From Arcicella rosea (GTDB lineage Bacteria > Bacteroidota > Bacteroidia > Cytophagales > Spirosomataceae): a stretch of 38,007 nt of DNA. The notes beneath the pieces are model-generated. The model was not told the origin of the DNA, did no database searches, and worked only from the letters and a program-made list of their open reading frames with translations. Shown here one piece after another: positions 1 to 38,007 of this stretch. Each line of letters opens with the position of its first letter. Within the stretch, counting starts at the first letter, position 1. The DNA lies in NCBI RefSeq assembly GCF_014204325.1, contig NZ_JACHKT010000041.1, positions 1 through 38,007 on the forward strand. Reading direction: 5' to 3'. A program made the translations under genes and the position numbers.

Positions 1-81
1 GCTTTACAAGAAACTTTTCAACTACTTTTAACGCCAGATTTGAGAAATTATCAACAATGTTTAATCATCAGCCCAGTTTAA
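1..81 (+). CDS. C-terminal 26 residues of a possible transposase (partial)
   Basis: Frame 1 is open from the window edge to TAA at 79-81, giving a 26-residue tail (begins ALQETFQLLL, ends LIISPV). It is too short to assign to a family. Its stop falls inside the putative terminal repeat 65-92, which is the only reason to suspect a transposase. Frame 3 is also open to about 144 but runs past the repeat boundary, so it is less likely. Confidence 0.28.
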   Translation, partial: ALQETFQLLLTPDLRNYQQCLIISPV

Positions 82-92
82 GGGTTGAGCCA
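65..92 (+). repeat. 28-bp repeat, copy 1 (putative terminal inverted repeat)
   Basis: The sequence starts TCATCAGCCC and ends GGTTGAGCCA. It differs from the minus-strand copy at 37913-37940 at three positions only, all transitions (repeat positions 10, 12 and 20). Its own arms are weakly complementary (TCAGCCC with GGGTTGA). Confidence 0.75.
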
Positions 93-207
93 AATTTTAT
101 TACTCATTTCCCCATTTCTAATCTCTATATTTTTCTGTTTTAAACTTTCACTATATTTTTCAGTACTTTTCTTTGAATAAACATTATTTTTTCAATGCAA
201 TTCTTTG

Positions 208-227
208 GGAATAAGTAATATTATTCC
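208..227. promoter_or_regulatory. Small inverted repeat in the leader of the protease gene
   Basis: GGAATAA at 208-214 is the exact reverse complement of TTATTCC at 221-227, with a 6-base spacer. It sits 32 bases before the chosen ATG at 259. It could be an operator or a leader hairpin; there is no further support. Confidence 0.3.
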
Positions 228-258
228 GATATTTAAGTTAAGAAAAAAGACTCTTATC

Positions 259-1599
259 ATGAAACTGGCTTGGCATAAAATATTATTGTTCAGTACTTTA
301 CCGCTGGCAGGGTATTGTCAAGACTCTACGAGTTATGCTGAACAAAATAATGGAGGTGTACGAGTAAGCACTTATGTCCGAAGTGAACGACCTAAAAAAA
401 TCAAACTCAAACCTGCCTTTGAAGAGAACTTTGGTTTTCAGTTAGTTAAAAAAAGAAAAAACTCAATAATCCCTTTTGAACTTCATGCTAATTTAATCAT
501 TGTGCCTATCAGAATCAATAATTCTGACACACTACGCTTTATTCTGGATACAGGTGTGAGTTCTATTATTGTGACGGATTCTAAGGTGGCTGAAAAACAA
601 AGAATGATATATAGCAGAAATGTGAAAATAGCTGGTGTTGGCGTTGGAAATGATTTAGAAGCAGGTATTGTGATTGATAATACGATAAAAATGGGCGAGG
701 TAATTGGTTATCGTCAGAATATCGTTGTACTGAAAAATGACATTTTAAAACTCAGTGAATTTGTTGGAAAGCCCATACATGGAATTATTGGATATGACCT
801 TTTCAATCGTTTTGCCGTAACGATTGATTTTGCGGTCAATCAGATTATTTTAGAAAATCCAGAACATTATAAATATAAGCCTTCAAAAGGACAACGTTTC
901 CCAATCACAATTGAAGAAAATAAACCTTTTTTGGATGTTGTAGAATTAGTGAATGGCGACCAAACAGTACCCATTAAAGTACTATTGGATACTGGTGCTG
1001 GTCATGCTATTTCGATTGAAGTAAATAAGAAATTTAATATTCAATTACCACCTAAAGTAGTGAAAGCCCAGTTAGGTCGTGGTTTGAGTGGAATTATCAA
1101 TGGGAATTTAGGTAGGTTACCTAAGATAAAATTTGGGAGATATGAGCTAAATAATGTGGTAGCATCATTTCCTGATAGTTCATCATATCATTTGAAACCA
1201 ATAAATTTCTCTGAGCGTCAAGGAAATATTGGCTGTGAATTTCTGAGAAGATTTAAAGTTACTTTCAATTATCGGGATAAATATGTGGTGTTGAAACCGA
1301 TTAATAGAAGAATGAAAGAACCATTTGAACACAACATGAGTGGAATGGAGTTACTGGCAAGTGGTAGCGATTATCATGAGTTTCTGATTGAAAGAATTAT
1401 TGAAGATTCACCCGCATATTTAGCAGGTTTACAACAAGGCGATAGAGTGATTTTTATCAATAATAAATCATACAAAGATTTATCAATAACTGATATTTAC
1501 AAAATCTTTCAAAAAGGGGAAGGTAAACCAATTAATGTGGTTGTAAAAAGAGGTCAAGAAGTAATTTTTACAACCGTAAATTTGAAAAGATTGATATAA
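259..1599 (+). CDS. Secreted retropepsin-like aspartic protease with C-terminal PDZ domain
   Basis: 446 residues from the ATG at 259. An in-frame TTG at 205 would add 18 residues, but the ATG puts a typical signal peptide (MKLAWHKILLFSTLPLAGYC) at the N-terminus. Two aspartyl-protease half domains follow: FILDTG with Asp about residue 97 and a later HGIIGYD, then LLDTGAG with Asp about 244 and a later GNIGCE. A PDZ domain fills roughly residues 360-446 (SPAYLAGLQQGDRV). Bacterial proteins of this family carry either one retropepsin domain, which dimerises, or two in tandem; here both DTG triads are intact, so one chain could form the active site. Likely exported to the periplasm or cell surface; substrate unknown. 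It converges on the permease cluster and shares a terminator hairpin with it, so a functional link is not implied. Family assignment is firm, role is not. Confidence 0.85.
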   Translation: MKLAWHKILLFSTLPLAGYCQDSTSYAEQNNGGVRVSTYVRSERPKKIKLKPAFEENFGFQLVKKRKNSIIPFELHANLIIVPIRINNSDTLRFILDTGVSSIIVTDSKVAEKQRMIYSRNVKIAGVGVGNDLEAGIVIDNTIKMGEVIGYRQNIVVLKNDILKLSEFVGKPIHGIIGYDLFNRFAVTIDFAVNQIILENPEHYKYKPSKGQRFPITIEENKPFLDVVELVNGDQTVPIKVLLDTGAGHAISIEVNKKFNIQLPPKVVKAQLGRGLSGIINGNLGRLPKIKFGRYELNNVVASFPDSSSYHLKPINFSERQGNIGCEFLRRFKVTFNYRDKYVVLKPINRRMKEPFEHNMSGMELLASGSDYHEFLIERIIEDSPAYLAGLQQGDRVIFINNKSYKDLSITDIYKIFQKGEGKPINVVVKRGQEVIFTTVNLKRLI

Positions 1600-1602
1600 A
1601 AA

Positions 1603-1631
1603 AGTCGCTCAGTGAATATCAATGAGCGACT
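1603..1631. terminator. Hairpin terminator between convergent genes
   Basis: AGTCGCTCA (1603-1611) pairs perfectly with TGAGCGACT (1623-1631) across an 11-base loop. The minus-strand transcript of the permease cluster runs from this stem into a T-rich tract (the A run before 1603), so it is a good rho-independent terminator for that strand and possibly a weaker one for the protease gene. Confidence 0.8.
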
Positions 1632-1656
1632 AACACTTAAACCAAAACTAAATTTA

Positions 1657-2319
1657 TTATCTTTCTATGCGTCCGTCCAATAATTCAATTACTCTGCTTC
1701 CATAAGTAGCATTTTTTTCTGAATGAGTTACTTGTATAATGGTTACGCCTTCATCGTTCAATGTTTTAAATAATTCCATGATTTCTTGTCCTTGTTTTGA
1801 GTTCAGATTGCCTGTTGGTTCATCTGCCAAAATCAAATTAGGTTTCGTAATAATGGCACGGGCAATACCGACTAATTGTTGTTGTCCACCCGAAAGTTGA
1901 TTCGGGAAAAGGTCTTTTTTCCCAACAATATTGAATCTGTCTAAAATATCTGCTACCATTGATTTTCTTTCAGACGAACCAATGCCATGATATAATAACG
2001 GCGTTTCTATGTTTTCATACACCGTAAGTTCATCAATTAAATGATAAGCCTGAAAAACAAATCCAATGTGTTTTTTGTATAATTCTGCACGCTGTTTTTC
2101 TTTGATTTTCAAGACGTTTTCTCCCAAAAATGAGTACTCTCCTTCATTCGGCTCATCCATCATTCCCAAAATATGTAAAAGAGTAGATTTGCCCGAACCC
2201 GACGGCCCCATAATGGATACAAATTCACCTTGTTCAATATTCAAACTAACATCACGTAAAACGAAAGCTCTGTTCACGCCTGAATTATACCAACGAAAAA
2301 TATTTTTGAGTTCTAGCAT
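1657..2319 (-). CDS. ABC transporter ATP-binding protein A2 (LolD/MacB type)
   Basis: 220 residues, the usual length for a stand-alone LolD-like ATPase. Walker [10 protein letters not shown] is at 38-46, Q-loop Gln at 90, signature LSGGQQQ at 142-148, Walker B LILADE at 162-167 and switch His at 199. All catalytic residues are present. The Arg that normally follows the signature (LSGGQQQR) is Leu here ([10 protein letters not shown]), which is unusual but outside the catalytic set. It starts 25 bases after the stop of permease P8 and is the last gene of the cluster, so P8-A2 probably form one ATPase/permease pair. It would hydrolyse ATP at the cytoplasmic face to drive an FtsX-type permease. 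It is clearly a paralogue of A1 at 22565-23242. Confidence 0.93.
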
Positions 2320-2344
2320 ATTGTTGATTTTATAAAAGTATTTT

Positions 2345-4756
2345 TTACTCTGTTTTTAAGCTTTTTACAGGATTTTCTAAAGCTGTTTTAAAGGTTTGTA
2401 AGAAAACAAAAAGGCTAATAATAATGCTGAATCCGAAAGCAACGATGGCAAACATTTGCCAACTTAAATCTATACGATAAGCATAAGCTGAGAGCCAATT
2501 GTTCATACTCAGTACGCCAAGCGGAAAAGCAATAACGATGGCAATGGCTATTAAAACCACAAATTCTTTCAGAAAAAGCATGACGATACTGATGCTCGAA
2601 GCTCCCAATACTTTGCGAATACCCAGTTCTTTGGTTCTGCGAGCGATACTCATCGAAACCATTCCTAAAATTCCCAATAGCACAATAATTCCCGATAAAA
2701 CCGTTGCGATTTGAGAGGCTTTTTTAAGCTGAATTTCAGATTGATACAACTTTTGTAAGGTATCGTCAATAAAAGTATATTCAAAAGCCGAACCTGGCAT
2801 TAATGTTTTCCATTTTTGTTCGATACTCGATAAAGACTGAGCAAGATTACTCGGCTGAATTTTGAAAGATAAGTATCTGAAATAGGTAAAATCTTTCACA
2901 TTCATAAACACCAAAGGCGAAATGGCTTTGTGCATTGAAGCAATATGAAAATCTTTCGTAACGCCAACAATCGTAAATGGCTGTGGATAATAATGAATCC
3001 TGATTTGCTGACCGACAGCTTCTTCGGGCTTTTTAAATCCTAAAGTTTTTGCAGCGGTTTCGTTTACAACAATTTTTCCTGCTTGGTAACTCTCTTGTTT
3101 TCGCTGAAAATATAAGCCTGAAACCATTGGAATTTGATAAGTATCCGCATATTTTTCATCCGTTGTAATGGTCTGAACATAAACTGCTTGGGTGGAGTCT
3201 TGTCCCATTTTATAGAAAGCATTGTTATTTCCGCCATGCCCTGCTGGAATATCATAGGATAAACTTACTTGACTTACTTCTTTTAGTTTTGCCATTTCGT
3301 CTCGGATGCGTTCCATTTTATCAACACCTTGTGGCGACCAATCACGAGGAACACTCAGCGTAACCACAGCTTCTTTCTGATAGCCCAAATCTTTGTTAAA
3401 AAAATAACTGACCTGTTTATTAATCACACTTGCCCCAACACAAACAAAAAGAGCAATCGAAAACTGCGAAACGATAAGGACTCTTCGTAAGAAAATATTC
3501 TCTTTGATAGATTTCAGTTTGCCTTTTAAAGAATCTATGGAAGGTAAATTGGACAAAATAAAAGCTGGATAAATGCCCGAAATCAATCCAATCAGCACCG
3601 AAAAAAGTACAGCAAAAAGGTAAAAATAAGGTGAAACCGCCAACAAAGAAGGTATTTTCTTGTGAAGCATTTGTCCGAAAAATGGCTGAAATACTTCATA
3701 AAGAATCAGAGAAATCAATAAACTGAACAAAGAAATCAAGATAGATTCTGCCAAAAATTGAAGCATTAAATGCTTTTTCTGGCTACCAAGCATTTTTCTA
3801 ACACCGATTTCTTTGAGTCTTGTAACTGCATTGCCGATAGACATATTGATAAAATTAACAATTGCCATCAGCAGAATAAACAAAGCCACGAAAAACAGCG
3901 TAAGAATGGTCTTTTTTACGATACCGTTGTTTGCTTCAAGATAAACCTCCTTCATCGGAACAAGAAAAGCTTGAAGGTTTGTACTAATATTTTCTGGTGC
4001 ATTGGCTTTGATAAGTTTAGACATTACCTGAACAACACTTTCAGGTTTTACGCCATTTTTCAACTCAACATAGCCAACATTATAAGGATTGTTCCAAGCG
4101 AAGTAATTTTCGATTCCCCAGAATTTACTACTTTCAAACGACATAAAAATTGGGATTCTGGTATCAGAAAGTAAGTTCATCACCGAATTGGTATTTACTT
4201 TTCCCAAAACACCCGAAATCATAAAACTCTTTTTGCTCCCAGCATTTGATTCTACCGTCAGACTTTTACCAACGCAATCCAATTTACCAAAGTACTTAAT
4301 GGCTTGTTCAGACGAAATCACCATTGAATAAGGTTGGTCTAAAGCCCTTTGGCTGTCGCCATAAAGCAATTCAAAACCATACATTTTCAATAAAGTAGCA
4401 TCGCCAATTTGAATATCTTCTCTGAAAGCTTTGTCACCGTTTGAAATCGTAGAAGTATAACCTTCAAAACCATAGTAATTTTCTACCAAATGGGGGTAAT
4501 TCACCTTCAAAGTTTTTGCCAGCGGAGCAAGCGTTGTGATTTCTAAACCGAAGTCAGCTTGCTTCCATTTACTTTTAATCAAGTACTGATTTTCAACATT
4601 TTTCAAATCAGCATTTACCTGTAATTCTCCCCAGATATAAGTAACAATCAGTAGTGAAAACGAAATACCCACCGACAAACCCAAGATAGAAACGAAGGAG
4701 TAAAACTTCCTTTTCATCAAGTTTCTCCAAGCTATTTTAAAGTAAACTTTCAACAT
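2345..4756 (-). CDS. FtsX/MacB-type ABC permease P8
   Basis: 803 residues from the ATG at 4756. The frame opens 14 codons earlier (4798), but MLKVYFKIAWRNLMKRKF aligns with the starts of the other seven permeases and has a purine-rich stretch just upstream, so the shorter form is preferred. Architecture is the doubled one: N-terminal membrane helix (about 18-42), periplasmic MacB-like domain, a block of membrane helices, a second periplasmic domain, then three C-terminal helices. Both cytoplasmic coupling motifs are kept (EIGVRKMLG near residue 316, ELGIRKVLG near 710). It is the most divergent of the eight: its C-terminus is NPVKSLKTE rather than NPVKSLRTE, and neither flanking spacer carries the 7-base arrays. 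It is tightly coupled to ATPase A2. Substrate unknown. Confidence 0.92.
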   Translation of the reverse strand: MLKVYFKIAWRNLMKRKFYSFVSILGLSVGISFSLLIVTYIWGELQVNADLKNVENQYLIKSKWKQADFGLEITTLAPLAKTLKVNYPHLVENYYGFEGYTSTISNGDKAFREDIQIGDATLLKMYGFELLYGDSQRALDQPYSMVISSEQAIKYFGKLDCVGKSLTVESNAGSKKSFMISGVLGKVNTNSVMNLLSDTRIPIFMSFESSKFWGIENYFAWNNPYNVGYVELKNGVKPESVVQVMSKLIKANAPENISTNLQAFLVPMKEVYLEANNGIVKKTILTLFFVALFILLMAIVNFINMSIGNAVTRLKEIGVRKMLGSQKKHLMLQFLAESILISLFSLLISLILYEVFQPFFGQMLHKKIPSLLAVSPYFYLFAVLFSVLIGLISGIYPAFILSNLPSIDSLKGKLKSIKENIFLRRVLIVSQFSIALFVCVGASVINKQVSYFFNKDLGYQKEAVVTLSVPRDWSPQGVDKMERIRDEMAKLKEVSQVSLSYDIPAGHGGNNNAFYKMGQDSTQAVYVQTITTDEKYADTYQIPMVSGLYFQRKQESYQAGKIVVNETAAKTLGFKKPEEAVGQQIRIHYYPQPFTIVGVTKDFHIASMHKAISPLVFMNVKDFTYFRYLSFKIQPSNLAQSLSSIEQKWKTLMPGSAFEYTFIDDTLQKLYQSEIQLKKASQIATVLSGIIVLLGILGMVSMSIARRTKELGIRKVLGASSISIVMLFLKEFVVLIAIAIVIAFPLGVLSMNNWLSAYAYRIDLSWQMFAIVAFGFSIIISLFVFLQTFKTALENPVKSLKTE

Positions 4757-4855
4757 AATTTCTTCATTTTTTAGTTTAAAGTGAAGATAATCAAGCATTA
4801 ATACTTATCACAGCGTTTCAATTGAGCTTAACTTTTTTTAACATTTTGAAAGAAA
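4757..4855. other. Spacer between P7 and P8 without heptamer arrays
   Basis: 99 bases that lack the ACTCNNN array seen after P1-P6. In the coding direction it is A/T-rich with short symmetrical pieces (CTCAATTGAG-like) but no stem followed by a T run. This break in the pattern supports reading P8-A2 as a separate unit, possibly with its own promoter, which I could not identify. Confidence 0.4.
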
Positions 4856-7240
4856 TTACTCTGTTCTAAGGCTCTTCACAGGATTAGCCAAAGCAGATTT
4901 TAAGGCTTGATAACTAATGGTTAGAATGGTTATCAAAACCAAAAGCACGAATACCGTAGCGAACATCCAAGTACTTATTTGAATACGATAGGGATAATTT
5001 TCTAAGAATTTATTAGCAGCCCACCAAGCCAATGGAAAGGCAAAAACGACCGAAGCCAACACTAATTTTAAGAAATCTTTCGTCAGCATCGACACGATGG
5101 CTAAGGCACTTGCTCCTAATACTTTTCTGATACCTATTTCTTTGGTGCGTTTTTCTGCTGAAAGTGTCGCCAAACCAAAAAGACCTATACACGAAATAAA
5201 GATGATAAGTATGGCCGAGAAACTGATAATTTGTTTCCATTTCGCCTCTTTTTCATATTGTTTTTGGTTACTTTGGTCTTTAAAATCATAGATATAAGGC
5301 TGTGTTGGGCGTAACTTCTTGAAGGTTTTTTCAATGAATTTTAAAGTACTTGGAATATCCGTCGGCTTAATTTTGACACTCAGTTGAGCAAAAGAAGACC
5401 TTTTGGGGTCACAAGTAAGTAGTTGAGGTTTGATACTTTCATGCAAAGTATTGAAATGATAATCTTTCACTACGCCAACTACCTGATACGTTTTATTACT
5501 TGAAAAGAAATTTACCCTTTGTCCGATGGGGTTTTTCCAACCTGCTTCTTTTACAAAAGTTTCATTTACTAAAACAGACTGAGAGGTATCTGAAGGAAAA
5601 TCTTGAGAGAAATTTCTACCTTGAACCATCGGAATTTTTAGCGTAGGAAGATAATCTTCATCGACTACATCAATGGCAAAAGAAATTTCTTGTTTGCCAT
5701 TCACTTTGGCAATAGTTCTCCAAGAACCGCTTTGTCTCGGGGCAACTTTTTCAATAGATGGATTTTGTAAAAGCTCTTGTTTGAAAGTATGGGTTTCGCT
5801 CAAAGTCATTCTGCCCGTTGATACATCTACCATGTTTTTATCGTCATAACCCAAATCTTGTTTAACCATAAAATCAAATTGCGTATAAAGCACAAGCGTT
5901 GCCATCATCATAAAAGCCGCCAGCGAAAACTGGAAAACCACTAAACTTTTTTGCAAGAAACTTCCTTTTGAAAACTTAAATCTACCATAAAGTGTATCAA
6001 CAGGACTGAAACTTGAAAGTACCAACGAAGGATAAATACCTGCCAAAAAACCTGTAAAAAGAAAGAGTAAGAAATAGGAAGAAATCAATTGAAAATCAAA
6101 AAGATATTTCAAAGAAAGTGCTTTGTTGGCTAAAGTGTTGAAAATCGGCAACGTGAGTTCTACCAGAAAAATCGCTAATAAAAAAGCAATAAGACTCAGC
6201 ACAAAAGACTCGCCCATAAACTGGAAAATCAACTGTTTTCGGTCGCCACCAACTACTTTTCGGATGCCAATTTCTTTTCCTCTTTTCACAGAACGAGCCA
6301 CCGTAAGATTGACAAAATTGATACAAGCAATTACCAATAAAAATACAGCAAGCCCCATCAAAACATAAGAGTACATCGGGTCACTCTCATCTTTTAAGCC
6401 ATTGGCTGCTCTAAAGTCAGTTGAAAGATGAACGTCCAAAAAAGGCTGTAAACCATACTGAATGGTACTTTGAAAATTCCATTTTTCTTTGGCTTCAATT
6501 AACTGTCCTTTGGCTTCTTTGGCGTAAATACTGGCAAATTTAGCTTCTAAAGCTTTTGGGTTTGCGAAAGGTTTTAGCTTTACAATCGTGTTTAAATAGA
6601 AATTAATCCATTGGTCATCATGGTTTTTTTCACGATGAAAAGGCATGAGTAAATCTATTTTGATGGATGAATTTTGGGGTGACTTTTTGGTTACTCCAGC
6701 CACGGTAAAAGGCTGAAAAGTATCATCATAATTGATAGACAAAGTTTTGCCTAAAGCTGACACTTTTCCAAAGTATTTTTCGGCTACCTCTTCCGAAATC
6801 ACGACTGATTGCGGGTCTTTCAAAGCCGTTTTGGGAGAACCTTCTACAAAATCAAAAGTAAAAATTGAAAAGAACGAACTATCTACTTTCAAGGCATCTT
6901 GTACTAATATTTCGTTGCCTTTTTTGATGTTGTAAGATTCACCTTGCAGACGAACAAAATTTTCAATTTCTGGTAATTGTGCTTTAAAAGTTGGACCGGG
7001 CATCATTCCCGTAATGCCGTATTTATCTACTTTGCCATCTGGCGACGTTTCGGTAGAAGTAATTCTATAAATCTGGTTGACGTTTTTATGGAAACGGTCG
7101 TAACTGATTTCGTCTTTGGTATAAAGTACAATCAACATACAGCAAGCCAAACCAATACTCAGCCCAGCAATGTTGATAAACGAAAACACCTTGTTGTGCA
7201 AGAGATTTCGGATGGCAATTTTTAGATAGTTTTGTAGCAT
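4856..7240 (-). CDS. FtsX/MacB-type ABC permease P7
   Basis: 794 residues. Membrane helices by hydrophobicity are at about 18-41, 286-311, 333-362, 383-408, 430-455, 671-695, 727-748 and 758-779, with two large extracytoplasmic domains at about 45-285 and 456-670. The coupling motifs are EIGIRKVVG (first half) and EIGIRKVLG (second half). As each half carries an FtsX core, one chain can in principle form the whole membrane part of the transporter and bind two ATPase subunits. It lies downstream of P6 across a spacer with heptamer arrays and upstream of P8 across a plain spacer. Family known for MacB-like mechanotransmission, lipoprotein release or efflux; which applies here cannot be read from sequence. 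Confidence 0.93.
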   Translation of the reverse strand: MLQNYLKIAIRNLLHNKVFSFINIAGLSIGLACCMLIVLYTKDEISYDRFHKNVNQIYRITSTETSPDGKVDKYGITGMMPGPTFKAQLPEIENFVRLQGESYNIKKGNEILVQDALKVDSSFFSIFTFDFVEGSPKTALKDPQSVVISEEVAEKYFGKVSALGKTLSINYDDTFQPFTVAGVTKKSPQNSSIKIDLLMPFHREKNHDDQWINFYLNTIVKLKPFANPKALEAKFASIYAKEAKGQLIEAKEKWNFQSTIQYGLQPFLDVHLSTDFRAANGLKDESDPMYSYVLMGLAVFLLVIACINFVNLTVARSVKRGKEIGIRKVVGGDRKQLIFQFMGESFVLSLIAFLLAIFLVELTLPIFNTLANKALSLKYLFDFQLISSYFLLFLFTGFLAGIYPSLVLSSFSPVDTLYGRFKFSKGSFLQKSLVVFQFSLAAFMMMATLVLYTQFDFMVKQDLGYDDKNMVDVSTGRMTLSETHTFKQELLQNPSIEKVAPRQSGSWRTIAKVNGKQEISFAIDVVDEDYLPTLKIPMVQGRNFSQDFPSDTSQSVLVNETFVKEAGWKNPIGQRVNFFSSNKTYQVVGVVKDYHFNTLHESIKPQLLTCDPKRSSFAQLSVKIKPTDIPSTLKFIEKTFKKLRPTQPYIYDFKDQSNQKQYEKEAKWKQIISFSAILIIFISCIGLFGLATLSAEKRTKEIGIRKVLGASALAIVSMLTKDFLKLVLASVVFAFPLAWWAANKFLENYPYRIQISTWMFATVFVLLVLITILTISYQALKSALANPVKSLRTE

Positions 7241-7333
7241 GATATTTATGATTTAAAGATTTCAGGACTATGGGATTAATGGCTAAAGGACAAAAGGATT
7301 TTAAATTTGGGATTTCAGATTTTCGTAAAAATT

Positions 7334-7368
7334 ACTCCTCACTCCGCATTCAAAACTCATCACTCAAA
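7334..7368. repeat. Five-unit heptamer array after P6 stop
   Basis: Plus strand: ACTCCTC, ACTCCGC, ATTCAAA, ACTCATC, ACTCAAA, with no indels, abutting the TGA stop of P6 (7369-7371). The rest of the spacer (7241-7333) carries looser 7-base repeats related to GGACTNN and GGATTTN. Confidence 0.8.
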
Positions 7369-9789
7369 TCATTCCGTTCGTAAGCTCGTCACAGGATTTG
7401 CTAAAGCCGCTTTGATGGCTTGGTAACTTATCGTCAGCAAAGCTATAAAAAGTGCTAAAATGCCAGCCAATACAAAAATCCAAGCACTGATTTCAATGCG
7501 ATAGGCAAAGTCTTGTAGCCATTTGTTCATCAGCCAATAGCCAATCGGAAAAGCAAAACCGCAGGCAATCAGTACTAATTTTAAAAATTCTTTAGAAAGC
7601 AAAGTAACAATTTGACTCACTGAAGCTCCCAATACTTTGCGAACGCCAATTTCTTTCGTGCGTTGTTCTGCCGTGAAAGTTGCCAAACCAAACAAACCCA
7701 GGCAAGCGACGAAAATGGTAAGTCCAGAAAAAATGCTCAGAATGACACTAATTTTCTGTTCGCTTTGGTATGTTTTTTCAAATAATTCATCCATAAATGA
7801 ATATGAAAAAGGCTCTTCTACATTAAACTTTTGCCATTGATTTTTTAAGGAAGCCAACAAGCCTTCCACATCTTTTCCTTTTACTTTGATGGTTAAACCA
7901 TAAGTTTTTTCAGAAACCATCAACAAAGGCGTAATATTTTCATGAAGTGATTTGAAATGAAAATCCTTCACAACGCCAATGATGCTGTAAGTAACCTTCA
8001 AGCCATCGTTATTTTTTAAGCGAGTAATGGTATGTCCAACAGCATTTTTACCCCAACCGAAAGCTTTTGCAGCCGTTTCGTTGATAATCATGGCGGTAGA
8101 ATCCGTCGCAAAATCTTTAGAGAAATTTCGTCCAGCAATCACTTTCATGCCCATTGTTGGAATATATTGTTCGTCGATTTTGTATTCCAATGTCCGCATT
8201 ACTTGTGATTCATCACTATCTGGATAGCCCATTGAATTATTAGAATCACTTGGCCCAGCAGGTAAATAACCCGCACTGGTTACGCTCAATACTCTTGGGT
8301 CTTGCAAAATTTGCTGACGAAATACTTCTTCATTTTTGCCCAGTGACCAAGTATTTCGCATGATGAGTAATTGGTCTTTGGCATAGCCCAAATCTTTGCT
8401 TTGAATAAACTTAATTTGCTGATACACCACCGTTGTACCGATGATTAAAGCAATAGAAATAAAGAATTGAAAAACCACCAAACCACTTCTGAGACTGATA
8501 CTTTTTCCTGCCAATTTGAATTTGCCTTTCAATACTTCCACAGGATTGAAAGAAGAAAGGAAAAAAGCGGGATAACTGCCTGCCAAAACACCAACCAACA
8601 AACCAAAAACTAAGAAGGCAATGAGTAGGAGTGGGTTTTTGAGGAAATCTAACTGTAAATCTTTTTCGGCTAAATCGTTGAAAACGGGCAAAGACAATTG
8701 TACCAACATCAATGACAGTAGCAGTGCAACGACGCTTAAAAGGATGGATTCAAACAAAAATTGGCTAATTAAATCTTGTTTTATAGAACCCAATACTTTA
8801 CGAACGCCCACTTCTTTGGCACGTTTGGAAGCTCCAGCCGTAGAAAGATTCATAAAATTGATACAAGCGATGAGTAACATAAAAACTGCAATTGCCCCGA
8901 AAATATAAACATATTGAATGTTTCCACTGGGTTCAAGTGTGCCAGTGAAACCTTCGTCGAAGTGAATACTGGTAAGTGGTTGCAAGAAAAGCCCAAGTTG
9001 ATTGCCTTTTTGTAAAAACTGCGAAAGGCTCATGCCCATTGCCGTTTGGATTTGCGGACCCATGTACTTTTTGATGACTTGTGGCAGTTTGGCTTCTAAT
9101 ACTTTGTAGTCGAAATCTTCGGGCAAAACCAAATAAGTAAAATAGCCTGATGTCATCCATGAGGCTGCTTGGGCATCTTTTACGCCAGCCATTGAACCAA
9201 AAATGTCAAAATGAAAATGAGAATTATGCGGTACTTTGTCGATAAGTCCAGTTACTTTATAATTTTCATTCCAACTTTTGATAAATAGAACTTTACCAAT
9301 TGGGTTTTCATCACCGAAGTATTTTTTTGCAAAATCTTGCGTAATAACGGCGGTGTTGGGTTCACGCAAAGCCGTTTTTGCATCGCCTTTCAACAATGGT
9401 AAAGTAAAAACATCAAAGAAATTGGCATCTACAGAAGCGAAATCATGTTCTTTAAATTTCTTATTTTGATAAATAATTTCAGGCGAACCACTGGTACGCA
9501 AACGAGTAGCTGCTAATACTTCTGGATAATCGTTTTTCAGAACCTGAGCCGTTGGTGGCATTACGTTGGCTTCGTTGATTTTTCCGTCGTTGATAGATGC
9601 TTTAAATACTACTCTGAAAATTCTATCTGTTTTTTCGTTAAATCTATCATAGCTTAATTCATCATACACAAAAAGCATGATGACAAGGCAAGTGGCGATT
9701 CCCAAAGCCAAACCAACAATGTTAATTGCTGAGAACACCTTGTTTCTGAGCAAATTACGAATGGCGATTTTTAAATAATTTTGTATCAT
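7369..9789 (-). CDS. FtsX/MacB-type ABC permease P6
   Basis: 806 residues with the same double MacB_PCD-FtsX layout. The start MIQNYLKIAIRNLLRNKVF matches the P5 and P7 starts, and the C-terminus is NPVTSLRTE, with Thr where the paralogues have Lys. The coupling motifs are EVGVRKVLG and EIGVRKVLG. The first extracytoplasmic domain contains a typical MacB-PCD segment (VTGLIDKVPHNSHFHFDIF). No truncation or frameshift. Its start codon region and the following upstream spacer resemble those of P5, consistent with duplication that carried the spacer along. Confidence 0.92.
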   Translation of the reverse strand: MIQNYLKIAIRNLLRNKVFSAINIVGLALGIATCLVIMLFVYDELSYDRFNEKTDRIFRVVFKASINDGKINEANVMPPTAQVLKNDYPEVLAATRLRTSGSPEIIYQNKKFKEHDFASVDANFFDVFTLPLLKGDAKTALREPNTAVITQDFAKKYFGDENPIGKVLFIKSWNENYKVTGLIDKVPHNSHFHFDIFGSMAGVKDAQAASWMTSGYFTYLVLPEDFDYKVLEAKLPQVIKKYMGPQIQTAMGMSLSQFLQKGNQLGLFLQPLTSIHFDEGFTGTLEPSGNIQYVYIFGAIAVFMLLIACINFMNLSTAGASKRAKEVGVRKVLGSIKQDLISQFLFESILLSVVALLLSLMLVQLSLPVFNDLAEKDLQLDFLKNPLLLIAFLVFGLLVGVLAGSYPAFFLSSFNPVEVLKGKFKLAGKSISLRSGLVVFQFFISIALIIGTTVVYQQIKFIQSKDLGYAKDQLLIMRNTWSLGKNEEVFRQQILQDPRVLSVTSAGYLPAGPSDSNNSMGYPDSDESQVMRTLEYKIDEQYIPTMGMKVIAGRNFSKDFATDSTAMIINETAAKAFGWGKNAVGHTITRLKNNDGLKVTYSIIGVVKDFHFKSLHENITPLLMVSEKTYGLTIKVKGKDVEGLLASLKNQWQKFNVEEPFSYSFMDELFEKTYQSEQKISVILSIFSGLTIFVACLGLFGLATFTAEQRTKEIGVRKVLGASVSQIVTLLSKEFLKLVLIACGFAFPIGYWLMNKWLQDFAYRIEISAWIFVLAGILALFIALLTISYQAIKAALANPVTSLRTE

Positions 9790-9866
9790 TTTTTTGGACT
9801 TTAGGATTGATGACTAAAGGACTTTGGGATTTCAGATTTCAGATTTAGGGTTTTGGTAGAAAATTT

Positions 9867-9901
9867 ACTCCTCACTCCGCACTCAAAATTCCCAACTCAA
9901 C
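9867..9901. repeat. Five-unit heptamer array after P5 stop
   Basis: Plus strand: ACTCCTC, ACTCCGC, ACTCAAA, ATTCCCA, ACTCAAC, then directly the TCA complement of the P5 TGA stop at 9902. The rest of the spacer (9790-9866) contains GGACTTT, GGATTGAT, GACTAAA, GGACTTTG, GGATTTC and AGATTTC units of 7-8 bases. Confidence 0.8.
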
Positions 9902-12286
9902 TCATTCTGTTCTTAAACTCTTCACAGGGTTTGCGGAGGCGGCTTTGATGGCTTGATAACTTACCGTTAATAAAGTAATCAATAATGCTCCCAAGCCAGA
10001 TGCTACAAAAATCCACCAAGAAATATCTGAACGGTATTCGTATTTTTTCAACCAATTATTCATGAAAAAATAAGCAATTGGCGTAGCAAGTAGTAACGAA
10101 ATCATCACTAAAAAGACAAAATCTTTAGAAAGTAATTGCCATAAATTCAAAACTGTAGCTCCTAAAACTTTCCTAACCCCGATTTCTTTGGTGCGTTGTT
10201 CTGCGGTGAAAGAAGCCAAACCAAATATGCCAAGACAACTGATAAAAATGGCAAGTATGGCAAAGAAGGTCGCCAGTTTTCCAATTCGTTCTTCGTTTCC
10301 GAATTTCTTCGCATATTCCTCATCTACAAAATTGTATTCAAATGGAACTGCTGGGTTGTATTTTTTGAATACTGTCTCCATTTTACTCAATGCTTCTCTT
10401 GAGCTTATTTTTGGATTTATTTTAATGATAAGAATATTTTCTTGGTCTTTAGAAATATGGAAAAGTGATGGTCTGACTGGCTGATAAGGCGATTGCACCA
10501 CCATGTCTTTAATTACACCCACAATTTTGAATGGTTTACCATTCCATTTAAGGGTCTTTCCAACTGGATTTTTTAACCCTATGAATTTTACGGCAGCTTG
10601 GTTCACTACGAAGGCTAAAGAATCAGTAGCATAGTCTTTTGAAAAATCTCGTCCATCGACAAATTGCCAACCTACGGTTTTTCCATATTCATAAGTAACG
10701 CCATTGTTCGGGAAATCAAGGGCTAAATTTGGGTCTTTTCCTTCCCAATCGAAACCGCCATTTGTATTCCAAACTTCGGTAGTTGGGCTTCCAGATTCGG
10801 TCATTTCTGAAATTGCTCCAGTACTTTTTAATTCCCCACGGATGGTTTCAAAATGATTATGAATATCAGGCGTTTGCATATTCATGGTGATTAAACCATC
10901 ACGATTATAACCAATTGGGCGGTTTTTGGCGTGTTGAATTTGGCGGAAAACTACAATCGTTCCGATAATTAAAGTAACAGAAACGGTAAACTGAATAACA
11001 ACTAATACTTTACGAGGAATAGCCGCATAACGACCCACTTTGAAAGTGCCTTTTAATACTTTGACAGGCTGGAAAGATGATAAATATAGGGCTGGATAAC
11101 TTCCCGCAATTAAACCTGTGAGTAAGCTAAAGCTAAGACCCAACAGCCAAAAGAAAGGATTTGTCCATAGAATGACCATTTTTTTATCAGCTACTTCATT
11201 GAATGTTGGCAAAATAAGCTGAACGAGTAGGATTGAAAATATAAATGCAAATACTACAACTAATAAGGATTCGCTTAAAAACTGGATAATTAATTGGCTA
11301 CGAGCTGAACCAATGGCTTTACGGACACCTACTTCTTTAGCTCGTTTTTCCGAACGAGCGGTACTCAAATTCATAAAATTAATACAAGCCAATAGCAAAA
11401 CGAAAATGCCAATAATACCAAAAAGCCAAACAAATTCAATTCTTCCACCCACATTGATACCATTTTTAAATTCACCATACAAATGCCATTTGCTCATAGG
11501 TTGTAAGAATACTTCGGGTTTATAGCTTTTGTATTCTTTAGCAACTTTATTGAATTTAACATTGATGATTTTTTTTGAAACTTTATCTAAATCAGCATTG
11601 TCAGCCAATTGAACAAAAGTTTGGGTAAAATTGCTTCCCCAAGGATCATCCATCTTTTTAATCCAAGGATTAGTAATCAGGTATAATTCCCAAGGCAAAA
11701 TATACTCCATTGCTTTAAAACTGGAATTGTAAGGTAAATCCTCATAAACGCCTGTTACTTTTACTATTTCTTTATTATCAATTTTGATAAGTTTATTCAT
11801 TGGGTTTGTATCCCCAAAATAGGCTTTTGCTACTGATTCAGATAATAAAATTGAATTTGGTTCTTTCAATCCTCCTCTTGTACCTTTTAGCATCTTCAAA
11901 CTCAACATATCTGTTACTTGTGGTTCAAAGTAATTTCCAGATTTAGTGAATTTCTTTTCTCCATAAGTCAGAATATGGGTTGATGTCCAAGAAGATTGTA
12001 AAACATATTTAAAATCGCTACCATAATGACTGCGAATTTCTTCGGCCATTACCGCTGGATTAGATGGCTGAGTAGTTTTTTCTCCATTATAAAGGTTATG
12101 TTGCAATACTTGTGCGATGCGGTCATAATTTTCATGGGATTTATCGTAGGAAATTTCATCATAAATCCAAAGACCAATTAACATAGCCACTGCCATACCA
12201 GTAGCCAATCCCGCTATATTAATGAAGGAATAGACCTTGTTTCTGAGCAAGGTTCTTAGAGCGATTTTTAGATAATTTTGTATCAT
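9902..12286 (-). CDS. FtsX/MacB-type ABC permease P5 (closest to P2)
   Basis: 794 residues. It is visibly the sister of P2 (17547-19925): shared blocks include AMLIGLWI, ILLSES/ILISES, RAKEVGVRKAIGS, KNRPIGY, SPTT and the second-half coupling motif EIGVRKVLGA. Both differ together from the other paralogues in the first coupling motif (RKAIG instead of RKVLG). All membrane segments and both extracytoplasmic domains are complete. The two genes are separated by P3 and P4, so a simple single-gene tandem duplication does not explain the order. Substrate unknown. Confidence 0.92.
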   Translation of the reverse strand: MIQNYLKIALRTLLRNKVYSFINIAGLATGMAVAMLIGLWIYDEISYDKSHENYDRIAQVLQHNLYNGEKTTQPSNPAVMAEEIRSHYGSDFKYVLQSSWTSTHILTYGEKKFTKSGNYFEPQVTDMLSLKMLKGTRGGLKEPNSILLSESVAKAYFGDTNPMNKLIKIDNKEIVKVTGVYEDLPYNSSFKAMEYILPWELYLITNPWIKKMDDPWGSNFTQTFVQLADNADLDKVSKKIINVKFNKVAKEYKSYKPEVFLQPMSKWHLYGEFKNGINVGGRIEFVWLFGIIGIFVLLLACINFMNLSTARSEKRAKEVGVRKAIGSARSQLIIQFLSESLLVVVFAFIFSILLVQLILPTFNEVADKKMVILWTNPFFWLLGLSFSLLTGLIAGSYPALYLSSFQPVKVLKGTFKVGRYAAIPRKVLVVIQFTVSVTLIIGTIVVFRQIQHAKNRPIGYNRDGLITMNMQTPDIHNHFETIRGELKSTGAISEMTESGSPTTEVWNTNGGFDWEGKDPNLALDFPNNGVTYEYGKTVGWQFVDGRDFSKDYATDSLAFVVNQAAVKFIGLKNPVGKTLKWNGKPFKIVGVIKDMVVQSPYQPVRPSLFHISKDQENILIIKINPKISSREALSKMETVFKKYNPAVPFEYNFVDEEYAKKFGNEERIGKLATFFAILAIFISCLGIFGLASFTAEQRTKEIGVRKVLGATVLNLWQLLSKDFVFLVMISLLLATPIAYFFMNNWLKKYEYRSDISWWIFVASGLGALLITLLTVSYQAIKAASANPVKSLRTE

Positions 12287-12386
12287 TTTTTTGGGACTTT
12301 AGGATTTATGACTAAAGGACTATATGACTAAAAGACCGAAGACTATAAGAGTCAAGTAATAAGGATTTCAGATTTTAGTGAAAAAT

Positions 12387-12421
12387 ACTCCTCATTCCGC
12401 ACTCAAAACTCCCAACTCAAC
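12387..12421. repeat. Five-unit heptamer array after P4 stop
   Basis: Plus strand: ACTCCTC, ATTCCGC, ACTCAAA, ACTCCCA, ACTCAAC, directly abutting the stop complement at 12422. Upstream in the spacer (12287-12386) is the longest of the GACTAAA/GGATTT-type stretches. Confidence 0.8.
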
Positions 12422-14848
12422 TCATTCTGTTCTCAAACTCTTCACAGGATTCATCAAGGCTGATTTTGTGGCTTGAAAACCAACGGTGAGTAAAGCAATT
12501 GCCAAAGCCAAAACGCCCGCAACCACAAAGTACCACCATTCAATATTGATTCTACTCGCAAAATCTTGTAACCATTGGTGCATAAAATAATAGGCAATCG
12601 GGCAAGCGATGAGGATGGCGATACTTACCAAAATCAAAAAGTCTTTTGATAGCAATTGTACAATACTGAATACCGACGCACCCAGAATTTTACGAATGCC
12701 AATTTCTTTGGTACGAGATTCTACCGTGAAAGTAGCTAAACCGAAAAGTCCCATACAAGCGATAAAAATTGCCCAAACCGAAGCCATTGTAAACAAAGTA
12801 CTATACTGACTTTCAGTTTCGTATTGTTTGTTGAAATTTTCGCTCATAAAGAAAAACTCAAATGGATTTCCTGAAAAATGCTTTTTGAATACATTTTCTA
12901 AAGTCGCCACTTTACTATTCATATTTTCGCCAGCAAGCTTTATCGTTAAGTACGAAGAACTATTGAAAGGATAAAAAATCATCGGGTCGATGGCGGTTTG
13001 TAAACCTTTGTGATGATAATCTTTCACAACGCCAATCACATCCAAATAACGTTCGTCCCATTTGATTTTAGCGTTTACGGCTTCGTTGGCTGATTTAAAA
13101 CCGAGTTGCTCAAGGGCTTTTTCGTTCAAGAGTACTTTGCTATTATTGTTCCATTCCACGTCACATTCTTGTTCGGTAAAACTTCTTCCTGCCTTCAATG
13201 GAATATCGTAGGTTTTTAGAAATTTATGTCCAATCGTTACGAAAGAGTAAGGTTTTTGTTCGTCGCCAGTTTTTGATTTGGCAGAAGTAAAACCAACCGT
13301 CGTGAAATTATACCAGTTACTTGGCACGCTTCCGCTGGTACAATAATCATTTACGAAATTGAGGTTGGCAATATCGTTTTCAAAGGCATTTACTCGGTTT
13401 TTGAAAGTACTGTCTTTCCCAATTTCTGGGCCTTTTATTACCAACAATTGCTTGATATTCATGCCCAAATCTTGGTTTTGCATGTGTTTCAACTGACTGA
13501 AAATAATCAACGTAACAATAATCAGTACAATTGAAATACTGAATTGGGTAACCACGAGTGATTTACGCAAGAAAATCCCTTTAGCTGATTTGTGTAATTT
13601 TCCTTTTAGGGTTTCTATCAATTTAAAATTCGCCAAACCCCAAGCGGTATAAATGCCCGAAGCGACAGAACCAATAATCAACAAGCCCAAACCAATAATC
13701 CACAAAGAGGAGGAAAGTAAAGTACTCAGCGAAAGGTTTTTCTGAATGATTTCGTTGAAAAATGGTTGTAAAAGTGTCACCAGAAAAATAGCTCCAATAA
13801 AGGCTAAAAGGTTTACCAAAATAGATTCTCCCAAAAATTGCATCACCAAATTGTTGCGAGTTGCTCCGATTACTTTTCTTACGCCTACCTCATTGGCTCT
13901 TTTTAGGGCGTTGGCGGTACTTAGGTTGATATAATTAAACCATGCAATCAGTAAAATCAAAAAGGCGATGCCACTTAAAATAAATACATATTTGATATTG
14001 CCATTGTGTGGATAAGTATCTGAAAAACTGCTTGCTAAATGGATTTCCGAAAAAGGTTGTAAGCGAAAAGTTATATCATCATTTTCTTTGCTGAGTTCCT
14101 TGCGGAGTACATTGAGTTTGCCTTCAAGTGCCAGATAATCAGTATTTTGATTTAACTGAAAATAGGTGTCAATATACTGAGAATCCAGATTAGTAAGATT
14201 TGCCCAAGAGTTATCATTGAGGTTGGCTGGGTTTTTTAAGGTTTCTAATGAAAAAACAAAGTCGAGTTGAATGTCGGAAAGGTCGCCCATATTGGCAAAA
14301 ACACCTTCTACTAAATAATCTTTTTTCCCAAATTGGTTATATAAAGTAAGCGTTTTACCGATAGGATTTTCTTGGTCGAAGTACTTTTTCGCCACAGATG
14401 CTGCTACAAAAACTACATCAGGTTTTTGTAATGCCGAAGCCGAACCTTTGATGAGTGGAAAACTAAAAAAAGTAAAGAAATTACTTTCTGAATAGGCTAC
14501 TTTTTTCTCACGGAAAGAAACATTTTTTGCCTCATATTTCACTACGCCTTGCCCAACGCTCTCGGCTACACGACAGTAACTTTTGATTTCTGGAAAACGT
14601 TCTTGTGCTTTCGTAGCCCAGCCCGGTTCTACTTGAGCCCACGATTCGCCTTTGGAGTTTTGGTTCAAAAGTCGGAACATCGTAGGCAAGTTGGCGTGAA
14701 ATTGGTTCACGCTTTTTTCCAAACTTACATATTCCAAAATCAACAAAAAGGCAGCAATCCCCAAAGCCAAGCCCGCAATGTTGATAAATGAGTAAACCTT
14801 GTTTCTTAACAAGATTCTCAAAGCGATTTTTAAATGATTTTTGAACAT
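12422..14848 (-). CDS. FtsX/MacB-type ABC permease P4
   Basis: 808 residues, double MacB_PCD-FtsX architecture. The first 18 residues (MFKNHLKIALRILLRNKV) are identical to those of P3, and the DNA is identical for 56 bases, while the bodies of the two proteins have diverged widely. The first extracytoplasmic domain is unlike the paralogues (Ser/Asn-rich, QNSKGESWAQVEPGW). Coupling motifs are EVGVRKVIG and EIGIRKILG. Complete, with C-terminus NPVKSLRTE. The distinct outer domain suggests a different partner or substrate from its neighbours; that is inference. Confidence 0.92.
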   Translation of the reverse strand: MFKNHLKIALRILLRNKVYSFINIAGLALGIAAFLLILEYVSLEKSVNQFHANLPTMFRLLNQNSKGESWAQVEPGWATKAQERFPEIKSYCRVAESVGQGVVKYEAKNVSFREKKVAYSESNFFTFFSFPLIKGSASALQKPDVVFVAASVAKKYFDQENPIGKTLTLYNQFGKKDYLVEGVFANMGDLSDIQLDFVFSLETLKNPANLNDNSWANLTNLDSQYIDTYFQLNQNTDYLALEGKLNVLRKELSKENDDITFRLQPFSEIHLASSFSDTYPHNGNIKYVFILSGIAFLILLIAWFNYINLSTANALKRANEVGVRKVIGATRNNLVMQFLGESILVNLLAFIGAIFLVTLLQPFFNEIIQKNLSLSTLLSSSLWIIGLGLLIIGSVASGIYTAWGLANFKLIETLKGKLHKSAKGIFLRKSLVVTQFSISIVLIIVTLIIFSQLKHMQNQDLGMNIKQLLVIKGPEIGKDSTFKNRVNAFENDIANLNFVNDYCTSGSVPSNWYNFTTVGFTSAKSKTGDEQKPYSFVTIGHKFLKTYDIPLKAGRSFTEQECDVEWNNNSKVLLNEKALEQLGFKSANEAVNAKIKWDERYLDVIGVVKDYHHKGLQTAIDPMIFYPFNSSSYLTIKLAGENMNSKVATLENVFKKHFSGNPFEFFFMSENFNKQYETESQYSTLFTMASVWAIFIACMGLFGLATFTVESRTKEIGIRKILGASVFSIVQLLSKDFLILVSIAILIACPIAYYFMHQWLQDFASRINIEWWYFVVAGVLALAIALLTVGFQATKSALMNPVKSLRTE
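14793..14848. repeat. 56-bp exact direct repeat, copy at P4 start
   Basis: These 56 bases covering the first codons of P4 are identical to 17378-17433 at the start of P3. Outside the block the two genes differ strongly, so this looks like gene conversion or a shared recent crossover point. Confidence 0.8.
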
Positions 14849-14854
14849 TTTCTT

Positions 14855-14902
14855 GACTTTCGGATTTTAGGACTTTCGGATTTTAGGACTTTAGGATTTT
14901 GG
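14855..14902. repeat. Three 16-base direct repeats in the P3-P4 spacer
   Basis: GACTTTCGGATTTTAG occurs at 14855-14870 and 14871-14886 exactly, then at 14887-14902 with two changes. Each unit is two of the GGA(C/T)TTNN octamers that recur in the other permease spacers. Confidence 0.85.
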
Positions 14903-14920
14903 AGGTTTGGTGAAAAATTT

Positions 14921-14955
14921 ACTCCTCACTCAGCACTCAAAACTCCCAACTCAAA
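14921..14955. repeat. Five-unit heptamer array after P3 stop
   Basis: Plus strand: ACTCCTC, ACTCAGC, ACTCAAA, ACTCCCA, ACTCAAA, followed by AAA and the stop complement at 14959. Confidence 0.8.
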
Positions 14956-14958
14956 AAA

Positions 14959-17433
14959 TCATTCTGTTCGTAAACTTTTCACTGGGTTCATCAAAGCGGC
15001 TTTTACTGATTGATAACTTACAGAAATCAAAGCAATGGTGATAGAGGCGATACCGCCCAACGTAAAAATCCACCAACTAATATCAATGCGATAAGCGAAA
15101 TCTTGTAACCATTGATTCATCGCCCAATACGCAATCGGCGTAGCAATGAAGATTCCTAAAATGACTAATTTCAAAAAGTCTTTCGACAGCAATTGCATGA
15201 TTTGCATCACCGAAGCTCCTAATACTTTGCGAATGCCAATTTCTTTGGTGCGTTGTTGGGTTGTAAAAGCCACTAAGCCAAATAAACCCATGCAAGAAAT
15301 CAAGATAGCAACGCCCGTAGCGGTGTTGAGAATTTTGGCAAAGCGTTCTTCTTTTTCATAGAATTTGGCAATACTTTCATCAAAAAAATGCGGACTAAAT
15401 TCTTCATAACTATTAGGATAAATTTCCTTGTAAGCTTTTTCTATTTTGGCTAAAACAGTTTTGAAATCAGTCGAAGATTGTCCTTTGCTATGAATTTTTA
15501 CGTTGATAGCAGATTCATATTTAGTTTCCGACATCATATACAAAGGCTGAATGGCTTTGTGTAATGACTGTAAATGAAAGTCAGCCACAACGCCAACGAT
15601 GGGTAATTTATAATCTCCTTTTCCACCCGAATAAACTAAAAAGTGTCCAACGGCTTGTTCTGGCTTTTTGAAACCCAATGCTTTTGCGTAAGTTTCGTTA
15701 ATGATAAACTCTTTGGCGGTGTCGCTATTGGTGATATTTCTGCCTGCCAAGATTTTTATCCCAAACATCGGTATATAATTTTCATCAATCGTTCTTCTAT
15801 GAACATCTAATTTGATTTCCTTTTCGCCTTCCTTATAAGTTACTCTGTTGGTAGAATAGCCATTTCTTGCTGGTGTTTCTCCAAGACTAACAATTGCTAT
15901 TTCAGGAATTTGCTTTAGTTTTTGAATGAGTACGTTCTTCTTGTTACTGTTTACGTCATTCCAATCTGTGTGAAAATTAACGATGGCATCTTTTTTAAAG
16001 CCGAGGTCTTTACTAAGCATATACTTCGACTGCGTAGCCACAATGATTGTTCCTAAAATAAATACTTGCGAAGCTGTAAATTGAAAAGTAATCAAAGCTT
16101 TACGAAGTAGAGCAGTTCGAGTTTGTCCGCCAGACGATACTTGGTTTTTCAAAGACGAAACAGGCTGATATGCTGAAATCATCCAAGCAGGATACAAGCC
16201 TGATAAAACACAAGTGCCAAGCGTGATGATGCCTAAAAAGCCTAAAATATTTGGACTTAAAACATTAAAAGATAATTCTTTCGGAATAAATTCTTTGAAA
16301 ATCCAAAGAATAGGTTCTACTAAAAGAACAGAAAAAAAGACGGCTAACGTGGTGATAATAAATGTTTCACATAAAAACTGAATCACTAAAGTTTTTCTAT
16401 TACTTCCCAATACTTTACGAACACCGATTTCTTTAACACGAGTAATAGATTGTGCGGTTGATAAATTAACGTAATTGATGGCAGCAATCAAAAGTAAAAA
16501 TCCAGCGATTCCCAACAATGTGTAAAGCGTTGGTAAATGTACTTGTCTTGAAAAATTGTCTTGTAATGTATCACTAAAATGAATATCCGATAAAGCTTGC
16601 AATGACAGCATTCTACCATTATTCCACTCATCTTTTTGGTCAAGATGTTTTTTTAGAAAAGCAGGAAATTGAGCATTTACAGTATTTGCTTTGGCATTTT
16701 GAGTAAGTTTTACAAAAGCCATTGAACTCGAATTGGTGTTCGTCCATTGGTCTAATTGAAATTCTTTACGCCAATTTTTGGCTTCGATACTTTTGAAAGA
16801 AATAAAGTTTTTAAACTTAAAATCAGAATTAACAGGAAAGTCTTTCACAACGCCCGTTACAGTTGTCGCCAAAGAATCATTGAAGTATAATTGTTTGCCT
16901 AATACTTGTGCTAAAGGAATTTTGCCAAAATACTTTTCTGCTTCTGTCTGGCTTAATACTACTTGGTTGGGCGTAGTGAGGGCTGTTTTGGGGCTTCCTG
17001 CTAACCATTCGTAATTGAAAATTTTAAAATATTCTGGCTGACAAACCAATACTTCTGAATTGTCATTTTTCCAGATTTTAGCTGGATTTTTACCGTCTTT
17101 TTTGTCGTTTGGTAAAGATGTTCTTGCACTCCAAACATGACAAGCCGATAGATACTCTATACCCGAAATTTCTTGTGCAAGAGAAGCGGGCATTGGAGCA
17201 GACAAACCTGGGTTATAATAATTTTCTCCTTGCTGGCCTTTGAAACCAGAAGTTACTCTATAAATTCGTTCACGGTCGGGTTGAAAATCCTCAAAACTCA
17301 GTTCAAAGCTGACAAGTAAATAAATCACCAAGCAGGCACTTACGCCAATTGCCAAACCCAATATATTAACGAAAGAATAAACCTTGTTTCTTAACAAGAT
17401 TCTCAAAGCGATTTTTAAATGATTTTTGAACAT
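14959..17433 (-). CDS. FtsX/MacB-type ABC permease P3
   Basis: 824 residues, the longest of the eight. Layout is the same as its neighbours, with coupling motifs EIGVRKVLG and EIGIRKVLG and C-terminus NPVKSLRTE. The extra length is mainly in the first extracytoplasmic domain (region around VWSARTSLPNDKKDGKNPAK) and in the second one (KIHSKGQSSTDFKTV). It shares its first 18 codons with P4. Second-half features such as EYGIK-type FGIKILAGRNITNSD and YPNSYEEF are closer to P1 than to P5 or P2, as judged by eye. Confidence 0.92.
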   Translation of the reverse strand: MFKNHLKIALRILLRNKVYSFVNILGLAIGVSACLVIYLLVSFELSFEDFQPDRERIYRVTSGFKGQQGENYYNPGLSAPMPASLAQEISGIEYLSACHVWSARTSLPNDKKDGKNPAKIWKNDNSEVLVCQPEYFKIFNYEWLAGSPKTALTTPNQVVLSQTEAEKYFGKIPLAQVLGKQLYFNDSLATTVTGVVKDFPVNSDFKFKNFISFKSIEAKNWRKEFQLDQWTNTNSSSMAFVKLTQNAKANTVNAQFPAFLKKHLDQKDEWNNGRMLSLQALSDIHFSDTLQDNFSRQVHLPTLYTLLGIAGFLLLIAAINYVNLSTAQSITRVKEIGVRKVLGSNRKTLVIQFLCETFIITTLAVFFSVLLVEPILWIFKEFIPKELSFNVLSPNILGFLGIITLGTCVLSGLYPAWMISAYQPVSSLKNQVSSGGQTRTALLRKALITFQFTASQVFILGTIIVATQSKYMLSKDLGFKKDAIVNFHTDWNDVNSNKKNVLIQKLKQIPEIAIVSLGETPARNGYSTNRVTYKEGEKEIKLDVHRRTIDENYIPMFGIKILAGRNITNSDTAKEFIINETYAKALGFKKPEQAVGHFLVYSGGKGDYKLPIVGVVADFHLQSLHKAIQPLYMMSETKYESAINVKIHSKGQSSTDFKTVLAKIEKAYKEIYPNSYEEFSPHFFDESIAKFYEKEERFAKILNTATGVAILISCMGLFGLVAFTTQQRTKEIGIRKVLGASVMQIMQLLSKDFLKLVILGIFIATPIAYWAMNQWLQDFAYRIDISWWIFTLGGIASITIALISVSYQSVKAALMNPVKSLRTE
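17378..17433. repeat. 56-bp exact direct repeat, copy at P3 start
   Basis: Identical over 56 bases to 14793-14848 (start of P4). See the evidence there; the copies are 2,585 bases apart and in the same orientation, so recombination between them would delete one whole permease gene. Confidence 0.8.
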
Positions 17434-17479
17434 GGGTTTGGACTTTAGGATTGATGACTAAATGACTAAAGGATTTTGG

Positions 17480-17539
17480 ATTAGGAGTTTTGACTTTTGG
17501 TGAAAATGTACTCCTCACTCAGCACTCAAAACTCCTAAT
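17480..17539. repeat. 14-bp inverted repeat in the P2-P3 spacer
   Basis: ATTAGGAGTTTTGA (17480-17493) is exactly complementary to TCAAAACTCCTAAT (17526-17539) across 32 bases. The right arm lies inside the heptamer array. In the mRNA this would fold between the P2 stop and the P3... next start; there is no T run, so it is more likely a processing or stability hairpin than a terminator. Confidence 0.6.
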
Positions 17540-17544
17540 TCGAA
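17510..17544. repeat. Five-unit heptamer array after P2 stop
   Basis: Plus strand: ACTCCTC, ACTCAGC, ACTCAAA, ACTCCTA, ATTCGAA, followed by AA and the TTA stop complement at 17547. The rest of the spacer (17434-17509) has GGACTTTA, GGATTGAT, GACTAAAT, GACTAAAG, GATTTTG units. Confidence 0.8.
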
Positions 17545-17546
17545 AA

Positions 17547-19925
17547 TTATTCTGTTCTTAAACTCTTCACTGGATTAGCCGAAGCGGCTTTTACGGCTTG
17601 ATAACTTACTGTTAGCAAAGTAATTATTAAAGCCCCAAAACCCGATGCTGCGAAAATCCACCAAGAAATTTCTGAACGATATTCGTAGTTTTTCAACCAG
17701 CCATTCATAAAGTAATAAGCAATTGGCGTGGCGATTAAGAATGAAATCATGACCAACATCACAAAGTCTTTTGATAATAATTGCCATAAATTGAAAATTG
17801 AAGCACCCAGTACTTTTCTGACACCAATTTCTTTCGTGCGTTGTTCAGCCGTGAAAGAAGCCAAACCAAAAATGCCTAAACAAGAAATGAAAATTGCCAA
17901 GCAAGCAAAGAAAGTAGCGAGTTTACCAATGCGTTCTTCGCCACTGAATTTTAGAGCGTATTGTTCGTCAGCAAATTTGTAATCGAACGGACTGCCTGGA
18001 TTGTATCTTCTAAATACTTCGCCTACTTTTTCCAAAGAGGCGGAGGCACTCATGGCAGGATTCAACTTGACATTGATAATATTTGCCCAACCATAATTGA
18101 TAAAAAATATTGTTGGTTTAATTGGCTCATAAGGGGATTCCATCACCATATTTTTAATGACACCCACGATACGATAATTTTTATCGTTCCAATTGATATT
18201 TTTTCCAACAGGATTTTTCATACCGATAAACTTGGAAGCCGCTTCATTCAAAATCATTGCAGAAGTATCAGTTGAAAAACTTCTTGAAAAATCTCTACCT
18301 TCTACAAATTGCCAACCGACTGATTTTGCATAATCATGCGAAACGGCAATTACTCCGAAAAGTGCTTGTAGATTTGGGTCTTTGCCTTCCCAATTAAAAC
18401 CGATTTGGTTGGAATAAACTGCCGTTGTAGGACTTGATGACTGCGACATTTCATACACTGCTCCCGTTTTTAATAAATCACTTCTAAGTGCATCGTAATG
18501 CCCAACAAGTTCAGGAGTATTGATGTTGATGGCAATCAATCCATCACGACTATAACCAATTGGGCGGTTTTTGGCATGTTGAATTTGACGATAAACGATA
18601 ATTGTTCCGATGATTAAAGTAACTGAAACGGTAAACTGAATTACTACCAATACTTTCCGTGGAACGGCGGCAAATCTTCCCACACGAAAAGTACCTTTAA
18701 GTACTCGGATTGGGTCGAAAGACGATAAGTAAAATGCTGGATAACTTCCAGAAACCAAACCTGTAATTAATGAAAACGAAATACTGAGTATCCAGAAATA
18801 GGGATTTGTCCAAAGAATGGACATTTTTTTATCTGATAATTCATTGAACCACGGCAAAGTAAGCGTGACCAACACAAGCGTAAGCACAAAAGCAAACACT
18901 ACAATGAGTAAAGACTCGCTTAAAAACTGAGTAATTAATTGCGAACGAACCGAACCAATTGCTTTACGAACGCCTACTTCTTTTGCACGTTTTTCAGAGC
19001 GAGCAGTACTTAAATTCATAAAGTTGATGCAAGCCAACAAAAGTACAAACACGCCAATAATGCCAAATAACCATACAAACTGAATACGTCCGCCAGCTAT
19101 TTTACCGTCTTTAAATTCAGAATATAAATGCCATTTACTCATCGGATGCAAGAAAACCATCGGTTTGGCTGCATCTTGTTTGTCGTGATTAAATTTTACT
19201 AATCTGATTTTTGCGGATACTTTATCAAAATCTGCATTTGGATTTAGCTCTGCAAAAGTTTGAAATGAGTTATTATTCCATTGGTCTTGCGAGTTTTTTA
19301 CCCAACTTTCGGTAGCCAGATACATTTCCCAAGGCAATACATAAGTTACTTCGCTGAGGGTGGTATTGTGTGGTAAATCTTCATAAACGCCCGTTACTTT
19401 TACATTGGTTTTGTTATCTACTTTAATGATTTTATTAATCGGGTCGGTATCACCAAATAAAGCAGTGGCAACTGATTCAGAAATAAGAATAGAGTAGGGG
19501 TCTTTCAAACCTTTTTGCGAACCTTTCAACATTTTGAACGAAAACATTTCTGGGAATTTGGGTTCTACAAAATTTCCTGTTTTGGTGAATTTTCTATCGC
19601 CCACTGCCAAAATATGTTCAAAGTTCCAAGAAGACAAAACTACATTTTTGAAATCTCCTGAATATTTAGCTCTTAGTTCTGGAGCTAAAGGCAAAGGCAT
19701 TGCCGTTTGCGAACCTGTAACGCCATTCCAAGTTTGGTTTTGCATCACTTGTGCCAGACGGTCGTATTTTTGATGATACTTATCGAAAGAAATTTCATCG
19801 AAAATCCAAAGTCCAATGAGCATCGCAACTGCCATTCCTACCGAAAGACCAACGATATTTATTGCCGAGAAAGCTTTGTTTCTCAACAAGGTTCTAAGAG
19901 CAATTTTGAAATAATTTTGTAACAT
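17547..19925 (-). CDS. FtsX/MacB-type ABC permease P2 (closest to P5)
   Basis: 792 residues, complete. It shares with P5 the first coupling motif RKAIG, the segment VGMAVAMLIGLWIFDEISFD near the N-terminus, KNRPIGYSRDGLI in the second extracytoplasmic domain, and SPTTAVY. Its start MLQNYFKIALRTLLRNKAF is a mosaic: the first part resembles P5, while NKAFSAINIVGL resembles P6. Such patchwork is expected when tandem paralogues exchange sequence. It lies between P1 and P3, with arrays in both flanking spacers. Confidence 0.92.
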   Translation of the reverse strand: MLQNYFKIALRTLLRNKAFSAINIVGLSVGMAVAMLIGLWIFDEISFDKYHQKYDRLAQVMQNQTWNGVTGSQTAMPLPLAPELRAKYSGDFKNVVLSSWNFEHILAVGDRKFTKTGNFVEPKFPEMFSFKMLKGSQKGLKDPYSILISESVATALFGDTDPINKIIKVDNKTNVKVTGVYEDLPHNTTLSEVTYVLPWEMYLATESWVKNSQDQWNNNSFQTFAELNPNADFDKVSAKIRLVKFNHDKQDAAKPMVFLHPMSKWHLYSEFKDGKIAGGRIQFVWLFGIIGVFVLLLACINFMNLSTARSEKRAKEVGVRKAIGSVRSQLITQFLSESLLIVVFAFVLTLVLVTLTLPWFNELSDKKMSILWTNPYFWILSISFSLITGLVSGSYPAFYLSSFDPIRVLKGTFRVGRFAAVPRKVLVVIQFTVSVTLIIGTIIVYRQIQHAKNRPIGYSRDGLIAININTPELVGHYDALRSDLLKTGAVYEMSQSSSPTTAVYSNQIGFNWEGKDPNLQALFGVIAVSHDYAKSVGWQFVEGRDFSRSFSTDTSAMILNEAASKFIGMKNPVGKNINWNDKNYRIVGVIKNMVMESPYEPIKPTIFFINYGWANIINVKLNPAMSASASLEKVGEVFRRYNPGSPFDYKFADEQYALKFSGEERIGKLATFFACLAIFISCLGIFGLASFTAEQRTKEIGVRKVLGASIFNLWQLLSKDFVMLVMISFLIATPIAYYFMNGWLKNYEYRSEISWWIFAASGFGALIITLLTVSYQAVKAASANPVKSLRTE

Positions 19926-20021
19926 AATTTTAACGATTAGGATTGATGACTTTAGGATTAGAGGACTACAGGATTTTAGATTGCGGATTTTAGATTTTGT
20001 ATTTCAGATTTCGGAAAATTT

Positions 20022-20056
20022 ACTCCTCACTCCGCACTCAAAACTCCCAACTCAAA
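20022..20056. repeat. Five-unit heptamer array after P1 stop
   Basis: Plus strand: ACTCCTC, ACTCCGC, ACTCAAA, ACTCCCA, ACTCAAA, followed by AA and the stop complement at 20059. The rest of the spacer (19926-20021) has GGATTGAT, GACTTTA, GGATTAGA, GGACTAC, GGATTTT, AGATTGC, GGATTTT units. Confidence 0.8.
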
Positions 20057-20058
20057 AA

Positions 20059-22455
20059 TCATTCTGTTCTTAAACTTTTTACGGGATTTGCTAAGGATGC
20101 ACGAACCGAACGATAACCTACCGTAATGCTGGCAATGAGTATCGTCGTAGCGATAGAAAGCAAGAAAATTCCAGCCCCAATGCTGATTCTGTACTCGTAA
20201 TTCTGTAACCAAGCGTTCATGATCCACCAAGCAGCAGGAGCGGCAATCACAAAAGCAATAATGATAAGTTGTGCAAATTCTTTTCCGAACATCATTAAAA
20301 TATTGCCAATACTTGCTCCCAATACTTTTCTGATACCGATTTCTTTGGTTTTTTGTGCTGCCATAAACGACACCAAACCGTAAAGTCCTAAACAACCAAT
20401 TAAAATGGCAACCAAAGCAAAGAAGTTGATAAGTTTGCCCATTGTTTCCTCTTCTTGGTAAGCCGCTTGGATGGCTTCATCTACAAATTGATGGTTGAAA
20501 TAACTTTCTGGATATACTTGATTAAAGCTTTTTTCTAAAGTTTTAATTACCTTTTGAAAATTAGCCGAACGTAATTTAACATTGACAGAATAGTAATTTG
20601 TAGCCAAGGTTGTCATGTATAAAGGTTCAATCGTTTGGGAAAGTGACTGTTGATGAAAGTCTTTTACAACACCCACGATTTCTACCTTTCGCCCTCTTGC
20701 TTCTATTTTTTTACCGATAATTTTTGCAGGGTCTTTGAAGTTAAGCTTCTTCGCAAAAGCTTCATTTACTACTACTTCTCTGATAGAATCAGAAGGGTAA
20801 AGGTTACGCCCAGCTACTAATTTTATACCGTATAAATCTAAATAATTAGCGTCAATGCTTTTAACATGAGTACTCCATTTTTCGTCTTCTCCACGATTGT
20901 CAAATCTTAAACTTGTGCTATTTACCCAGCCAGATTGCGGTGGACCCGACATTGAAAAACTGATTTTTTCTACATCAGGAACAGCCGAAGCCAAATTCTT
21001 GAAGGTATTCATTTTGACAACATCTTGCTTCGACATAAAAGGAAGACTAATGGTTAAGATAGATTCTTTTTTGAAGCCTAAATCCTTATTCTGAAAATAC
21101 GACAGTTGGCTTGTCACTACTGCCATGCCAATAATTAGCATTTGCGAAATGGCAAACTGAACGACTACTAAACTTCTTCTTACAGAAAAACCGCCTACTT
21201 GTTGCGTTGAAATTTTGCCTTTCAAAGCCATTACGGGTTGAAATCCTGCCAATACTAAAGCTGGGTACGCTCCAGAAAGTACGATAACGGCAAGAATGAT
21301 AAGGACAACATACAAGATAACAGAGGCATCGAAGTAGAAAGTAAATCTGAAAGCTCCATCTAAGTACTCACGAGCGATTTTCTCTCCAAATTGAAATAAT
21401 ACAATTGAAATCAGCAATGAAGTAATCGTAATCATGGCGGTTTCTGCCATAAATTGCCAAAACAATTGTGCTTTTGAACTTCCTAAAACTTTGCGAACAC
21501 CTACTTCTTTAGAACGTTTCAAAGCCTGAGCCGTTGCTAAGTTGACGAAGTTGATACTTGCTGTAATAATTAAGAAAATACCAATGGCAAAGAGTGATAA
21601 AATAAGGTTTTTGTTGATGCCGCCGTAGTCTTCTGAAAAGTGAATTTCTTTCAAAGGCTGCATTACATAGTGAATATATTTCGCTTCATCTGGACGATAT
21701 TTTTTTACAAAAGCAGGCATTAGTTTGTCCCAATTAGCTTTGGTGAATTTTTCGTTCAATGAAACTACACAACGAGTACTGCTATTTGTACTTCCGAAAT
21801 TATCGTTGATAGAACCATAATATTCTTTCAAACTGGCATACGAGGGCATTACTTCGTAGGCAAAATCTGTATTGTCTTTATAATCTTTGAAAACGCCAAC
21901 GATTTTAAGGTTCAAACGACCATCGTGTTTGATGATTTTGCCGATAACATCCGTTGTGCTGAAGTATTTTAACGCATTTTTTTCGCTGATAACAACTGTA
22001 TTAGGATTTTTTAGCTCTTCAAAACCACCTTGAATCCATTCATAGTCAAAAATTTTAAAGAAAGAAGGTTCAACAAAAGCACCTTCGCCTGTTTCTTTAA
22101 ATTTTTTGTCTTCGCCATTTGCCGAAGGAATAGCTTCGAAATAATCTTCTGCTAATTCCGTCATCGAAAGGTTTTCGATATTGGGAAAATCTGTCAAAAC
22201 AGCTTTTCCCAAAGGATAGGGGACACCCGGAGAATGAAAATTTTCACCACCTTCTCTCGAAACAAATTCACTTACGATTCTGTAAGTATTTTCATATTTG
22301 CTATGATGTTTATCAATACTGAAATGGTAGCGAACTAAAGCAAAAATCAACATGGCACAAGTAAGCCCTAAAGACAAACCTGCAATATTGATAAAAGCGT
22401 AACTTTTGTTCCTCAAAAGGTTACGAAAAGCGATTTTTATATAATTGGTTAACAT
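20059..22455 (-). CDS. FtsX/MacB-type ABC permease P1
   Basis: 798 residues, the first permease of the cluster and the one next to ATPase A1 (109-base spacer). Start MLTNYIKIAFRNLLRNKSY; coupling motifs EVGVRKVLG and EIGIRKVLG; C-terminus NPVKSLRTE. The loop before the second motif reads FMAAQKTKE instead of the FTAEQRTKE type of the paralogues. Both extracytoplasmic domains are full length. With A1 and the adaptor upstream it is the most likely membrane component of a MacAB-like tripartite machine, although the adaptor could equally serve other members. Confidence 0.92.
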   Translation of the reverse strand: MLTNYIKIAFRNLLRNKSYAFINIAGLSLGLTCAMLIFALVRYHFSIDKHHSKYENTYRIVSEFVSREGGENFHSPGVPYPLGKAVLTDFPNIENLSMTELAEDYFEAIPSANGEDKKFKETGEGAFVEPSFFKIFDYEWIQGGFEELKNPNTVVISEKNALKYFSTTDVIGKIIKHDGRLNLKIVGVFKDYKDNTDFAYEVMPSYASLKEYYGSINDNFGSTNSSTRCVVSLNEKFTKANWDKLMPAFVKKYRPDEAKYIHYVMQPLKEIHFSEDYGGINKNLILSLFAIGIFLIITASINFVNLATAQALKRSKEVGVRKVLGSSKAQLFWQFMAETAMITITSLLISIVLFQFGEKIAREYLDGAFRFTFYFDASVILYVVLIILAVIVLSGAYPALVLAGFQPVMALKGKISTQQVGGFSVRRSLVVVQFAISQMLIIGMAVVTSQLSYFQNKDLGFKKESILTISLPFMSKQDVVKMNTFKNLASAVPDVEKISFSMSGPPQSGWVNSTSLRFDNRGEDEKWSTHVKSIDANYLDLYGIKLVAGRNLYPSDSIREVVVNEAFAKKLNFKDPAKIIGKKIEARGRKVEIVGVVKDFHQQSLSQTIEPLYMTTLATNYYSVNVKLRSANFQKVIKTLEKSFNQVYPESYFNHQFVDEAIQAAYQEEETMGKLINFFALVAILIGCLGLYGLVSFMAAQKTKEIGIRKVLGASIGNILMMFGKEFAQLIIIAFVIAAPAAWWIMNAWLQNYEYRISIGAGIFLLSIATTILIASITVGYRSVRASLANPVKSLRTE

Positions 22456-22490
22456 GGTTTTAAAGGTTTTTGCAATTGATATTTAGTGAG

Positions 22491-22542
22491 TTGTGAATGA
22501 GTGAATTAGTGATTAAATAAGAGTAAAATCACTCATTCACAA
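22491..22542. repeat. 14-bp inverted repeat between A1 and P1
   Basis: TTGTGAATGAGTGA (22491-22504) is exactly complementary to TCACTCATTCACAA (22529-22542). The left part is built of TGANTNN-like 7-8 base units and the right part of their complements (TCACTCA, TTCACAA, TTCACTAAA, TCACTCA). In the transcript it folds between the A1 stop and the P1 start, with no T run, so it probably affects processing or translation rather than ending transcription. Confidence 0.65.
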
Positions 22543-22564
22543 TTCACTAAATCACTCAATAAGG

Positions 22565-23242
22565 TTATCCCAAAATATTTTCCATCACCACTTTCCCATC
22601 CAATAAACGAATGATTCTGTGGGCGAAACGTGCATCGTGTTCAGAGTGTGTTACCATGATTACAGTCGTTCCAGCTTCATTCAACTCTGTTAATAACTGC
22701 ATTACTTCATTACCATTCGTAGAATCCAAATTACCTGTAGGCTCATCGGCTAAGATTAATTTTGGTGTATTCACAACGGCACGAGCTACAGCACAACGTT
22801 GTTGCTGACCACCCGATAATTGTTGTGGAAAGTGATTTCTACGGTGCATAATTTGTACTTTTTCTAAAACTGCTTCTACTTTTTGTTTGCGTTCGGCAGC
22901 ATCTACACCCAAGTACAACAATGGCAATTCTACATTTTCATATACTGTTAGTTCGTCAATCAAGTTGAATGATTGAAACACGAAACCAATATTACGTTTG
23001 CGGAGGTCAGCACGGCGGCGTTCGTTGAAATGGATAATCTCTTCGCCATTGAACATAAAGCTACCTTTTTCGGCATCATCCAACATTCCGATAATGTTCA
23101 ATAAAGTAGATTTACCACAACCAGAAGGTCCCATGATGGCTACAAATTCACCTTTCTTTACTTCTAAAGAAAGCTTATTTAAAGCAACCGTTTCGATGTC
23201 TTCGGTACGGTAAATTTTTTCTAAGTCTGTTATTTTAAGCAT
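22565..23242 (-). CDS. ABC transporter ATP-binding protein A1 (LolD/MacB type)
   Basis: 225 residues. Walker A GPSGCGKST at 38-46, Q-loop Gln at 90, signature LSGGQQQ at 142-148 followed by the usual Arg, Walker B LILADE at 162-167, switch His at 199. The segment [20 protein letters not shown] after the Q-loop is typical of LolD/MacB ATPases that drive FtsX-type permeases. It is the first cluster gene after the S23 insertion and precedes P1. Its coupling surface would have to accept the two conserved E-(I/V)-G-(I/V)-R-K motifs found in all eight permeases, so it could energise several of them; that sharing is inference. Confidence 0.95.
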   Translation of the reverse strand: MLKITDLEKIYRTEDIETVALNKLSLEVKKGEFVAIMGPSGCGKSTLLNIIGMLDDAEKGSFMFNGEEIIHFNERRRADLRKRNIGFVFQSFNLIDELTVYENVELPLLYLGVDAAERKQKVEAVLEKVQIMHRRNHFPQQLSGGQQQRCAVARAVVNTPKLILADEPTGNLDSTNGNEVMQLLTELNEAGTTVIMVTHSEHDARFAHRIIRLLDGKVVMENILG

Positions 23243-23257
23243 GATTTTAGGATTTAT

Positions 23258-23355
23258 TAGCTTTGAGCTTTGAGCCGTGAGCTATGAGTTTTTAGTTTTT
23301 AGCAATGAGCTTTTAGCGTTGAGCCATGAGCTATGAGCCATGAGCTTTGAGTTTT
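23258..23355. repeat. Fourteen-unit heptamer array upstream of the S23-type gene
   Basis: Fourteen consecutive 7-base units with no indel, consensus (G/T)AG(C/T)NNT: for example GAGCTTT, GAGCCGT, GAGCTAT, GAGTTTT, TAGTTTT, TAGCAAT. It starts 15 bases upstream of the A1 start codon, so it lies in the A1 leader region as well. Confidence 0.88.
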
Positions 23356-23410
23356 AGATTAAGCTTTTTATCTTTAATTTATATTTTTGAGTAAATTGTT
23401 ACTATCTTTT

Positions 23411-23445
23411 AGCTGTGAGCTATCAGCTTTGAGCTACGAGCTTTT
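23411..23445. repeat. Five-unit heptamer array (left arm of a 23-bp inverted repeat)
   Basis: AGCTGTG, AGCTATC, AGCTTTG, AGCTACG, AGCTTTT. Bases 23411-23433 are exactly complementary to 23485-23507, giving a 23-bp stem across 51 bases. Confidence 0.88.
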
Positions 23446-23463
23446 TTATTTACACTAAGTAAT

Positions 23464-23519
23464 CTCAAAGCTTTTAACTAAAATCTCAAAGCTGATAGCT
23501 CACAGCTCAACGCTAAAAT
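23464..23519. repeat. Eight-unit heptamer array (right arm of the inverted repeat)
   Basis: CTCAAAG, CTTTTAA, CTAAAAT, CTCAAAG, CTGATAG, CTCACAG, CTCAACG, CTAAAAT: the same 7-base family in the opposite orientation, ending 8 bases before the start codon of the S23-type gene, so it forms that gene's 5' leader. Confidence 0.88.
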
Positions 23520-23527
23520 ACACTACA

Positions 23528-23878
23528 ATGAGAGATTTTAAGAAACTACAAGTTTGGCAAAAAAGCCATTTACTCACTTTAGAAATTTATAAAACCACTT
23601 CTTTATTTCCGAAAGATGAACTCTATGGACTTGTGAGCCAAATGCGACGTTCTTCTTCTTCTATTCCAACTAATATTGCCGAAGGTTGTGGTCGAGAAAG
23701 TAATATTGAACTCAACCGTTTTCTGACAATTGCTAAAGGCTCTGCTTCCGAATTAGAATATCAATTGCTTTTAGCGAAAGATTTAAACTATATTGATTCA
23801 GTAACTTTTTTATCATTAGATGAAAAAATCAACGAAATCAGAAAAATGATTTATGGATATGGAGCGAAGCTTTTGTAG
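23528..23878 (+). CDS. S23/IVP-type four-helix-bundle protein
   Basis: 116 residues. It starts with the family hallmark (MRDFKKLQVWQKSH), followed by the conserved core with FPKDELYGLVSQMRRSSSSIP, the TNIAEGCGR motif and LNRFLTIAKGSASELEYQL. Such proteins are encoded in intervening sequences of 23S rRNA in Leptospira and others, and many free chromosomal copies exist in Bacteroidota; Avd of diversity-generating retroelements has the same fold. The fold is basic and nucleic-acid binding is suspected, but the function is not established. It lies on the plus strand, against the efflux cluster, between the adaptor gene and its ATPase, and is bracketed by inverted heptamer arrays on both sides. 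No rRNA sequence is present around it. The family call is firm; mobility is inference. Confidence 0.88.
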   Translation: MRDFKKLQVWQKSHLLTLEIYKTTSLFPKDELYGLVSQMRRSSSSIPTNIAEGCGRESNIELNRFLTIAKGSASELEYQLLLAKDLNYIDSVTFLSLDEKINEIRKMIYGYGAKLL

Positions 23879-23986
23879 CTTTTTAGCTATGTATGAGCCA
23901 TGAGCTTTGAGCTTTTTTTGATTTATTTATCCCAAGAACAATTTCAGGCAAAGCTAAAATCTCATAGCTCACAGCTAAAAAGCTAC
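23875..23986. terminator. Inverted heptamer pair holding two convergent stop codons
   Basis: GTAGCTTTTTAGCT (23875-23888) pairs exactly with AGCTAAAAAGCTAC (23973-23986). The left arm contains the TAG of the S23-type gene (23876-23878) and the right arm the TAG of the adaptor gene (complement at 23983-23985). Between them are GAGCCAT, GAGCTTT, GAGCTTT (23895-23915) with a T run, and CTAAAAT, CTCATAG, CTCACAG, CTAAAAA (23954-23981). It may act as a terminator in both directions, and its units belong to the same 7-base family as the upstream arrays. Confidence 0.55.
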
Positions 23987-25242
23987 TTCTGCTTCTTAAT
24001 CACCAATTCCTGCATATCTCCGTAGTTTTCATAACTTGAAGTCACTACTTTGTCGCCTGGTTTTAAGCCTTCTAATACTTCATAGAACTCAGGGTTTTGG
24101 CGACCCAACTGAATGTCAACTTTATAAGCTTTTTGTCCGTTTTCACCTACTTTGAAAATCCAGTTTCCGCCAGTTTGCTGATAGAAACCACCTTTTGCTA
24201 ATAAAACCGCTTGCGTTTGGTCGCTTAATGAAAGACGAACTTGAAGCGTTTGTCCACGACGAATATCACTTGGTGGCGTTCCTACAAATTCCATATCTAC
24301 TTGGAATCTACCGTTGGTTACTTGTGAATATACTTTTTTCACACGGAGTTTATATACTTTATCCGAAATGGTAAAATCGCCAGTTAAACCAATGAATACT
24401 CTTGAAATATAATGCTCGTCAATATCAGCACGAACCTTAAAACCACTGAGTACATCAATTTGTCCTAATCTTACACCACGCACTTTGTTCTCCCCGATTT
24501 CGGCATTTCTTGAAGTAAGCTGACCCGCCACTGGTGCTTTTACCACTAAATCAGCAGCCTTTTTTCGCATCAATTTCAAGGTTTCTTGCGTGCGGGCTAC
24601 GGTTTCTTTCATTTGTGTTAATTGTGTTGCCGTTGTGATTGAATCTTGTTTCAAGGTTTTTTCAATCAAAGATTTACGGCGGAGGTTATAGTTATATAGG
24701 TTTAGAGATGAGCGATAATCTTGTTCTGAAATCACTTTCTCTTTGTGCAAACGGCTATTCAATTCATATACTCTTTTGGCTTCTACCAATGCGTTATCAA
24801 TATCCGCTAAGTTAGCTTGCTGACGAATGGTGTTTTCACGAGCTAAATTTTGAGTGTATTGCATTTGTGTAATCAACTGGAAAACAGAAGTTTCACGGTT
24901 TGCTAAATCCAATTCAAGGTCGGTATTCGATAATTTTAACAGTGGCTGTTCTTTCTTTACGATTGCACCATCTTCGACATACAACTCTTCAACTCTACCG
25001 CCTTCAAGGGCATCTAAGTAAATGGTTTGGATAGGCATCACAATTCCGTTTACAGGAATAAATTCCTGAAAGCTTCCTTTGCTTACTTCCGAAATCATAA
25101 TTTTATCTTCTTCCACATTCAGTTTACTCTTGCCTGTGGTGCTGAAATAACTTGCTGCAATCAGTCCAATTACTGCTACGCCACCCACCCACGGAAGAAT
25201 GCGTTTAACTGACCATTTCTTTTTTTCGATTACTCTATCCAT
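23983..25242 (-). CDS. MacA-like periplasmic adaptor (HlyD/RND family)
   Basis: 419 residues. One N-terminal membrane helix (about 14-34) anchors it in the inner membrane. Two half-lipoyl motifs (about 72-105 and 230-262, VVKAPVAGQLTSR) flank a long alpha-helical hairpin (about 106-229), followed by beta-barrel and membrane-proximal domains (DIRRGQTLQVRLSL, GLKPGDKVV). In tripartite pumps such adaptors join a MacB-type ABC transporter to an outer-membrane TolC channel. It is the first gene of the minus-strand cluster but is separated from A1 by 740 bases holding the S23-type unit. A run of 391 bases upstream carries paired palindromes. No TolC homologue is nearby, so the channel must be encoded elsewhere. 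Confidence 0.88.
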   Translation of the reverse strand: MDRVIEKKKWSVKRILPWVGGVAVIGLIAASYFSTTGKSKLNVEEDKIMISEVSKGSFQEFIPVNGIVMPIQTIYLDALEGGRVEELYVEDGAIVKKEQPLLKLSNTDLELDLANRETSVFQLITQMQYTQNLARENTIRQQANLADIDNALVEAKRVYELNSRLHKEKVISEQDYRSSLNLYNYNLRRKSLIEKTLKQDSITTATQLTQMKETVARTQETLKLMRKKAADLVVKAPVAGQLTSRNAEIGENKVRGVRLGQIDVLSGFKVRADIDEHYISRVFIGLTGDFTISDKVYKLRVKKVYSQVTNGRFQVDMEFVGTPPSDIRRGQTLQVRLSLSDQTQAVLLAKGGFYQQTGGNWIFKVGENGQKAYKVDIQLGRQNPEFYEVLEGLKPGDKVVTSSYENYGDMQELVIKKQK

Positions 25243-25376
25243 TGTATTGAAATTAATTTAATAAGATTAGATGTGTTTCATCAATTATCCATTCTGTTTT
25301 GCATGATTTATTAACAAGATAATGCCAAAAAGTTAAGTGATTGATAGTTAGGTGTTTAATTGGATTTTTCTTGAAG

Positions 25377-25419
25377 AAGTGTTCGGAAATGATACACTTT
25401 TTGTTCGGAAATGAACAAA
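25377..25419. promoter_or_regulatory. Twin palindromic operator-like sites upstream of the adaptor gene
   Basis: Site A: AAGTGT (25377-25382) and ACACTT (25394-25399) around TCGGAAATGAT. Site B: TTTGTTC (25400-25406) and GAACAAA (25413-25419) around GGAAAT. Both share the 13-mer TGTTCGGAAATGA, at 25380-25392 and 25402-25414, exactly 22 bases apart, about two helical turns. They sit 135-177 bases upstream of the adaptor start and 215-257 bases upstream of the acylase start. This is the arrangement expected for two in-phase activator or repressor dimers. Confidence 0.6.
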
Positions 25420-25490
25420 GATTGATTCGTGTTTTCAACAAAATTTGAATAGCGTTTAAACAGTAGAAAAAGTCGGGGAGTTTCTATTTC

Positions 25491-25505
25491 TTAAGTGTTA
25501 CTTAA
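25491..25505. promoter_or_regulatory. Short palindrome upstream of the acylase gene
   Basis: TTAAGT (25491-25496) and ACTTAA (25500-25505) are exact complements across 3 bases. Operator-like, but with no partner gene or second copy to support it. Confidence 0.25.
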
Positions 25506-25633
25506 CCATCCGAAAATATCTTAAATTAATTCTCAATCAAGATTCCTTCCTTTATTTCCTTGCGGAGCTATGTTTAATATAAAATTTCTCTAAATTAGTG
25601 CAATTATCGTCAAACTAACATTCACTGATTTCA

Positions 25634-28075
25634 ATGAAATATTCTAAAGCCATTGTCTCGCTTGCTTTCACCATTGCTTTATGTTATGCACTTAATAGAG
25701 GTTGGGGAACAGCTCCTGCCTTTGGGCGTTTTCTGAGTCCTTTTACCGGTTTTTGGGTAAATGCCGAAAAACCTTTGAGCGATAAACCTGTTCAGGGTTC
25801 TTTACAATTAGCAGGTTTGCAGGATGAAGTAACCATTGAATATGATGAACTAGGTATTCCGCATATTTTTGCCAATAATGACCACGATTTATATTTAGCC
25901 CAAGGATACGTTACGGCGAAAGACAGACTTTGGCAAATGGAGTTTCAAACACATTATGCAGCAGGTAGGCTGACGGAAATTGTGGGTGAAAAAGCCTTGG
26001 AATCTGATAAGTACAACCGTAGAATGGGGGCAGTATATGGTGCGGAGAAATCTTTGGCAGGCATGATGGAAGACCCACAGTCGAAAGTAGCTTTAGAAGC
26101 TTACTCAGAAGGAGTGAATGCCTATATCGACCAGCTAAAAGTAAGAACATTACCCGTAGAATATAAATTGTTGGGTTATCAACCAGAGCGTTGGACGCCT
26201 ATCAAAAGTGCTTTGTTCTTGAAAAATATGTCTTTCGTATTAGCTTCTGGCACAGACGATTTACGCATGACAAATATTTTGAGAAAGTATGGCAGAGAAG
26301 TAGCCGAAGAACTTTTTCCGAATTATCCTTTTGAAGAAAGTCCAATTATTCCAACAGGAACACCACAAGATTTTACACCACTACCTTTACCAAAAGCACC
26401 AGCTGACTTTGTAGGAACTGGAAGTATGAAAGCAAGTACCGAACGTGACAAAGGCATTGGTTCAAACAACTGGGCAGTTAGCGGAAGTAAATCTGCTTCG
26501 GGTTTACCCCTTTTAGCAAACGACCCACACCTTACTTTAAGCCTTCCTTCTATTTGGTATCAAATGCAATTGGTTGGGCCAAATGTCAATGTTTATGGTG
26601 CTACTATGCCGGGTACTCCGAATGTAATCAGTGGTTTTAATAAGGATATCGCTTGGGGAGTAACCAATGTAGGGGCTGATATAGTTGACTGGTATGAAGT
26701 GAAATTTAAAGATGCCAAAATGAATGAATATTGGCACGACGGACAATGGAAAAAGATTACTAAGCGTCCTGAAAGATACATTATGAAGAATGGAGAAGTT
26801 GTGTTAGATACTGTTCTGTTTACACATCATGGTCCAATTGTATATTTAGATAATGAAAAACCATTCAAGAAAAATATTCCGACGGGTCATGCACTTAGAT
26901 GGATTGCACACGATAAATCGCAAGAATTAACAACTTTCTATCAGTTAAATCGTGCCAAAAATTATGATGATTATGTAAAAGCTTTAAGCTTCTACGCTGC
27001 ACCAGCACAGAATTTTGTCTTTGCAAGTAACCAAGACGACATTGCACTTTGGGTAAATGGTAAATTTCCATTGAAAGCGAAATTACAAGGGAAGTATATT
27101 TTAGATGGAACCGATAAAATGGCAGATTGGCAAGGGTTTATTCCTCATGCACACAATCCACATGTGAAAAATCCAGCGAGAGGCTTTGTGAGTTCAGCCA
27201 ATCAATCATCTACCGACCCAATTTATCCATATTATATCAATTGGGAATTTGCGGCATCAGAACGTGGCAGACGCATCAATCAGCGTTTGGAAGGCATGAG
27301 TAAGATTACAGTAGATAGTTTAAGAGCTTTGCAAAACGATAACTATAATCTTAAAGCGGCTGGCATACTGGACAAATTAATCAGCTTGGTAAAAGCACCA
27401 ACAGCCAAACAAGCCAAAGCCATCAAAGTATTGCAAACTTGGAATAAACAAAATGATGTAGGCGAAATAGCCCCAACGATTTTTGAAACATGGTCGAATT
27501 TATTGTACGAATCTATCTGGAAAGATGAATTTGCTTACGATGAAAATATTCCGATGAAGTATCCATCTTTGGATAAAACCATTCAGTTAATCAAGCAAGA
27601 ACCAACTGCAAAATGGTTTGACAATGTAAATACAAAGAACAAAGTAGAAACATTAGAAGAATTAGCCAGTACTTCCTTAACCGCTACTTTGGATAGTTTA
27701 GCAAAATGGCAAAAAGCCGATATGGGCGATACTTGGGCTTGGGCAAATTATAAATCTACCGACATCAAACATTTAATTCCTGGTTTGGATGCTTTCAGTA
27801 AAATGAACGTGAAAATTGGCGGAGGAACTGGGATTGTCAATGCCACAACCGAACGCACAGGCCCATCTTGGAGAATGATTATACAATTAGGAAAAAATAA
27901 TGCTGTGAAAGGTTACGGTGTAATTCCGGGTGGACAATCAGGAAATCCGGGAAGTCCGCATTATGATGATATGGTTGAAACTTGGCGACAAGGAAAACTC
28001 AATGAGTTATTGTTCCTACAAAACAAAAACGAGAAGTCAGCAAGAATCAAAAAAACAATCAAACTAACGAAGTAA
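25634..28075 (+). CDS. Penicillin acylase family Ntn hydrolase
   Basis: 813 residues, the usual length for an acylase precursor. The N-terminus (MKYSKAIVSLAFTIALCYAL) is a signal peptide or anchor, so the enzyme acts in the periplasm. The precursor should be cut autocatalytically before Ser277 in GSNNW (276-280), which becomes the N-terminal nucleophile of the beta chain. Supporting motifs are LLANDPHL (about 293-300), GTPNVISGFN and WGVTNVGAD, and near the end GGQSGNPGSPHYDD. Family members cleave amide bonds in penicillins, N-acyl-homoserine lactones or other N-acylated compounds; the substrate cannot be told here. It is divergent from the efflux cluster and may share the palindrome-bearing region, but a joint role is speculative. 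Confidence 0.93.
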   Translation: MKYSKAIVSLAFTIALCYALNRGWGTAPAFGRFLSPFTGFWVNAEKPLSDKPVQGSLQLAGLQDEVTIEYDELGIPHIFANNDHDLYLAQGYVTAKDRLWQMEFQTHYAAGRLTEIVGEKALESDKYNRRMGAVYGAEKSLAGMMEDPQSKVALEAYSEGVNAYIDQLKVRTLPVEYKLLGYQPERWTPIKSALFLKNMSFVLASGTDDLRMTNILRKYGREVAEELFPNYPFEESPIIPTGTPQDFTPLPLPKAPADFVGTGSMKASTERDKGIGSNNWAVSGSKSASGLPLLANDPHLTLSLPSIWYQMQLVGPNVNVYGATMPGTPNVISGFNKDIAWGVTNVGADIVDWYEVKFKDAKMNEYWHDGQWKKITKRPERYIMKNGEVVLDTVLFTHHGPIVYLDNEKPFKKNIPTGHALRWIAHDKSQELTTFYQLNRAKNYDDYVKALSFYAAPAQNFVFASNQDDIALWVNGKFPLKAKLQGKYILDGTDKMADWQGFIPHAHNPHVKNPARGFVSSANQSSTDPIYPYYINWEFAASERGRRINQRLEGMSKITVDSLRALQNDNYNLKAAGILDKLISLVKAPTAKQAKAIKVLQTWNKQNDVGEIAPTIFETWSNLLYESIWKDEFAYDENIPMKYPSLDKTIQLIKQEPTAKWFDNVNTKNKVETLEELASTSLTATLDSLAKWQKADMGDTWAWANYKSTDIKHLIPGLDAFSKMNVKIGGGTGIVNATTERTGPSWRMIIQLGKNNAVKGYGVIPGGQSGNPGSPHYDDMVETWRQGKLNELLFLQNKNEKSARIKKTIKLTK

Positions 28076-28139
28076 GGGCATAATATTAGCAACGTTTTTA
28101 TTTATCAAATACAATTATTAGAAATTTGAAATGCTAATT

Positions 28140-28167
28140 ACCAATCACTATTTACTAATCACCACAC
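28140..28167. repeat. Four-unit heptamer array before the small membrane protein
   Basis: ACCAATC, ACTATTT, ACTAATC, ACCACAC on the plus strand, ending 6 bases before the start codon at 28174. Same 7-base period as the other arrays with a different unit. Confidence 0.6.
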
Positions 28168-28173
28168 TTTAAG

Positions 28174-28584
28174 ATGGCAAATAATATTTCAACAAGCGAT
28201 AAAGAATCTACTTTTTTAGGAAAATTAGTTTCAGCATTTTTTAGTCCACTTACCTCTATCATTATTATGTTGGCTTTTGTGAGCCAATACTTTTTTGATT
28301 GGTGGGTCATTGCATTAGCGGCTTTTACAGCCTGTTATTTACAGGCAAAATCTAGCGGAGAAGCCTTCCGAAAAGGAGCAGGAGGCATTGCGATGCTTTG
28401 GCTTTTGGTAACTTTATATTATCATATTGCTACAGATGGTATCCTTTCTAGCAAAATTGCAAGCATTTTACCTTTGAATGGAAACGCTGGACTTTTAATC
28501 GTTATTACGGTTTTGATTGGCGGTTTAGTAGGCGGTTTTGCAGGCATGAGTGGTTACTTAGTGAGGAGTTCGCTCAATAAATAA
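28174..28584 (+). CDS. Small integral membrane protein of unknown function
   Basis: 136 residues. Four hydrophobic segments at about 24-42, 45-58, 73-88 and 105-130 are predicted by eye; the last is Gly-rich (VLIGGLVGGFAGMSGYLV). A short polar N-terminal tail precedes them. No motif that I recognise. It follows the acylase gene by 98 bases, and the gap contains a heptamer array directly in its leader. It could be co-transcribed with the acylase. A hairpin with a T run follows it. Confidence 0.7.
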   Translation: MANNISTSDKESTFLGKLVSAFFSPLTSIIIMLAFVSQYFFDWWVIALAAFTACYLQAKSSGEAFRKGAGGIAMLWLLVTLYYHIATDGILSSKIASILPLNGNAGLLIVITVLIGGLVGGFAGMSGYLVRSSLNK

Positions 28585-28611
28585 TTGGCACGAAGGCTTT
28601 GAAAATGAATG

Positions 28612-28673
28612 AAAGCACTTAAATTGTAACTTCTTAACAATTAAATAACTTATTGGTAAGCGTGCTTTTTGAT
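28612..28673 (+). terminator. Possible terminator after the small membrane protein
   Basis: AAAGCAC (28612-28618) pairs with GTGCTTT (28662-28668), which runs into more T; an inner AATTGT/ACAATT pair shortens the loop. The long interval makes this a weak call. Confidence 0.35.
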
Positions 28674-28740
28674 ATTAACTGTTTGATTTTCAGTATAATG
28701 TTGTGCTGAATACTTCATTTTCAAATTGCCACAAATTTAG

Positions 28741-28748
28741 TATATTTG
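28741..28748 (+). promoter_or_regulatory. Possible -7 element for the OmpH-like gene
   Basis: TATATTTG matches the Bacteroidota -7 consensus TAnnTTTG exactly and lies 82 bases before the start codon at 28831. No TTTG is found 19 bases upstream, so only half of the promoter is supported. The leader contains CCCCAA and TTGGGG, which could pair. Confidence 0.35.
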
Positions 28749-28830
28749 TTAAATTTTTATCTTCTAAATACCCCAACCGAAGACAAACATAATTCAAAAA
28801 TTATCCCTTGGGGCAGGGGCTTTAACTGAA

Positions 28831-29427
28831 ATGAAAAAATTATCCCTAATCTTGTGCAGTGGCTTATTAGCAATTGGATGTTTCTCGTGTGATAAATCTG
28901 CCAACAAGGAAACCGCTACTGCTGGTTCTTCGACATCAGCCGCTGGCGAAAAGAAAACAGTTTATGTCAATACAGATTCATTATTGGCAAACTATCAATT
29001 TTACAAGGATGCTCAAAAAGAATTTGAAAATAAGGGCTACCGTTTACAAGTAGATTTGGGTCAACGTGAAAGAGGCTTACAAAGTGAATTACAAGCGATT
29101 CAACAAAGAGCGCAAACAATGACACAAGCAGATTTACAAGCTGCCGACATGATGTTGAAGAAAAAAGGTTCTGAATTACAGCAGTACAGCCAACAAAAAC
29201 AAGCAGCTTTAGCTGAAGAACAAGGCAAAAAAATGCAAGAATTGTATGCTAACATTCGTGAATACATCAAAAAACATAATGCTGAAAACAAATTTGAATT
29301 CGTATTAGGTTATACTTTGAGTGGCGGTGGAATTCTTTTTGCAGACGATAGTGCAGACAGAACTAAGGAAATCGTAGAAGGCTTAAACAAAGAATATGCT
29401 GAGAAAAAAGGACCTGAAAAGAAATAA
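28831..29427 (+). CDS. Skp/OmpH-like periplasmic chaperone, probable lipoprotein
   Basis: 198 residues. The N-terminus MKKLSLILCSGLLAIGC is a lipoprotein signal with Cys17 as the likely lipidated residue (AIGC, a weak lipobox). After a Ser/Thr/Ala-rich linker, the OmpH pattern begins (VYVNTDSLLANYQFYKDAQKE), followed by a long charged helical stretch rich in Gln, Glu and Lys (about 65-155) that would form the coiled-coil tentacles of Skp. It ends with the typical strand (FEFVLGYTLSGGGILFADDSAD) and a Lys/Glu tail. Skp binds unfolded outer-membrane proteins in the periplasm; lipidated forms are common in Bacteroidota. It is monocistronic, ended by a strong terminator. Confidence 0.88.
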   Translation: MKKLSLILCSGLLAIGCFSCDKSANKETATAGSSTSAAGEKKTVYVNTDSLLANYQFYKDAQKEFENKGYRLQVDLGQRERGLQSELQAIQQRAQTMTQADLQAADMMLKKKGSELQQYSQQKQAALAEEQGKKMQELYANIREYIKKHNAENKFEFVLGYTLSGGGILFADDSADRTKEIVEGLNKEYAEKKGPEKK

Positions 29428-29466
29428 TTAAGATTATTCTTTAAAGTTTTTATAATTTTGTCAACG

Positions 29467-29501
29467 AAAAAGCCGTACAGATTTACTGTATGGCTTTTTT
29501 T
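29467..29501 (+). terminator. Rho-independent terminator of the OmpH-like gene
   Basis: AAAAAGCCGTACAG (29467-29480) pairs with CTGTATGGCTTTTT (29486-29499), 14 pairs with one G-T, 5-base loop, and a run of T to 29501. Confidence 0.9.
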
Positions 29502-29551
29502 AGCAAGAATTCTCCCTACACTTTTTCAAAAACAGATTAAACTATATCAAG

Positions 29552-30007
29552 ATGGCAAAGGAAAGCATTGAAAAAAATATAGAAATTAAAAATAGAAGAG
29601 CATCGTTCGAGTACTTTTTTATTGAAAAATTCTCGGCAGGTGTGATGTTGATGGGAACAGAAATTAAGTCGATTCGTCAAGGAAAAGTGAATTTGACGGA
29701 TGCTTATTGTTTGTTCTTGAATGAGGAATTGTACATCCGACAAATGAATATTTCGAAGTACAACGAAGGAACACATTATAACCACGAGCCACTCAGAGAC
29801 CGTAAGTTATTATTGACCAAAAAAGAGATTAAGAAACTACAGAATAAACTGAAAGACCAAGGTTTAACCATTGTTCCAACAAGAATGTATATTTCTGACA
29901 GAGGTTTTGCGAAGATAGATATTGCTTTGGCAAAAGGTAAAAAACTATACGATAAGCGTGATTCTATCAAAGAAAAAGATGTGAAAAGAAGTATGGAACG
30001 TGAATAA
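29552..30007 (+). CDS. smpB: SsrA-binding protein SmpB
   Basis: 151 residues, the normal size. Family motifs: an early FEYFFIEKFSAGVMLMGTEIKSIRQGKVNL, then YIRQMNISKYNEGTHYNHEPLRDRKLLL, and the basic tail KLYDKRDSIKEKDVKRSME. SmpB is the small beta-barrel protein that brings tmRNA to stalled ribosomes for trans-translation. The tmRNA gene itself is not in this window. The gene follows the OmpH-like gene's terminator, so it should have its own promoter, which I cannot point to. It ends at a long hairpin shared with the convergent exporter gene. Confidence 0.97.
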   Translation: MAKESIEKNIEIKNRRASFEYFFIEKFSAGVMLMGTEIKSIRQGKVNLTDAYCLFLNEELYIRQMNISKYNEGTHYNHEPLRDRKLLLTKKEIKKLQNKLKDQGLTIVPTRMYISDRGFAKIDIALAKGKKLYDKRDSIKEKDVKRSMERE

Positions 30008-30046
30008 AATCAGTGATTTAATACGTTCCATATTAAATCACTGATT
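30008..30046. terminator. Bidirectional hairpin between smpB and the ABC exporter
   Basis: AATCAGTGATTTAATA (30008-30023) pairs perfectly with TATTAAATCACTGATT (30031-30046) across a 7-base loop. The 16-bp stem is A/T-rich and starts just after the smpB stop, 7 bases before the exporter gene's stop complement. No strong T run. Confidence 0.65.
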
Positions 30047-30052
30047 CGCATT

Positions 30053-31816
30053 TTACTCTATTTCAATAGAATCTTTTTCACCAACTTGTTGTCTCCACAT
30101 CGCATAATACAAACCTTTGTTGTCGAGTAATTCTGTATGCGAGCCATTTTCTACAATTCTACCTTTTTCTAAGACAAAAATCTTATCGGCGTGCATAATT
30201 GTTGAAAGTCTGTGGGCAATCACGATGGTAAGATGAGTATGTCCTTCCGATACTTCACGGATAGTTTCTGAAATTTCTTCTTCCGTTAATGAATCTAAAG
30301 AAGAAGTCGCTTCATCAAATACCAATAAATTCGGGTTACGCAATAAAGCTCTGGCGATACTTAAACGTTGTTTTTCACCGCCTGATACTTTTACGCCACC
30401 CTCTCCAATAACACTGTCGAGTCCTTTATCGGCACGTTCTAACAGCGTATTGCAAGCCGCTTTTTTCAGTACATCCAAACATTGTTCATCTGTAGCAGAT
30501 GGATTCACGAATAATAAATTCTCACGAATGGTGCCTGAAAACAGTTGAGTATCTTGTGTTACAAATCCAATGCGTTCACGCAATTGGTCGAAATCAATTT
30601 CATTATAGTTATGTCCATTGAAAAGGATTTTTCCTTCTTTCGGACGATATAAACCTACTAATAATTTCACCAAAGTAGATTTTCCCGAACCCGATGGTCC
30701 AACAAAAGCAATGGTTTCACCTTTCTTCGCTTCAAAAGAAATTTTGCGAAGAGCATCTTTATTAGCAGATTGATGACGGAATTTAACGTCTTCAAAAGCC
30801 AAAGTGTCAATGCTGATAACGGGATATGGATTTGTAGGTTTTACTTCTACAGGAATTTTAAAAATATCTTCAAAATTCTGTAATGAAACTTCTGCTTCAC
30901 GATAAGTATTCACCACATTTCCAATTTCTTGTAAAGGTCCAAAAAGGAAGAAAGAGTAAATATTCAATGAATAAAATTCACCAATGGTGATTTTGTTTTC
31001 GTAAATCAAATAGATTAACACCAACACCATTAAAGCACGAATGAAGTTTACACAAGTACCTTGCACAAAAGACATCGAACGGACATAACGTACTTTTTTG
31101 AGTTCGAGGGCTAAGATTTTTTGCGTAGTAGCATTGAGTTGGGCAATTTCTTGTTTGGCTAAACCCAGTGATTTTACTAATTCAATATTGCGTAAAGATT
31201 CTGTGGTAGAACCTGCCAAACCTGTAGATTCTTTTACAATTTGAATTTGAATCGTTTTGATTTTTTTACTTAACACCGAGCTAATCCAAGCGATCAAAGG
31301 CCCTGTTACCAAGAATAAAGGCAGAATCATCCAATGTACCGAAAAGGCATAAATCGAGATAAATATCAAAGCAATAACCGATTGGAAAAGAATATTGATT
31401 CCGACAGAAATTAGTTTTTCAACATCAACTCTTACTTTTTGTAATTTACCCAAAGTTTCACCTGAACGTTGATCTTCAAAAGATTCATAAGGTAATTCAA
31501 GCGAGTGGCTAATGCCATCGGCATAAATTTGTGCTCCTACTCGTTGGGTAACAGTACTGATAAAGTAATCTTGAAAGTTTTTAGCGACTCTACTCACAAA
31601 AGCGACTCCGATGGAAGCACCAGAAAGTGGTAAAATGGCATAAAGGAATTCTTGAACGGTGTGATTATCGGAACGATAAACGGTGGCTACATCATCAATG
31701 ATTTTTCGGAAAATGAAAGGGTCAAGTAATGAAAAAATTTGATTGATGGCAGCTAAGAGCAATGCTCCTAAAACTGTGGTTTGGTATTTTTTGAGGTAAC
31801 GGTAAAGTATTTTCAT
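30053..31816 (-). CDS. ABC exporter half-transporter (MsbA-like)
   Basis: 587 residues. The N-terminal six-helix membrane domain (about 1-310) is followed by a nucleotide-binding domain: Walker [10 protein letters not shown] at 373-381, Q-loop Gln421, signature VSGGEKQ at 477-483, Walker B LLVFDE at 497-502 and switch His535. All ATPase residues are intact. As a half-transporter it would work as a homodimer or with a partner. Exporters of this group move lipids, peptides or drugs; the sequence does not tell which, and MsbA identity is not proven. It is unrelated to the MacB-type cluster. It is monocistronic, with hairpins on both sides. Confidence 0.92.
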   Translation of the reverse strand: MKILYRYLKKYQTTVLGALLLAAINQIFSLLDPFIFRKIIDDVATVYRSDNHTVQEFLYAILPLSGASIGVAFVSRVAKNFQDYFISTVTQRVGAQIYADGISHSLELPYESFEDQRSGETLGKLQKVRVDVEKLISVGINILFQSVIALIFISIYAFSVHWMILPLFLVTGPLIAWISSVLSKKIKTIQIQIVKESTGLAGSTTESLRNIELVKSLGLAKQEIAQLNATTQKILALELKKVRYVRSMSFVQGTCVNFIRALMVLVLIYLIYENKITIGEFYSLNIYSFFLFGPLQEIGNVVNTYREAEVSLQNFEDIFKIPVEVKPTNPYPVISIDTLAFEDVKFRHQSANKDALRKISFEAKKGETIAFVGPSGSGKSTLVKLLVGLYRPKEGKILFNGHNYNEIDFDQLRERIGFVTQDTQLFSGTIRENLLFVNPSATDEQCLDVLKKAACNTLLERADKGLDSVIGEGGVKVSGGEKQRLSIARALLRNPNLLVFDEATSSLDSLTEEEISETIREVSEGHTHLTIVIAHRLSTIMHADKIFVLEKGRIVENGSHTELLDNKGLYYAMWRQQVGEKDSIEIE

Positions 31817-31899
31817 GTGGATAATTTGCTGAATTAAAGACTACTTATTAACCCAATGCTCAAAAAATAAGTTCTCAGGAAACAAATTGCCCTAAAATG

Positions 31900-31941
31900 A
31901 AACAGCCACAAAACTCATTTAAGAGAATTCTGTGGCTGTTT
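31900..31941 (-). terminator. Terminator after lhgO
   Basis: AAACAGCCACA (31900-31910) pairs perfectly with TGTGGCTGTTT (31931-31941). On the minus strand it lies directly after lhgO and is followed by a T-rich stretch. Confidence 0.75.
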
Positions 31942-31959
31942 TTGGTATATTATGTTTAT

Positions 31960-33159
31960 TTAAAATCGCTTTAATGCCATTTCAGAAACAGTTTGTCCGA
32001 TTGATAAAGACGATGTTGCCGCTGGCGAAGGAGCATTCAAAATATTGATTACTTTTTCATCTTCAATGATTGAGAAATCATCGAGTAAACCACCAGTACG
32101 GTCGCAAGCTTGCGCTCTAACACCTGCACCTCCTTCAATTAAATCTGATTCTTGAATATCTGGAATTAATTCTTGTAAAGCTTTGGTAAAAGCTGCTTTC
32201 GAGAAACTTCTGTACATTTCACCTAAACCAGTTTCCCAATATTTTGCCGCTACTTTCTGGAAACCGCCCCAAGTAAGCGTATCCCATAATTCTTTTGGGT
32301 CGATGTCTAATTTTTTATAACCTTCTTTTCTGAAAGCCAATACAGCATTGGGACCAGCCTCAATTCCACCACGCATCATTCTAGTAAAATGTACTCCTAA
32401 GAATGGGAAATTTGGATCTGGTACAGGATAAATCAAGTTTTTTACTAAATAATGTTTTTCAGGACGAATCTTAAAGTACTCTCCACGGAAAGGAACAATA
32501 CGCACATCAATCGGTCTGTCTTGTGACATTTGGGCTATTTTATCAGAATACAAACCTGCACAATTGATGACCAATTTGGTTTCGTAAGTATTTCTTTCTG
32601 TTTTGATGATTGATAAAGAATGTCCTTTGGTTACGCCAGTTACTTTTTCATTAAAGAGTAGTTCAGCACCAAGTGTTCTTAATTTATCCGCCATTTTTTG
32701 CGAAACGACTTTATAATCAACAATACCAGTTTGTGGTACCCACATTCCTTCTACACAAGTAACGTAAGGTTCATATTCTTTTACTTCGGAAGCAGAAATT
32801 TTACGTAAACCTTCCAGCCCATTTTGCTGACCACGGATATAAAGGTTTTCTAATTGTTGGCGTTGTTCGTGTTTGGTTGCCACTACAACTTTCCCCGTCA
32901 ATTCGTAAGGAATATTTTCTTGATTACAAAAATCAATAAGTTGATGATAGCCTCTAATACAGTTGGTTGCTTTCAGTGAACCGGGTTTATAATAAAGCCC
33001 AGAGTGAATTACACCAGAATTATTACCTGTTTGATGAACGGCTACTTCACGTTCTTTTTCAAGAACCAAAATTTTCATTTCTGGTCGTTGTTCCTTGATT
33101 TTTAGAGCGGTAGCAAGCCCAACGATTCCTCCACCGATTACGATAATATCGTGCTGCAT
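31960..33159 (-). CDS. lhgO: L-2-hydroxyglutarate oxidase family FAD enzyme
   Basis: 399 residues, the length of LhgO. The N-terminal FAD-binding fold shows GGGIVG (9-14), followed by the family motif QTGNNSGVIHSGLYY (about 43-57), which includes the residues near the flavin. Later signature segments are AGLYSDKIAQM, IVPFRGEYFKI and the C-terminal GGAGVRAQACDRTGG, typical of the DAO-type LhgO family. It oxidises L-2-hydroxyglutarate to 2-oxoglutarate, passing electrons to the membrane quinone pool in E. coli. In this window it stands alone between two terminators. Confidence 0.92.
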   Translation of the reverse strand: MQHDIIVIGGGIVGLATALKIKEQRPEMKILVLEKEREVAVHQTGNNSGVIHSGLYYKPGSLKATNCIRGYHQLIDFCNQENIPYELTGKVVVATKHEQRQQLENLYIRGQQNGLEGLRKISASEVKEYEPYVTCVEGMWVPQTGIVDYKVVSQKMADKLRTLGAELLFNEKVTGVTKGHSLSIIKTERNTYETKLVINCAGLYSDKIAQMSQDRPIDVRIVPFRGEYFKIRPEKHYLVKNLIYPVPDPNFPFLGVHFTRMMRGGIEAGPNAVLAFRKEGYKKLDIDPKELWDTLTWGGFQKVAAKYWETGLGEMYRSFSKAAFTKALQELIPDIQESDLIEGGAGVRAQACDRTGGLLDDFSIIEDEKVINILNAPSPAATSSLSIGQTVSEMALKRF

Positions 33160-33220
33160 AATATATTTTAGGGTTTTCTCGTGTAATGTTTCTGTAAAAA
33201 CAGGCTGTAAAGATACAACA

Positions 33221-33258
33221 AAAAGACCTGTGACGATTTAAAACATCACAGGTCTTTT
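33221..33258 (-). terminator. Terminator after the small lipoprotein gene
   Basis: AAAAGACCTGTGA (33221-33233) pairs perfectly with TCACAGGTCTTTT (33246-33258); 13-bp stem with a T run on the minus-strand side. It separates the lipoprotein gene from lhgO. Confidence 0.9.
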
Positions 33259-33278
33259 CGAGAAGTCTTTTATTTCAC

Positions 33279-33827
33279 TTATATCGGAGATAGTTTATAA
33301 CTAGTTATAATTTCTGTAACCGAAGCTGGAGGTACGCCTAAAAATGCTAAATTCATCGACCAAGTAGCTTCATCAGTGCTATTTTGTTTCAAAACAGCGT
33401 GATATTCAATGACATCCTTATTAAAAGTAATAATATCGAAAAGTTCGACAGGATGGTTTTCGATAGTAAATTCTAGTTGTTTATCATTATTGAGTAATTT
33501 CCATTTCCCTTTTTGTACAACCAAACCTTGTTGAATACTTGTTATTGTACCGTCGGATTTGAAATTGATTTGGATTTTTGAAATTGTATTACTCAAGCCA
33601 ACATTATTTTGTCTTGAAAATAATAGTTTATTTTTGGTACCAGCAAGCATGTTGATTTCGCTGTATTGCCAAAAACCGTTGACGAGCGTTTGCTTAACGC
33701 TAGTAGAGACAGAAGTGCTTTTTACACTTGATGGAACAACCTTTTCTAAAGGTGTTATACTTTCATCGCAACTAGTCATCAGCCCGATACACAGTATCGA
33801 GATGATAAAGAATAATGGTTTTCTCAT
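33279..33827 (-). CDS. Small lipoprotein, possible lipocalin-like domain
   Basis: 182 residues. The signal MRKPLFFIISILCIGLMTSC ends at Cys20, the probable lipidated residue (MTSC). After a Ser/Thr-rich linker comes a beta-rich domain with the pattern of small lipocalin-like Bacteroidota lipoproteins: an initial NGFWQYSEI strand, then KIQINFKSDGTITSI, GLVVQKGKWKLLNNDKQLEFTI. I do not recognise a specific family and the ligand is unknown. It has a clear consensus promoter 29-59 bases upstream of its start and a strong terminator, so it is a single-gene unit, divergent from the OmpA-domain gene. Confidence 0.75.
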   Translation of the reverse strand: MRKPLFFIISILCIGLMTSCDESITPLEKVVPSSVKSTSVSTSVKQTLVNGFWQYSEINMLAGTKNKLLFSRQNNVGLSNTISKIQINFKSDGTITSIQQGLVVQKGKWKLLNNDKQLEFTIENHPVELFDIITFNKDVIEYHAVLKQNSTDEATWSMNLAFLGVPPASVTEIITSYKLSPI

Positions 33828-33855
33828 GAAATTTAATGGCGGTTAAAATTCAATA

Positions 33856-33886
33856 CAAATATATTAGTAAAAATGACTTAGACAAA
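33856..33886 (-). promoter_or_regulatory. Consensus Bacteroidota promoter for the lipoprotein gene
   Basis: On the minus strand, TTTG (33886-33883), 19 bases, then TATATTTG (33863-33856): both elements and the spacing match the TTTG-N19-TAnnTTTG consensus. The start codon is 29 bases downstream. Confidence 0.8.
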
Positions 33887-34095
33887 TGTTGAAAGTCATG
33901 CTGAAATTTATAATTATATTAACAAAGATAAATCCGTGATTTTCGTTATAAATTTACGATAAGCGTAGTAATTACTTTTTTTAAAGTTGAAAATTTTACT
34001 TGAAATTTCGCTTCTATCTTTTATTTTCATCGGAAGTCATCAAACCGAATACTAAAAACGTCTGAACTAATGAATTTTTTAAACGAATCAAACAG

Positions 34096-34938
34096 ATGAA
34101 AACGATTTATCTCCTGCTCTTTTTGATGAGCTTATCTTCAGCTTTTTCACAAAATACCGAATCCGTCAATAAGCAATACTTTCATCTAAAACTAAAAGTG
34201 TTGGATGTTAATAATCGTAAAAGTATAGAAGGTGTTTTTTTGAAACTATATACGAGAAATAAGCCTGAAAGGATTGACTCAAGTATCGTAAAAAATGGAT
34301 TTGCCATTTTTAAACTTGAAAAAGGAAATGATTATGAACTTTTAGCACAATTGGATGAATATCTGACTCAGCGAGCTAATTTTAATGCAGCTTGTTATCA
34401 GCAAGATTCCAGTAAAGTATTTTGTGTTTCGGGAATGGATATTGAGCATATCAGTAAGCTATCTAAACAAATTAATTTAATAGAAGCTTCGATGAGTATG
34501 AAGAAAATTAATTTGAATGATGTTTTGGGGCTTGAACATATTTATTATGACTTTGATAAATGGGAAATCAAAAAAGATGCTTGGGAAGGATTACATAATT
34601 TAATTCAATTGCTGAAAGATAATCCGAATATCAAAGTAGAGTTGGGTTCTCATACCGATAGCCGAGCAGATGAAGTTTATAATATGATTTTATCTCAAAA
34701 ACGTGCTGATGAAGCCGTCAATTTCATCGTAAAGAAAGGTAAAATTGCCCAAGAACGAATTATCGCTAAAGGCTATGGAGAAACACAGTTATTGAACCGT
34801 TGTAAGGATGGCGTAAATTGTTCAGAGCAAGAACATGCACTTAATAGGCGAACAGAAATTAAAGTTTTAGGGTATAAAATCAATAATAAAGTACCAGCAC
34901 AACAAAGAGGAACAGCTATTTCTGGGGCGAGAAATTAA
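34096..34938 (+). CDS. OmpA-domain outer-membrane or periplasmic protein
   Basis: 280 residues with a cleavable signal peptide (MKTIYLLLFLMSLSSAFSQ). An N-terminal region (about 25-110) looks like a carboxypeptidase-regulatory/CNA-B-like beta domain (LKLKVLDVNNRKSIEGVFLKLYT by composition). The OmpA C-terminal peptidoglycan-binding domain spans about 148-259: IYYDFDK (149-155), ELGSHTDSR (182-190), IIAKGYGE (222-229) and NRRTEI (250-255), with the diaminopimelate-contacting Asp187 and Arg252 present. It would tether the envelope to the cell wall. It is shorter than typical Bacteroidota OmpA/WD40 proteins. It stands alone upstream of the ribosomal operon. Confidence 0.85.
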   Translation: MKTIYLLLFLMSLSSAFSQNTESVNKQYFHLKLKVLDVNNRKSIEGVFLKLYTRNKPERIDSSIVKNGFAIFKLEKGNDYELLAQLDEYLTQRANFNAACYQQDSSKVFCVSGMDIEHISKLSKQINLIEASMSMKKINLNDVLGLEHIYYDFDKWEIKKDAWEGLHNLIQLLKDNPNIKVELGSHTDSRADEVYNMILSQKRADEAVNFIVKKGKIAQERIIAKGYGETQLLNRCKDGVNCSEQEHALNRRTEIKVLGYKINNKVPAQQRGTAISGARN

Positions 34939-34996
34939 CAAATCTTGCGAATATCAACTCTATCTTGCTGATTATCAAAAACTTTCTTGGTAACAT

Positions 34997-35027
34997 TTTG
35001 TAATTACAAACAGAATGTGTAATTTTG
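34997..35027 (+). promoter_or_regulatory. Consensus promoter of the rpsF-rpsR-rplI operon
   Basis: TTTG (34997-35000), 19 bases, TAATTTTG (35020-35027): an exact TTTG-N19-TAnnTTTG match. Transcription should begin near 35034, so the in-frame ATG at 35015 is not on the message; this fixes the rpsF start at 35060. Confidence 0.88.
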
Positions 35028-35059
35028 CACTCCAATTTTTAAAACAACATTACATACTT

Positions 35060-35431
35060 ATGGAATTACGTAATTATGAAACGGTATTCATCTTAACTCC
35101 CGTTTTGTCTGAACAGCAGACAAAGGATGCCGTTGAAAAGTTCAAAAAAATCCTAACGGATAACAATGCTGAAATCATTAACGAAGAAGCATGGGGAATA
35201 CGTAAGCTGGCGTATCCTATTCAAAACAAACAAACTGGTTACTATTATATCGTAGAATTCAAAGCTGAAGGAACGTTAGTAGCTAAATTGGAACTTGAAT
35301 ACAAGCGTGACGAAAAAGTGATTCGTTTCTTGACAACTGTTCTTGATAAGCACGCAGTTTCATACAACGAGCGTAAGCAAAAAGGTTTGGTAGGTAAGAA
35401 ACCAGTTGCAGCAGAAGCTAAAGCAGAATAA
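35060..35431 (+). CDS. rpsF: 30S ribosomal protein S6
   Basis: 123 residues from the ATG at 35060 ([17 protein letters not shown]). The frame could open at 35015, but that ATG lies inside the promoter. Typical S6 features are NYETVFIL, the mid-region [20 protein letters not shown], and [20 protein letters not shown], followed by an Ala/Lys-rich tail. S6 binds 16S rRNA together with S18 in the platform of the small subunit, and S18 is encoded 34 bases downstream. Confidence 0.97.
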
Positions 35432-35465
35432 GTAAGACATTCACGAAATTCAACATTTTGAAATC

Positions 35466-35717
35466 ATGACATTAGTAAACGAACCAGTTGACAAAAGCGT
35501 AATCCGCAAAAAATATTGCCGTTTCAAAAAATCAGGCATTAAATATATCGACTACAAAAACCCTGACTTTTTATTGAAGTTAGTAAACGAACAAGGAAAA
35601 ATTCTTCCACGTCGTCTTACTGGTACTTCTTTGAAATTTCAACGTAAAGTAGCTGTAGCTATCAAACGTGCTAGACACTTGGCTTTAATGCCTTACGTGG
35701 CTGACGGATTGAAATAG
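35466..35717 (+). CDS. rpsR: 30S ribosomal protein S18
   Basis: 83 residues. Conserved core [23 protein letters not shown], then [31 protein letters not shown], matching S18 throughout. It forms a heterodimer with S6 on 16S rRNA. Second gene of the rpsF-rpsR-rplI operon. It carries one Cys, so there is no intact zinc-binding cluster, as in many Cys-poor S18 forms. Confidence 0.98.
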
Positions 35718-35729
35718 TTATCATAAATA

Positions 35730-35778
35730 AGGTTTTAGATAATAGGTTTTAGGTAATAAGAAATAGGCGAATAGTTTT
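35730..35778. repeat. Heptamer array in the rpsR-rplI spacer
   Basis: AGGTTTT, AGATAAT, AGGTTTT, AGGTAAT, AAGAAAT, then AGGCGAAT (8) and AGTTTTA: 7-base units based on AGGTNNT. It lies inside the ribosomal protein operon, 48 bases before the rplI start. Confidence 0.65.
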
Positions 35779-35825
35779 AACTATTGCCTTTAAATAAAGC
35801 CCTGATACCTTAATAAAATAAAAAA

Positions 35826-36269
35826 ATGGAAATCATCTTAAAGACTGACATCGCAGGTCTCGGTTATAAAAATGACGTAGTTAACGTGAAACCAGGATAT
35901 GGCCGTAACTACTTGATTCCACAAGGTTTCGCAGTTCAAGCGACGGGATCAAACAAAAAAGTTCTTGCTGAAAACATCAAGCAAGTAGCTCACAAGGCTG
36001 AAAAAGTGAAAATTGACGCTTTAGCTTTAGCTGAAGCTATCGGTGATATTACTTTAGCAATTGCTGCAAAAGTAGGTGAAAGCGGTAAAATCTTTGGTCG
36101 TGTTACTACTATCCAAATCTCTGAATCTTTGAAAGAAAAAGGATTTGATGTAGATAGAAAGAAAATTGCTTTGGATACTGAAGTGAAGTTTGTTGGTGAT
36201 TTCACTGCAACACTTGACTTACACAAAGAAGTGAAACACAAAGTGAAATTCACAGTAGTAGCTGACTAA
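35826..36269 (+). CDS. rplI: 50S ribosomal protein L9
   Basis: 147 residues, full length. The N-terminal domain has MEIILKTDIAGLGYKNDVVNVKPGYGRNYLIPQG, the L9 hallmark; the long connecting helix and the C-terminal domain (KVGESGKIFGRVTT, GDFTATLDLHKEVKHKVKFTV) are complete. L9 binds 23S rRNA near the L1 stalk and helps maintain reading frame. Last gene of the operon, ended by a 20-bp stem terminator. Confidence 0.98.
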   Translation: MEIILKTDIAGLGYKNDVVNVKPGYGRNYLIPQGFAVQATGSNKKVLAENIKQVAHKAEKVKIDALALAEAIGDITLAIAAKVGESGKIFGRVTTIQISESLKEKGFDVDRKKIALDTEVKFVGDFTATLDLHKEVKHKVKFTVVAD

Positions 36270-36310
36270 TTTATTGAAATGGTTTAACAACCGTTTGATG
36301 AATTTTTCTT

Positions 36311-36354
36311 ATAATAAAGAAAGCATCCCATAATTGGGATGCTTTCTTTATTAT
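36311..36354. terminator. Strong bidirectional terminator after rplI
   Basis: 36311-36330 is a perfect 20-base complement of 36335-36354 with a TAAT loop. The arms carry an A run on the left and a T run on the right, so it can end transcription in both directions, serving rplI and the convergent membrane protein gene. Confidence 0.93.
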
Positions 36355-36374
36355 GTGCCTGTTGCTTCCGTAAT

Positions 36375-37913
36375 TTAATTGATAGTAGTGCTGTTGATAT
36401 TTAAGTCGTAGTGTGTTTTTGCTAGGACTTTTACGTTGTTGTTGTAAAAACTAAAGAGGTAAATGTCATAGCTATCATTCGGTAGGGTTGCGTAATGTAT
36501 TTTTTCTTCAAAATCATTTTGAATTAAATTGCCCTTTTTTAATATATTTCTGATTGAAGGAGCTTTTTTACTTACAGGAAAAAGAATGCTATACTTATTT
36601 GACCTAAATATTACAAAAAGGTTTTCGTCAAGACCATGATATGAAAAGCCAGTAGGATTTCTAATAATAAAAAAAGGAAATTGGAATAGGGCTTTTGGAG
36701 ATTGATTGTTTTTTTCAAGCGAAGTTTTCACAAGTATATTCTTTATTAAAGAACCAGTTTCTGGAGTAAATTGACATACACCTTCCTTCAAAGATACTGC
36801 CACTACATCGTTTACGAACTTCATGTCACCTTTTCTAAGACCATGCAATCCACTTGGGAATTTTATTGGAAGCTTTGAAAGTAATACTGGTTTCATTGTT
36901 TCATGGTCATCAAATGTTCTGGTAGAATCATTTCTAAAGAAAAAATACCTTTTATTCAAACTAAAATTTGCACTAAAAACTTGCATTTCCATTCTTTTGT
37001 TGGCAAATTTTGTAAGAGAAATGGCATAAGTATAAGCCATAAAAACAAATGAAAAAGCTACTGAAATCCCTACAAATGTTTTTATGAGGACTTTGTTTTT
37101 TGAAAAAGTATTGATTTTTGAAAAAAGATATAAATAAGTACAAGCCGTTAATAACAAAGGATAAATCATGTACCTTGATTCCTGTTTGCCATTTCTTAAA
37201 AAGAAAGTCAACACGATAATCGCCAAACAAATAGACATTACGCCAAAAAGGAATAGGTTTGTTTTTTTCCCTTTTGTAAAGTAAGTCTTTAATACTTCTA
37301 TCCCGAAAGATATGTAACATGAAAAAATAAGGAATCCAAAGGTATAATTAAGAATGGTATTTATTTTGAGTTGTGAGGAAATAGGTTCAATTAACAAGCT
37401 TGGCATTGCTATAATCGCTATTAATTCTTTTGGATGTTTTAGCCTTTCAAGAATTACACTTGTGCTTGGAGTATAATCTGGTTGTGTATAATTAGCATAG
37501 TAAAGAAACATAACTATGATAGATACAATTAGCCAATAAAAAGCATTTTTGTTTGCTCGTTGTAATGAATATAATACAAAACCGACAGGTGCTAAAATCA
37601 TGCTAGGGGCACTCGTACTAATCGATAGGGCAAAAAATACGATACTCAGAATTAGTTTATTTTGTGTAATAAAGTAAATAGCAAGTACCATCAATAATAC
37701 GACCGTATAATTTTGCAAAGATGCCATTGCCTATAGTGCATTCTCGTACGTCAGTGGTGAAAACAGTAAAATGCTTATTGGCACTAAAGCTAAGTACCCC
37801 ATGTTAGCAAACTGTTTTACAAGTAATCTTAGCAAAACTAATATTGAAGAGATTCCTATCAACATGAATACTTTATAGTTCAATGTCCCCACAACACTGT
37901 AGTATAAAAACAT
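36375..37913 (-). pseudogene. Polytopic membrane protein gene, interrupted
   Basis: The frame reads from 37913 to 36375 except for one TAG at 37731-37733. The 60 codons before it (ending SPLTYENAL) and the 450 codons after it (an ATG two codons on gives MASLQNYTVVLL) are in the same frame and both are hydrophobic, so together they form one protein of about 512 residues with many membrane helices (about 10) and a soluble tail of roughly 200 residues. The layout resembles polytopic glycosyltransferase-like or EpsG-like envelope proteins, but I do not recognise a family. The reading frame begins exactly at the boundary of the 28-bp repeat at 37913, so the true 5' end is probably lost to an insertion sequence. 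Alternatively, the piece 36375-37727 is translated alone. Confidence 0.6.
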
Positions 37914-37940
37914 GGCTCAATCCTTAAATTAGGCTGATGA
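37913..37940 (-). repeat. 28-bp repeat, copy 2 (putative terminal inverted repeat)
   Basis: The reverse complement starts TCATCAGCCT and ends GATTGAGCCA, 25 of 28 identical to 65-92. Similarity stops at 37913, where the membrane protein frame starts. Confidence 0.75.
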
Positions 37941-37951
37941 CTTTTAATGTA

Positions 37952-37959
37952 TATTTTTG
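37952..37959 (+). promoter_or_regulatory. Possible -7 element of the putative transposase gene
   Basis: TATTTTTG fits TAnnTTTG and lies 19 bases before the ATG at 37979. No matching TTTG was found at the -33 distance. Confidence 0.35.
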
Positions 37960-37978
37960 TATTCAAAACATATAAGAT

Positions 37979-38007
37979 ATGCAAATACAACTACATAAGA
38001 TTTTAGA
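37979..38007 (+). CDS. N-terminus of a possible transposase (partial)
   Basis: ATG at 37979 opens MQIQLHKIL and runs off the window. Only nine codons are visible, so the product is inferred solely from its place just inside the putative terminal repeat. Confidence 0.3.

Follow-up and report, generated by a model that had tools for sequence, protein, structure and literature searches.

The window analysed here, a stretch of 38,007 nucleotides from Arcicella rosea (contig NZ_JACHKT010000041.1), carries eight tandem genes on the minus strand, P1 to P8, all of which encode MacB_PCD/FtsX permeases. Behind the stop codons of six of them lie arrays of a seven-base unit, NNNGAGT or NNNGAAT on the coding strand, and in all six cases the array consists of 5 x 7 = 35 bases free of indels. 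The features are listed below, together with the state of the orthologous array in the relative G008 for P2 to P6.

2345..4798, minus strand, P8, MacB_PCD/FtsX permease, without array
4856..7240, minus strand, P7, MacB_PCD/FtsX permease, without array
7334..7368, minus strand, P6 array, five units, stop gap 0 nt; G008 ortholog with five
7369..9789, minus strand, P6, MacB_PCD/FtsX permease
9867..9901, minus strand, P5 array, five units, stop gap 0 nt; G008 ortholog (89% aa) with none
9902..12286, minus strand, P5, MacB_PCD/FtsX permease
12387..12421, minus strand, P4 array, five units, stop gap 0 nt; G008 ortholog with four
12422..14848, minus strand, P4, MacB_PCD/FtsX permease
14855..14900, plus strand, second set of repeats within the P3 spacer, units of 8/16 bases GACTTTCG/GATTTTAG
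14921..14955, minus strand, P3 array, five units, stop gap 3 nt; G008 ortholog with five
14959..17433, minus strand, P3, MacB_PCD/FtsX permease
17478..17493, minus strand, partial inverted partner of the P2 array, possible hairpin remnant, 15/16 bases complementary, rank p 0.031
17510..17544, minus strand, P2 array, five units, stop gap 2 nt; G008 ortholog with four
17547..19925, minus strand, P2, MacB_PCD/FtsX permease
20022..20056, minus strand, P1 array, five NNNGAGT units, stop gap 2 nt
20059..22455, minus strand, P1, MacB_PCD/FtsX permease

The first-pass annotation had reported six post-stop 35-base arrays lying 0 to 3 bases from the stop codon; all six were recovered, with gaps of 0 nt (P6, P5, P4), 2 nt (P2, P1) and 3 nt (P3). 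Its statement that P7 and P8 lack arrays also held, the inspected spacers of these two genes (57 and 25 nt) containing no such heptamer units. A search for (ACTCNNN)5 with at most two mismatches gave seven matches in the window: each array once, and the P1 array a second time in a shifted register. In 100 dinucleotide-preserving shuffles there was no match. Rfam returned no window match at gathering score. Every array spacer also carries 3'-terminal 7- and 8-base repeats of the AAATCCN/AAGTCCN type; second spacer repeats appear as tandem-repeat entries at 14855-14900, 19937-19975 and 19971-20015, and in the first of these, the set in the P3 spacer, the purine-rich strand points outward from the start of the next gene.

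The arrays belong to a genome-wide family that abuts stop codons

Across the genome, the unit of this family is KNKGART (where K stands for G or T and R for A or G), and usually four or five units lie directly outside a coding sequence. A four-unit whole-genome search, in which 52 of 53 places were read and one on contig C29 was left out, placed 49/52 arrays in non-coding DNA and 3/52 in called ORFs. The genome search with stop distances that had been proposed as a check gave a clear answer: 33 of the 35 post-stop arrays outside the window begin at most 10 nt from the stop codon. When sense arrays outside the window (four or more units, with called genes on either side) were placed evenly over their own spacers in 2000 simulations, 5.9 were expected to begin at most 10 nt from the stop and the largest value reached was 13, as against 30 of 34 observed. 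Likewise, GAGT repeated at +7 occurs 66 times within 150 nt of stop codons where 2.0 are expected. A backward-pattern control was left unused because TGAGT arrays match it too (64+55 vs 29+33 matches in the genome, that is, as many or more). The genes that bear arrays are diverse and include those for GroEL, SucC and GltX; a Pfam scan took in 10 of the 31 upstream array genes outside the window, one of the ten being without a match. Array placement is thus neither due to chance, as the first-pass annotation had held and as the clear failure of random placement on the genome confirms, nor peculiar to permeases.

The same annotation had stressed that the arrays hold exactly five units. This is correct for the six window arrays and does not extend to the genome, where four and five are the usual numbers: beyond the window, five units were counted in 25 arrays, four in 16, six in one and nine in one (with one degenerate unit bridged). 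These numbers are to be read with the search in mind, as the four-unit search misses three-unit arrays and detects five-unit arrays slightly more easily than four-unit ones, and the 61 stretches used below were partly picked around five-unit matches, so that five-unit arrays are inflated in that set. Blind stretches, a sample free of five-unit selection, yielded only six runs with three or more units: three runs had 3 units, two had 4 and one had 5. Of the four orthologous arrays in G008, two are four units long, a shift by whole units, and together with the 16 four-unit arrays this rules out exactly five as a constant. The constant number had also been read as a sign of maintenance, a view that the youth of the copies (see below), the whole-unit changes in two of four orthologs and the absence or replacement of arrays in relatives speak against.

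At both ends of genes, the G-rich strand points outward

Among the 61 stretches, window included, arrays of at least three units at stop codons (within about 12 nt) lie on the sense strand in 43 cases and on the antisense strand in none. On the start side, where positions are approximate as gene calls came from a simple script with rough starts, 13 arrays lie no more than 70 nt from a start, 11 of these no more than 50 nt, on the opposite strand and pointing outward. Five further arrays that point inward begin -2 to +9 nt from the stop of the previous gene and were therefore counted as belonging to that gene. Being sense at stops and on the opposite strand at starts, the G-rich strand reads outward from genes; this outward strand contains 37% G and 2.8% C. 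Since one strand points outward at both gene ends, any function would more likely act at the level of the DNA or of polymerase direction than at the mRNA 3' end. By raw counts, arrays follow 12 of 232 convergent and 18 of 520 co-directional gene ends and lie at 4 of 266 divergent and 6 of 520 co-directional starts, and in divergent spacers the lag-7 match is near that of neighbouring lags.

Arrays fold weakly and do not resemble slippage products

Folded alone, the arrays have a mean MFE of -1.7 kcal/mol (37 arrays), with a value under -5 in only 1/37. Post-stop stretches with arrays fold like 60 controls when compared with shuffles (mean z -2.9 vs -2.6, medians -1.6 and -1.6). A complementary arm with a score of at least 28 accompanies 8 of 36 arrays, and for 3 of 36, pairing with the stretch downstream of the array is stronger than that reached by other arrays (p <= 0.05). 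With so little folding and so few fair partner arms, we rejected a hairpin or processing site. Processing of mRNA between cistrons, one of the roles first suggested, is disfavoured because the arrays hardly fold and are not rarer at convergent ends, and the start-side antisense arrays speak against it as well. Heptamer hairpins do exist in this genome: 20 were found in 654 spacers of 40-400 nt, from several heptamer families, and none in 200 shuffled spacers. In 5 of these 20, a set wider than the family described here, G does not outnumber C in the 5' arm, and the outward-G rule is thus not universal across heptamer families.

In arrays outside the window with four or more units, units are not more alike within an array than between arrays (0.104 vs 0.091), unlike what plain local slippage predicts. 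The arrays thus do not behave as a slippage-made simple sequence repeat, and this too counts against the explanation favoured below. A G-quadruplex is ruled out, given that GGG is present in 6 of 54 arrays and four GGG runs in none of the 54.

The permease arrays are young, and relatives often lack them

The six window arrays are mutually 83-97% identical, whereas most protein pairs of the array-bearing permeases share 31-40% identity (P2/P5 67%), and the arrays are therefore young relative to the genes. Rather than a conserved control element, they resemble recently formed repeats that are spreading. The proposal that recombination built the series gains some support, as a way in which the six copies spread and were homogenised, from codon use at gene ends, though not as a function of the arrays. 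Array-bearing permeases, the P2/P5 pair omitted, use the same codon at shared residues in 1527/3295 cases in the gene body, 73/126 in the last 10 columns and 63/79 in the first 10, in comparisons that are not independent and that count P1, which no array spacer precedes, in the homogenised set. The corresponding counts for P7 against the array-bearing permeases are 26/57 and 16/38, and the P7 start is not homogenised although P7 follows an array spacer.

Compared with G008, 13 of 126 aligned array bases differ (0.103); the fourfold sites of these permease genes give 0.20-0.27, and the arrays thus look mildly conserved, which counts against the explanation we favour below. At orthologous stops in same-genus species, the array is absent or another repeat stands in its place. 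P3 orthologs in four same-genus genomes carry no array. We further compared three genes picked for conservation, groEL, sucC and gltX, with relative sequences that are in part incomplete or ended by the contig (groEL in G001 and G002, sucC in G004, gltX in G006), and found this array at none of their stops in the readable same-genus sequences. Behind the groEL stop of A. rosea, and before the terminator, lies a heptamer hairpin of about 65 nt that is absent from six aligned relative sequences from five genomes; this alignment omits G005, which has another short inverted repeat there. After sucC, G001, G005 and G007 carry other heptamer-like repeats, in G005 as GAGT units 14 nt apart, and gltX is followed by short spacers in relatives. 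Six loci from contigs of named relatives hold no run of three units. Long perfect heptamer arrays occur in G007, G004 and G008. The P3 protein of Dyadobacter psychrotolerans is 67% identical to P3, and plasmid-borne P3 relatives are all below 60% identity (42 records).

Discussion

Taking the explanation as a whole, we consider it reasonably probable that the six window arrays are copies, at this locus, of a family of gene-border heptamers that is spread over the genome and specific to the lineage. Single arrays would arise as short DNA gains beside a stop codon, some of them as hairpins of inverted arrays that may later lose one arm, and in the permease cluster spacer and array would then have spread and been homogenised by recombination between paralogous gene ends. 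We infer gain rather than repeated loss. Pairing arms in a minority of arrays (8/36, or 3/36 at p <= 0.05) argue against hairpin birth as the general route. Tolerance at gene borders, under no more than weak selection, agrees with the data, with the exception of the very tight abutment to stop codons.

That tightness, on the sense strand and at most 10 nt from the stop, would agree with a maintained mRNA 3'-end element: an unstructured, nearly C-free stretch of four to five KNKGARU units, bound by a single-strand RNA-binding protein and stabilising or separating cistrons. Array change at about half the fourfold-site rate and the almost unfolded state of the array alone also agree with it, and several arrays sit before an ordinary terminator hairpin and should therefore be transcribed, as their position suggests. 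We nevertheless judge such an element unlikely, as the 13 start-side arrays are antisense and unread by the mRNA 3' end of that gene, arrays follow both co-directional and convergent stops, and the array is missing from the groEL, sucC and gltX stops and the P3 orthologs of the same-genus sequences mentioned above. The orientation rule, valid at both gene ends, and the composition of the outward strand would fit with a directional insulator. An incoming polymerase would transcribe the C-rich (ACTCNNN)n strand into an unstructured RNA in which C exceeds G and a YC step recurs every 7 nt. RNA that is YC-rich and poor in G is bound by Rho, which could load there and so keep readthrough and antisense transcription from crossing gene borders. 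Convergent stops are indeed somewhat richer in arrays by raw counts, but the difference is small, starts behind a co-directional gene show no excess over divergent ones, and most genes have no array, which makes this reading quite doubtful.

The dispersed, partly palindromic, post-stop arrays also recall REP-like elements moved by a Y1 transposase (RAYT), and the genome has six Y1_Tnp matches. Across these six loci, each 2.2-3.3 kb long, no three consecutive GART units occur; most arrays are without a pairing arm and stay unfolded by themselves, and the reverse transcriptase domain PF00078 has no match in the genome; we therefore rejected the retro-element and regard REP/RAYT mobility as very improbable. 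Back-up stop codons, finally, would draw on the period, as steps of seven bases bring TGA into all three frames past the true stop: all three frames are stopped in 26 of 37 post-stop arrays, compared with a letter-shuffle mean of 7.4 and with 61 of 297 ordinary stretches. However, T precedes GA as often in arrays that are not behind a stop (35/50) as in post-stop arrays outside the window (71/121, p 0.23), and in the window arrays in 9 of 24 cases, which weakens this reading to the point where we find it scarcely credible.

Beyond the family of gene-border heptamers favoured here, seven-base tandem repeats are known as long simple sequence repeats or STRR heptamers (also cited in PMC4679880), which are enriched in intergenic DNA. 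The arrays share these traits and differ in that their units are not more alike within an array. E. coli REP sequences, of which 446/4072 lie within 15 nt of a stop codon according to the RepRanger paper (PMC12306157), are likewise dispersed and intergenic, with a share close to stops. They are palindromes, whereas short palindromes are not what we find here, most arrays lacking a pairing arm (MFE under -5 in 1/37, arm score of at least 28 in 8/36) and none lying at Y1 transposase loci. TAACTGA direct repeats of marine Beggiatoaceae, Cyanobacteria and five Bacteroidetes (MacGregor 2015, PMC4679880) also form short heptamer sets at gene borders with mostly fixed orientation, and one Bacteroidetes set, directly post-stop and reversed, agrees with the outward rule. 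In the best studied genome these repeats lie mostly just upstream of starts and were proposed as translational sites, and their unit is TAACTGA rather than KNKGART.

The closest likeness is to the GGGAATC and GGGGA(C/T)T heptamers of Xanthomonas and Nostoc, which (Rehm et al. 2015, PMC4692102) carry their G-rich strand as the coding strand up to 50 bp past stops and as the non-coding strand up to 50 bp ahead of starts, are transcribed, are under-represented between divergent genes, have a preferred unit number of four linked to G-quadruplex formation, and are left without an assigned role. The Arcicella arrays share with them the seven-base period, the intergenic position, the strand layout, the diverse genes, a small preferred unit number (four there, four to five here), the occurrence as single arrays or inverted pairs and a repeat length that varies between relatives. 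Unlike those repeats, most arrays here abut the stop at 10 nt or less, the host is Cytophagales-like, and the unit KNKGART lacks G-tracts and thus cannot form a quadruplex. A similar layout is therefore already known from other bacteria, and the arrays are a variant of a known, unexplained kind, for which our literature search found no description in this Cytophagales/Spirosomaceae-like group. The orientation rule, the empty groEL site, the short gltX spacers and the differing letters at the same stops make origin and use testable in cultivable relatives. With the same layout, a similar number and a heptamer incapable of forming a quadruplex, number and layout need another explanation. We tentatively raise the possibility, well short of an even chance, that gene-border heptamers in distant phyla share a place directly outside coding sequences, about four to five units and a strand that points outward at both ends, largely independent of their letters, which vary among species even behind one and the same gene. 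If so, period, number and direction would be what is made or selected, rather than sequence or G-quadruplex, by a process that distinguishes coding border from spacer, for example through the direction of the polymerase or the loading of Rho onto the strand that reads inward.

Heptamer arrays behind the permease genes belong to a dispersed repeat family

P1 to P8, the eight tandem permease genes of the window, all encode MacB_PCD/FtsX permeases. The six arrays of 7-base units that the first-pass annotation had described behind the stop codons of P1 to P6 were confirmed in position, each consisting of five indel-free units that begin 0 nt (P6, P5, P4), 3 nt (P3) or 2 nt (P2, P1) from the stop, and the post-stop spacers of P7 and P8 contain no array. 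With up to two mismatches allowed, the five-unit pattern (ACTCNNN)5, as the arrays read on the plus strand, has seven matches in the window (the P1 array matches a second time in a shifted register) and none in 100 dinucleotide shuffles of the window. A further set of 7/8-base repeats, different in sequence, occupies the 3' part of each array spacer; its purine-rich strand is directed outward from the start of the next gene. Other features around the cluster are:

1657-2319, ABC ATPase
about 22521-22557 and 22481-22514, arms of a GAGTGATTTAGTGAATTG-like hairpin
22565-23242, ABC ATPase
23528-23878, plus strand, 23S rRNA-intervening sequence protein gene (PF05635, E 4.7e-42)

The hairpin, long and imperfect with GAGTGATTTAGTGAATTG-like repeats, occupies the spacer between the second ATPase gene and P1 (22456-22564). 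On the other side of this ATPase gene, between it and an HlyD-like gene (23243-23982), AGCTNTG-type heptamer arrays in inverted order flank the small 23S rRNA-intervening sequence protein gene.

In the A. rosea genome (5.31 Mb), the five-unit pattern has 62 matching windows at up to two mismatches. The stretches examined, selected partly around such matches, number 61 and cover 1.20 Mb with 1008 called genes. Among tetramers repeated at +7 within 150 nt after stops, GAGT was the strongest (66 occurrences versus 2.0 expected), and runs of four or more GART units (R = A/G) were non-coding in 54 of 57 cases. Sense arrays, with the GART strand on the coding strand of the gene ending beside them, number 34 behind stops outside the window, and 30 of them begin within 10 nt of the stop; even placement in their own spacers would predict 5.9, and the largest of 2000 simulations gave 13. 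The first-pass observation of post-stop arrays was right and points to something real. Both array ends are sharp, as judged from 27 post-stop arrays of five units, a set that includes the window's six.

The proposed constancy of exactly five units had to be relaxed. A search for four units with one mismatch, which is blind to three-unit arrays, returned 53 places, 52 of which were read; 49 were non-coding, 43 of these outside the window, and 33 of the 35 arrays behind a stop lay within 10 nt of it. The 43 arrays comprise 25 with five units, 16 with four, one with six and one with nine, the counts permitting one degenerate unit to be bridged, so that four or five units are usual genome-wide. 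Three-unit arrays also exist (13 in the stretches read). Within this dispersed repeat family, the six permease arrays are ordinary members that multiplied with the permease cluster and inside it.

Arrays point outward from gene borders

Close to stops (up to about 12 nt away), 43 runs of at least three units were sense and none antisense. Within 70 nt upstream of starts we found 13 runs, in which the GART strand is directed away from the gene; some of these are far arms of inverted pairs. Five runs that seemed to break the rule begin at -2 to +9 nt relative to the preceding gene's stop and were assigned to that gene. Since start-side arrays are antisense, a function requiring only the mRNA 3' end is disfavoured. 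The suggestion that the arrays separate cistrons is counted against by the rates per gene end for arrays with four or more units, the window excluded, given here as raw counts: 12 of 232 convergent stops carry one versus 18 of 520 co-directional stops (starts: co-directional 6/520, divergent 4/266). The outward orientation and the tight abutment remain surprising.

The unit can be written KNKGART (K = G/T): of 209 inner units, 205 open the free triplet with T or G. C makes up 2.8% of all array bases, and an array on its own barely folds. Units are no closer to each other within arrays (0.104) than between them (0.091). Ordered triplet pairs common to different loci number 116 versus a shuffled mean of 87.2 (2 of 500 shuffles reach 116), and ordered triples are weakly raised (10 versus 5.3; 20 of 500 shuffles), which fits some whole-array copying between loci. 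Stop codons in all three frames occur in 26 of 37 post-stop arrays. Arrays that follow no stop share this T before GA, so the stop codons look like a by-product.

Permease arrays are younger than their genes

The six arrays are pairwise 83-97% identical, and the proteins of the array-bearing permeases are 31-40% identical, except P2/P5 (67%). In the relative G008, orthologs of P2, P3, P4 and P6 show 94-97% amino acid identity and fourfold-site differences of 0.20-0.27, and the corresponding arrays differ at 13 of 126 aligned bases; two of the four, after the P2 and P4 orthologs, are exactly one unit shorter. Simple inheritance since the gene duplications would demand that the arrays had changed no more than between these two genomes; judged from sequence divergence, the permease arrays are young relative to their genes. 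No array follows the G008 ortholog of P5 (89% amino acid identity), and another P5-like gene there (66%) is followed by a five-unit array.

Among array-bearing permeases, the same codon is used at shared residues in 73/126 cases in the last 10 columns, 63/79 in the first 10 and 1527/3295 in the body, comparisons that are not independent of each other; P7 shows no such rise (26/57 and 16/38 at its gene ends). We read this as gene borders probably having been spread or homogenised by recombination, to which P1, which follows no array spacer, and P7, which follows one, fit imperfectly. The G008 cluster (contig C6, about 2.19-2.22 Mb) is 94-97% identical to P2-P4, P6 and P7. G008 is placed in another genus and has few GAGT arrays outside this cluster, and horizontal transfer of cluster and arrays is possible.

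Arrays come and go beside conserved stops

Among 58 relatives, 33 have the plain pattern (34 of 59 genomes including A. rosea), and relatives show the same form in other letters: GAGTACN-type arms in G051, GAATATT and GAGTTAT types in G033, and long perfect GAGTTAT/GAGTTGT arrays in G007 and G008. On G008 contig C6, perfect GAGTTGT tandem arrays lie at 2746879-2747162 (about 41 units) and 326939-326991 (about 8), i.e. slippage-type expansions of a related heptamer.

Behind groEL, the alignment covered six sequences of relatives, drawn from five genomes, which have a short spacer and then a terminator. In A. rosea, a heptamer hairpin of about 65 nt lies between stop and terminator, and in G005, outside that alignment, another short inverted repeat occupies the same place. 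Behind sucC, heptamer-like arrays in other letters occur in the same-genus G007, G001 and G005, with GAGT units spaced 14 nt in G005, and none was found in G002, G003, G006 and G008. In G007 and G001, TAGAGAA-type arrays stand where A. rosea has GAGT units. Several genomes share the gene that follows gltX. The spacer between the two is 12-17 nt long in G003 and G002; G004 and G007 carry a REP-like palindrome there, G005 a GGATTTA-type repeat, G033 a perfect heptamer hairpin and A. rosea the GAGT array. P3 orthologs in G003, G004, G005 and G007 (60-71% amino acid identity) lack the array. This comparison shows that arrays come and go beside conserved stops, and we infer that A. rosea gained its own. 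An array would be gained beside a coding border and would then spread by recombination.

Post-stop REP-like palindromes also occur in same-genus permease spacers (five loci) and behind gltX (two loci); some are of the GTAG...CTAC type, and A. rosea has heptamer arrays after related genes.

Several heptamer families share the post-stop position

In 26 stretches picked irrespective of matches (520 kb, 297 post-stop regions), a strong lag-7 window (at least 18/28) was present in 16 regions; lags 4, 5, 6, 8, 9 and 10 gave 5, 2, 0, 11, 1 and 1. Several heptamer, and also octamer, families are present, including AGCTNTG, GGATNTC and CAAGANN types. Heptamer hairpins numbered 20 in 654 spacers. Of the 18 that follow a stop, 15 have a 5' arm beginning no more than 14 nt from it, and 12 have a 3' arm that reaches to within 24 nt of the next gene. 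Loops span 0-247 nt, and 5' arms have G > C in 15 of 20 hairpins and not in the other five.

Comparison with known repeats

A search of the published literature found no description of such arrays in the Cytophagales-like group, and no array lies near any of the six Y1 transposase matches in the A. rosea genome. Like REP elements, part of which lie near stops (PMC12306157), the arrays occur near stops; unlike them, most lack a pairing arm. TAACTGA repeats are described in PMC4679880 as mostly pointing to start codons; one set in Bacteroidetes comes after a stop and is reversed, which agrees with the same outward rule. The closest layout is that of the GGGAATC heptamers of Xanthomonas and Nostoc, for which PMC4692102 reports the G-rich strand as coding near stops and non-coding near starts, few copies between divergent genes, a preferred unit number of four, and single or inverted-pair occurrence beside diverse genes. 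Because the quadruplex feature failed (four GGG runs in 0 of 54 arrays), we place the KNKGART arrays outside the GGGAATC family, with an architecture common to both. The outward, tightly abutting layout is common to unrelated heptamers in other phyla.
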